Under the pieces are notes generated by a model that was not told where the DNA came from, ran no database searches, and was given only the letters and a program-made list of their open reading frames with translations. A stretch of DNA of 64,000 nt from Angiostrongylus vasorum (Eukaryota > Nematoda > Chromadorea > Rhabditida > Metastrongylidae): assembly GCA_018806985.1 (NCBI GenBank), contig JADANN010000096.1, positions 5,001 to 69,000 of the forward strand, given 5' to 3'. The number at the start of each line of letters is the position of its first letter. The first letter of the stretch is position 1. Of this stretch, positions 1 through 64,000 are shown piece by piece. Both the position numbers and the translations under genes were made by a program.

Positions 1-19
1 TGTAACAATAGTCCCTATG

Positions 20-260
20 ATTCGGTAAAGAAAACCATGTGCACCTATAGGGGTCACTTTGTCGAATTTTTAGTTTCCCCTCTTGACGTTCTTTTATGCG
101 AACATAAAGTGGTCTACCCGTTTTCCGTTGGGACAGATTACACAATTTCCTGAGCTGCACAAAAATCGCCTCTATGATCGTTTGCGTAGCTCAGGAAATT
201 GTGTAATCTGTTGTAACGGGAGAGACGGGATCGCATTCGTTGAGGTGCAATATACTTAAT
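20..260 (+). repeat. R4 dispersed repeat containing a perfect 23-bp hairpin
   Basis: Positions 134-156 and 188-210 are exact inverted repeats (23 bp) around a 31-nt loop. A diverged relative lies at about 57,975-58,190, sharing CGCCTCTATGATC and AACGGGAGAGA but without a matching left stem. Confidence 0.6.
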
Positions 261-578
261 CTCATCTAGGCATACGGTGAAGGATACATTCAGAAAATGG
301 GTAGGTCATTTTGTGTTCTCATAAAAGAACATCTAAACGCGAAAGTAAAAAAATCGACAAAGCTCTCCTCTAGGTGCACATAAGGCACAAAAAGCACAAT
401 GTGATGATTTTTGAAGTGACTATGCAGATCTTAGCGCAAGAATAAAAGAACAAGGAGCAAGACTCTCGAAGCTGTTTGGAAAAAGTTTCAAAACTCCCAA
501 GATGAACCAAAAACCAAGTGCCTCACTATCACACGCGACCTGGAGCCTTATTTCAAATTGATTTTCTGACCTGGGTAG

Positions 579-692
579 GTCCGACTCGTCATCCACGTGG
601 ACAACACGAAGAAGTCGTTGAAACGTCGGCTATCGAACAACAGCAACAGCAACAGCAGCAACTTCTACCAACCTCGCATCAGCTCAGTAGAG
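579..692 (+). CDS. Putative exon with short polyglutamine tract
   Basis: Flanked by TGGGTAG and a GAG/GTGTTT donor-like site. It reads HEEVVETSAIE, then eight glutamines coded by mixed CAA/CAG, then LLPTSHQLSR. Could be part of a regulatory protein; no family assigned. Confidence 0.25.
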
Positions 693-792
693 GTGTTTAT
701 GAGAACGGATACATAGATGTATCGATTATTTATGCTGAGCTTTATAGAAAGAAGGTTTTTGAGTTATCAGAAGTTAAAAAATTGCAATTTCG

Positions 793-1045
793 ATTTCAGC
801 TTCAGCTTTATTAGATTCAGTACCGATTCGTGCTATCCATATCATTCCTGTTCATGGGTGATTAATTATACCACCGATAGAGTAAAAAAAACATGGCCGA
901 GGGAAAGCAAGAACAAGGGTGTAGGTTTTTGCAGTGGATAACTACGTAGGGACGCGAAGAGCAAGTAACGATATCAAAGCACACCTGAGGTTCAGAGTTT
1001 TGCTCATATCTCATCAAACATAATTGTATTTCGAACTGCACCATT
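793..1045 (+). mobile_element. SINE-C copy (diverged)
   Basis: Head module near 793-868 (CTTCAGCTTTATTAGATTC, CATGGGTGATTA) and tail near 1,000-1,040 (GCTCATATCTCATCAAAC). Middle poorly conserved. Confidence 0.5.
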
Positions 1046-1371
1046 TAGCAAGTGTTGGTCCATATAATGTTTTCCAATAAAAAAGGTTCAAAACCTTTAT
1101 TTAGAAACCCAGCCAAGGGTTAGCGTCTATCACAGCAATGTCTACCTACCTATAGCCTAAGATATTCTCACCAAAAAAGAAATGAAAAAAAATAGTCAGA
1201 TGGGAAATATATGAGCTGTTCAGTATCAAACAGAGTGATATTGTGGCAGTCTTAAAAAAATAGAACGGACTGGAGCCGACACTGATATCCAGCTAAGCCT
1301 CAAGATGATTTGAAGAGTTAAAATTGGACCGCGTTGCTTGGTTTAATAAGTTTATAAATACAAGTACTCAC

Positions 1372-4300
1372 GCCACGAAAATTGGTCCACACATCCTTGC
1401 CAAGCTGCCAGTGAGAATAAGCATGCCTTGCATTGTACCCTGAAGTAATTTTTATTACAGGTCTTGTTTAGTGTCACTTTCTTCTTGTTCTTAGTCAACT
1501 GAGAAGTCTTCTCCCTTCTCCTCAATAAGCAGCCAATGAGTACATTCACAGCATCTGCTCGTAGCAGAATACCGGGTAATTTGATCAATGTTGAAAGAAG
1601 CAGATGAATCAGAGGCTTGTCAAGTTTGTTTCGTTTTTCAAACCCAGTTTATTAACTAAGTTGTTCATTTTTTTCCAAAGACTTTTCAATCGATTTTTTA
1701 AATAAATCCACCAGTTGTTAACCTGATTTCGTGGTCCAAGCAGGGGGTTGAAAAAAATGGTATTCATGCTAACAGTGATGACAGGAAAGGAGGTTCCGAC
1801 GATAAATATATATGTAACGACGAACAATATGGGATTCATCTGAGGTGTTGTTTTGCACCTGAATTTCGGATTCCTTGAGATACCTTCACCCTTATTTCCT
1901 GCGATATGAAGAAATTAATCACTAATAAAAAAAAGAACGATTTTTGACTCTGTACCATTCGAATGGTTGTCTGCATCCGACTGGATCAGGGTTTCGAATC
2001 AGTGTCCTGTTTACGCTTATGACTGAAATGGTAAAAAGAATATTTACTTTCAAAATAAAACCTTGTGTGTCTGATCAACTTTGTTAGAAGGCAAATCTGT
2101 TATTTTATTGATTTTATGTAGTTTAGCAGACACGTTTGCTTGAGATCTATAGTTATTCGAAATTAACAACTCATATTCTTTCTGGTTTGGGATGGATCCA
2201 GACAGAAACCACCACGGAAATGTTATTAGATGAAATCCCAGCAATCCTAACATTCCAGCACAGGTACTGACTCGACGATCTACTCTAAAGGTTGTTGTTA
2301 AAGTTTGATGACAAAACAAAAAGTTTGTCAGTTCTGTGTGCGTAACTTACATCTTTCCAAAATCGTAGAGGGCACTGGCCCCATATATGACAAAGCCGAT
2401 GAGTCCGAAACCTCCGTGCATCAATGAGTTATACTGGACCGTTTGCTGCTTGTTCCCACCCCAAATATTGTCATTGATATTGGAGCTCCCAGCCTTTAAT
2501 ACTCTTTTTTTTCAAAATCGTGCTTCGGTCAGAGATGGAGAAAAGACATTTGTGGAATATAGAACATAAAACGCTTTAGTCGAGATGCTGCTTCCTGCTT
2601 TACCAGTTGGGAGAAAGTCCGTTAAACTATGGCTAATGACTACTATGCACTTATCGCATTTATGTTGAGATGAAAGTGTGCCAGTGCTTCCTTATTTCAT
2701 CGTTGTTTTCGTTGGACATAGTTCATCGGATAAGCGTAATGAAGATAATGTTCGTTAGAACTCAATGAGAGCTCAATATTACATACATCGATCAACGAAC
2801 AACGATGGACCACAGTAAAGCAATGACCAATGGAAGGAATCTTTAAATCTGACATGTTTGTGCAAGTGTGACCTGTTGATCTGTTCTACTAAATGTTGGC
2901 GCCGGTGAACGAAAATACGGTCACCTTGGTTCCAAATAGCCCCCACTTGATCAGAGGCGTTTTGTCAAGTCGACACCCAGGATGAAACCGGAACACCCGC
3001 GAGCGCACACACAACTTTAAGTATGAATACAATTATGAGCACGTAGAAAGGGAAAAGTACATCCGATGACCAATGCAACTAGCTCAGATTTTAAATCTGA
3101 ATTCACTTGCATTTCAGTGCAAGTCAAACATCACTTCTGGTCCACATTTTACCCTTTGTCAGCCATCTAAAGACGTGCTACGCATCCTTGCAAGTAGCGA
3201 ACTTGAGTCTTCTCAAGCAACTAGTTCTTTGAGTACTTTAACCTACGTTTCGAGGTTTGCGATGACGAACGTTTGTGTAAAGCGAGTGAAAATACATGTC
3301 ATGATTGCCATTCTATCGTATTTAGGTAAAGCGAAAAATCGTGCATGCTCTTCTGAAAACAGTCTATGCTTTAAATACTGAAACTACTCAGTTTAAATAG
3401 TTATAACTCATCGATCACCTGTCTTACCGTTTTCTAGTGAAACTTTTCTTTGCAAGTCAGCGTTGGACTCATGGAAGAAGAATATGACGAGCAACGCACA
3501 AATTATGTTGACAATCAAACCCATAAAGGCTGGAGCTGAAAAAGGGGGTTTAAAAAGTCCCAACCTATAGAATCAGCAGTTAATTCTTGTATAACAAAGC
3601 AATGAGAAAGTCTATGGCATGACTCTCCACATACACGGGCAAGCAAGGGTATGCTCATATAGCGCAGTGGTTGGTGATGCCATCGATCAGGAAGCACAGG
3701 TGCTAGTTCGATCCCCCTCGCTCTCTGCTCCAATTCACGGAGGAACACCTTAGCCCGACTGTCTCTAAGATTTCAAGGAGAATCAACTCGACCACTTTTA
3801 CACAATATCAGTTACTAAGCCGAAGTTCTCAAGTGGCCGCCGAGAAAATAGCGAAATGTTCGAAGACCACTGTGAAGGATGAATGCGAAGAAAACGAGTC
3901 GCATGCAAGAAGTTTTGGCACCCGCACAGTAGATGTGATGACGAGTTATGTAGCATAACATAAAAAGTAAATAACAAGAAAATATATGGTTTTATAAAAA
4001 TGGTGCAGTATTTATATACTATGTATTGTGACTCAAAGCACTTCCTCCTATTTTTCCAGTATTAAAAACTGCAGTTTTTAAAGAAGAACGATCCACGAAT
4101 TATTTTCTGTGTCATCTAATTTAGTGATGGGATAATAAATCCTCCTCCGATCCATAGAAGAGATAGCAACAACCTGTGGCGACAAATTATGAATTTCAAG
4201 ATCCTAAGAAGAGAAAATGTTGCCCATCAAATGGAACCCGTGCTGGTGCCTGTCTGCACGATTATAAGCGTAGATGAGCCTTTCACATATCAAATACCAA

Positions 4301-7300
4301 AGAAAGTATTAGATGAAAACTGCATAACCTGTGTACATATCGAGATAAAGGTCTCTTATAAGCTTTATTCCAGGATATCCAAGTGGTACGAATGCGAGTT
4401 GTACAGCTGAACAAAGAAAATGAGATTTGCAACTCATAGCCGAAAGAAGCTGAGAATCTTTTATTTCTTCAGTTTACTTTATTCTGATCTCTTCAGCAGA
4501 TGGCCAAAAATTTTCATACCCATCGCATCACTTACCTGGTCCAATAGTCAACCCGAGAGAAAAGCTTCCTGAGTTCAATGAAATCGATCGTGAGCGATCT
4601 TTGACTGTGCTGGCATTCACTGCATACGTCCTAATTACTGTAATCACTCCTTAACGAATAAACCTAATTCTACAGACATGAAGGGAAGGCACCGTATAAA
4701 CTTCATTTCATGTTCTTCTACATTTCTTGGCACCCGTATTAGCTACATTTTATTCCATGTTACCATCGAGATTATTTGAAACACTTAGTTAATACACATT
4801 TTGGATGCTGAGTTTTGTTTTTTGCTATAAATTCTCTTGAACTCATACTAGACAACAGGCACACCCACCAGCACCCAGACCTGTGACAGCTCTTGATACA
4901 AGCATAGTCATTTTGGGGGAGTAATAATTGACACCACACGTTAGGTAGATAAGATTGCCCAAAAAACATCACCACCAATCTGAAAAAAGAGACTTGCAAT
5001 ATTTCATACCAAAACACAAGGAGATCGCAAAATGTGGGAGAAATTTGCGTAATTCTGTGGAGTTTTCCGCTGTTAACGAAACGAGGGGCGCGTGTGGAGC
5101 AGTGTTCGGAGGCGCCCTGCAACGCACACGTGGAATCGATCCCCGCGTCCATGGCCCACCAAACCTTCCATCACTCCGGGGTCGGCAAATTGCTACCAGA
5201 CTTGTCTGGAAGGATAGCAGCACTTGCTCGATACATCAGTAGGCCACCGCTAGTCATTGTAAAGGCCAGATATGCATTCAATCACCTCCAACGATGCTTA
5301 ATGAAGTCGAATGCATGGCGCATCCCTCATGGAATGATCAACACCGAACGCTTTGTCCTTTTTATTTTTAGCTCTTAACGAAACAATGGTGGGAAGAAAA
5401 TTTTTTTAAACGTACAAAAAAACAGTTGATAGTTGGATGGCGCGCTTTTCCCCTGCAAGCTCTGTGGACCTCGTGTCACATTTCCTGTTCTTCTGTTATA
5501 GAGTTCTGTTTGTTGGACAGAAAAATCTTCTGGCCTTCGGAAATTTACCTGTGATTCTTGATACTTGATACTTGAACGGCCTGTACTCACTGGTTGTGCG
5601 GGTTCTAGCACAGTCATCGTTTTTCAGAGATTTCCTGGTTAAGCCATTGTGGTTTCCTGGAATCCCGACGTCAGTCTGGCAAAAAGTCTGCTCCAGGTCG
5701 TCACCACGATAGGCAGTCGTAGCCCTTGTGGATCACAGGGAGATTTGCCACCATGCGAATTTCATACCAGGACGGTGGTGGATCCTGGGCACTAGTTTAT
5801 TCTTAGCTAGGCTTCCTGATGGAAACGCCGGACTCATTCTCAGCTTGGCAGTCCCTGCCAGGGGCCGAATCCACCCGCTGTACATCGCAGTCGGACACCC
5901 AAGAACACCTCCCACCCACGATGAGGGGTAAACCGTTGGGACGATAAACGTATGAAACCGCTATCACTTCGCCACAGCACATGAATCCGCCTTTTCGATG
6001 TAAAAAGAGTTTTGGTATCGTTTGAGGAAGTTTCCTTCAAGACAGCGGCTATTCTTGGTAATGCCTCATGACTTAACTGGACTTCTGGACAAGCCGGCTA
6101 ATCTCAGACCGCATAACTCTATTCAAAAAAAGATTTTGTTATTAATGTCGTATAAATTGACTCCCACTTAAGTTTTTGGACCACTTTAAAACGTAAATTA
6201 ATGGAGTTAATTATCATGATGAAATTTTAATGATTTCGGATTTCAGCTACAATGATATGTGCAAGACTCGGATGCTCAGATGACGACGCCTATACTGGGT
6301 TTCACCCGGCCAGTTTTTTATTCCAGCGGTGCTACCAAATTCGATTAAATTTAGGTTGTGTTCAATGCCGATTTGTGCTGTCCAGATAATTGCTGTTACC
6401 TGGTAGTTATTGGTGGCACCGTCGCAGTAAATACTGGCTTGGGGAAAGACATGCCAAGGTCTCGTTGGTGCAATGAGTAATACGTGAGACCCCGGAAAGG
6501 GTAATTGAGTAATTGAGTGTTGGAATCTACCGCGCGATCTGAATTTTGCAAATATCTCAGCATCACTATAATTGTATTTCACACAACAACCTGCCATGAA
6601 AAAATAATAGGTGGTACACGAGGATTAAACATGGTGGTTTTCGCATTAAGTTCAAGAGCGAATGCTCAGGAAAACAAATGTCCGGTGTTTTTACCCCCCT
6701 TCCCCAGACAAATTCTATGCTAACCCGAGGTTCCCACAGACAAATAAGAATTCGTTTGCCGCGTCGAGGCATCGGACGATATGTGTATTGCAAGGTACCA
6801 CTGCATTACATGTAACTCGCAGTTTTTTCTCGGACCACGACAATTTGTTGATAGTGAAAAAATCGGAGCATACGTAGAAAAAAGTTTAGGTAATCATCTA
6901 ATCAGTAATCACCAACAGTACTTAAATGTTTAATAACTGGAGGACAATATTAAACTATATGGAACATCACAGACAAAAGAATGGCTGACCCTGCCAGTAT
7001 TGGTGTGCGACATTGTTGCATTCGATTCTGGCAATAACCGAACCCAAGGCACATAACAGCTTGGGCCAGACTGTAGACGCCCGTGATCCACCCAAAAAAC
7101 GACTCCGAGGCGTTTGGATCCAACTGAGCAATATGTTATGGTGTTTTCCAAGCTGTCAACTGTACCAGAATCAATGCGTCCTACTATATTTAACAAAGTG
7201 AATAGAAATGCGCATAACAACTAACTTCTAAAAGATATGGCCATAGTGACGAGAAGTAAACAGTGAACTGTACAGCCGTAAAGAATGCAATAATGCTTGC

Positions 7301-7346
7301 AATTGTTAAAGATCGCCACTCTGTGACGACTTCGTTACTTTTTGGA
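1372..7346 (-). CDS. MFSD8/CLN7-like major facilitator transporter, spliced, partial
   Basis: Multi-pass major facilitator superfamily transporter. The closest recognisable family is MFSD8 (CLN7), proteins of endolysosomal membranes. Exons read 5' to 3' on the minus strand: 7346-7226, 7123-6990, 4979-4857, 4637-4536, 3535-3428, 3352-3247, 2493-2351, 2284-about 2171, 2022-1949, 1839-1723, 1439-1372. Almost every junction is GT/AG with matching phase. Landmarks include TEWRSLTIA before the first helix, FFGWITGVYSLAQ, GYCQNRMQQCR (motif-A position), SRAVTGLGAG, ASTVKDRSRS, ALPKYDRMAI, YNSLMHGGFGLIGF, GPRNQGTMQG and GSLARMCGPIF. About 400 residues are covered; the start codon exon and the last helix were not found. 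Keeping frame needs one base fewer near 4958 (GGG), two fewer at 2455-2462 (G runs) and probably one fewer near 1996 (CCC), so this is either a decaying gene or a sequence with homopolymer errors. The exon end at 2171 is the least certain. Confidence 0.85.
3647..3960 (+). mobile_element. SINE-B copy (tRNA-derived)
   Basis: Head with A box TATAGCGCAGTGGTTGG and B box AGTTCGATCCCCC, then AGGAGAATCAACTCGACCAC and the same tail as the 50.9 kb copy. The central block is degraded. It lies in an intron of the transporter gene. Confidence 0.7.
5087..5375 (+). mobile_element. SINE-A copy (tRNA-derived)
   Basis: Full-length member of a dispersed family of about 285 bp. The head resembles a tRNA promoter, with an A box (here GTGGAGCAGTGTTCGG) and a B box (GGAATCGATCCCC). 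A central block CATCACTCCGGGGTCGGC follows, then a unique body and a T-rich end. It lies in an intron of the transporter gene. Confidence 0.75.
6345..6610 (+). mobile_element. SINE-C copy
   Basis: Head (GGTTGTGTTCAATGCCGA), middle with CCCGGAAAGGGTAAT and tail with GCAAATATCTCAGCATCAC. Lies in the largest visible transporter intron. Confidence 0.65.
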
Positions 7347-7349
7347 CTG

Positions 7350-8240
7350 AAACAACTAACAATTAAAAGAGAATAGAATTATCCTTGGGCATATGTGTAT
7401 AATTAAGTATATAAATTCATTGGGATCTTCACCAAGTATTGTGGTTGGTATGTTCCACGACAAAACAAGAATAATTCCTGCCATTCATTTTGTTGTTGGT
7501 TTATTGCAGGCTTTCTTAGTTCCCTTCTCACAGTGCTGATCTGTAAAATGTTCTTCAAAAGCCGAATCTTCTACATTGTTTAGCATTACCAATGACTATG
7601 TTCTTAGATAGACTCCATCCATAATAATAGATAGAAAAGAACAAGGGAGATAAGCCTGTATGTTTCAGAGAGTTCTGAACTGGCTGCTAAAAGATCACTC
7701 ATTCACTGAGTTCTCAAAGGGCGCTTCCAAAAAGAAAAAAGGATCCATAGATGAAGAAGGTCTATTCGTGTATTATGACGTGCTCCTTTAAATAATAGTT
7801 AACGTGAAAAGTAAGATATTCAAGTAATTCACCGATGTGCAGAGAAGTTGAGTTGCATGTTGACAGTGAAATAGTGTGATCAAAAGGTCAGCACTCCAGT
7901 CTTTCTTTCGGGTTCGCTTTTTCATCCATAAATTTGCTTAATCTTCTGCCGATTTCTCTCTGTCACTGTAGCGTTGCATAATTTTCAACTCAAGCCTCTC
8001 TTCGCCATTGTTCAGCGACGACAAATCAGTTAACTCAGCACTACTGCATTATTATGACAATTGTATCAAAACAGCTGATACAGGAAAGACGATAAAACTA
8101 CCACTGTAAACTAGGTATTTTGAATTGTTTGTTCAAGTTTTCTTCCCTAAACTCCATTGGGCTAGAAAAGAAATACTACCTAGTGATGTTTACTGCCAAC
8201 TTTTGGAAGTAAGATTTCAGTGTTTTCAGTTTTGCATAAT
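7350..8240. other. Unassigned upstream of transporter
   Basis: AT-rich sequence expected to hold the missing start-codon exon and promoter of the transporter. A minus-strand ATG with a short frame near 7,742 was seen, but its phase does not fit. Nothing else recognised. Confidence 0.3.
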
Positions 8241-8244
8241 GTTC

Positions 8245-8400
8245 TGTATTTTTAATAGCAAGGTATTGTGCGAAATATAACCACATGGATGCCGAGGCAT
8301 GAGCAAGACTGGAAACCTCAGTTGGGATTCGAACCCGTTATTACACTTTCCGAAGGCTAACGTGCTATTCACAAAACCAACCGAGACTCTTACTTTGCCT
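8245..8400 (-). mobile_element. SINE-C tail with intact B box
   Basis: Minus-strand copy with a perfect-looking B box GGTTCGAATCCC and an A-box-like TAGCACGTTAGCC, followed by the family tail (ATGTGGTTATATTTCGCAC). This is the best evidence that family C has a tRNA-derived promoter. Confidence 0.65.
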
Positions 8401-8429
8401 TTTTCTCCACAATGTTTCTACCATGACTT

Positions 8430-8515
8430 TGATTGGGCTCCGGCTTCAGCTTAACCATAGTGAATTCCGATTTGCTCTCCCAGCTCATTCCCGTTGATGG
8501 GAGATCGATCTCATT
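8430..8515 (+). repeat. SINE-C head module
   Basis: Matches the family-C 5' module (CTTCAGCTTAAC then CCCGTTGATGGGAG). It is alone here, next to an inverted tail copy at 8,245-8,400. Confidence 0.55.
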
Positions 8516-8753
8516 CGCAGGAACAAAAGATGGGGCTTCTCTGACTTTTCCATGGTGCCATTACTCTGTGCTAGATTCGATCACCGCCTTCTTTATGCGG
8601 AAATCCGTTTCAGCCATAAGCTGGAAAAGAACTGTCATTGCCTAAAGAAAGAAAAACTGGTCAATATTTTTCAATGCGACCCTCACTTCACCTCGGCATT
8701 AATAATTCATGCCTTCTTGGAATATTAAACTAGCATTAGGTTGATAAAGACGT

Positions 8754-8958
8754 TCATTTGGCTAACGCTTTGACGATTTCGTCTTGCTCAGAGCCGTTGA
8801 TCCGAATCGATGGTCCAAAGACATTCCCCTTCGCTGTCGTATCCAGCCGAATCTTCTTCAGTGAACACCGCACGAAAGAGGCATGCTCACGCTGCAGTGC
8901 TCTTTTATACAGGGCGGTTAATGTTGGCAAAGATTGTCCATTGACAATAATTCGTTAA
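8754..8958 (-). pseudogene. Orphan coding-like fragment, related to 60.7 kb exon
   Basis: Minus-strand open stretch RIIVNGQSLPTLTALYK, SFVRCSLKKIRLD, SIRINGSEQDEIVKALAK then TGA. A stop lies directly before its first conserved residue and no acceptor fits, so it looks broken. A further open stretch at 8,562-8,643 (AMTVLFQLMAETDFRIKKA, after CTTTAG) may belong to the same ancient gene. Confidence 0.35.
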
Positions 8959-9199
8959 AAAGACTATGGAAACTAGTCGTTCATAAGGACGTTGTTTTCA
9001 ACAAAATTCTCTCCTAATGTGCTTGGCATATAGAAGAATACCCTTGCGATAACTACAAGATGCATTTCGAGGGACTTAAAACTTGTTGGAACTCCACTAG
9101 TTCCTTAAAAAGGAAGTAAACACCGTGTCTATACCGGTGGTATCCAAGTAGAGAAGGAGATTGGAGATTGATTCCAATACAACACTGTGAACACAAGAC

Positions 9200-11823
9200 C
9201 ATACACAGAAAATCTTTCTGTAGTATCATCTGTAGTACCGTTGACCGTTGATTGACTGGAGCGGGCGCTAGTAAATCTTCCATTCTTCCTTGCAGCTTGC
9301 AAGGAGGGTAGCCCAATGAGTGTTACTTGCTCTAGGGACTCGTTGAGCATCATATCTTTCTTCTAGGCTTTTCGTGAAGAACTCTGACCATCGAGACGGT
9401 GGTCTTCCCTACAGTGCGTTTAACATCCCGAGGAATCCAGTCACTAACGGCTCTTGTCTATCGGTTGTCATTCATACGCATTACGTGTCCAGCCCACCTT
9501 ATCTTCGACTGTTTGGCGTACAGAACGGCATCTTTGATTTTTGATCGTCGATGCAGATCGGAGCTTCGGATCCCTTCCTTAGTTGTGTGGAACGGGATAC
9601 TCCTAGCATCGCCCTTTCGACTGCGCGTTCGATAACGCTAAGTGACCTTTCATCCTGCTTACGCAGCGACCAAGTTTCTGACGCATATGTTAGGGCAGGA
9701 AGTGCCATTGAGTCGAAAAGGTGGGCACGGAGTCGTGTGTTCCTTTTTCTCTTCACTACATCCTCGATGCTCTTGAAGGCACCCCAAGGCGCTCGTTTCC
9801 TTCTGATCAGCTCTGGAGCTAAGTCGTTCATCATATTGATTTCCCGACCAAGATAGATATAACTGGAGCATTCGGAGATATTCGTACCGCTGAGCGTGAA
9901 TGGGCATACGAAATTAATTCGTTTCTCATGAACATCGTTTTTGTGAGATTTAGTCGAAGACCAGTTTTTCCACAGGCATTATCAAAGTCGGCAAGCATAC
10001 GTTCCGCTTGGCTAATGTTTGATGTTATAAGGACGATGTCATCAGCAATGCGAAGATGGTGTAACTGCCGACCATCGATTTTCACTCCCATATTATCCCA
10101 TTCCATTGTTCGCATGACGTTCTGGACGGTGGCGGTAAATAATTTTGGCGAGACGGCATCGCCTTTGCCTAACTCCTCTTTTGACGTCAATAACGGTTTC
10201 CAAGACTGCTTCTATCTCGACTGAATCAAAAGCCTTTTTTTAAATCGATGAAGGTGAGACAGACCGGTCTTTGTATTCTCGCGATACTTCAATGAGCCTT
10301 GTTACCGTGTGGACGTGGTCCATCGTGATAAATCCTTTTCGAAACCTTGCTTGCTCACATGACTGTCCTTCGTCGAGTGTTCTGTCCACCCTGTTTAGGA
10401 TGACACGAGTGAAAAGTTTGTACACGACAGACAGTAAGCAGATTGGAAGATAGTTGCCGATATCCTGTAGGTCACCCTTCTTGGACAATAACACGGTCTT
10501 GCTGGTCTTCCAGTGGGTAGGGAACCTTGCATTCGGACAGGTAACGTGTGAAGAGCCGAGCCAGTGTGTCTATGAGGACTGCTGGAAGGTACTTCAGGTG
10601 TTCTGATCCTATCCTGTCCGGACCTGATGCTGTTCGATTTTTCACCGACGAAACGGCATGTCAGATTTTGGAAGTGGGAACCGGTGGTAAACATATCCAT
10701 CCTCCCTTTATTTCATATGACGGGAGGTGGACGTGGCTATCGAAGAGATCTGAGTAGTATTCGTGAATGATTTTCTCCATTGCTTTTCTGGACGATATAA
10801 CTGTTCCGTTTGAGCGTCGGAGTGCAATCATCTTGTTCATGTAATTGGTGAAGCTTCGGTGAGCTTTGCGAATGCTTTTCCCAGTCTCTGCAGCTTCGGC
10901 CATTACTGCTGCTCTTCTCTCTTTAAGATCTTATTTTAACACCTGTCTGCACTGTTTTGCGAGTTCGGACGTTAGTTCGCGGTTGCCTGCAGCTCGTGCG
11001 ATTCCACGCTGGCGTATTAGCTCGAGTGTTTCTGGAGACAAACGTCTCTTGGTGACTTTCGAACTCTCAGCTTTCACAGCGCTAACGTGAAAATGTTGAA
11101 TGAGCCGATCGTATTCTTCGTCGATGTTGTCGACAACGGCATATTCCCAACAGACGATAAATGAATTGAATAAGTCCCAGTTTATGGTGGTTCTGGGACT
11201 TCATTTTTTGAATTCAAAGGCTTTTTTCTCCTTTGTGCGAAAAGTACGATCTTGCACGAAGGAGACGCTGGTCTGATCCCGTGTAGAATTTTGGGACAGC
11301 AGCGACATCGGTTAGGCAAAACCATCTATTTACTATGATCTGGTCTATTTCGTTATGGTACTCTCCATTGGGAGACTCCCACGTCCAGAGCTGAGGGTGG
11401 GGCTTCTGGAATTGCGAGTTACCATGGATGGTCTTGGTTGCCATGATAAACTCAGAAAGCCCCTCACCCTGTTCGTTCCATTCCAATCCGTGGGTCCCAA
11501 TGTGACGTTCTTCAGATGTTCTTCTTGGTGCTATCTTGGCGTTGAAATCTGCAATGATGACCTCTAAGAATGTATGGTCTCCTCTGTAGAAGTTCTCCAA
11601 GTCCATATAGAACGCTTCGAATTCTTCTCCGTCATAGTTTGATGTCGGCGCGTAAAAGACGAAGATTGTCAAGGCTGGTATTGATCCACGCCTTTTTGAT
11701 CATAAACGTCCGATCCGAGTTGTAAGTTGTTCAAATGAATCGATGTTCATGGACAAACTCGTGTTGACGAGAACGCCGACACCGCCGACTCCTCTATTGT
11801 CGCATGTACCAAGGAACAGTTCT
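9200..11823 (-). mobile_element. RTE-A LINE copy, 5' end folded back
   Basis: Minus-strand RTE-A reading from 11,823 down to about 9,200. The endonuclease part (11,672-11,214) shows [18 protein letters not shown], then SDQRLLRA where active family members have SDH. The RT part runs from about 10,900 to 9,835, with LRIADDIVLIT in place of FADD, and is broken by frameshifts. The C-terminal part (9,834-9,400) shows TYASETWSLRKQDERSLS. The element's first endonuclease residues are missing in this orientation and appear inverted next to it at 11,824-12,105. Confidence 0.9.
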
Positions 11824-12105
11824 GTATTATTACACGACGTCATCGGCCTGGCCGAGACGAGACGACACCACCTATTCAACGCCGTCTATAATACCGGCGA
11901 AGAACTGTTCCTTGGTACATGCGACAATAGAGGAGCCGGCGGTGTCGGCGTTCTCACCAACACGAGTTTGTCCATGAACATCGATTCATTCGAACAACTT
12001 ACAACCCGGATCGGACGTTTATGATCAAAAAGGCGTGGATCAATACCAGCTTTGACAATCTTCGCCGTTTACGCGCCGACATCAAACTTTGACGGAGAAG
12101 AAGTC
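11619..12105. repeat. RTE-A endonuclease fold-back (about 200 bp arms, 77 bp loop)
   Basis: Positions 11,901-12,105 are the reverse complement of about 11,619-11,823, both from the RTE endonuclease start. The non-mirrored 77 bp between them encodes the element's earlier residues (DVIGLAETRRHHLFNAVY on the plus strand). The right end of this fold-back is exactly the left border of the giant inverted repeat. Confidence 0.85.
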
Positions 12106-12179
12106 CAGTAAATATTAAATTAACAAAACGAACAGGTGGGAAATAAAGTGTGAGGACAGCCTAGTTTCAACTGCAGCTT

Positions 12180-12300
12180 CAGCTCAACTGTGTGCTATGC
12201 CGATTTGTGTTGGGCAAATCACTCCTGTTGACGTATGGTTTCTGATAGCAGCACGAAGGCAAAAACACGCCTGAGAACTGAGGCCTGAATTCAGTGGTAA
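12180..12300 (+). repeat. SINE-C head fragment in left arm (mirror 33,040-33,162)
   Basis: Head module with CTTCAGCTCAACTGTG and CACTCCTGTTGACG only. In the right arm the same fragment is minus-strand and leads into a family-C tail across the palindrome border. Confidence 0.55.
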
Positions 12301-12309
12301 TTTTTCTAA

Positions 12310-13810
12310 CAAGTAGCCAGCTTTGTTAGCTGAATAGCGCGTAGTCCAGTTGGTGTTGGCTATTGTGAAATTACTGGGGCCCGCAAGATCTATAATCAGA
12401 AATCGAGGCCTATAAATGAAAAGCTGTAATCCTTGTTATTGTCTTGTCAGCAATGATGGCAATGGTCCTCCCGGTACTCCATTTCCAATGACATAGACAA
12501 ACTCAAATCTCTAAAATCCTGCCTTGTATAGAGTACAACAAATACGTAATTTATAACCTACGAACAAATTAAGGTCTTTCCTTATTGTCAAATAATTTTT
12601 TCAGAATTAGTATGACCCCCCTGGTCACAAAAGGAACTCAAGATATTTTTTCCACAATTTTTTCTCAAAGAACGTATAAATTATAAAGTTTTCTTGCCTT
12701 TTAGATGACTTCAAATGAAGAGCTTTCAAAACAAATCGACATCGAAATTGTGTGCAAGTGTTTGGTGGCACTTTCAAAGATAGCATTACCGTCGGTTAAC
12801 CAACAAAGTCCAGAATGGACAATCCACTGTCATTTTCTGTTTCGTGCGCTCTAGGAATTTTTTTCCTTACAGCACTATGTACATCCATTAGATAGTCAAT
12901 CAGGAGCAAGTTAAAATAACAAAAGTGAGATCGGATAGCCATTCTCTGCACTCAGTAATTTATTAAAATCCTTCCTTTGAAAGGCTGTTTGGCCGGTAAT
13001 CGAAATACATGCTGGCTTAATTGGACGTAGTACTGCGCAGTAAATAGTGGCGCACGTATCATTTACACCTAAGGAACCAAAGAAAAAGATTCGAAAATTC
13101 TGTAGCCCAGCAGCACACGAAACATTGCTCGTATTCCATTCAGAGAGCCATGAAAAACCATGTATGTGGGTTATACCGGTATTGGGCAAGCAATTTACTG
13201 AATATAGTGTCCTACAATAAGTCTGAGAAGAATTAGTGGAAAGATGATTAGTAAACCTACAGTTGCGGTACAGTGGATATAACTGGTACCTATAAATGTG
13301 CTGTATTCACAAAGGAATTGGGAAACGAGTGAGCTCCGAATCTGAGCCTAGGCACACAGTGAAGGCGGCAACTTTATTTTGTTTGCAACAGTAACCAACG
13401 AATTGAGCGATTTTGTTTATTCCTCGGCAAAATACAGCCAACGTAACAATTGGTACCATGGTTAGCTATTTCTGGTGCTTAAAGCTCTTCTTAACTGATG
13501 CGAGCCAAGCAGAGGTTGTCACGGATTGTCAGAGGTGGGCGAGAATCTGGACGCCACACGCAAAATGTCCTTTCATCAATTTGACAATTGTATTTGCAGG
13601 TGCAATGTTGAATTATTAATATTCTGTAGATGGTGTTTGCTCTTCAAGGAGAATATTAAAACGAGAAGAAAACGTTCCTGTGCTATGATTATCTTCCCAC
13701 TGATTTACTGTCAGTTTTTTAAAAGCAGTTAGAAAGGCTTTCCGGGAACCTATCTCGGCAGGTCAAACACGTTGCGTGACGACCAAACTGGTGATGGTGG
13801 TCATAGTCAA
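12310..13810. other. Unassigned unique sequence in left arm (mirror 31,530-33,030)
   Basis: No repeat or domain recognised. A 92-codon minus-strand open frame at 12,911-13,189 is preserved in both arms but has no recognisable similarity. Confidence 0.3.
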
Positions 13811-13814
13811 TCGT

Positions 13815-13990
13815 GAAAACTCCAGTGGAAAGATACGATGCTCAGTGAGTCCCAGTAGCGACTAGAGCCCACTGGACTACTCCTGCATGTGATAGGGAGA
13901 AATGGAAAATTTATGGGCTCCCGCATGAGTTAGTCGACGTTCAAAGGAAGGACAGGTGATACGGGTGATCTCGGCACCAATGACGGCGTG
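13815..13990 (+). mobile_element. RTE-A 3' fragment (left arm; mirror 31,350-31,530)
   Basis: Short degraded piece of the RTE-A C-terminal end. It resembles the stretch from the KxRYDARRVPRAS region to the WxxLARDRxKW region of better copies. Present in both arms. Confidence 0.5.
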
Positions 13991-14756
13991 TTCTCTTTCA
14001 GCGTAGCTATCACAAAACGCCCGATATGCATTCTGGACAATCCACATGATAGAAGGAAAATGACGCATTCAGCCCAAGCCTTTTTTGCATCACGGATACC
14101 ATCTCGTATCTAAGAGCATTTGAAGAAGCGGGATTTTCCTGGACAGAACATGATGGGGTCAGCTACTTTATCGCACATGTATATCGTATATGTTTGCATC
14201 TGCCGTTCCTGCGATGGAGATTTAAAAAAATGCTTAGTTTAAAATAGCCCATCGAGAGAAAATTATTGTATAAAAATGGCTTTCATTCCACTATTGTGGT
14301 TCATGGTTCCGCATATCAGGCAAGTCCAAAGCTTTCGAAATTGCCTGTGAAGAAGAATGAAGTGTGACAAAAAGCTGAGCTGAGATAAAATATTGAACTG
14401 GCTTTCACTCGTAGAGAAAATGGGCACCTGTACTTTGTCGGCAAACATATTACTAAGTTGACTGGGAGGGTAAAAACACTGACTGAAATTCGTCTATGGA
14501 CCCCCTGAAAGGGATTATGCAGTTCAAATATGCATTCACACTCCTCCGATGTCATAGCGATTTAAAATGAGAACCAATCAATTGGCTGCCTAATTACAGA
14601 TCAGTGAACTCGAACGACAAAGGTTTTTTGTACAACTCAAACTGCCCAATAGATTTTTTTCCTTGTCTATGTTCACCACAACTGCAAAAGGTGCTGCTGG
14701 AAATCTCTATGCGGTAAATTAAACAACCAAAAAGAAAGTCAGTCGTATATGACGCG

Positions 14757-15940
14757 TCATTCGACCTGTTTTGCGAAGAAATTTGGATTCGAGTCGTTCT
14801 TATCTAACTTGATCAAGCTCATTATGACGAAGACATGATATTAGAGGGTTGTTCACAACCACGAACTGAGATCAAGCGTCTCTATGCGAACTTTTACATG
14901 CCTTAATTGAGTGAACACTTTATTTCAACAAAAGTGCTCAACAGAAAAAGATGGTGCTAGCAGAGACTAGTGTGATATCTGGTCCGTTGTGGAGAGCTAG
15001 CAGAGACTAGCATGATGACGGGTCCGTTGGGGGCTAGACGATGGCTTTCATTCCGTTGCTTGCACGAGAGCCACTGTAATTATAACACTTAGTCATCAAA
15101 GAATCTTGTCAAAAATGCAACTTTTTGGAAAACAAACCTTTCTAGCTCTTCGAGCCTTGAAAGGATGTACTTCAGTGCGACTGAACAAACGGCTGCGAAA
15201 GCCATCAAGACGTTAGTGGTGAGTGGATGCCTTCTCGTGTCTGAAAAGTTTCATGGTGTAGAAATTCTAAATCGCTACAACTATCCTTTTTATACTTCTA
15301 GAAATAACCGCCGTTGTTTAACGAGACACCTTAGCAGATGAGAAACCCACCTTAGTGTGAAGTTGGTCCAGAACATATTCCAGAGGATGCGCTAGAATTG
15401 AGCAAAGTCTAACTCTCAGCTCTTTAAATACCCACCATTTGATAACGTGTTGTTGTTTTCTTCATTACATGTTTGCGTGCTATAACTCGCTTATCAAATC
15501 TTACCATATGCAACTCGAGCTAGTCGACGTGTGAAGTGGTTGAGTTTATGCCAGAGGCGGATAAGAAATTTTTGTTCGGATAATAATATTACTCGTTCGC
15601 TCTCCGGAAGAAGCGGTTCAAGCAGTCGGCAGAGCAGAGACAATATTCTATAATGGTAACGTAACGTGCAGGAGTTCACTCAACATCCGATCCACGTAAT
15701 AAATATAGCAAGAAGACTTTCCATCTTCGTCATCCAAGCAACATAATCACTGCGCAGTTTGATGGGTCCATTTGCTTCATTGTTTGCTATTACGACAATG
15801 GCAACTTCTCTCACCAACTTTCGCTTTATAACTTTTCAACTGATCGCCTTACTATCCCTAGAAATTCTCCTTCACGCTCCCTTTTCTTTAGTGCTTCTCG
15901 GAGGAAATTATTTTTTCAAACCTCTGGGAACGGCAAGTTG
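14757..15940 (-). repeat. R2 dispersed repeat, left arm (mirror 29,398-30,580)
   Basis: Unclassified repeat of about 1.2 kb. Three independent loci are seen: this pair, 33,830-34,780, and 61,790-62,815. No coding domain or terminal structure was recognised. Confidence 0.6.
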
Positions 15941-16110
15941 GTGCTAGAATTGTTTGGAAGGATAGCAGCACTGGCTGGATACATCGGTAGTCCACCGCGA
16001 GTAATTATAAAGGCCAGATATGCATTCAATCACCTCCAACGATTATTAATGCAGTGGAATGCATGGTGCATCCCCACGGACTGATCCTTGGAGCACGCCT
16101 TATTCTTTAT
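15931..16110 (+). mobile_element. 5'-truncated SINE-A in left arm (mirror 29,228-29,407)
   Basis: Lacks the tRNA-like head and starts in the central block (GGCAAGTTGGTGCTAGA). Body and T-rich tail are present. Confidence 0.65.
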
Positions 16111-16712
16111 CTTTTATAGACCTTGGAACAGGTGAATAGTGATGAATACAAGAATGGTTTGAACGAACAGTACGTTTTGATGAGCACTGAATAATATAGA
16201 AGAGACTACTGTATGTTGCATTTCACTGTTATTCAACCCTTTGAGTAATTCTCTCGTAAAATAAATTTCAACAGCAAAAACAATGCGGTGGTTAAAAGGC
16301 TTTGTGCAATATTTGTACATTAGATCACATGAAAACCATTGGACGACACGAGCTTTATCCCTTATAACTTGTATGCAATCGAGGTTTCACTGTTTTCGAA
16401 TAGCCTTACATAACGGGCAAACAAAGATGACCTCATCTAAACGTTCCGAATCCTCTCTGAAGCGTTCTCACCGCAAAATCGTTGAATAAAGGCTTTTAAA
16501 CGAACTTCGAATGATTTGAGCATATTATAGGAGCAACCTTATCATAAGAAATACTGTTATTGGCATTAGATTTTCACGCTGTGAACAGACGGCCTTTATT
16601 GACCCAAAATCGTTTCGACTGTCGAAAAAAAACGAGTAGAAATTGCACATGTATTCTGTTTAGGAAAACACCGAAAAGTACCTTAGCTGCAGCACTATGT
16701 TAATACAGATTT

Positions 16713-16886
16713 CTTTCTTGACATACCTGCTTTGCACTCGGTCCACGAATATGCTCCTGAATGGTTACACTCTGAACAAAAGAAAGTCTCGGATCAAAAC
16801 CAAGGCTTTGAATACTGCATTGTATGTGATTCGAAGGTCGCTCCTTACTATGAAAGCCAGCAACTAAATCAATCAACAGCTTAATC
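16713..16886 (+). CDS. Putative terminal exon in left arm (mirror 28,451-28,625 minus)
   Basis: After TTAATACAG a frame is open to TAA, with ALHSVHEYAPEWLHSEQKK and YCIVCDSKVAPYY. In the right arm the run of A near EYAPEW is one base longer, breaking the frame, so only one arm reads through. Family not recognised. Confidence 0.3.
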
Positions 16887-17109
16887 TAATTATCTCGATC
16901 GGAGAAAGAAAGACGTAGTAGGTGATTTTTGAGCCATATGTTCTCTACCTGCAAAGTTAGAGGCGGCTTTTCAAAGTAAAAGCCTTGACACAGAAATAGC
17001 ACCATTATCGAGGAAAAAAACCATACCGGTAAAACAGGCAATAACTGATTTCAAAAACCCCACAAACGGGGCTCGACTTCAAATGTGTGGTGAAAGATAA
17101 GTTGAATAG

Positions 17110-17390
17110 AGATAAAGGATAAAGGCCTCAGTGTTGGTCAATCCGTAAGGCATGCCCCCACGCATTCGACTTCACCAAACATCGTTGGAGGTCACTGAAT
17201 GCATATCTGGCCTTTACAATGACTCGCAGTGCCCCTCTGATGTAACGAGCCAATGCTGTCATCCTCTTAGACAAGTCTGGCACCAATTTGCCGACCACAG
17301 ATGGATGGAGAGCTTGTTGAGCTGCGGGCGCGGAGATTGACTCCATGCGTGGATCGCATGGCGCCTTCGACTACTGCGCCGCACGCGCTC
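17110..17390 (-). mobile_element. SINE-A in left arm (mirror 27,947-28,227)
   Basis: Minus-strand full-length SINE-A with A box GCGGCGCAGTAGTCG and tail TTTATCCTTTATC. The mirror copy in the right arm is on the plus strand. Confidence 0.75.
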
Positions 17391-17689
17391 TAGTGAGGGA
17401 GCAGTGGTCGACACATTTGTGACGTTATGTCATCAAAAAAATTTTTTCTTATCCTTCTTTATGTTGCAAATAAGATACCGATATTTCCGAATTCATTCTC
17501 AATGATAAAGACTGCAAGATTCATTAGCACCATTTGAGGTGAATGAATCACATTTGGCCTGTACGTTGACTTTCGGCGGCCTATTACCCTTACCTTAGTG
17601 TATCAATTCAGTGCTTTTATGTTCTCAGACAAGTCCGTACGAATTTGCTGAGCTCACAACTTGATTTTTTGGAAATGTTTTTTGTCCGT

Positions 17690-20600
17690 TTTGCTGGATT
17701 TCCTCGAGGTAGTTTCTGCAACCAGTTTTCCACGGCGGACCCTCATATGAGTGATCTTAAGCCGGTTAGTAGCGAGGCTACGTGGCGCGTCCCCAGGTGG
17801 TGGATTCGGCGTTAATCGTTGACGAAAAGCGACCGTATGTTTCCTTGAACGCTGGTGGATCCAAGGGAAGGACTCTATGTTTTTGCTGCGCCGATTTGGC
17901 ACATACTTTCTATGTTTACGAGGCGTAGTCATGCACACGTATGTGGTTGCGTTCTAGTTTGTGCGGATTGTTTTCTACGAGTCAATTTGCCCATAGGTCT
18001 GCAATCAAGTGACAGGGAAGTATATGGGAGGCGGTTAGGAGTCGCCTCCAACGAATAAGCTCCATGTCCACTCTGGTCGAGCATGGCAAGCTACCCGTCA
18101 GTACACCCAGCCCCCCACGTTCAGAGTCCAGCAAGCTGTAGGCGGTTATCAAAAAAGCTAAAAAACAGTAAAAGACACGATCGTCATTCCGCAGACCCCC
18201 GAAAGATCCTTCCATTTGGCAGCGTTGGGTAGGACGAGTACGGAGAGGCTGCTATAATCTCAGGACCAATGGAAGCTGCCTGAATTACAAAGACCTATGG
18301 TGACGATCTGTACCTAAAATGCGTACACTTGCATCTGTGTCTTCAGTAAAAGACTTGATCATGAAAGCGAGAAGGATAAGGTACGACGTGATCGGCCTGG
18401 CCGAGACGAAACGACGCCACCCATTCAACGCCGTCTATGACGCGGAGAACTGTTTCTCGGAACATGCAACAGTAGAGGTTTTGACATCGTCGACGTTCTT
18501 TTCAACATGAGTTTGTCCATGAACATCGATTGCTTCGAACAATTAACGACCCGAATCGGGCATTTACAGATGAAGAAGTGTAGACCAATACCGGCTTTTG
18601 ACAATCTTCGTCGTTTACGCGCTGACATAAAACTGTGACGAAGAAGAAGTCGAAGCGTTCTATATGACATGGAGAAGTTCTACAGAGAAGACCATACATT
18701 TTTCAAGTCCGTCATTGGAGATTTTTACGGCAAGATTGGACCAAGAAGGAAGTCTGAAGGACGTCACATTGGGACCCACGGATTAGAATGGAAAGAACCG
18801 GGTGAGCGGCTCTCTGAGTTTATCATGACGATCATGACCATCAATGGTAACCCACAATTCCAGAAACCCTATCCTCAACGCGCGACGTGGGAGTCTCCTA
18901 GTGGAAGGTACCGTAACGAAATAGATCACATCATAGTAAACCGAGGGTTTTGCCTAACCGATGTCGCTGTTGTCCAAAAAATTCTACACAGTGTCAGACC
19001 ACCGCCTGCTTCGTGGAAGATTCCATTTCTCGCAGAAAGGAGAAAAAAGCCGCTAAATTCAAAAACCAATGTCCCAGAACCATCATAAACTGGGACTTAT
19101 TCAATTCATTAGTCGGTTTCTGGGATGATGCCGTTGTCTATAACATCGACGAGGAATACGATCGGCTCATTCGACATCTTCGCGTTTGCGCTATGAAAGC
19201 TGAGAGTTCGAAAGTCACCAGGAAAGGTCTATCTCCAGAAACTGTTCTGCTGATACGCCAGCGTGGAATCACACGAGCTGCCAGTAACCGCAAACTAACG
19301 TCCGAGCTTGCAAAACAGTGAAGACAGGCCATGAAAGAAGATCTTAAAGAGAGAAGAGCAGCAGTAGTGCTCAAAGGTGCAGAGACTGGGAAAAAGCATT
19401 CGCATAGCCCACCGAAACTTCGCCAATTACAAGGCCGTGATGATTGCACTCCGACGCCCAGACGGGACAGTCACAGCGTCCAGAAAGCCAATGAGAAAAC
19501 CATTTACGAATATTATTCAGATCTTTTCGATGTCCACGTCCACCTTACGTCATTTGAAATAAAAGAGGATGGGTATGTTGTACCACCGGTTCTCCCTTCC
19601 AAAATCCGGAAAGCCATTTCGTCGGTGAAAAATCGAACAACACCAGGTCCGGACAGGATAAGACCAGAACACCTGAAGAACCTTCCGCCAGTCCTCTTAA
19701 ACACACTGACTCGGTTCTTCACAAGTTACCTGTCAGAATGAAAGATACCTACTCGGCAGAAGACCAGCAATACCTAGTTCAAGAAGGGTAACCTCCACGA
19801 TAATTCCAACTATTGCCCAATCCCATTGCCGTCTGTGGTCCACTAGCTTTCCACTTGAGTCATTCTAAACGAGATTGCCAGAACATTGGACGAAGGACAG
19901 CTATGCAAGCAAGTACGGTTTCAAAAAGGATTCAGTACGATTGACCACATCCTTACCACAACAAGACTCATTAAAGTATCGGAAGACTACAAAAGACCAC
20001 TCTGCCTCACTTTCATCGACCTAAGAAAAGCTTCTGACACAACTGAGATAGAAGCAGTCATGGAATCCCTGGACAGCCAGGATGTCTGTACTCAGTATAT
20101 AAAGATTCTTTATGAGTTATTCAAAAATTTCACAAGCAAGATGTCACCATTCTATAACGGCATCGTTGTCGACGTCAAAAGAAGGGTTAGGCAAGAGAGT
20201 ACCATCTTGCCAAATTTGTAAACTACCACCCTTGAAAAAGTAATACTGGGATGGGACAACATGGGGAGTGAAAATCGATCATCGGCAATTACACCATCTT
20301 CGCTTTACTGATAACATCGTTCTTGTAACACCAAGTATGAGCCAAGCAGAGCAGATGCCAACCGACTTTGATAACGCTCATGGAAAGATTGGTATTCGAC
20401 TATGCCCCATTCACGCTGATTGGGATCGATTATCTTCGAATGCTCCACGTAAGCATTACTAGGTCGGGAAATTAGCATGGTAGGGCACCAGCTCCAGAGT
20501 TCAGCAGGACGAAACGAGCGGCTTGAGCAGCTTACGAGAACATCGAGGATATAGTGAAGAGAACAAAGAACACCCAGGTCCGTGCCTACCTTTTCGACTC

Positions 20601-21060
20601 CACGATTCCTCCTGCCTTAACCTTCAGTCAGCGTTGTTGGAGGTGCAGTTGAAAGGACGACATCACGAGTATCCCGTGTCACACAAGTGAGGGAAAGATT
20701 CGAACCTCCGACCTACATCAGCGATCAAAAATTACAGACGGCGTTCTCTACGTTAAACGGTCGAAGATAAGGTGGGCCGGACACGTGCGTATAAACGTCA
20801 ACCGATGGACAAGGGCTATTAGTGGCCAGATTCCTTGGAACCATGGCAGCAAGTTAACTGGTCGGATGGCCAGACTTCTTTACAAGAACGCTAGACGAAA
20901 GATATGGTGCTCAAGGGGTCCCTAGAGCAAGCAGAACCCACTAGACTACTCTTCCTCGCGGCAAGACGAAATGTGAAGATTTACTGGATCTCACTGGAGT
21001 CACTCGACGGTCATCGGAACGACAGATGGTACAGAGGAATAGACAACAAGGCTGAGGGGT
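17690..21060 (+). mobile_element. RTE-A LINE in left arm (decayed)
   Basis: Plus-strand RTE-A with the same leader as the 53.9 kb copy (about 17,690-18,330), endonuclease from about 18,390 (VIGLAETKRRHPFNAVYD) to 19,080, linker and RT from 19,140 to 20,460, and C-terminal part to about 21,050. The catalytic box reads LRFTDNIVLV, so two acidic-box positions are altered. Frameshifts and stops are frequent. The mirror copy in the right arm is 24,280-27,650 and differs mainly by homopolymer indels that change where the open frames break. Confidence 0.88.
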
Positions 21061-21263
21061 GTGCTGGCAGTTTTATTTGCTAGGTGTGCTTGTTAAGTTT
21101 CACGAGGGTTCTGCCATATTTGACGCAGAACATTTCTGGACGAGTTTTACAGTCGTTGTCCATTTCTGCACAATTCAGAGTAAAGGCGGTTCAGTCTTAG
21201 CTGAATTTGAGCTTTCCTAGATATATCTTGTTTTGCATGCGTGAGCTATCTAACGTCAGTCAT

Positions 21264-21638
21264 CCATGTCGTTGACTTGACATCCCGAGGAATCCAGTCA
21301 CTAGCGGCTCTTGTCCATCGGTTGTCGTTCATACACATTGCATGTCCGGCCCACCTTATCTTCTACAGTTTCGCGTATACAGAACGACATCTTTGATTTT
21401 TGGTCGTTTATTCAGGTCGGGGCTTCGAGTCTTTTCCCACTTGTGTGACACGAGATACTCATACCATCATCCTTTCAACTGCGCGTCCAATAACGCTGAG
21501 TGAGCTTTCGTGCTGCTTACGGAGAGAACAGGTTTCTGACGCATGCGTTAAGGCAGGAAGAATCGTGGAGTGGAAAAGGTGGGCACAGACCTGGGTGTTC
21601 TTTCTTCTCTTCACTATATCCTCGATGTTCTTGCAAGC
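21264..21638 (-). mobile_element. RTE-A RT C-terminal fragment at inner end of left arm
   Basis: Minus-strand fragment mirroring 23,699-24,075. It is cut off at 21,638 where it meets plus-strand endonuclease sequence of the spacer element, forming a tail-to-head junction inside RTE sequence. Confidence 0.85.
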
Positions 21639-23698
21639 GTTCTCGTCAACAGCACGAGGTTGTCCACGAACATTGATTCATTTAAACAACTAAAAACCCG
21701 AGTGGTCGTTTACGATTGAAGAGATGTGGATCAATACCGGCCTTGACAATCTTTGCCGTTTACGCATCGACATCAATCTATGACGAAGAGGAGGTCGAAG
21801 CGTTCTATACGGATTTCGAGAAGCTCTAGAGAGAAGACAGAAGCTCCTCAAGGTCACCACTGGCAATTTCAACGCTATGGTTGAACCAAGAAGAACGTCT
21901 GAGGAATGTCACCTTGGGACCACGGATTAGAACGGCAAGAACAGGACGAGCGGCTGTCTGAGTTTATCATGACGACCATTCGATGGTAACTCACAGTTCC
22001 AGAAACACTGCTATCAAACCTGCAAACAGGAATCTCCCATTGGAGAGTATCATAACGAAGTAGACCGCATCATAATTAATGGAAGTCTTTTCCTAATTGA
22101 TGTCGTTGTTGTTCAAAAATTCTACGCTGGGCCAAAACATTGCTTCTTCCGTACGTGGATTGACTTCTCGCGCAAAAAGAGAGAAAGCCGAAAAGATCAA
22201 AGAGCCAAATCCTAAAATCATTATACACCGAAATTTCTTTAGATCACTGTCCTAAGAAGAGGCCATTACTAAAAGCATCGACTACTCCATCGGCAGATTC
22301 AGCATCTTTACATCCGCGCTTTCAAATCCCATAATCCGGAAGTCTCCATGAGAAGCATTCAAGCTGATACATCAAAGTCGAATTGCACGAGCTACAGGCA
22401 ACGACAAACTCACGTCCGAACTAAACAATGCAGACAGGCGATAAAAGAAAATCTTTGAGAGAGAAGAGCAGCAATTATGGTCAGAGCTGCAGAGGCTGGG
22501 AAAAGGATTCGAAAACTCAACCGAAGCTTCACCAATAGCAAAACCAAGATGGTTGCACTTTGAAGCCAAGACGGAACAGTTACAGCGTTCAGAAAGCAAT
22601 GGAGAAAATCATTCACGATTAATTCTTAGATCTCTTCAATAGCCACGTCCTTCTTCCCTCATATGAAACGAACAAGTATGGATATGTCGTAACACCGGTC
22701 CTTCCTTCCGAAATCCGACATGCTATTTCGTCCGTAAAAAATCGAACACCGCCAGGTTCGGATAGGATAAGATCTGAACACCTAAAGAACCTTCCGCCAG
22801 TCCTCATAAACACACTAGCTCAGCTCTTCACAAGTTACCTGTCAGAATGAAAGGTACCTACTCGGCAGAAGACCAGCAATACCATGTTCAAGAAGGGTAA
22901 CCTCCACGATAATTCCAACTATTGCCCAATCCCATTGCCGTCTGTGGTCCACTAGCTTTCCACTTGAGCCATTCTAAACGAGATTGCCAGAACATTGGAC
23001 GAAGGACAGCTATGCAAGCAAGTACGGTTTCAAAAAAGGATTCAGTACGATTGACCACATCCTTACCACAACAAGACTCATTAAAGTATCGGAAGACTAC
23101 AAAAGACCACTCTGCCTCACTTTCATCGACCTAAGAAAAGCTTCTGACACAACTGAGATAGAAGCAGTCATGAAAGCTCTGGATAGTGCGGGAGTGCCTA
23201 GTCAGTACACAAGGACTCTTCAAGATTCTTCGAGAGCTGTATAAAAATTTCTCAACCAACATATTAATATTTCACAACGACATTAACATCGACGTCAAAA
23301 GAGAGGTTAGGCAAGGTGACACCATCTCGCCAAAATTATTTACCGCCTCATTCGAGAATGTCACGCGAACACTGGAATTTCAGTACATGGGAGTGAAAAA
23401 CGATGGCCACCAATTATATCAACTTGGCTTTGCTGACAACATTGTTCTTATAACACGAAACACTAGCCAGACGGAACGAATGTTTGCCGACTTCTATAAA
23501 ACCTGTGAGAAGATCGGTCTACGACTAAATCTCACATAAACGATGTTCATGAGGAACGGATTGGTTTCGTATGCCCCATTCACGCTGAACGAGATGAATA
23601 TGCCGGAATGCTCCAGTTACGTATATCTAGGTCGCGAAATCAACATGATGTACGACATAGCTCCAGAGCTGAGCAGAAGGAAACGAGCGGTTTGGGCA
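21639..23698. other. Spacer of the giant inverted repeat
   Basis: About 2.06 kb that is not mirrored. It is filled by the endonuclease and reverse transcriptase parts of a plus-strand RTE-A copy that continues into the right arm. A non-mirrored centre of this size is not what a simple hairpin read or missed sequencing adapter would give. Confidence 0.9.
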
Positions 23699-24065
23699 GC
23701 TTGCAAGAACATCGAGGATATAGTGAAGAGAAGAAAGAACACCCAGGTCTGTGCCCACCTTTTCCACTCCACGATTCTTCCTGCCTTAACGCATGCGTCA
23801 GAAACCTGTTCTCTCCGTAAGCAGGACGAAAGCTCACTCAGCGTTATTGGACGCGCAGTTGAAAGGATGATGGTATGAGTATCTCGTGTCACACAAGTGG
23901 GAAAAGACTCGAAGCCCCCGACCTGAATAAACGACCAAAAATCAAAGATGTCGTTCTGTATACGCGAAACTGTAGAAGATAAGGTGGGCCGGACATGCAA
24001 TGTGTATGAACGACAACCGATGGACAAGAGCCGCTAGTGACTGGATTCCTCGGGATGTCAAGTCA
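21639..24065 (+). mobile_element. RTE-A LINE spanning the spacer into the right arm
   Basis: Plus-strand RTE-A beginning abruptly inside the endonuclease at 21,639 (leader and first residues missing). It runs through an endonuclease remnant (21,690-22,160), the linker, and RT from about 22,690 to 23,540, with LGFADNIVLI in place of FADD, then a C-terminal part that crosses into the right arm. It loses similarity after about 24,065, before the usual LINE end. Stops and frameshifts show it is dead. Confidence 0.85.
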
Positions 24066-24279
24066 ACGACATGGATGACTGACGTTAGATAGCTCACGCA
24101 TGCAAAACAAGATATATCTAGGAAAGCTCAAATTCAGCTAAGACTGAACCGCCTTTACTCTGAATTGTGCAGAAATGGACAACGACTGTAAAACTCGTCC
24201 AGAAATGTTCTGCGTCAAATATGGCAGAACCCTCGTGAAACTTAACAAGCACACCTAGCAAATAAAACTGCCAGCACAC

Positions 24280-27200
24280 CCCTCAGCCTTGTTGTCTATT
24301 CCTCTGTACCATCTGTCGTTCCGATGACCGTCGAGTGACTCCAGTGAGATCCAGTAAATCTTCACATTTCGTCTTGCCGCGAGGAAGAGTAGTCTAGTGG
24401 GTTCTGCTTGCTCTAGGGACCCCTTGAGCACCATATCTTTCGTCTAGCGTTCTTGTAAAGAAGTCTGGCCATCCGACCAGTTAACTTGCTGCCATGGTTC
24501 CAAGGAATCTGGCCACTAATAGCCCTTGTCCATCGGTTGACGTTTATACGCACGTGTCCGGCCCACCTTATCTTCGACCGTTTAACGTAGAGAACGCCGT
24601 CTGTAATTTTTTGATCGCTGATGTAGGTCGGAGGTTCGAATCTTTCCCTCACTTGTGTGACACGGGATACTCGTGATGTCGTCCTTTCAACTGCACCTCC
24701 AACAACGCTGACTGAAGGTTAAGGCAGGAGGAATCGTGGAGTCGAAAAGGTAGGCACGGACCTGGGTGTTCTTTGTTCTCTTCACTATATCCTCGATGTT
24801 CTCGTAAGCTGCTCAAGCCGCTCGTTTCGTCCTGCTGAACTCTGGAGCTGGTGCCCTACCATGCTAATTTCCCGACCTAGTAATGCTTACGTGGAGCATT
24901 CGAAGATAATCGATCCCAATCAGCGTGAATGGGGCATAGTCGAATACCAATCTTTCCATGAGCGTTATCAAAGTCGGTTGGCATCTGCTCTGCTTGGCTC
25001 ATACGTGGTGTTACAAGAACGATGTTATCAGTAAAGCGAAGATGGTGTAATTGCCGATGATCGATTTTCACTCCCATGTTGTCCCATCCCAGTATTACCT
25101 TTTTCAAGGGTGGTAGTTTACAAATTTGGCAAGATGGTACTCTCTTGCCTAACCCTTCTTTTGACGTCGACAACGATGCCGTTATAGAATGGTGACATCT
25201 TGCTTGTGAAATTTTTGAATAACTCATAAAGAATCTTTATATACTGAGTACAGACATCCTGGCTGTCCAGGGATTCCATGACTGCTTCTATCTCAGTTGT
25301 GTCAGAAGCTTTTCTTAGGTCGATGAAAGTGAGGCAGAGTGGTCTTTTGTAGTCTTCCGATACTTTAATGAGTCTTGTTGTGGTAAGGATGTGGTCAATC
25401 GTACTGAATCCTTTTTGAAACCGTACTTGCTTGCATAGCTGTCCTTCGTCCAATGTTCTGGCAATCTCGTTTAGAATGACTCAAGTGGAAAGCTAGTGGA
25501 CCACAGACGGCAATGGGATTGGGCAATAGTTGGAATTATCGTGGAGGTTACCCTTCTTGAACTAGGTATTGCTGGTCTTCTGCCGAGTAGGTATCTTTCA
25601 TTCTGACAGGTAACTTGTGAAGAACCGAGTCAGTGTGTTTAAGAGGACTGGCGGAAGGTTCTTCAGGTGTTCTGGTCTTATCCTGTCCGGACCTGGTGTT
25701 GTTCGATTTTTCACCGACGAAATGGCTTTCCGGATTTTGGAAGGGAGAACCGGTGGTACAACATACCCATCCTCTTTTATTTCAAATGACGTAAGGTGGA
25801 CGTGGACATCGAAAAGATCTGAATAATATTCGTAAATGGTTTTCTCATTGGCTTTCTGGACGCTGTGACTGTCCCGTCTGGGCGTCGGAGTGCAATCATC
25901 ACGGCCTTGTAATTGGCGAAGTTTCGGTGGGCTATGCGAATGCTTTTCCCAGTCTCTGCACCTTTGAGCACTACTGCTGCTCTTCTCTCTTTAAGATCTT
26001 CTTTCATGGCCTGTCTTCACTGTTTTGCAAGCTCGGACGTTAGTTTGCGGTTACTGGCAGCTCGTGTGATTCCACGCTGGCGTATCAGCAGAACAGTTTC
26101 TGGAGATAGACCTTTCCTGGTGACTTTCGAACTCTCAGCTTTCATAGCGCAAACGCGAAGATGTCGAATGAGCCGATCGTATTCCTCGTCGATGTTATAG
26201 ACAACGGCATCATCCCAGAAACCGACTAATGAATTGAATAAGTCCCAGTTTATGATGGTTCTGGGACATTGGTTTTTGAATTTAGCGGCTTTTTTTCTCC
26301 TTTCTGCGAGAAATGGAATCTTCCACGAAGCAGGCGGTGGTCTGACACTGTGTAGAATTTTTTGGACAACAGCGACATCGGTTAGGCAAAACCCTCGGTT
26401 TACTATGATGTGATCTATTTCGTTACGGTACCTTCCACTAGGAGACTCCCACGTCGCGCGTTGAGGATAGGGTTTCTGGAATTGTGGGTTACCATTGATG
26501 GTCATGATCGTCATGATAAACTCAGAGAGCCGCTCACCCGGTTCTTTCCATTCTAATCCGTGGGTCCCAATGTGACGTCCTTCAGACTTCCTTCTTGGTC
26601 CAATCTTGCCGTAAAAATCTCCAATGACGGACTTGAAAAATGTATGGTCTTCTCTGTAGAACTTCTCCATGTCATATAGAACGCTTCGACTTCTTCTTCG
26701 TCACAGTTTTATGTCAGCGCGTAAACGACGAAGATTGTCAAAGCCGGTATTGGTCTACACTTCTTCATCTGTAAATGCCCGATTCGGGTCGTTAATTGTT
26801 CGAAGCAATCGATGTTCATGGACAAACTCATGTTGAAAAGAACGTCGACGATGTCAAAACCTCTACTGTTGCATGTTCCGAGAAACAGTTCTCCGCGTCA
26901 TAGACGGCGTTGAATGGGTGGCGTCGTTTCGTCTCGGCCAGGCCGATCACGTCGTACCTTATCCTTCTCGCTTTCATGATCAAGTCTTTTACTGAAGACA
27001 CAGATGCAAGTGTACGCATTTTAGGTACAGATCGTCACCATAGGTCTTTGTAATTCAGGCAGCTTCCATTGGTCCTGAGATTATAGCAGCCTCTCCGTAC
27101 TCGTCCTACCCAACGCTGCCAAATGGAAGGATCTTTCGGGGTCTGCGGAATGACGATCGTGTCTTTTACTGTTTTTAGCTTTTTTGATAACCGCCTACAG

Positions 27201-27650
27201 CTTGCTGGACTCTGAACGTGGGGGGCTGGGTGTACTGACGGGTAGCTTGCCATGCTCGACCAGAGTGGACATGGAGCTTATTCGTTGGAGGCGACTCCTA
27301 ACCGCCTCCCATATACTTCCCTGTCACTTGATTGCAGACCTATGGGCAAATTGACTCGTAGAAAACAATCCGCACAAACTAGAACGCAACCACATACGTG
27401 TGCATGACTACGCCTCGTAAACATAGAAAGTATGTGCCAAATCGGCGCAGCAAAAACATAGAGTCCTTCCCTTGGATCCACCAGCGTTCAAGGAAACATA
27501 CGGTCGCTTTTCGTCAACGATTAACGCCGAATCCACCACCTGGGGACGCGCCACGTAGCCTCGCTACTAACCGGCTTAAGATCACTCATATGAGGGTCCG
27601 CCGTGGAAAACTGGTTGCAGAAACTACCTCGAGGAAATCCAGCAAAACGG
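24280..27650 (-). mobile_element. RTE-A LINE in right arm (mirror of 17.7-21.1 kb)
   Basis: Reverse-complement twin of the left-arm element. One endonuclease/linker frame (26,670-26,017, 217 residues) is open here but split in the left arm, because a run of A in the RRKKAAKFKN region is one base longer here (about 26,290 versus 19,046). Confidence 0.88.
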
Positions 27651-27946
27651 ACAAAAAACATTTCCAAAAATCAAGTTGTGAGCTCAGCAAATTCGTACGG
27701 ACTTGTCTGAGAACATAAAAGCACTGAATTGATACACTAAGGTAAGGGTAATAGGCCGCCGAAAGTCAACGTACAGGCCAAATGTGATTCATTCACCTCA
27801 AATGGTGCTAATGAATCTTGCAGTCTTTATCATTGAGAATGAATTCGGAAATATCGGTATCTTATTTGCAACATAAAGAAGGATAAGAAAAAATTTTTTT
27901 GATGACATAACGTCACAAATGTGTCGACCACTGCTCCCTCACTAGA

Positions 27947-28227
27947 GCGCGTGCGGCGCAGTAGTCGAAGGCGCCATGCGATCCACGCATGGAGTCAATC
28001 TCCGCGCCCGCAGCTCAACAAGCTCTCCATCCATCTGTGGTCGGCAAATTGGTGCCAGACTTGTCTAAGAGGATGACAGCATTGGCTCGTTACATCAGAG
28101 GGGCACTGCGAGTCATTGTAAAGGCCAGATATGCATTCAGTGACCTCCAACGATGTTTGGTGAAGTCGAATGCGTGGGGCATGCCTTACGGATTGACCAA
28201 CACTGAGGCCTTTATCCTTTATCTCTA
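27947..28227 (+). mobile_element. SINE-A in right arm
   Basis: Mirror twin of the 17,110-17,390 copy: tRNA-like head on the left, T-rich tail on the right. Confidence 0.75.
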
Positions 28228-28874
28228 TTCAACTTATCTTTCACCACACATTTGAAGTCGAGCCCCGTTTGTGGGGTTTTTGAAATCAGTTATTGCCTGT
28301 TTTACCGGTATGGTTTTTTTCCTCGATAATGGTGCTATTTCTGTGTCAAGGCTTTTTACTTTGAAAAGCCGCCTCTAACTTTGCAGGTAGAGAACATATG
28401 GCTCAAAAATCACCTACTACGTCTTTCTTTCTCCGATCGAGATAATTAGATTAAGCTGTTGATTGATTTAGTTGCTGGCTTTCATAGTAAGGAGCGACCT
28501 TCGAATCACATACAATGCAGTATTCAAAGCCTTGGTTTTGATCCGAGACTTTCTTTTGTTCAGAGTGTAACCATTTCAGGAGCATATTCGTGGACCGAGT
28601 GCAAAGCAGGTATGTCAAGAAAGAAATCTGTATTAACATAGTGCTGCAGCTAAGGTACTTTTCGGTGTTTTCCTAAACAGAATACATGTGCAATTTCTAC
28701 TCGTTTTTTTTTCGACAGTCGAAACGATTTTGGGTCAATAAAGGCCGTCTGTTCACAGCGTGAAAATCTAATGCCAATAACAGTATTTCTTATGATAAGG
28801 TTGCTCCTATAATATGCTCAAATCATTCGAAGTTCGTTTAAAAGCCTTTATTCAACGATTTTGCGGTGAGAACG

Positions 28875-28950
28875 CTTCAGAGAGGATTCGGAACGTTTAG
28901 ATGAGGTCATCTTTGTTTGCCCGTTATGTAAGGCTATTCGAAAACAGTGA
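28875..28950 (+). CDS. Putative short exon with CxxC in right arm (mirror in left arm)
   Basis: After CGCTTCAG the frame reads EDSERLDEVIFVCPLCKAIR and then stops. It may be a zinc-binding fragment. Not joined to other exons. Confidence 0.2.
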
Positions 28951-29227
28951 AACCTCGATTGCATACAAGTTATAAGGGATAAAGCTCGTGTCGTCCAATG
29001 GTTTTCATGTGATCTAATGTACAAATATTGCACAAAGCCTTTTAACCACCGCATTGTTTTTGCTGTTGAAATTTATTTTACGAGAGAATTACTCAAAGGG
29101 TTGAATAACAGTGAAATGCAACATACAGTAGTCTCTTCTATATTATTCAGTGCTCATCAAAACGTACTGTTCGTTCAAACCATTCTTGTATTCATCACTA
29201 TTCACCTGTTCCAAGGTCTATAAAAGA

Positions 29228-29407
29228 TAAAGAATAAGGCGTGCTCCAAGGATCAGTCCGTGGGGATGCACCATGCATTCCACTGCATTAATAATCGTTG
29301 GAGGTGATTGAATGCATATCTGGCCTTTATAATTACTCGCGGTGGACTACCGATGTATCCAGCCAGTGCTGCTATCCTTCCAAACAATTCTAGCACCAAC
29401 TTGCCGT
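29228..29407 (-). mobile_element. 5'-truncated SINE-A in right arm
   Basis: Mirror twin of 15,931-16,110. Confidence 0.65.
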
Positions 29408-30580
29408 TCCCAGAGGTTTGAAAAAATAATTTCCTCCGAGAAGCACTAAAGAAAAGGGAGCGTGAAGGAGAATTTCTAGGGATAGTAAGGCGATCAGTTG
29501 AAAAGTTATAAAGCGAAAGTTGGTGAGAGAAGTTGCCATTGTCGTAATAGCAAACAATGAAGCAAATGGACCCATCAAACTGCGCAGTGATTATGTTGCT
29601 TGGATGACGAAGATGGAAAGTCTTCTTGCTATATTTATTACGTGGATCGGATGTTGAGTGAACTCCTGCACGTTACGTTACCATTATAGAATATTGTCTC
29701 TGCTCTGCCGACTGCTTGAACCGCTTCTTCCGGAGAGCGAACGAGTAATATTATTATCCGAACAAAAAATTTCTTATCCGCCTCTGGCATAAACTCAACC
29801 ACTTCACACGTCGACTAGCTCGAGTTGCATATGGTAAGATTTGATAAGCGAGTTATAGCACGCAAACATGTAATGAAGAAAACAACAACACGTTATCAAA
29901 TGGTGGGTATTTAAAGAGCTGAGAGTTAGACTTTGCTCAATTCTAGCGCATCCTCTGGAATATGTTCTGGACCAACTTCACACTAAGGTGGGTTTCTCAT
30001 CTGCTAAGGTGTCTCGTTAAACAACGGCGGTTATTTCTAGAAGTATAAAAAGGATAGTTGTAGCGATTTAGAATTTCTACACCATGAAACTTTTCAGACA
30101 CGAGAAGGCATCCACTCACCACTAACGTCTTGATGGCTTTCGCAGCCGTTTGTTCAGTCGCACTGAAGTACATCCTTTCAAGGCTCGAAGAGCTAGAAAG
30201 GTTTGTTTTCCAAAAAGTTGCATTTTTGACAAGATTCTTTGATGACTAAGTGTTATAATTACAGTGGCTCTCGTGCAAGCAACGGAATGAAAGCCATCGT
30301 CTAGCCCCAACGGACCCGTCATCATGCTAGTCTCTGCTAGCTCTCCACAACGGACCAGATATCACACTAGTCTCTGCTAGCACCATCTTTTTCTGTTGAG
30401 CACTTTTGTTGAAATAAAGTGTTCACTCAATTAAGGCATGTAAAAGTTCGCATAGAGACGCTTGATCTCAGTTCGTGGTTGTGAACAACCCTCTAATATC
30501 ATGTCTTCGTCATAATGAGCTTGATCAAGTTAGATAAGAACGACTCGAATCCAAATTTCTTCGCAAAACAGGTCGAATGA
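29398..30580 (+). repeat. R2 dispersed repeat, right arm
   Basis: Shared markers with other copies include GAAGTTGCCATTGTCGTA near 29,530, TGATAAGCGAGTTATAGCAC near 29,850, and AAATAAAGTGTTCAC near 30,410. Confidence 0.6.
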
Positions 30581-33229
30581 CGCGTCATATACGACTGACT
30601 TTCTTTTTGGTTGTTTAATTTACCGCATAGAGATTTCCAGCAGCACCTTTTGCAGTTGTGGTGAACATAGACAAGGAAAAAAATCTATTGGGCAGTTTGA
30701 GTTGTACAAAAAACCTTTGTCGTTCGAGTTCACTGATCTGTAATTAGGCAGCCAATTGATTGGTTCTCATTTTTAAATCGCTATGACATCGGAGGAGTGT
30801 GAATGCATATTTGAACTGCATAATCCCTTTCAGGGGGTCCATAGACGAATTTCAGTCAGTGTTTTTACCCTCCCAGTCAACTTAGTAATATGTTTGCCGA
30901 CAAAGTACAGGTGCCCATTTTCTCTACGAGTGAAAGCCAGTTCAATATTTTATCTCAGCTCAGCTTTTTGTCACACTTCATTCTTCTTCACAGGCAATTT
31001 CGAAAGCTTTGGACTTGCCTGATATGCGGAACCATGAACCACAATAGTGGAATGAAAGCCATTTTTTATACAATAATTTTCTCTCGATGGGCTATTTTAA
31101 ACTAAGCATTTTTTAAATCTCCATCGCAGGAACGGCAGATGCAAACATATACGATATACATGTGCGATAAAGTAGCTGACCCCATCATGTTCTGTCCAGG
31201 AAAATCCCGCTTCTTCAAATGCTCTTAGATACGAGATGGTATCCGTGATGCAAAAAGGCTTGGGCTGAATGCGTCATTTTCCTTCTATCATGTGGATTGT
31301 CCAGAATGCATATCGGGCGTTTTGTGATAGCTACGCTGAAAGAGAACACGCCGTCATTGGTGCCGAGATCACCCGTATCACCTGTCCTTCCTTTGAACGT
31401 CGACTAACTCATGCGGGAGCCCATAAATTTTCCATTTCTCCCTATCACATGCAGGAGTAGTCCAGTGGGCTCTAGTCGCTACTGGGACTCACTGAGCATC
31501 GTATCTTTCCACTGGAGTTTTCACGATTGACTATGACCACCATCACCAGTTTGGTCGTCACGCAACGTGTTTGACCTGCCGAGATAGGTTCCCGGAAAGC
31601 CTTTCTAACTGCTTTTTAAAAACTGACAGTAAATCAGTGGGAAGATAATCATAGCACAGGAACGTTTTCTTCTCGTTTTAATATTCTCCTTGAAGAGCAA
31701 ACACCATCTACAGAATATTAATAATTCAACATTGCACCTGCAAATACAATTGTCAAATTGATGAAAGGACATTTTGCGTGTGGCGTCCAGATTCTCGCCC
31801 ACCTCTGACAATCCGTGACAACCTCTGCTTGGCTCGCATCAGTTAAGAAGAGCTTTAAGCACCAGAAATAGCTAACCATGGTACCAATTGTTACGTTGGC
31901 TGTATTTTGCCGAGGAATAAACAAAATCGCTCAATTCGTTGGTTACTGTTGCAAACAAAAATAAAGTTGCCGCCTTCACTGTGTGCCTAGGCTCAGATTC
32001 GGAGCTCACTCGTTTCCCAATTCCTTTGTGAATACAGCACATTTATAGGTACCAGTTATATCCACTGTACCGCAACTGTAGGTTTACTAATCATCTTTCC
32101 ACTAATTCTTCTCAGACTTATTGTAGGACACTATATTCAGTAAATTGCTTGCCCAATACCGGTATAACCCACATACATGGTTTTTCATGGCTCTCTGAAT
32201 GGAATACGAGCAATGTTTCGTGTGCTGCTGGGCTACAGAATTTTCGAATCTTTTTCTTTGGTTCCTTAGGTGTAAATGATACGTGCGCCACTATTTACTG
32301 CGCAGTACTACGTCCAATTAAGCCAGCATGTATTTCGATTACCGGCCAAACAGCCTTTCAAAGGAAGGATTTTAATAAATTACTGAGTGCAGAGAATGGC
32401 TATCCGATCTCACTTTTGTTATTTTAACTTGCTCCTGATTGACTATCTAATGGATGTACATAGTGCTGTAAGGGAAAAAAATTCCTAGAGCGCACGAAAC
32501 AGAAAAATGACAGTGGATTGTCCATTCTGGACTTTGTTGGTTAACCGACGGTAATGCTATCTTTGAAAGTGCCACCAAACACTTGCACACAATTTCGATG
32601 TCGATTTGTTTTGAAAGCTCTTCATTTGAAGTCATCTAAAAAGGCAAGAAAACTTTATAATTTATACGTTCTTTGAGAAAAAAATTGTGGAAAAAATATC
32701 TTGAGTTCCTTTTTGTGACCAGGGGGGTCATACTAATTCTGAAAAATTATTTGACAATAAGGAAAGACCTTAATTTGTTCGTAGGTTATAAATTACGTAT
32801 TTGTTGTACTCTATACAAGGCAGGATTTTAGAGATTTGAGTTTGTCTATGTCATTGGAAATGGAGTACCGGGAGGACCATTGCCATCATTGCTGACAAGA
32901 CAATAACAAGGATTACAGCTTTTCATTTATAGGCCTCGATTTCTGATTATAGATCTTGCGGGCCCCAGTAATTTCACAATAGCCAACACCAACTGGACTA
33001 CGCGCTATTCAGCTAACAAAGCTGGCTACTTGTTAGAAAAATTACCACTGAATTCAGGCCTCAGTTCTCAGGCGTGTTTTTGCCTTCGTGCTGCTATCAG
33101 AAACCATACGTCAACAGGAGTGATTTGCCCAACACAAATCGGCATAGCACACAGTTGAGCTGAAGCTGCAGTTGAAACTAGGCTGTCCTCACACTTTATT
33201 TCCCACCTGTTCGTTTTGTTAATTTAATA

Positions 33230-33545
33230 TTTACTGCCTACTCTTTTTAATGGCATGGTATATTGCGAAATACAACTTCAGTAATGCAGCGATGTTTTGC
33301 GAAACTCCAGACCGCAGGTGTCTGCGGTGGAGAACGAACTCGCTATTATCCTTTCCGGGGAGCAACGTGTTAACCACCACACTACGCGGAGAACTAGCTG
33401 GGAGACAGACGAAACGAACGACCAACATGGTGTGATGGTGAACGCGTTACTCTCCGAAAAGAGTAATAGAGCGTTCGTTCTCCACCGCAAACACCTGCGG
33501 TCCGGAGTTTTGCAAATGTCTCAACATCACTGAAGTTGTGTTCTT
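33230..33545. repeat. SINE-C fold-back pair
   Basis: A minus-strand tail plus middle (33,230-33,390) is followed directly by a plus-strand middle plus tail (33,400-33,540), making an inverted repeat of roughly 130 bp arms. It overlaps the outer border of the right arm of the giant inverted repeat. Confidence 0.75.
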
Positions 33546-33559
33546 TTTGTTTTCATAAG

Positions 33560-33810
33560 AGAGTAACACCTGTATCGTCCGTCGACCCGTTGATCATTAA
33601 GTGACTCAGTGCACTTCCAGTGAATCCTCCATTTCTCCCTATCGCATGAATGAGTAATCCAGTGAGTTTTTCTCCCTTTAAAGAATCGTTGAGCACCGCA
33701 TCTTTCATTTTCCGTGAATAACTTTGACCATCAAGTCCTTTCCGCCCTTCCATCGGTTGTCGTTTACGCGCCCTACGTGACCGACCCATCTTACCATTTG
33801 CAATTTGGTG
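33560..33810 (-). mobile_element. RTE-A 3' fragment
   Basis: Minus-strand remnant of the RTE-A C-terminus just outside the right arm. It retains the WVGHVGRVNDNRW-like stretch and an ending like TGLLIHAIGRN, corresponding to the WATLARDR region. Confidence 0.65.
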
Positions 33811-33829
33811 AGAGGTTTGAAGAAATAGT

Positions 33830-34780
33830 TGAAGTGGCGAAGAAGACTAAAGATACGGATTTTTGCACCGCTGTTTAAACTACTGGTGAACGATTATACG
33901 AAAAAGCTGAAGGCATATTTTGATGAGTAGAAGTACTGGTCCCGCCCGCCTGAATAATGTCGCCTGTAGACGTTGTAGTACTTGGCTGGCGGCATTCATT
34001 CATTTCCTGATGAAAATTACTGTTGTTTTGGGATCGAGAGAACCCAGTGGAAAACGATGCTGTTTTTGGAGAACATTGGTGAAAACAGCGCGTGAGGGAA
34101 AATTCCTTGTGGCTTTGATTCCATCACTTAAAAAGTTACACGGCGAAAATAAGAGAAAGGAGTTGCCATTGTCGTATTAGTAAGCAATGAAGCAAGTCGA
34201 CACATCAAACTACGTAGTGATAATGTTGTTTCCATGACGGAAATGATGAGGTTTCCAGCTACCATTGCTTTTTGGTCTACTATCTTGCCTCTTGCTACCT
34301 ACCATTTATTATATAGGTCAGGTAATGAGTGAAGACCTGTGCGTTCCCATGATAGAACATTGTCATTGCTGTGCCGACTGTTTTGCCTGTTTCATCTAGA
34401 GAGAGAACATTCAGTATTACAATCCGCCTAAAACTTTCTCATGCACCTTTCACATGACTCAACCGCTTCACTCATCGAATAGCACGAGTTGCGTAAGATG
34501 AGTGTTGATAAGCAAGTTGAAACTCGTAAACACGTAGTAAAGAGAACAACAAAAACACTATCAAATGATGGGTAATTGATAATCCGTGATTGCATCAGTA
34601 GTTGGAGAAAAAATTTAGTGGGAGCGTCTCTGAAACGATATGGCCTGGAAAAAGCCCAGTCGGGAACTATGCACCTGTATGTTCCACTATTCGCTGTAAT
34701 TAGAAAAGCTGAACTATCACCACATCTCGTCATGATATGGAATTGATGACGAAACTTCTATATACTAACCATTTATGTTC
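33830..34780 (+). repeat. R2 dispersed repeat, 5' part
   Basis: Matches 29,400-30,070: GGAGTTGCCATTGTCGTATT near 34,160 and TTGATAAGCAAGTTGAAACT near 34,505. Confidence 0.6.
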
Positions 34781-34951
34781 AAAAATCTTCGAACCAAACA
34801 CCAAATTTCCTCCAGAAAGAAGGAGCTCGAGATTCTTCTCCATGAAGCTCGAGTTAAAATAGAAACCATGAACAGAGACACAAGTTCAGAGCGCGACAAG
34901 AATACATCCGAAATGAAAGATAGAGTTGAAGCACGAAAGAGGAATGACTAA
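34775..34951 (+). CDS. Small ORF, lysine/glutamate rich (58 aa)
   Basis: ATG to TAA, with RKKELEILLHEARVKIETMN and EMKDRVEARKRND. Strongly charged, heptad-like and probably helical. Immediately downstream of an R2 repeat. Could be a lone coiled-coil exon; no family recognised. Confidence 0.25.
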   Translation: MFKNLRTKHQISSRKKELEILLHEARVKIETMNRDTSSERDKNTSEMKDRVEARKRND

Positions 34952-36840
34952 CAGGAAGAAGAAGCACTAAATGGTGCCTCCATTTAGCCATTTGCTATAA
35001 ACAACTGCAAAAAGTTTGTTGCAGATTTTGTTAAGTGTACAATTCCTGCATTGCAAGGTATTGTTTGTTGAAGCGCAGCAGAGGCGTCTTCAGCAGTAGT
35101 CTCTCGGGTGCTAAATGGACTCTTCCAAAGTTTAACTGTGCAATATGGCTTCCCAAAGTCGTTGCCCAGCACGATAATCTTTGTTAGATGGGCCATCGAA
35201 TGTTCATAAAATGTGCAACAAAACACTTGCACACTGCAAGCAACCAGCCGCAAAGAAAATGTGTGGTTCTCCACAAGTGCCGGTTATTACGTCAGCTGAC
35301 AGAGCAGGGTCAACGGAGGTTCACTCACCCCAATCCTTAAATGTTAAAAGGTACACGAACCTTCTTCCTCATATTGATCGATATCAGTGAATTTGTATAA
35401 TAAACTGATTTATATCTTTAGTCAGCACAAATACATTCCAATGCTGTTACACTTCGACACAATGTGAGCAAAAAAACCTGGTTAACTATAATCATTGCCG
35501 TAGTGTAGATCGAAGAGACCGAGCGTGGATTCTCATGATCGAGAAAAATAAAGAATGTTGAGTGATACATTGTGGGTCGACTCACTCCTATAAACTAAAT
35601 GGGTCATCTCATTGAACTGAACTAAATGATGTTCGAACAAGCGCTTCTTCAGCGACGAATCAAAGAAGCACAAAGTTAGACTTAGTACAGAGTAAAGAGG
35701 TGAAATCGCAATGCTAACTTGTTTGAAACGGTGATACCATTTCCTAAAAGGAGCGATGACAGAGAAGCGAGCAGATGATCAGTTCTCGTTGAGGGTGTCC
35801 TTGATTGAGGGATTGCAGAAAAGCACGATCATCTACTAGCCACCAGCACAGTCCGGTGTCCTTCCCTTAAAGTGCTCATTAATGGAAGAGATTGTACAGA
35901 AACGTTGATGTAAGCAACTTCTAGATATATGTCAGGCTTGGGACGGGAAAAAAAGTTGTGCGCGTCGAGATTTTTATTACAAGTGAAGTAAAATAGAAAA
36001 AATTGAACGCCATACCAATTGCAACGCCTTTCGCATGGCTACAAAAAATTGTTAGCTAAAAAAAATATCTAAAAGAAAATTCTGACAGAACCAGAGAAAA
36101 GAAAGACTTCTGAAGCCACGTAGGAAACGGATTAGTTTAAAACACTGTCACCGGATACTTCGTTAATGTAAAAGTTCTTTTCTGGCCATGCTGAGCGCGG
36201 AATGAATTTTTAAACCAAATTCTATACAGATGTGAACACAATGGATTCTACCATTAAATTGATATCGCGATAATAATGTACAATTGACATAATCGAAAGC
36301 AAGTGAATTCCTCTTCGATTATCTAAAAATCGTTCGACACCTAAAGAGCTCCAAATTACCACAAATCAGAGAAAACGTAACACGTTCACAGACTCTTTCA
36401 CGTGTAATTAGAAGGCTTTCCGGCTAAACACCACATTTTTCATGGACTCATTTACGATCACCTTGAATCGAGTTCTTAGTACCATACTAGCGACTCAAAT
36501 AACAATCGTTTTCGAAGAGTATTATAAGGTTTATGGTCACCACTTAGTCAGCCAAAAAAAGAATAAATAAGTCGTGTAGCATAAACCCTTTCTTGATGTG
36601 GTATCTGGAAACGGTAATCACGTATAAGCACTCGGGATACGCAGCACTACTGAAGGTTATCTCGGAAATAAGTGTAGCATAAAGACTAGCGGTCGAAGCA
36701 TAAGCAAATAATGACTATAACAATGTCTATGATGACGATTCAACCAGCTGTAGGATGATCTAAGAAAGAGCACATGTTGACTTAAAATAGTGTAGAAATA
36801 CGTATAAAACAGGCCTAGAGAAAGGAGAAACGAAGAACCC
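34952..36840. other. Intergenic, nothing recognised
   Basis: AT-rich, without repeats shared elsewhere in the window and without convincing exons. Confidence 0.4.
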
Positions 36841-36842
36841 GC

Positions 36843-36965
36843 ACGGTGTGATGGCGAACTCGTTAGCATCCGGAAAGGGTAATAGCGCGTTCGTTCTCCA
36901 TCGCAGACACGTGTGGTCTGGGGTTTTGCAAATGTCTCAACATCTTTGTGGTTGTAAACACATGA
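36843..36965 (+). mobile_element. SINE-C middle and tail
   Basis: Contains CATCCGGAAAGGGTAATAG, a B-box-like GCGTTCGTTCTCC and TTTTGCAAATGTCTCAACAT. Confidence 0.6.
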
Positions 36966-37975
36966 AAGTGACCGTTTTCACGACAGAGTCTCAAAGTTAA
37001 GAGCAGGAGTCGAAATCTTAATCGAATAACAGTGTAGTTACACAAAATCCACGACGGCCAGGAAAGAAATAAATTCACATCATCAATATATGATGTTTGA
37101 GGAGTTCTACACGATCAAAGAAAGTACTACGCTTTGTAGTGCATATCGATTCGCCGATTCGCCGCTCTTGCTATGGGATAACAGCCCATTCTTGAGATCA
37201 CATATCAGATAGGAATGCTCTCAAATACTCCACGAAATAATTCTTCACTTCACAAAAATCGGATGATCGGATGCACCATGTCTACAACTATCAGGAGTTT
37301 CGATAATGGCTTTTGCTGGACTGTAAGACGTCATTTTTTGCAACGTTGCTTTTGGTCATTCAGAGATCGTCGTTGTCATCGTCATAATAAAAAAAACATT
37401 CCAAGAAAAGCGAATTCCTACGAGGCTCTCAAGCACGACAAACATCTTTTGACTCATGGAGTTGGCTGGGGGTATTGTCAACGAAAATTGTAGACGAGGA
37501 GATGACATGGTCCACCACAGTAGTTGTGCCCTTAGTTCACAACTTTCTGAGGCAAATTCCTTCTTATCACCGTTTTCTTAAAAACAATATGGGGTATCAT
37601 GGACTATAAAAAGAAAAAGGCACATATATTCATTCATCACATGCAGACGGATATAAGGTGCACGTTGAATAGTTCAGAATGCACTGCGATATTCTGTAGT
37701 GAAATCCACTAACTACGAAAGAATCCTTGTCATCTTAGTTGAAAAAATTCCACCGATTAAGTTTCAAAACGTTAGCTTCTGTAGTGCGTCTATCATTTAC
37801 GAAAATTGTTGATCACCATAAAAACTCGGTTTCGCCGCATTGCCAACTTACGTTGTGCACTTTCTTATCAGAAGAAAGCAGGTATCATTACCTTTTACTC
37901 ATTTACATCGACACTCATCGAACAATGTGAAACTTCATGTGTTATGTTGATTTTTTAACGAATTTCGTTTGTTAG

Positions 37976-38159
37976 GGAGATATTCTACTGCAAACTTGTT
38001 ATGCGCGACGTAGATGTACGACGGGAACGACGCAAAAACACCAGTGCAAAGTCGCAAATTTTGGACAAGGACACTGGAGTGCTGCGGATCTTTTCCTGCA
38101 CGCTGATTCCCACTTCAAGAAGAAAAACAGTGGTAGCTTGCCGTAAAAATTCCCAGACG
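37976..38159 (+). CDS. Putative internal exon, unknown protein
   Basis: A 184-nt stretch bounded by a good acceptor (TTTCGTTTGTTAG) and a strong donor (ACG then GTAAGG). It is open in one frame for 61 codons and encodes a basic stretch (RRERRKNTSAKSQILDKD) followed by VLRIFSCTLIPTSRRK. No family was recognised and no neighbouring exons could be joined to it, so it may be a lone gene remnant. Confidence 0.35.
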
Positions 38160-38524
38160 GTAAGGGTCATGAAGAGGTCGGCAACATGCTTGTAGAAAGA
38201 AAGTGGAATTTGTTCGTCTCTGCAGTCTTTCAGTGTTTTTGCACAGAATCAGATCATCACCAATTTCTGGGGAAGATTCACTTTAAGTATAAAAACAGAC
38301 AAAACAAAGCTGTTACAACAAGAAATAATGAAAATGATAATGAAAATGATGGATGTCCCTCATACACGGATCTTATATCGGTTAGTAGTTAGACAACGTG
38401 ACGAGTTCCCACGTGGCGCATAGCGATGAATCATTGACCAAAGGAGACCTTATCCTTCGTGGAGACGCAGCTGCCTTCAGAGAATTGACTCAGAGATTTT
38501 GGCGTTCTCTTTAGCACTAATGTG

Positions 38525-39130
38525 GGTCATCGACATCGATTTGTTCGAACAACTAACGGCCCGAATCGGACATTTACAGATGGAGAGGTGAAGATCAAAG
38601 TGCTCTTTAACAATCTTCGTCGTCTACGCGCCGACATCAAGCTATTACCAAAACGATGTCGAAGAGTTCTATATAGACTTGGAGCAGTTTTAAGAGCAAC
38701 CCATATATTTCTTTGTCGCTGCCATTGGAAATTTCAGCGCTAAGACTGAACTCAGAAGAACGTTGGGAAACCGTCACACTGAGACTCGCGATTTAGAAGG
38801 GAACGAGTAGTGTGAGCAGCTGTCTAAGTTTGCCATGTCGAGCAAGGCCATTCTTGTAATTCGCAATTCCAGAAACCCTTCTCTCAAAGCTGGTTGTGGC
38901 GAGATGTCAGTTTCCCAATGGACAGTAACATAACGAACTAGAGCACGTTGTAGTAAATAGAAGGTTTTGACTTACCGATTTAGCTGTTGTGGCAAAATTC
39001 CACTCGGGATCAAAAAATCGCATCCTTCGTGCAGGACCTCACTTCACCAATAAAAGAAAAATGCCACTAAGTTCAAAAATCCCAAATCTCCATAAGCTGC
39101 GTGTACATTTCATTGGACTGTTCCTGGAAT
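38525..39130 (+). mobile_element. RTE-A endonuclease fragment
   Basis: Degraded plus-strand endonuclease sequence with recognisable pieces of [21 protein letters not shown] and SKAI. No RT domain of the same family follows. About 900 bp further on, an RTE-B fragment begins. Confidence 0.7.
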
Positions 39131-39549
39131 GAAAATGAGTTTAAAAAAACACTTAACAGCCAGAGGTAATGTTGTCAGAGCACCTACCACAACGACCAAT
39201 GTTGCTTTGCTAAGAATAGATCACCATCCTCTAGCATTTTGATATCGCTTTAACTATTTATGTTACATAGAAAGAACATCGAAGCTCTGCCACTTCAAAT
39301 TTAACTCATCCCATTGTCACAACCACTTGTCACCCCTCTCTTGCCTCTACGAAAAATTATAGCATTTGCACTTGCGTTTTGAAGCTTTTGAAAACATCAC
39401 TGCAAACACCGAGCACTTTGACAACGTGTTATAAATAATCCTTCTAACACCCACTAAACAGCCTGAAAAAACCTTTCAATTTAATTGAACAGGATCGAAT
39501 AGAATCTCATAATAATCAAGAGGTTCCCACTTCTTAAGAACAAGAGTGC

Positions 39550-39860
39550 CATCATCCCTCAGCGGGATTGATCTGGGGACCACAAATCAGCACTGAACCC
39601 AATTAAGCTGAGGATACTGTCGAAATCATAAGGTTAGCTTTTTATTTACTTTCTACTGCAATTTATCACGGTGGAGTATTGTTTGAAGTAGAACCACAAT
39701 GTGGCTCAGATAATTGCAAAACCCTGGCACTCCGGTGTGGCGGCGAAGGCGTTAGTCCTCGGAAAGGGTAACAGCGTGTTCGATCTCTACCGCAGACACC
39801 TGCAGTTCGGCGTTCTGCAAATATCTCAGCACCATTGTGATTAAATGGACATAAATTAAT
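39550..39860. repeat. SINE-C composite (minus head and tail, then plus tail)
   Basis: Minus-strand head (39,550-39,625), minus-strand tail (39,640-39,720), then plus-strand middle and tail (39,725-39,860). The last two form a partial fold-back. Confidence 0.6.
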
Positions 39861-39959
39861 CTCTAAAAGGGTACATGCCACATCTGGGTGAAAAAACTTT
39901 AAGTCGTTGAAGGCCAAGGCCAGAAAATCATTCGTCCACTCAAACTCGAATGTTTAACG

Positions 39960-42060
39960 AACCTCCGAAATACAAGAATGCAATTAAATCAAACCTACCA
40001 TCTTCTGACAAACATGGCCTACTTTACACATTGGTAGCCTCGTCATTCTGTCTTGTTTCTGATCACCGCCTTCTTCGCGCGAAGATTTGATTCAGCCGAG
40101 AAAAAATTTGTGTCACCAACCACGAGAAAAATAAGTGTATACCACGAAAACATTCTTAACGAAATTCTATCCAAACGCGACTAGCAGGTTAAAGAAGACC
40201 GGCCGAAGACTACGAGCTGTTTGTCGAAGGACTGAAAAGCTGTGCCGAACTCCCATCAGTTGCTTAAGGTAGAAAATCGGATCGCATCTCCATTACTAAT
40301 AAGGAGTTTCTCGAGAAGAGAAGGAAACTGAAGCCTTGTTCCTCTGCAATATGCTTAACTCGGTAAGTAATAGACACCAGTTTCAAAAGGTCTTTCCAGA
40401 AAGGTCTACATCAACCTAGGCAGAAGAAACCATTAGAAGCAGCACGTGTCGAGCGGTTATAATGTTTCGCTATCAACCCTCGAAGGCGGGATCACTAGAA
40501 GGTGGTATAGAATTGATAACGTTCTATACTAACCACTTCCCTTTCACGGTTTCCGTTCCAGACGCTGAGATCCCCGCCGTAGAAAAACCACCTGAAACTT
40601 TTCCGTCGGAGGTAAGAACTGCGATAGAAAGCATGAGAAGAGGCACAGCTAAAGGAACCGATAATATAATCGTCGACTTTCTTAAACTTGGAAGCAACTA
40701 TTCACACGAACATTTCGGAAACCATTTGAAAGCTTACCTTCAAAGCTACACAAGAACGCAGTCTGACTGATATCGGAACTGCGTTAAGAAAGCACAGCTT
40801 TTCCGTCGACCTCTTACTATAAAGATAAAAAGCTCTCGGCATTGCTCAGTCCCCTGAGGGATGTGCCATGCATTCGACTTCATTAAGCATCGTTTGGAGG
40901 TGATTGAAAGCACATCTAGCCTTTAATAAGACTCGCGATGGCCTACCGATGAATCAAGCCAGTGCTGCTATTCTCCCATGGCAAATCTGGTACCAATTTG
41001 CACACCCCGAAAAATGGAAGGACCGGTGGACCACGGACGCGTGTATCGATCCCAGGTGCGTGTTGCGGGGCGCCTGCGACCACTGCGCCACGCTCCACCT
41101 CTTCCTACACCCACGGGGAAAAGCGTTTATCAAGACAGCACAATATCGCCAAGGCTGGTTAGAGCCGCACCGAAGTGGATAATGAAACCACTCGATTGGA
41201 ATGGAGCAGGCATACGTGTTGATGAAAAATTCCTTTCAAACCTTCTTTTCGCCGACGAAGTCGTCGTATTCTCAAGAAGTACCAGAGTCGATGATCAATG
41301 AGCTCAACGAAACAGAGCAAAATATTGGACTACGCATTAATCGGAAGACGACGAGTTAATGAAAAAGCCACAGTGTGAAGGCAAACAAATCGAATTGGAT
41401 GGCTCTCGGACTGCAGAGACCACCTAGTACGTATACTGAGGGCGATCAATGATCATCGAAAACAACACGAAGGTGGAACTAGATAGAAGAAGGGAGCAGC
41501 TTGGGCCGCATTTGGGCCTCTCAAAGAAGCCACCAACCAAATGAAGGACCCAAAAATCCGCACTTACCTTTTCGATACTTCAACCCCCGTCAAAAGTACT
41601 CCGCACTGTTCACAAAGCGGTTGAACGATGTCTTTTGAAATGTAACTGGCACACTCAATATATAGCCGGAATAGACCTCTAATCTTCGAAATACGTCTCG
41701 TCTTCGGGATCCGGGAGAATATACATCGATAGCGAAACACAGATGGGCCGTTCACATAGTGAGAAGAACAGACGACGATTGTTTGAGGAGACGAACTACA
41801 CGGTGTACTCTAGGAGAATGCAAGTGTTTCGTGGACGGCCACCTAGACGTGGGCGAACGTATTCGTAACCAAGGCTAATCAGCTCTACTCGCAGCTGCAA
41901 TTATTTAACAGATAGGGGTATGAGACTCACACGCGCCACCATGCTCGAATAAAACCACTACCATGAACGAGGACTGAGAGGGAAAGAAACATATGGCAAA
42001 TATGCGGGTTCTGCACAACTCGTGAAAACGGAGCGTCCAATTATCCAAGCATGTAACTAA
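39960..42060 (+). mobile_element. RTE-B LINE, decayed and interrupted by a SINE
   Basis: Plus-strand RTE-B remnant. SDHRLLRAKI lies near 40,055, the linker (EDYELFVEGLKSCAELPS) near 40,205-40,265, the RT start near 40,590, then LLFADEVVVFSRS near 41,240 with FADE for FADD, and a 3' tail ending about 42,030-42,060. A minus-strand SINE-A (about 40,815-41,095) lies inside the RT domain. The 3' tail resembles that of the 51.3 kb copy. Confidence 0.8.
40815..41095 (-). mobile_element. SINE-A inserted in RTE-B
   Basis: Minus-strand SINE-A whose T-rich end is near 40,815 and whose tRNA-like head (A box complement near 41,080) is on the right. It splits the RT domain of the RTE-B at 39.96-42.06 kb, so it inserted after that LINE. 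Confidence 0.75.
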
Positions 42061-42384
42061 TTAGGCCCAAATATTAGAGCTATTTTATGTTTAATATTAT
42101 TACATGTGCAGATACATGCCATTGGTTATTTATTATTGCCATAGAACTACGCATTTCTTCACGAAGGTGTTTAATTCTGGTAGAAGCCAGCGTAGCAATG
42201 TTTTCTAGGAGTCGATGTTCACTTGCGAATACCACAATGCAGCGATCCTGTAAAAACAAGTCTTAAAGGGATATAATAGAGATAAAAATTAAAATTTTGA
42301 AGACCGACAGTCTATTAACATTGGCACTGATCGACATCGATGATTCACTGTTTTTTCCTTCATTGAGCAAAGGACCTTTCCAGG

Positions 42385-42430
42385 CCCTGAAGAATGCGAA
42401 ACAGGCGAAATGTCACTATCGTTGGCTAAT
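42385..42430 (+). repeat. R3 short dispersed repeat
   Basis: TTCCAGGCCCTGAAGAATGC, then CGAAATGTCACTATCG. Related stretches lie near 46,600-46,690 and 61,690-61,775. Confidence 0.4.
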
Positions 42431-42952
42431 AAATTCTATAATGCCAATCTCGTGTTTGTCTGTTGAACGAGAAAACAGGGAATAAGAATACTTGTGCACA
42501 CTTCGAAACATCATCTCGTGAAGTTCTGGGTTTAACTCCGGCCAATTCTGAGGCCATTTGTGCGCAACGTCTTGCATCTGTACATATTAAACAACATTTA
42601 ACACTTTCCTGAATGCAAAGGTGCAAACGCTATCCCTGGCCACGTTATTTCAAGAAACAAACAAAACTCGCCAAAAATGTCAACAACAGTGGTAGTGACC
42701 GTGATAAAAATAATAACACGTCGGGCACCAAAGCAACAATAGCATGGAAAATCTGGTTGCGGTGTTCTAAGCGAAGGTTGGCTAATAATGAGTTCTACAC
42801 GCATCCAAATAATAGCGTACAATCTTAAAAAAATAAAGTACAGTAACTTAAAAGAAAACATATTACAGCATCTCAGCGTATAAGACCCTTAATTAGTGTC
42901 TCTCCAGTGCACTGTAAAATCGAAGGATTATGAGAGACTGCTTCAAATGTTG

Positions 42953-43237
42953 GGCGCGTGTGGCGCAGCGGTCGGAGACGCCCTGCAACACACACGTGGA
43001 ATCTGTACCTCCGCTATGGCCCACTAGGCCTTCCATCCCTCCGGGGTCGGCAAATTGGTACCAGACTTGTCTGAGAGGATAGCAGCACTAGCTCGATACA
43101 TCGGTATACCACCGCGAGTCACTGTAAAGGCCAGATATGCATTTAATCACCTCCAACGATGCTTAATGAAGTCGAATGCATGGTGCATCGCACAGGGATT
43201 GATCGACGCCAAGAGCCTTTTTTATTTAATTATTTAG
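42953..43237 (+). mobile_element. SINE-A copy (tRNA-derived)
   Basis: Well-preserved member. The A box TGGCGCAGCGGTCGG fits the pol III consensus closely, followed by the central block CCATCCCTCCGGGGTCGGC and the body ending in a T/A-rich tail. Confidence 0.8.
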
Positions 43238-43239
43238 TA

Positions 43240-44054
43240 TAACTTTGTGCGACAGTTTAATTAACAACTACTCAGTTGATCAGTCGAGAAAACGAACCCA
43301 TAAGCGGTTAATCACGTAAGAACCACAGGTTACTCACCTGTGTCTGTTCTGATGAACTTAGTACGGCGAGCTACTTTTCGCTATTCCTCACCGAACGGAA
43401 CAGTTATTCACGTGGAAATGGCGGGCAAAATAAAATGTACATTCATGGTTCGTGTTACTGTCTCGTTTACCACTCCTGGTATTACAGGAAGAGAAAAATT
43501 AAACTGAAGATAAAGTTCGAAAAGCGGAGCACAACTTCGATGTGACCATACACCTTAAACTAACCCAACAACATACCTACTGAGTAAAATATATATCCAT
43601 CAAAATTAACATATCCGTGCCGCCCTAATCAATAGGCACTTGACGTTAACGGGTCGTCAATACCGCAAACTGCTCCCATAACATCGCTCATTTCCATGTC
43701 CAGTATCACCCACTAGTAGAAAGACTGTTTCTGCGTAATGCGTCGACCCAGTACACATCGTCACAAAAGTTCAATGAGAGTACAAATAAAACGTGTCGAC
43801 AGATCACGCCGGAGCTTCAGAGGTACTCCACAAATTGAAAAAGGATACAAATATTAAATTCAATATTTATTCCGATCATAATTATATTGAGGTCGACGGA
43901 TTTTATTAAGTAAATAAATGGATGGCACAGAAACAATTAAGACAATAAGAATGACTGGAATTAAGACAGAGGAAATTACGAAGCTGGTCTTCCATAACAT
44001 TTCCTACATCGGAGTGAAATTTCTGAAGGACAATATTCTGCAGACAAAACGCTT

Positions 44055-44055
<1 letters not shown>
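43240..44055. other. Intergenic, nothing recognised
   Basis: No repeats or exons supported between a SINE-A and the GA microsatellite. Confidence 0.4.
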
Positions 44056-44059
<4 letters not shown>

Positions 44060-44093
<34 letters not shown>

Positions 44094-44118
44094 AGGGAGA
44101 GAGGGAGAGAGAGAGAGT
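44060..44118 (+). repeat. (GA)n microsatellite
   Basis: About 59 bp of GA dinucleotides with a few GGGA interruptions. The Arg-Glu repeat open frame across it is an artefact of composition. Confidence 0.95.
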
Positions 44119-44598
44119 CAGTTGATACGAATATCACGACATGGAAGAACAGTGAGATGTGGGAGAATCAAAGCACAAAGTCAAACATCGAGCAAAGAAG
44201 GCCTCCCATTTATAAACTCGAGTTCCCACTTTTCATGGACTAAAATTTGAAACAAAAAATTGCTATAATGATAACTCTAAAAAATTCGAAAATGTTATGT
44301 AGTGGAAATAAATAACTAACTTACTACTCCACACACTCCTCTTTTCGTTTAACAATTGACTGGAACAGCAAAAATCTCCGAGTCTACAGCACCTGCCTCA
44401 TTTATCTGGACGACTTCGATGTTTTATTGAAAACCTGGGAAAAAACTCGTAGGAACGGAAGGCCATTATGCACTTGCCTTTTTGTTTATTCGTATGCAGT
44501 TAGAAGTCCTCGCTAGACGCGCAACTTTGTTTCCATAAGAAATAAATGAAAAATTAAATGAGCCACAAAAAGAGAAAACGATGTCAGTTTACCTCCAC

Positions 44599-47500
44599 TC
44601 AAGGTTTGTTTGCCGTTTTGGATGATCGCACTGGTCTTCTACTCGCCCCACTTGTGTTCTCATAATATACCGACAATTCGCGTTCAGTAGAAGTGCTTTG
44701 TAGTGAACCTGATAATTCTCAATTTCGAACAATCTGGGAAGACTGTTCACCAAAATTGGAACGTTGGGAAACTCACCACAAAAGACAGAAATCTTGGATT
44801 TTGTCACGAGATCGGAGCGCTGGTCATTCATTCTTTGCTCTTGGGCATTCATTAACAAGTCTATCAGTGCTTCATCTAACCTCGAATCGACGCTGTCATC
44901 AGAAATGCACCTGCACGAAAGAACCTGTTCCGAAATCAAACATAATGCCATTACTGCTAAAGACATATCTAGGGATCATTTACCGTAACCTCCAAATTAA
45001 AAAAACTTGTGAAATTTTTTGCAGACACTACTCTTTGTTAATTCTTTGGTATCCCAACAAGTAGGATAAAGATTAGAATAGCATTTGCCACAAATTGATT
45101 GCAGCATTAGCACATGTCATGCTGCAATGGCTGTGTTAAAAATCACAGCAGCCAATTATGAACAACACGAAATTAATCCTTGTTCCCTATAGAACCTCAT
45201 TCTTTGAAAAACGCTCCAGCTTCTATGCTAAGCACATGCAAATTGCTTCGCTTACCTCAGATTGAGAACAATTAAAATTGAAGCGAAAGAGAAAGCGACA
45301 GAGACAGCGGAAAACCAGCAAATGCGGTAAATAGCCGAAAATATTTCCCAGAAAATCTCAAACAACCGACCCAAGCTCCTCCATGAGTTCCAGAGCTTGT
45401 TTTCTGCTTGTAAAATCAGGAAGGAGTGCTGCTCGCTGTTCGTCCATTCTCCTACCTTGAGCGTCCATGAGTAGATCTATCAGAGATTCTGGACCTTCTG
45501 AAGTCAAAGCTCCTTTCTAACAACATGATTGAAACACAATGTTTAAAGCATTTAAATTGTCACTCTTTTATTCAGAGTAAAGAACTCGGCAGAACTCAAC
45601 GGCGACAGAATTGTTTAATCAAAGCTCTAGGAATTCGAGGATGACGCCTTCTGTTATAGGAAGGTATTTCACTGATAGTGACTTTACTGCAATTAGATAT
45701 AATTTAATGGGCGTGAAAACAACCTCTTAGGTGGTGGAACCTGTCAGGTATACCACACGAGTATTCTTTTCCACATCTACTTTTTATAAGAATAAAACGA
45801 CTAAGAAGGTATAATAAAATCTACTAAATGCCTTGTGTCCTAAACCAGCTGCAGTTCCATATTAAGTGGTAATATTAGTTATGAGAATAAAGACTACTAG
45901 AAAGCGTATCATGCAGTGTTGATTTGGTTGCCATTTTAGACAGAATTAAAAGCAAATGCTAACCTTCTATTTTTCTGTCCACTATAATTTTCACGCCAAG
46001 ATATGATGTGAAACACAACCACAACGATGCTGTGATGCAACCGTAACGATGCCGAGTTATTTGCAATACTCCGGACAGCAGGTGTCTGCGGTGGGGAACG
46101 AAAGCGCTATTACCCTTTCCGGGGCCAATGCGTTCACCACCGCACCATGCAGGTCATTTGTTTCACATGTCTCTCATGCTAGTTCTATCCACCAGTGTCA
46201 CCAGCAATCACCCGTCAACGGGATTGATCTGGGGAGCCCAAATCGGCGTTGAACACTGGTAAGCTAAGGTTGTAGTTCAAATCACAATGTTAATTTTTTC
46301 ACTTGCTGCCTATTACAATTTTTCACAGCAGGGTATGTTGTGAAATTCAACTATGACGATGTTGAGATATTCGATATTCGCAGATATTCACAAAACGTGG
46401 ACCCTGGGGCAGATCGAAAAACGATTACTCTTTCGATTTAGAGTGGTTCGATCTGGTTAGGGGTCCAAGTCTTGAGAATATTTCGGCATTGTTGTGGTTG
46501 AATTTCACATCATACCCTGCCGTGACAAATTGTAATAGGCAGCTAATAAAAAAGTTAATTCGCCGAATTAGATATATAGATAATAGCGAATTAGATAATC
46601 GCCGGTATGAGAACCACCGATTCTGCCGAAACGTCAGCTGCGGTTGTGTTGTACGTGTGTTATTGTATGGAAGTAAACGTACACTATTTAACAATCTCGC
46701 GATTGCTTAGAGAGAAAACGACGAATTTATAATCCAATGCCGAGGTTAATAGAAAGTCGATCTTGGGAACTGTTACAAGAAAGTTGATATTATGATTCCA
46801 ACTACAGCCTCAGCTTAACCGGGTTCAACACCATTCGAGCTCCCCAGATCAATCCCGTTGGCGGGTGACTGCTGACGCCACTGATCGATAGAAAACTAGC
46901 TGAGAGTCAGTCGAAACCACGGACCAGCATGGTGTGGTGGTGAGCGCGCTAGCCCCCGGAAAGGGTAATTAGAGCGTTCGTTCCACACAGCAAAGACCTG
47001 CAGTCTAGAGTTTTGCAAATATCTCAGTATCATTATGGTTGTATTTAACATAGTACTCTACCGTGAAAATTGTAAGAGGCAGCTAATAAAAAAGTTAACA
47101 TTGATGCTGAGATATTCACGAAACTTGGACCCAGAGCCATAACGAATCACTAGTACCCTTTCCGGGGGCTCATGTATTACACACTGCACCACTGAGTCCC
47201 TTCCGTTGCCTTTCTCTCTGCTATCTAAGGCTGCTATCAGCAATCACCCATCAGCAGTATTGATCGGCGGAGCACAAATCGACATTGAATTCAGTTAAGC
47301 TGAAAGAGGGTTCCCGGGTCAGAGGTCATCCTATTGTGAAAAAAAAGGTAACGAGAAATAATACGTTGAAATTAACGGCGTAATGATGTGCTGTCTTCAT
47401 AAATCCAAACGGGATTGAAAGGATTTCCAAACGGTGTATAATTAAATGGAATAAAATGCGTGAAGGCGTGCAAATCGATTAGATTAATATCTAGTATGCT

Positions 47501-49563
47501 GGAACATGACCAAATAAAAAAAGCCAGTCAATGAACCAGGATTCGCTTCTATGAACGCATGGAAGGTTATCTAATGTTTGTTATTTACAATCAGTTTGAA
47601 CTAATTTGTGGCTGCGAATAGTTTAGAAACTTCAAACTTAAAGCGTCCTTCCGCTTTTTTGGAAAGCATTTTCATGTTGCCATTTTCCAACAGCAGGCAC
47701 AATAAGTGGGAGCGACTTAGCGCAGCTTTAGATTGAGCGCAATTAGAGATGACGTACGATACACACATGGTAAATAGTTCGATCCTGCGCCCGGGGCTCA
47801 TCAAATTTCATCTCTCTTGGGTAAAAGAATTGGCAACATATATGTCTGAAAGCGTAGAAACGTTAAATTGAAAGATCTCTAGGCTACCTCAAGTCATTGT
47901 ATAAGCCAAATATGCATCCAATCCTCTCTAGCGATGCTTGATGAAGTCGAAAGCATAGCGCATCTCTCAGAGAGTGGTCAACGCAGGCAGCTTCGTCCGA
48001 CGTCTTATTGCTAGTCAAAAAGCTCTCTTCAGTAGTTGGATCGCTTTTAGAATTAACGGAATCTTTTGAAAACTTTTGCATTTGAAGTTGAGAATTTGAT
48101 GAATGCAACTCCAATACTGAAGAAACGAGGAAACTCTAAGTTTTTTTAGCTATTTTCTATACTCTGCTGAAGTCAAAGTCTTTCACCTGTATCACTTCAA
48201 ATTCTGCGAGGTGAACCAATGTTCTAAAACCATGATGGAGGAGCGAAGAAAAACATTCTGCGCATGAAACGTGCTGGCGATCTACAGCGGAGCAAATGCA
48301 AAAATACACGTTACACATAATAAACCACGATTAAATAGGATATCAAGCAGCAAACGTTTGAGCACTTTTCATGTAACACACATCAAATACATTGACAAGA
48401 AAAAGAACACCCGCACGTAGGTCTGAAATTGACTTGAAATTAGCTTCACGTGTTGACCACAAGAGATCGCTAGAGAAATACTTCGTCAAACTCCTATTTC
48501 TATAACGGAGTATGAGGACATGTTGATCGATAATTTTGACATGAAGATTAGTGAGATTACTGATTGTATAGGAAAAAAACAGCACCGAAACCATGGGAAT
48601 TTGTGGGTGCGCTGCTAAACCGTGATTCTTTTAAATACAAGAACTAGGCGTCATGAATAAAGATTATAAAGATGTCTCACAAGGAAATAAATAAAAGCCT
48701 GGCAGCCGTTTTTACTGGAGGACAGACGAAATGAGGGGATAAAACAACTAAGCTTGACAAAAGCTGTGGATCTATAGTTCACTGAGTGGCATGCGATGTT
48801 TAGGAAGAGCGTGACGTGCGCACATTAGGCGTTACAATGAAAGGGAGTAAGTAAGTCCCCATAAAGACTGGAATTCTGTCGCCGCATAAAACCCGAAGGG
48901 CCACAAAATTTAGAGATGGGCGTGGGCTGTACTTCCATTGGTAGTTTATTCAAAGCACAGTTCAGAGGAAGGGTACAAATTTTAATGTTGCATGTTCTAT
49001 TGTCTCAACTTTGCAATTAAACTATACAAACCGCTCGGCGTCATCATTGTGAAATCGGTTTGACGTCGGCCAACAATAGCTCCAGGACCTAAGACTGATA
49101 TATCGCATCGTTGTTCATCCAAACGTGACGATTGTACACGCGAAAGAAGATCAAAAAAACCATCCCCGAAGTTTCCAGGTTCCGCTTTTGCTGACTCCAA
49201 AGAATGCCTTCTTTCGTGAGCTGCTTCGTTAGAATGCGCATAGCCTGATGATGGCTGATTGGTGAATGTGAGACTTGTTGATCCCAACAGTGTTTTTGCT
49301 TGGCGGAAATGTGACGGTGTCGCCAGGTCGTCACTGCTCTCAAGGTTTACCTAAAATCTGACGTATAGATAGGATTTGGTAATAAATAAACTTTCTATGA
49401 AAGTAAATATTTCCAGATCAGCAGTCAAGGTGAAAAAAATCAAATTCTGTTGCAGAAATTGAAGACACACATGTGTTCCTTGTAATACAAGGTAACGGTT
49501 ACGTTTCTCTGATAGCCGTTTAAAAGATTTAACGGCAGCCGTTACCATGCTGTCATCGTGCAT
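44599..49563 (-). CDS. ags-3: AGS-3/LGN (GPSM)-like GoLoco protein, 3' part of gene
   Basis: C-terminal region of a G-protein signalling modulator of the AGS3/LGN/Pins family, which binds GDP-loaded G-alpha-i/o through GoLoco motifs and acts in spindle positioning and receptor-independent G-protein signalling. Exons on the minus strand: 49563-49489 (tentative), 49350-49032, 45497-45371, 44910-44777, 44708-44599, ending at TGA 44601-44599. Splice phases agree at all four joins and the last intron is only 68 bp. Three GoLoco motifs are visible: GFFDLLSRVQSSRLDEQR in the 49.1 kb exon, SLIDLLMDAQGRRMDEQR in the 45.4 kb exon and ALIDLLMNAQEQRMNDQR in the 44.8 kb exon. Each keeps the D/E-Q-R triad whose arginine contacts the nucleotide. 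The tail is short and rich in S, T and R. The N-terminal TPR exons expected for the family were not found on the minus strand upstream. The 3.5 kb intron between 49032 and 45497 is full of SINE-C repeats. Symbol is by family resemblance. Confidence 0.75.
45995..46290 (-). mobile_element. SINE-C copy, near full length
   Basis: Tail near 46,000, middle with CTTTCCGGGGCCAATGCG, head ending near 46,280 (CCCGTCAACGGGATTGATC). In the intron between the first and second GoLoco exons. Confidence 0.7.
46306..46548. repeat. SINE-C fold-back pair
   Basis: Starts with GCTGCCTATTACAATTTTTC and ends with its near complement AATTGTAATAGGCAGC. Both halves are family-C tail. The centre is a diverged middle with a GATCGAAAAACGATTACTC-like stretch. 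Confidence 0.7.
46600..46690 (+). repeat. R3 short dispersed repeat
   Basis: GCCGAAACGTCAGCTGCGG followed by GTGTGTTATTGTATGGAAG and GTAAACGTAC. Confidence 0.45.
46790..47100 (+). mobile_element. SINE-C copy, near full length
   Basis: Head (CTCAGCTTAACCGGGTTCAA), middle (CCCCCGGAAAGGGTAATTA) and tail ending GAGGCAGCTAATAAAAAAG. Confidence 0.75.
47101..47330 (-). mobile_element. SINE-C copy
   Basis: Minus-strand copy immediately abutting the previous plus-strand one, tail to tail. It has CCCTTTCCGGGGGCTCATG and a head ending TTCAGTTAAGCTGAAAG. Confidence 0.65.
47882..48000 (+). mobile_element. SINE-A 3' fragment
   Basis: About 120 bp matching only the 3' body of SINE-A, in the large intron of the AGS-3-like gene. 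Confidence 0.55.
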
Positions 49564-50334
49564 CTGAAAGATTTAATCTCTGAACAATAATCAGCCCACC
49601 AACACCATTACGACAAAGAACAGGATGAAAACATGTAATATGGTAACATAAATGATCTGACTGGTCTGCAAAATTCACAAGCAATAATTCTGCAGGTGAA
49701 ATAAAAAATAAATCAAGACTATTTCCGATTCACGAGAACTCTGAATGCTTTAAAGAGTTGGTGCAGATGACGCAAACAAGCTAATAGTAAAAAACATGAG
49801 GATGGTCGCGATGGCTACAAGTACAGGAATACCGCAATCTACGAATGAAAACAATGAGCCATGGGCGTGACGCGCTCAATTAAAGGCAGAATCTTGGTAA
49901 TGCCACGCTAATCACTTCAATTGTTCTGTGCTGCTAATGCTATTTGTCTCGATACTTCTTGCAGCAAACAAGAAAAAATAGTGAATAAAATGATAACTTT
50001 GTAATAAAAATAGTTAATGAAACTAGCGATAAATATACTGTAAGGTGGAGGATACTGTTATATTAAATCAAGAACTAGGCCGGAACTTAAACCATCTAGG
50101 TCATTATTCATTTAAGCTCGGTAATGAAAGTGGGAAGTAATCGATAGGATCCGATGGGATCCTACACAAGGAAAAAAAATTCCTTAATCAATATAGCTGC
50201 CTTTGCATAAACTATAATCGATTTTTAAAAAACCTTTAAAACAAGCTAACACATTTTCCCATAAGCTAAAGAAGAAACGTGCAACAAGCACGTATAAAAG
50301 TTCGCAAAGTATTACCTTTATCTATTGCCTGTTA

Positions 50335-50690
50335 TTTTCTTTTCACTGGAGGGTACTATGTGAAATGCAACCAAAATGATGCTGAGATATTTGCGAAATT
50401 TGGACTCAAGTTCAGATCGAACTGCAAGTACCCTTTCCGGTGCTCACGCATTATGCACGTCATCCCTTATCAGCTCGTTCTGTTTTTCTCTCAGCCAGCC
50501 TTTTTCCCTCTAACGGTGCCATGAGCAATCAACAGTCGACGGGAATGATCTGATAAGCACAAATCGGCATTAAACAGAGTTAATTTAAAGCTGAAGTCGA
50601 AATAACAGTGTATAACTTTTATATGCTGCCCAACACTTTTCTTCATAGCACGGTGTTGTGTGAAATTCACGAAGCAAACAAAACGCATCT
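50335..50690 (-). mobile_element. SINE-C copy plus an adjacent second tail
   Basis: Full minus-strand copy (tail near 50,345, head ending near 50,605) followed by another minus-strand tail at 50,620-50,690. Confidence 0.65.
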
Positions 50691-50889
50691 CGCGACGAGT
50701 GACCCTACAGGTGTCATAATGGATTTGCGGAAATGACACGAATAACATCTATAGGTTTCGTTCTCTTTTCGGCGGTTTATTCTGGCATATAGACCTGTTT
50801 TTTTAATACCTTTTGTTATTAATTCATAGCTTGTAGGACACAGATGTTCTGTTGCGTGTTGGTTGGGAAGAGCTCTAATCTGCACCTAG

Positions 50890-51262
50890 AAGTTTTTTTT
50901 ATTTTGTATGATCCGTCTTCAAGTCTACTGTGCGAATTCCAGCACTTCTCACATTCGATTCGTTTCCTCGCAACCATTGTCCACGACGTTCTTCCAACTT
51001 TTCACGTGTGGCTTCGCTTGTTGCTCGAGGGTTTTCATTTCATCTCGAATGTCGTAGGATGCTGGTCGAGTTATTCTCCCTGGAACCCTGAGGTAGCCGG
51101 GCAAGAGAGTTGGATTGGATTACAGAGAGTGCTTTTTTCCCAGCAAGTCCGGTACCAATTTCCCGACTCCGGAGGGATGGCAGGCTTGGTTGGCCCGGAG
51201 CGGAATCGAACTGCCACCATGCTCGTGATGATGGACGTTTTTACCACTGTGCTATCCGCCCC
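50890..51262 (-). mobile_element. SINE-B copy (tRNA-derived)
   Basis: Minus-strand element with a tRNA-like head near 51,262-51,180 (A box GGATAGCACAGTGG, B box CAGTTCGATTCCG). The central block CCATCCCTCCGGAGTCGGG is nearly identical to that of SINE-A. The tail (50,911-50,990) resembles the 3' end of RTE-B at 51,346-51,418. Confidence 0.75.
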
Positions 51263-51339
51263 CTGCACTTGGAAATACGCAAAAAATTCAGTCTCAGTAG
51301 TGTACTTATACTATACATATATTCTTATTTACTTGGATA

Positions 51340-53790
51340 CTCGGACGGTCCGTCTTAAGGACTTGTGCGGACTCTAGCATATTTGCTATTTGTTTCTTTC
51401 CCTCGCAATCGTCGTTCATGGTGCTGGTTCTATTCGAGCATGGTGACGAGTGCGAATCTCATACCATGGTCTCTAAAATAACTGGGACTGCGTGTACAGC
51501 TGATTAACTTTGATTACGAACACGTCCGTTCAACGTGTAGGTGGTCGTCCTGGGGACGTTTGCATTTCCTTGGAGTCCACTCCACTGTTCTTTTAGTCCA
51601 TCTGTCGTCTGCTCTTCTGATTATGTGATCGGCCCATCAATATTTCGCTAGCGATGTATATTCTTCTGGATCTGGAAGATGTGACAGGCTTCGAGGATCT
51701 GAGTTTCGCAATCCAGGTAGATATTGAGTTGCCTGTTATATTCCAGAACACATCGTCCAAGCTCTTTATGAGTAGTGCGGAGTATTCTTGACGTGGTTGA
51801 AGTATCAACGCAAGTCTCTACAACATAATAGAGCGCTGGGAGTACTGCTTAATCGAAAGGTAAGTGCGGATTTTCGGGTCCTTCATCTGGTTGGTGGCCT
51901 CTTTGAGAGGTCCGAATGCGGCCCAAGCTGCTTTCCTCCGTCTGTCTAGTTCCTCCTTCATGTTGTTTTCCAGGTTCATTCATCACCCAAGGTGTATGTA
52001 AGAGGAGATCTCTGCAGAGAGTCATCCAGTTCAATTTTTCTCGCCTTCGCACCGTGTGTTTTTTCATGAACCGGGTCTTCCTCCGATTTATACATAGACC
52101 AATCTTTTTTAAGGCTCCGTTGAACTTACTGGTTATCGTCTCTGCTTAGGTGGTACATCTAGAGAAGACGGCGACGTCGTTGGCAAAACAAAGGTTTGAT
52201 AGGAATTTTCCATCAATACGTATGCCTTTCTCATCATAATCGAGTGACTTCATTATCCACTACAGTGCGACACTGAACAGCTTTGGCGATATCGTGTCGC
52301 CCTGTCGAACTCCTTTTCCTATGGGTATGGTAAAAGGTCGATGGAAAAGCTGTATTTTCGTAGTGCAGTTCCGATAACAATCGGACAGAGTTCTTATATA
52401 GGACGGGTCCACTCCTTGGCTGACGAGCGCTGATAGGATTGGATTCGTTTCGAACTGTCAAACGCGTTTTCATAGCCGACAAAGGTTAGGACTAGAGGCA
52501 AGTGTTATTCCCGACAAACTTCATGACCCTGGACACGGTTTGGATGTGGTCCATACAGCAAAATTCTTTCCGAAATCCTGCTTGCTCGACTGGTTGCGCC
52601 TCATCCAATGCCCTTGATATGCGCAAGAGGATAATCTTCGTGAAGAGCTTATAGAGTGCACTCAACAAGCGCATCGGACGATAGTTACGAAGATCTCTTC
52701 GGTCACTCTTCCTGGGCAGGATGACCATACGCGACGTCCTCCACTCTTCCGGGATTTTTTCTCTTTGGAGGTGGGCTTTCATATGGTTTGCGAGAAGTAC
52801 AATAAATTGTGGCTTCCATCTCTAAGGAAATCGGCGGTGGAATTGTTCGCTCTTCGAGCTATGCTTTTTTCTATGCTTTCTATCGCAACTCGAACCTCCA
52901 ACGGAAGAATTCCACGTGGTTTTTCTCCAGTGGGTATTTTAGGGGTTCGGGACGGGGATTGTGGGATGGAGAATGTTAGTGTAGAACGTTTCCGTTATCA
53001 TTTCCATATTATGGTAAAAAAGTTTTGACGACCTCATCTTTTGTTCATTAGGGCTGACAGCGGAACATTGTAGTCACATAATAATCCCCGACAGCACTTT
53101 TTTCGGACTGCTTCTTTTCTTAGCTGTTTCCAGCAGCTTCTTCGGCTTGTACCCATGTAGCTCTTCCCGCAAAGCTCTTCTCCTGCTGACATTTATTACT
53201 AGCCATGTTAAACGTGGTGCAGTAAAATCAAGCTTCAGTTTCCTTCTCTTTTCGAGCAATTTCTTAGTTGTAGGGGAGATGCGGTCCGATCTTCTTGCTT
53301 GAGGAACTGAGGCGAATTCGGCACAGCTTTTCACTCTTTCGACAACCAGATCGTAGTCTTCGGTCGGGTCTTCTTTAATCTGCCAGTCACGTTTGGATAG
53401 GACCTCGTTCACAATGTTCCTGTCGTATACAGCTAGACTTTTTACTCGTGGTCGATGAAAAGAGTTCTTTTCCAGCTTGCGGCTTGATCGAACCATCGCG
53501 CGAAGAAGATGGTGATCGGAACCAGTACATAATGACTGGAGTAGCAATGTGTCAAGAAGGTACCATCTTCTGATTGTCAGAATGTGTTCGATCTTCGCAT
53601 GAGTAATCCCGTTAGGAGACTCCCATGGCCAGCGGAGGCCTTCTTTCTTACAGAAGTGAGGCGTTGGGCTTTGCCGTTTTTGTTGCAAAACGACAAGCAG
53701 TTGTTTGATATTTTGAATACCTTCGAAACCAGAATTTTGATGTGCACAAGATGTAAGTTTTCTAGCCACCATGCGTAGTTACGAGATTTT
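51340..53790 (-). mobile_element. RTE-B LINE, 5'-truncated
   Basis: A second LINE family, related to but clearly distinct from RTE-A, on the minus strand. The longest open part (53,772-53,074) covers the end of the endonuclease with WPWESPNG and GSDHHLLRA, then the linker (SKRDWQIKEDPTEDYDLVVE). RT begins near 52,790 (AHLQREKIPEEWRTSRMV, RNYRPMRLLSALYKLFTK, EQAGFRKEFCCMDHIQT) and the catalytic box is LCFANDVAV near 52,190, altered from FADD. The 3' end near 51,345 carries a tail related to SINE-B. The 5' end is lost near 53,790-53,840. Confidence 0.85.
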
Positions 53791-53884
53791 TCAGAATTTA
53801 GAAAGCAAATTTGTGCTCAAAAAATCTGTCGGGGGGTTTTGCAGTGTTTCCAAATATTTCCACGAAAAAATCTTCCCTAATATC

Positions 53885-56800
53885 ACCAATCACGGATCTC
53901 CCTCATATGAGGGATCTCGAGCCGCTTAGTCGCGAGGCTACGTGGTGAGTCCCCAGGTGGAGGATCGGGCCCAACCGCGGACCAAAAGCGACCTTTGCTT
54001 CCCTGAGACGCAGGTGGATCCAGGAGATGGACTCCCTGTTTCTGCTGCGCCGATTTAACACATGCTTTCTGTATTTGTTAGGCGCATTCATGCATGCGTT
54101 TGCGAGTGCGTTCTCGCTTGTGCGGATTGTATTCTACGAGTCAATTCGGCCGAAAAGCCTGCAAAGCCTGCAACCAAGTGACAGGGAAGTATGTGGGGAG
54201 GCGGTTAGAGTCATCTCCAACAAATAAGCACCATATCCACTCTGGGAGAGCCTGGTGAGCTACCCGTGAGCATATCCAGCTCCCACGTTCAGAGCTCAGC
54301 AAGCTATACGAGGATGTCAAGTGCTAAACGCAGTTAAATAAACGGGCCTCATTCCTCTGACCCCAAAAGAGCCCCGGATTTCGCAGCGTTGGGTAGGACG
54401 AATAAGGAGAAGCTGCTAAAATCTAAGGGCCAACGGAAGCTGCCTGGATTACAAAGAACTATGGTGACGATCTGTGCCTCCAATGCACTTGCACCCGAGT
54501 CCTCGATAGAGCACTTGTTCATACAAGCAAGAAGTATAAGGTAAGACGTCATCGGCCTGGCCGAGACGAGACGACAGCACCTATTCAACGCCGTCTACGA
54601 CACCGGAGAAGAGCTGTTCCTCGAAACCTGCGACAGTAGAGAAGTTGCATCGGCGTTCTCGTCAACACGAGTTTGTCTATGAACATCGATTCATTCAGAC
54701 AGCTTACAACCTGAATCGAACGTTTACGATTAAAAAGATGTGGGTCAATACCGACTTTGACAGCGTTCATCGTTTACGCGCCGACATCAAACTATGACGA
54801 AGAAGAAGTCGAAGCGTTCTATACGGACTTGGAGAAGTTCTACAGAGAACACCACACATTCTTCAAGGTCATCATTGGAGAATTCAACGCCAAGATTGGA
54901 CCAAGAAAAACGTCTGAAGGTCACAATGGGACCCAAGGATTAGAATGGAATGTACAGGGTGGACGGCTTTCTGAGTTTATCATGGCGACCAAGAAATGGT
55001 AGCTCGCAATTCCAAAAGCCCCACCCTAAACGTTGGACGTGGGAGTCTCCCAATGGAGAGTACCATAGTGAAATAGGCTACATTATAGTAAATAGAAGGT
55101 TTTGATTAGCCGATGTCGCTGTTGTCCCAAAATTCTACACGGGACCACGCCACCGTCTCCATCGTGCAAGACTCTATTTCTCGCGGAAAGGAGAAAAAGA
55201 CGCTGAATTCAAAAGCCGAAGTCTCAGAACCACCACAAACTGGGACTTATTCAATTCTTTGGGAAGATGCCGTTGTCGATAACATCGACGAAGAATACGA
55301 TTGGGTCATTCAACATCTTCACGTTAGCGCTATGAAAGCTGAGAGTTAGAAAGTCACCAAGAGACGTCTGTTTCCAGAAACACTCGAGCTGATACGCCAG
55401 CGCGGAATCGCACGAGCTGCAGGCAACTCCGAGCTCGCAGAACAACGCAGACAAGCGATAAAAGAAGATCTTAAAGAGAGAAAAGCAGCTGTAATGGTCG
55501 AGGCTGCAGAGGCTGGGAAAAAGCATTCGCAAAGCCCACCGAAGCTTCGTCAATTACAAGAACAAGATGGTTGCACTCCGACGCCCAGATGGAACAGTTA
55601 CAGCGTCAAGAAAGGCAATGGAGAAAATCATTCACAAATACTACTCAGATCTCTTCGACCGTCATGTGAAACAAAGGAGCATGGATATGTTTTACCAAGG
55701 GTTCTCCCTTCCGAAATCCGACATGCCATTTCGTGGGTGAGAAATCGAACAGCACTCGCTCATGACAGGACAAGACCAGAACACTTGAAGAACCTTCGGC
55801 CGGTCCTCGTAAACACACTGGTTTGGCTCTTCACACGTAAAGTGGAAGATCAACAAGACCGTGTGATTGTTTAAGAAGGGGTGACCTACACGATATCGGC
55901 AACTATAGCCCATTCTGCTTGCTGTCTGTCGTCTACAAACTTTTCATTCGAATCATCCTAAACAGGATTGACAGAACACTGGACGAAGGACAGTCATTTG
56001 AGCAAGCAGGGTTTCGAAAAGGATTTAGCACGATCGACAACATCCACACGATAACAAGGCTCATTGAAGTATCGCGAAAGTACAAGAGACCGCTCTTTTT
56101 CACTTTCATCGATTTACAGAAGGCCGCTGATTTAATTGCGATAGAAGCAGTCGTGGAAGCCCTTGATAGCCAAGGACTCCCTACTCAGTACATAAAGATT
56201 CTTCATGAGGTGTACAAAAAATTTCACAACCAAGGTATCACTGTTCTACAACGATATTAACATTGACGTCAAATGAAGAGTTAGGCAAGGCGATACCGTC
56301 TCTCCGAAATTATTTACCGCCACCCTCCAGAACGTCATGCCAACATTGGGGGATTTGGGATAATATGGGAGTGAAAATCGATGGTCGGCAGTTACATCAT
56401 CTTCGCTTTGCTGATGACATCGTCATTATAACACCGAACATTAGCCAAGCGGAACGTATGCTTGCCGACTTTGACAAAGCCTTTGGAAAGATTGGTCTTC
56501 GACTAAATCTCACAAAAAACGATGTTCATGAAGAACGGATTGGTTTCGTATGCCCCATTCACGCTCAACGGAACGAATATCTCCGAATGCTCCAGTTATG
56601 TCTATCTCTAGGTCGGGAAATCAATATGATAAACGACTTAGCTCCAGAGCTGAGCAGAAGGGAACGAGCGGCTTAGGGGAGCTTTCAAGATCATCGATGA
56701 TGTAGTGAAGAGAACAAAGAACACCCGACTCCTTGCCCACCTTTTCGACTCAACGATACTCTCTGCCCTAACGTATGCGTCAGAAACGTGGTTGCTGCTT

Positions 56801-57270
56801 AAGAAAGATGGAAGATAACTCAGTGTTATCGAACGAGCTGTCAAAAGAACGATGCTAGGAGCATCCCGTTTCACACAAGTAAGGGAAGGGATCCGAAGTT
56901 CCGACCTGCATCAACGGTCAGAGATCAAAGACGCCGTTCTGTACGTCAAACAGTCGAGAATAAGGTGGGCTGGACACGTATGTATCTGCATATGTTCTTA
57001 GATTTATAAGCAATGCGTATGAAAGACAACCGATGGACAAGAGCGGTTAGTGACTGGATTTCTCGGGATGTTAAACGCCCTGTAGGAAGGCCACCGACCC
57101 GACGATTGTCAGAGTTATTAACGAAGAGCGAAGAAGAAAGATATGATGCTCGACGAGTCCGTAGAGCGAGCAGAACCCACTGGGCTACTCTTGCACGCGA
57201 CAGGGAAAAATGGAAGATTTACTGGCGCTCGCTCGAGTCACTCGCCGACCAACGAGACTACAGGTGATGC
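53885..57270 (+). mobile_element. RTE-A LINE, most complete copy (decayed)
   Basis: Non-LTR retrotransposon of the RTE type: apurinic/apyrimidinic-like endonuclease followed by reverse transcriptase. A 5' leader of about 650 bp matches the leader of the copy at 17.7 kb. The endonuclease starts near 54,547 (VIGLAETRR in the +1 frame), with [15 protein letters not shown] near 54,780 and GPRKTSEG near 54,900. The reverse transcriptase runs from about 55,700 to 56,680 with EQAGFRKGFSTID, TFIDLQKA and an intact catalytic LRFADDIVII near 56,400. The C-terminal region ends near 57,267 with WATLARDREKW and LADQRDYR. Many frameshifts and stops make it non-autonomous. Its 5' end faces a minus-strand RTE-B. 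Confidence 0.9.
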
Positions 57271-57469
57271 AGGTGAATATTTCCATGAATAAATTGCCAT
57301 CATGCCACTTCCAAATATCACTGTCTACTTTCGCATCATTGTGTTTTTTATACCATTAAAAAGTCTGTCTGCATGCATTCGTAAGAATTGCCCTTCCCGA
57401 GATGATACCAGGTTGCTGTAAGCTGTCGTTGTTGCAGTTGCTAACTTTTTTAATTCTTGGCTACCGTAA

Positions 57470-57790
57470 TTGTTCACGGCAGGATATTATGTGAAATGCA
57501 ACCATAATGATGCTGAGATATTGGCAAAACTCCGGACCTCAGGTGTCCGCGGTGGGAATCAAACACGCTATCACCTCTTCCGGGAGCTAATGGCAATGTT
57601 AGATAGAAAACCAGCTGACAGAAAGGCGAAACGAAGGGAGCCGTATAGCGTGGTGGTAAACGCTTTAGCTCTCGGAAAACGTAACGACGAGTTCGTTCCC
57701 CACCGCAGACACCTGCGGTCTGAGTTTTGCAAATATCTCAGTATCACTGTGGTTGCATTTCACATAATACCCTCCTGCAAAAATTGTACT
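57470..57790. repeat. SINE-C fold-back pair
   Basis: Minus-strand tail and middle (57,470-57,595), then plus-strand middle and tail (57,640-57,785). Arms keep the CCGCAGACACCTGCGG core and ATTTCACATAATACCCTCC. Confidence 0.75.
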
Positions 57791-57974
57791 ATTGTACTAG
57801 ACAGTCAATTAAAAATCAACATTATCTCAGGATTATTGTTGACGTTGCTGTTTTTTTGATATCTGGGTTTCGGCGACTTTGTCTTCTTCAGAGCTTGGAT
57901 GTATTTTTATGTAACAATAGAATTATATTTCAGTGGAATGTCTATGGTGTTTAGGAAGATCAAACATAAATTGA

Positions 57975-58190
57975 ACGCCACTTTGTCAAAAAAAACTGCT
58001 CACTGCGCTTTTGGGTATGAAATGTACCTGAGCTGAAGCAATCCTCCCAAGTACCCTACGCCGTCAATTATTTCGCAACCGCCTCTATGATCTTTTGTGC
58101 AGCTCGGAAAATTGTGTATTCTGTCCTAACGGGAGAGATGGAGATTACTTAAGTTTATGCGCAATGTATACATTATCTCTTATAAAACAT
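57975..58190 (+). repeat. R4 dispersed repeat, second copy
   Basis: CGCCACTTTGTCAAAAA, CCGCCTCTATGATCTTTTG and CCTAACGGGAGAGATGG align with the first 260 bp of the window. Confidence 0.5.
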
Positions 58191-58199
58191 GCGGCGAAG

Positions 58200-60420
58200 A
58201 GTCTTCTGTGCTAACAGTTGAAGAATCTTAGTTTTCCGAAGCTCGCGTAAAAATTTTGTTTTCTCGCTTTCGTTATCACTCATATTTCAAACACAACACA
58301 AAATGAACAAGCAGTGCGAAGAACGGTGATCGAAACACAATGATGTTTTGCAAGTCGTTTCCGTTTGCCACTAAAGCACCTTAGTAGAACTCTTTTTTGG
58401 CTTTCAATCCAACTTCTTTTTGACTTTCACTTTCAGTTTCTTTTTTAAAAAATCCTATGTTTCAAGATTGGAAGTACAGTATATAAAAGATATGTGTGCC
58501 GTCAAGTTAAGTTTATATGTTTGCGAAGTTCTGAATCTTAATGGTCGAAAAAATCTCCGTCAAGTGTGCAGCTTGTTTAACAACTCAACGTGTTGAAGTC
58601 GTTTTGTTGAAAAATCTCTAGGAACCTTTAGTTCTTTTTAAATTTTGTGTTTACAACGTGCGTTTAGACAAGTCAAAATTTAACTCGTATGGAACGATAG
58701 TAATAACTCCACTGTATCATCCTTTATTTCGGAAATACTTAACAAGATTTTTATAGCAACCGTTGCATTGAAAAGACGTTCTTGCAGGTTTCCGTGCTGA
58801 AGATGTGGATTTCAAGTTGGTCCAGAGCACGGCGATCTTGATCGGTATTACATAAAACCTCTAGATTCGGAGTTTTCGAAAGTGGCGCCAAATTATTGCG
58901 ATGTTTTTTCCTGCTGGTCAGCTTCCGTCACTATGCTCATCAAAGTAACATCACTGGAAGCAGAGCACTTCTTTAACGAGCTTTGTTGGTTCGACTTTCT
59001 TTCGTATTTGATTACTCGACTAGTTCGACTCATTTTGGTTTCTACGTCTTTATTATATCGCACATGATTGTCTACTACACTGCAGACTACATCAGACTGT
59101 GGACATAGGAGAACAGGAGTTTTTTCTGATTTACATAGTAGAACTATTGCAGACTTGCTTTGTTGTTTTGTAAATCACTTCCCAAGTTTTCAGTTCACTT
59201 ATTACTCTTAATATTTACGTTTTCACGAGTTTATAAAAACCAAATAACAGTGACTTAAATAGAAATACCTTTCAGAATCTGATAGCACAAGAAGGTAAAA
59301 TGAAGCAATGTAGCGGTGCAGAAATCTGAGAGGTCAATTGGAAATGGTATAGAGTATAGGGGAAAACGCTATGCTAAGTAGATTGCTTTGGACCTACTTA
59401 TTTAAGCACAAAACAAAGGAATTCAAATAATCTTCCTGCAGGCTTGTCGTTTTTGAAATTTTCTGAAGTGAAACTAACGCAGATTTTTCAGACGGCAGCA
59501 CATACTATGGGCCAATGATGTGATGGACGCTCGCCAATTCTAACAGGTGGCGTGAATTTTTTGACTGTGTGAGGAGCATTTGGTTGACGGAAAATGTTAG
59601 AGAGGAATGTCTTTAAGAGTTAAGTGGCTGCAACAGTTGTGTTCAAGAGCTTAAACGATGGTGGCGAAGCTCTTGCCGCTCGAGGGTCGTTCTTGAGCAC
59701 GGCTTTACTTTCTTAAGGATATTAAACTTTCCCATGTATATGCACACCTCGCTTTTGCTAATCTGAACGAAGTTTCTAACACATTCGGGAAACGGTGTGC
59801 AAAATAAATTTGGGGGCAGGTTTAAGTATCTACGTTGCTGTATTGAAGAAGTTAAAACGCAAATAGGTTGCCCAAGAGCTTTGCTGATGACCTCGATCCC
59901 CTCTGTGATTTGGGTCTTTTCGCCTTGCCGACGCTCCTCTCAATCGAAATCTAGAACATTAAGTTTCAAAAAATTTTGAGCTTCCATCCACCATTCAATG
60001 AAATGTTTTCGGTAAAAAAAATTATGCTTATTAAACTTAATAAAAAATCCAGTGCCAAACCCATCTGCACCTTATTTATGGCATTAGAAATATTGAGCAC
60101 AGTGAAGCCGCTTATTAATGTGTTTACGGTAATATCCAAAACCGTCTTTCTGCGGCTTATGTGGAGCACAGAACTGCAATGACAGTACAGTAAAAGGGTT
60201 CCGATCCTTAGCTTTTTCTCTTTTCAAAGTAAGGAAAGTGTTTAGAAGTCAAAAAATAAATGAATCAGTTGCACATTAGCGAAAACTGCTTTATCTTGCT
60301 CCTGTATGAGGGGCTCACTTGAAATCGATAGTAGTTTCATCATAAACTTTCTTTTCTATCACACAATGTGTGCGAACATGGTTTCTGTGCAGGTTTGTTT
60401 TTTTTTCATTCATTCCGATA
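58200..60420. other. Intergenic, nothing recognised
   Basis: AT-rich, short chance frames only. The 5' TPR exons of the AGS-3-like gene were looked for here on the minus strand and not found. Confidence 0.4.
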
Positions 60421-60426
60421 CCACAG

Positions 60427-60569
60427 TGAAGAGAGTCGGCCAAGAAAGAATCCGCGAGCTCTTCTTTCCTGAATTAATGCGTTATCATGGAATTTCGCTC
60501 TTCAACCCGCTTTTACCAACTCTACCAATAGCATGTGAAAGAAATCTTCATCGCAGTACATCCACTTGA
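60427..60569 (+). CDS. Putative terminal exon, unknown protein
   Basis: Follows a T-rich tract ending CCACAG and stays open for 46 codons to a TGA. It contains RIRELFFPELMRYHGISLF and ends HRSTST. Family not recognised; no upstream exon located. Confidence 0.3.
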
Positions 60570-60733
60570 TGGCAATAAAAATACTGCTAGCTATTCCTAT
60601 ATAAGTATTTTTTTGCAATTTTTTATGTCTGTAAGTGGGAATGGAATTTTTTTAAAAGGTATCAGTGAATACACTCTATTTTCTGGTGTCTTCTTGGAGT
60701 ATTAAACTACCACGTGGTCGATAAAAAAAGCGT

Positions 60734-60964
60734 TTACTCGGCTGAGGTTTTGACGTCTTTGTCTCGTTTAGTGCCGATGGTTGAAATCGATAGTGTTCGT
60801 CTTCTCAATATGGTGTCTTCGTCACCGTATCGAGTCAAACCTTTTTCGGTGGAGCACAACTGAAATGAAAGAATCTCATCTGCGATGCCCCCTTTATACA
60901 GAACAATTCTTGATGGTACTGATTGTTCGTTAACAATAATGTGTCTTTCAGGGAACAACCCATT
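60734..60964 (-). CDS. Orphan terminal exon, related to 8.75 kb fragment
   Basis: Starts after a TGTAG acceptor and encodes NGLFPERHIIVNEQSVPS, then LYKGGI, SFQLCS, and ends KDVKTSAE before TAA. The fragment at 8,754-8,958 shares IIVN-QS-P, LYK, SF--CS, QD/KD--VK and its stop position, plus downstream flank similarity. Either paralogous exons or a dispersed coding repeat. Family not recognised. Confidence 0.4.
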   Translation of the reverse strand, partial: NGLFPERHIIVNEQSVPSRIVLYKGGIADEILSFQLCSTEKGLTRYGDEDTILRRRTLSISTIGTKRDKDVKTSAE

Positions 60965-61689
60965 CTACAGCAGTCAGTATCATTTCCAGCTAACACAAAG
61001 CTTAACAGTATTTTAAAATTCGACAGTCGTTTAACTCGGTGTTCATGAACAAAAGAAAGACTTGAACAAAAATGAAAAGAATTATTGGACAAATTGACCA
61101 TTCCCAAAATGGAAAACGTTCTCAAGTACAACAGTGTTCAAGAACTTGAGCGTTCAACAGCATGCATGCGATCTCTCAATGGTTCGTTTTTTGAGCATCA
61201 CCTCAGGCTCGCCATATATGTTGAATGTTCATCAATGTCAATCAGAGATACATTATAAGACCAATGAACGCAGCTATATCATTCTAGTAAAGATGCATTT
61301 ATAGACTCATTCCACCAAAACGTTTACTATCTTTTAGTACGGAAAATTATAGTAGTTTTATAGTTTGGTTCTTTGTGTATGCTTTCGCTTTCCGTCAACC
61401 TCTTCCTATTGAAAAGAAGAGAGAACACAATGTGGAATTTAGAAATACACAGCGTCTGTGAAATTAAGAACTATCATAGATTTTATGAGTCTTTGTTATT
61501 GAAGGGTCCCAAAGCTTTAAACATGGTATTTCGGATCTCTTTCTCTCATGAAGCAGTTTGAAGGTACACGAACACACAATGAATCATAGAGTTAGCATGA
61601 ACGCAGCGAACTAAATCACTGAAGAGTTTCCTGTTGTTTATAGCAGGGTAATAAGCTTTACTTCTCTGCTATAAACATACACACACATC

Positions 61690-61775
61690 AATATGCCCTT
61701 CCAGGCTCTGAAGAACGCGATACTGCCGAAATATCAGCTACTGTTGTGGTGTATGTGTTTTTGTATGAAAGTAAA
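61690..61775 (+). repeat. R3 short dispersed repeat
   Basis: TTCCAGGCTCTGAAGAACGC, then CCGAAATATCAGCTACTG and a GTAAACGTA end shared with the 46.6 kb copy. Confidence 0.45.
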
Positions 61776-61789
61776 CGTATGTTGCATAT

Positions 61790-62815
61790 CAACAACTTGT
61801 ATCAACAACTTGTCTAGTAGAATAGCACGGGTTTTGTGTGATATGTCTTGATAAGCAAGTTGAAGTAGAAGAGCGCGGACTGAAGAGAACAACAAAACGT
61901 TATCAAATGGCTGCTATTTAAAGAGTCGCCGAGTTAGATTTTTGCTTCATTTTCTAAGGATCTTGGACATATTCTCTACACCTGCAGCACTAGAAGGTGG
62001 GTATATCACCCGCTGAAGTACGGCAGAACAGTGACTTATTCTGCGGAGTTTTGAGTTTTTATGAATCAGCGGCTGTAATTTCTACTAGTACAAAGCCTAT
62101 TCATAGTTTCTATAATGCTGAGATATTTGAAAAACTCTGGACGGCAGGTGTCTGCGGTGGGGAACGAACGCGCTATTGTCCTTTCCGGGGAGTAACGCGT
62201 TCACCACCGCACCATGCGGGTCCTTCGTTTCGCCTGTCTCTCAACTATTCATAGTGATTTAGAACTTCCATGCTCTCTAAAATTTCAGATGATCATCACG
62301 CATCTATTAACCGTCTACGTCTTGGCACCTTTCCTATTCGTTTGTTCAATCACATTGAAGTATATCCCTTCATGTCTTGAAGAGCTTCAGAGGTTTGTTT
62401 CTCAGAAACTTACATTTTTGTCGAGATTGTTTGTTGTCTGAGTGCAATAATTATAGCGGATCTCGGGAATTTGCAATCGACTTGATGAATGCCTTCGGCT
62501 GACAGTCTGGATCAACTATCTTACCACTGTCTGCTATAACTAATTTTTTTGTGGAACACTTTAGTTCAAATAAAGTGTTCCAAATACAGGAGCGTTGCAT
62601 TCGACCACTCAACGTAAATTTTCTCACCAGCAAGCTCTGTCATATTAGTCCGATCAATTAGGCATGTAAAAACCAGCAAAAAGAAGCTTAGATACCAATT
62701 AGTGGTTAAGAACAATGCTTTAAACGACTACATCAAATGTTCGCCGTGATGGGCCTTATTAGGTTGAATAAATACGACTCGGATCGAAAATTCTTCGCCA
62801 GAAGGTCGGATTCTA
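61790..62815 (+). repeat. R2 dispersed repeat, 3' part
   Basis: Matches 29,830-30,580: TTGATAAGCAAGTTGAAG near 61,850, TTCAATCACATTGAAGTATA near 62,345, AAATAAAGTGTTCC near 62,570. A SINE-C fragment interrupts it at 62.1-62.24 kb. Confidence 0.6.
62110..62240 (-). mobile_element. SINE-C middle fragment
   Basis: Minus-strand middle with GGCAGGTGTCTGCGGTGGGG and TAACGCGTTCACCACCGCAC. It is embedded in the R2 repeat at 61.8-62.8 kb. Confidence 0.65.
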
Positions 62816-62891
62816 CTATTCTACCATGATAAAATTCGTAGTCCCTGAACTCACAACTCGTTTGTACTCCCCGAACACTCTAAGACGCCAT

Positions 62892-63062
62892 CTAGGTCGT
62901 AACCGCGAGAAGTGTGGCTGGTGAGACGTCTGCCCACACTTTGTCGTTGGATAGCACTGGCCAATCTTGCCAACCGGGGGATGTAGCCGTTGAAGTTCCT
63001 GGCTCATTTGTAAATTTGCTAGACGTCTTTTTCGCCGCAATCACTTTTCCTGATTCAGGATG
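62892..63062 (-). CDS. Putative terminal exon, unknown protein
   Basis: After acceptor CCTATGGCAG the frame is open for 56 codons to TAG: starts HPESGKVIAAKKTSSKF, includes PGWQDWPVLSNDKVW. Family not recognised. Confidence 0.25.
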   Translation of the reverse strand, partial: HPESGKVIAAKKTSSKFTNEPGTSTATSPGWQDWPVLSNDKVWADVSPATLLAVTT

Positions 63063-63794
63063 CTGCCATAGGTAAAAAAAATACATAACTACGAAACATT
63101 TTCTGTATGACTGAGTTGACACGAGGCTGGTATAAAAGCAACGCCGAACTGTGAACCATCGACTCGGATCAACGCGAGAATAGGGCGAAGGCGCCGAAAC
63201 GACAGTATTGTGAATGAATTAATGCTGTAATAACACTCTGGCCTTTGCTCATTAAGAAAACACAGCCTCAGCATTTCGCTTTTGTTGAATCTTTGTTAAA
63301 ATAACTTATGTAATGCCATGATAGCGAAAAGTCTATTAGGCAAAGACCACACGTTTCGAACGCTGTTAGAAAGAAGCAGTTGGAAGTCCGCGCTCATACC
63401 GTAATTTAGAATGATGAGTTTCTTTGCGTCAATAAGACAAAATGATTAGATTCTCCACATGTGTGCTGAAATTGAACTTATAAGTGGTCGAAAATGATTA
63501 GTTGTCCAGACCTGAAACGAGAATTTTTCATTGTAGAATAACCTTCGTATCTTCAGATCCCGTGATAATGGCATCTGCCCAACAAAATCGAATTTCTCAA
63601 AAATTTTTTCGAAATTTTGATTCTTGAGTATTTACCTTCATGGTGATAGCACAATGCCTCATCTATGTGGTTGTTAAGTTTTCAATTTCTAACATAACAC
63701 AGCTTCAGGAAAAAATACTTATCGTGTAGATGTGGTCACTGACCGTTATCAGAAAACTTTAATTACAAAGCAAGCGTTGAGAGAAAGGCAAGCA

Positions 63795-63950
63795 AAGGGC
63801 CTCGGATGGTGCAGATAGCACGAGAGCTCCCTACAAGAGTAGTCGCAGGTTCGTAGCCCGCCTGAGGTCCTGAGCTTTGCCTCATACCTCACCATCCCTG
63901 TGGTTGCATTTCTCATAATACTCCACCATGGCGAAAAAAAATAGGGAGAA
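63795..63950 (+). mobile_element. SINE-C tail with B-box-like head
   Basis: GCAGGTTCGTAGCCCGCC is a B-box-like sequence, followed by the family tail GTGGTTGCATTTCTCATAAT. Confidence 0.55.
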
Positions 63951-64000
63951 AATAAGAGCTATAATATAAGAATTCGTGCTAAAAAATACCGCTACTTAAT

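Follow-up and report, generated by a model that had tools for sequence, protein, structure and literature searches.

A 21-kb palindrome in an apparently nematode genome as a probable recent inverted duplication

How do two 9.5-kb stretches of almost identical DNA come to face each other across a gap of about 2 kb? The window, i.e., the whole stretch of 64,000 nucleotides that was analysed, holds such a palindrome at positions 12106–33236. A recent accident in the chromosome, an old palindrome whose arms have been kept alike, and a false construct of library or assembly are all to be weighed as its origin.

Geometry and content of the palindrome

When the window was compared with itself by blastn, positions 12106–21638 and 23699–33236 aligned as reverse complements with 99.686% identity over 9,549 columns, containing 27 gap openings and 3 mismatches. 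The preliminary description had given two 9.53 kb arms around a 2.06 kb spacer, and this is confirmed to about 1 base, at 99.69% identity. Both arms are carried by one contig, C96 (253,303 bp), in an assembly of 468 contigs and 279.9 Mb that seems to come from an Angiostrongylus-like nematode. The parts are as follows.

Left arm, 12106–21638, minus strand: 9,533 bp; the inverted new copy of the right arm, both borders being new joins
Spacer, 21639–23698: 2,060 bp; first part of the element RTE-A; a 98.6% copy lies at C96:97557–99285
Right arm, 23699–33236, plus strand: 9,538 bp; the ancestral copy, with repeats unbroken across both borders
Low-copy core of the left arm, 12877–17545, minus strand: mirrored at 27790–32461; 97.3% relative at C279:88272–92945, single copy there

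The longest unbroken identical stretch between the arms is 1,056 bp, which excludes a chance likeness. Of the 30 differences between them, 27 are gains or losses of a single base, 26 lying in homopolymers, and one of the three mismatches is a homopolymer shift; only two therefore look like true substitutions, one per arm when judged against third copies. One difference falls in the outer 500 columns and two in the inner 500, with 1–6 per 1,000 along the arm. Within the 139 kb of C96 searched (partly N), the only inverted pairs of at least 93% identity and at least 100 bp were the palindrome itself and the copy at C96:95–99 kb.

The inner part of each arm (on the left, from about 17.7 kb inwards) consists mostly of retroelements, as the preliminary description had held for the palindrome in general; the outer ~5.4 kb, however, consists for the most part of low-copy sequence in which some short repeats occur, and here that description does not stand. 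Its further statement that there is no recognisable intact gene is upheld as far as tested, with no Pfam match among the 11 frames scanned out of the 35 listed for 12.1–18.3 kb (55 aa or longer). Pfam scans took in 19 frames of the window plus 4 from a single RTE copy, L027, and only RVT_1 rose above the curated cut-off, at L027:3039–3611 and window positions 23174–23536. Two further RVT_1 matches stayed below the cut-off, as did a match to one endonuclease family and another to a phage family, the last of which was taken as chance. Rfam and tRNA searches gave 0 matches each, and tandem repeats comprised three short rows, none located at a border.

No function of the palindrome is evident. That it is a working hairpin locus, whose 9.5-kb double-stranded RNA with RTE-like and MITE-like sequence would yield small RNAs silencing those repeats, is highly improbable; were it so, the nematode RNA-interference machinery would be the processor, and the duplication would have been kept for silencing.

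Junctions and direction of copying

An RTE-like element is interrupted at each border of the left arm, 12105 and 21639, whereas repeats pass unbroken through the two right-arm borders; the right arm is therefore the source, and the left arm was newly copied from it in inverted orientation. The elements and joins concerned are listed here in order.

RTE-L1, 9223–11823, minus strand: RTE-like element of the left flank, placed by alignments
RTE-L2, 11834–12105, plus strand: initial 272 bp of an RTE-like element that the left arm interrupts
Outer new junction, 12105–12106: RTE-L2 joined to the inverted arm, with 0 bp shared
Inner new junction, 21638–21639: RTE-A joined to the inverted arm, with 2 bp (GC) shared
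RTE-A, 21639–24061, plus strand: RTE-like non-LTR element with the 5′ end missing, which extends out of the spacer into the right arm; position of the 3′ end approximate
RTE-B, 24306–26955, minus strand: second RTE-like element, opposite in orientation to RTE-A, placed by alignments; left-arm mirror at about 18383–21032
MITE-like palindromic repeat, 33215–33542: crosses the right outer border at 33236/33237

The RTE-like elements at the joins carry a reverse transcriptase domain related to those of nematode RTE elements, and their best named relatives are Angiostrongylus proteins. RTE-A was placed by self-alignments and contains RVT_1 in the spacer at 23174–23536 (E 6.1e-8); a related RTE copy contains PF00078 (reverse transcriptase) with E 9.4e-12. 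As a candidate for the upstream endonuclease domain of such elements, a match to Exo_endo_phos_2 at window positions 11217–11672 scored 17.3 bits, below the cut-off of 27.4. The RTE label derives in part from PMC6871775.

At the outer left border, 36 of the 38 other places listed for the RTE-L2 family end within 3 bases of 12105, 29 of them exactly there, and beyond this point all five RTE copies examined run on as RTE. Upstream of 21639, RTE sequence continues in the copy at C96:95502–99285 and in five of seven further loci, with nothing listed for the other two. The same copy matches 21637–25339 at 98.2%–98.6% and, barring a 76-bp difference, crosses the right inner border. At the right outer border, 32 of the 38 other places listed for the MITE-like family start inside the right arm, 12 of them at least 15 bp inside.

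These alignments show the right arm with the spacer as the ancestral order. They likewise show that the left arm's inner end enters RTE-A, sharing 2 bp with it, at a distance of 2,060 bp from its source, and that its outer end meets, with no shared base, the truncated RTE-like element in the left flank. Missing at the joins are the 5′ end of RTE-A and the remainder of RTE-L2.

A left arm that is a mobile element inserted in inverted orientation might be suspected from the 97% copy of its core on another contig and from the RTE sequence that flanks the arm on either side. The copy on C279, however, has other ends and spans 12877–17545 only, a target-site duplication is absent at 12105 and 21639, and there is no transposase domain in the open frames scanned. 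Among the matches listed in the arm and left outer-border searches, no other locus shares both arm ends, and we consider such an insertion barely credible.

Related loci and the possibility of an artefact

The arm search scored 40 of 13,433 candidates, and the relatives found for the outer arm are thus lower bounds: for 4.67 kb of the outer arm a single further long relative (97%) was seen, on contig C279, the ends of which differ from the arm ends, and 1.3 kb of this 4.67 kb has a 92% relative on C441. The spacer has a 98%–99% relative 66 kb away on C96 and no second copy beside the arms. The sequences on C279 and at C96:95502–99285 represent diverged copies of parts of the palindrome. Neither an unduplicated allele nor the lost sequence was found among the candidates scored with the arm, the spacer, and both outer borders as queries. 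Besides itself, the right flank (33600–42600) matched only known-looking repeats, at no more than 81%.

A fold-back (chimeric) library molecule or an amplification product built into the contig, together with another false join at the left flank, could also give such a structure. As in the long-read fold-back and amplification artefacts described in PMC12870357, PMC13141652, PMC6218980, and PMC13265396, the arms are inverted and differ almost solely in homopolymer length, a read-type error, as though one DNA stretch had been read twice. The left arm also begins 17.1 kb from the contig end, where a few bad reads might extend a contig. Some long-read data sets contain many inverted chimeras: one study put them at 0.18%–7.33% of its nanopore reads (PMC13141652), and after amplification they made up about one third of mitochondrial reads (PMC13265396).

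Against this, a chimeric flank should recur at its true place, and window positions 1–9200 had no other place above 89% identity among 40 of 23,328 candidates scored; the lack of a second near-identical place for the adjoining 9.2 kb therefore counts against an artefact, and the published artefacts differ in this respect from the outer end seen here, which meets a different flank. Of the 13 assignable indels, the left arm carries 4 and the right arm 9; poor reading thus does not mark out the left arm, with the proviso that polishing may share reads between arms. An artefact would also require two false joins. Moreover, on C279 only 1.3 kb separates the relative of the arm from a sequence related to part of the left flank, which suggests that arm and flank have long been neighbours. 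Loops may be longer in chimeras that arise by amplification. For one fold-back detector, the artefact is a read that turns back within 200 bp (PMC12870357), as against the loop of 2,060 bp here. The flank search and the absence of excess consensus errors on the left arm lean against an assembly error, and we hold an artefact to be unlikely, though a serious contender.

Proposed fold-back or template switching, and known systems

The palindrome is probably a recent inverted segmental duplication made through fold-back or template-switch repair, a known type of chromosome accident. The preliminary description had offered a very recent inverted duplication, a gene-converted palindrome of the sex-chromosome kind, and an assembly error; the first is the best supported of the three, since the 9.5 kb show just two true-looking substitutions, the borders are sharp, and both new junctions lie on one arm, and the second finds no positive support.

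A break or stalled fork to the left of the spacer would have exposed a 3′ end in RTE-A, which may then have folded back and primed at a GC dinucleotide ~2 kb inwards. Copying would have proceeded outwards for 9.5 kb before the new end became joined to a further broken end, with loss of the 5′ end of RTE-A and the rest of RTE-L2; about two substitutions would have been gained after the duplication.

Human fold-back inverted duplications (PMC3907307) resemble this locus in having an inverted copy, a single-copy (disomic) spacer of ~2 kb, and a 2-bp microhomology at the inner join; they may also have in common with it a loss of sequence beyond the join. Their spacers are mostly a few kb, and 13 of their junctions have 2–8 bp, seven of these 2 bp; the spacer of 2,060 bp that separates the copies here and the inverted GC at its join lie within this range. 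The same source found a match of at least 2 bp in 134 of 1,000 simulated junctions, and the 2-bp match at the inner join is therefore weak. The human cases are very large, occur in patients, and mostly carry terminal deletions, whereas the present copy measures 9.5 kb, has an interstitial position in a nematode-like genome, and is known from assembled sequence. Counting against the fold-back model are the outer join with 0 bp shared, the failure to find the lost sequence or an unduplicated allele among the candidates scored, and the order of segments on C279, where the flank's relative lies on the arm's inner side; this does not fit a simple ancestral order, as in the window the flank is outside the arm. 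ODIRA likewise yields an inverted copy by template switching at very short inverted repeats, but these lie within ~100 bp of each other (PMC10766183) and not 2,060 bp apart as here, and an ODIRA product was set aside on this ground.

An older palindrome with arms kept alike by gene conversion is improbable. Its arms would be nearly identical while the relatives on C279 and at C96:95–99 kb differ by ~2%–3%, as is seen, and a nearly identical tract of 348 bp shared by RTE-A and RTE-B shows past conversion or template switching between inverted copies at this locus. Identity is nevertheless steady near the borders, with no divergence rising towards them, and one recent event accounts for all true-looking differences; gene conversion is not needed as an explanation. 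With only two substitutions, their spectrum says little for or against it. Gene-converted palindromes of sex-limited chromosomes (PMC3403216) share the long, nearly identical arms and the spacer; here, in contrast, no genes are recognised and there is no sign of long upkeep by conversion. The sex-chromosome reading was set aside, as no finding assigns the contig to such a chromosome. Sex determination in relatives of Angiostrongylus is of the XX/XO type.

If real, the locus adds a fresh, junction-resolved case of duplication by fold-back or template switching, from an apparently nematode genome rich in RTE elements, in which the donor, the loop, and both new joins can all be read. If false, it means that a contig of a long-contig assembly can hold a 21-kb false palindrome, and the other inverted repeats of the assembly would deserve a check. 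General views are unchanged in either case.

Returning to the duplication reading, a young segmental duplication on C. elegans chromosome V (PMC2728738) is similarly nearly identical (99.7%), recent, and from a nematode. The C. elegans copies measure 108 kb, stand head to tail in tandem, and hold 26 genes each, whereas the present one is inverted, 9.5 kb, and without a recognised gene; the C. elegans duplication is polymorphic by PCR (29 of 76 strains).

The inverted repeat and the differences between its arms

The window corresponds to positions 5,001–69,000 of contig JADANN010000096.1 (C96; 253,303 bp), which belongs to a 279.9-Mb assembly in 468 contigs, and has a GC content of 42.5%. Comparison of the window with itself returned a single outstanding inverted pair, whose arms, spacer, and neighbouring elements are as follows.

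9223–11823 (−), RTE-L1, retroelement in the left flank
11834–12105 (+), RTE-L2, retroelement cut by the left arm
12106–21638, left arm (9,533 bp)
21639–23698, spacer (2,060 bp)
23699–33236, right arm (9,538 bp)
21639–24061 (+), RTE-A, running from the spacer into the right arm
24306–26955 (−), RTE-B, mirrored in the left arm
22825–23172 (in RTE-A) and 25277–25623 (in RTE-B), inverted, near-identical 348-bp tract

The arms are 99.686% identical over 9,549 columns, with 3 mismatches and 27 gap openings, which confirms the near-perfect palindrome with arms of about 9.53 kb and a spacer of about 2.06 kb that the preliminary description had claimed: it is a 9.5-kb inverted repeat in which repeats abound and no gene was recognised. 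When the 30 differences were itemised by direct alignment of the arms, all 27 gaps proved to be single-base, and 26 lie within homopolymers of at least three bases, which make up only 18% of arm bases (enrichment P = 1.4e-18). One mismatch is a shift between adjacent T and A runs, leaving two true-looking substitutions, at 20334 and 21512. The left arm and a 97% relative of its core (12877–17545) on another contig, C279, differ by 99 substitutions as well as by gaps, of which 15 lie in homopolymers, 4 are other single-base gaps, and 5 are longer; given this mixture, three or fewer substitutions among 30 differences would be expected with P = 1.5e-16. Most of what separates the arms is thus homopolymer consensus error (about 28 cases over 19 kb), whereas the true divergence amounts to about 2 in 9,533. 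The homopolymer differences across 12106–33236 suggest a consensus error of around 1.5 per kb, and hence frame breaks in the assembly may often be sequencing errors.

Third copies, available for 18 of the 30 differences (the other 12 have none), place the substitution at 20334 on the right arm and that at 21512 on the left, assign 13 indels (four left, nine right), and leave three differences (13720, 14224, and 20239) ambiguous. The mutation rate of Caenorhabditis elegans is 2.7e-9 per site and generation, at which two substitutions equate to around 39,000 generations (95% Poisson range 4,700–140,000); the palindrome could be younger if both are errors.

The abundant retroelement is presumably of the RTE type, a label drawn from resemblance to Angiostrongylus cantonensis data. 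Reverse transcriptase (PF00078) was recognised in one copy (E 9.4e-12) and in the spacer (E 6.1e-8). Among the best 120 of 817 matches to a piece of that copy, the closest are A. cantonensis proteins (identity up to 85%), with further relatives in A. costaricensis, Ancylostoma, Necator, and Haemonchus. The A. cantonensis genome is described as 282–283 Mb with 41.7% GC, RTE-RTE being its commonest transposon group (PMC6871775).

Old and new borders

The right outer border, 33236/33237, is crossed by alignments of a MITE-like repeat family. Judged by their first matches, 32 of the 38 other places listed (40 of 7,310 candidates scored) start on the arm side, of which 12 reach at least 15 bp into the arm and 20 start merely 3–12 bp inside, which could be alignment overrun; six start beyond the border. 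Three loci show additional weaker matches further into the arm. The right inner border, 23698/23699, is traversed by RTE-A: a copy at C96:95502–99285 matches 21637–25339 at 98.2%–98.6% and is colinear except for a 76-bp difference. Both right-arm borders, spanned in this way, are therefore old sequence. This C96 copy (loci L025, L042, and L043) is inverted, lies at a distance of about 66 kb, and covers the spacer together with the innermost 1.6 kb of the right arm. The MITE-like repeat at 33269–33542 is itself palindromic, matching its reverse complement at 74%, and has relatives near 36.8, 46.0–47.1, 57.5, and 62.1 kb of the window and at many genomic places.

The same C96 copy remains RTE upstream of 21639, at the left inner border (21638/21639), where the window has arm instead; RTE also continues in five of seven further loci tried, the other two giving no row. 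The bases GC directly precede the border in the closest copy, in three of the five continuing loci (two differ), and in the arm's source, so 2 bp are shared at the inner join. Of the 38 other places listed for the left outer border, 12105/12106, 36 stop within three bases of it (29 exactly) and two stop earlier; RTE sequence lies beyond 12105 in all five copies examined, and no bases are common to both sides. No target-site duplication was found at 12105 or 21639 in the junction sequences compared. With both new joins on the left arm, that arm is an inverted copy of the right. RTE-L1 and RTE-L2 lie head to head, with about 10 bp between their 5′ ends, and form a small palindrome (87.7%) at 11619–12105.

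Chimera, duplication, and gene conversion

Inverted chimeras are described in long-read libraries and amplified DNA (PMC12870357, PMC13141652, PMC13265396, PMC6218980), and such an artefact is the less likely account. Homopolymer-only differences are expected if one stretch was read as both arms, and the left arm begins 17.1 kb from the contig end. Two false joins would, however, be required. No second place matching window 1–9200 at more than 89% identity appeared (40 of 23,328 candidates scored), although a misjoined contig end would be single-copy as well; the third copies reveal no surplus of errors on the left arm, although polishing may share reads between arms. On C279, only 1.3 kb separates an 88.7% relative of 4072–5362 from that of the arm, and flank and arm therefore look like old neighbours, though their order differs there. 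Limited as they are by read sharing and single-copy ends, these points together lean against an artefact; the palindrome is probably a real structure of some kind. The 4072–5362 segment comprises roughly 1 kb and, in addition, a MITE-like repeat, and its relative (C279:85710–87007) is on the opposite side of the arm from that in the window.

The best reading of the palindrome is that repeat-rich DNA was recently duplicated by fold-back or template switching, which makes it another instance of an already known kind of duplication. A 3′ end in RTE-A would fold back, prime on a two-base match at a distance of about 2 kb, copy 9.5 kb, and then be sealed to another end. In the human inverted duplications described in PMC3907307, most spacers are a few kilobases, and 13 sequenced junctions carry 2–8 bp of microhomology (2 bp in seven); 134 of 1,000 simulated junctions there had at least 2 bp, and the 2-bp microhomology at the inner join is thus a weak feature taken alone. 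ODIRA, described as using repeats within about 100 bp (PMC10766183), fits less well than fold-back. The palindrome itself holds little interest as long as neither reads nor small RNAs reveal more.

An older palindrome with arms kept alike by gene conversion is highly improbable, being not required and accompanied by no drop in arm identity towards the borders; in its favour is the 348-bp tract common to the inverted neighbours RTE-A and RTE-B. Outside this tract the two are mostly 55%–85% alike per 50 columns, and its near-identity shows a transfer of sequence between inverted copies at this locus, apparently by gene conversion or template switching. The RTE-B part is present on both arms, so this exchange predates the palindrome. 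Elsewhere in the window, 44060–44117 is an AG dinucleotide repeat of 29 units.
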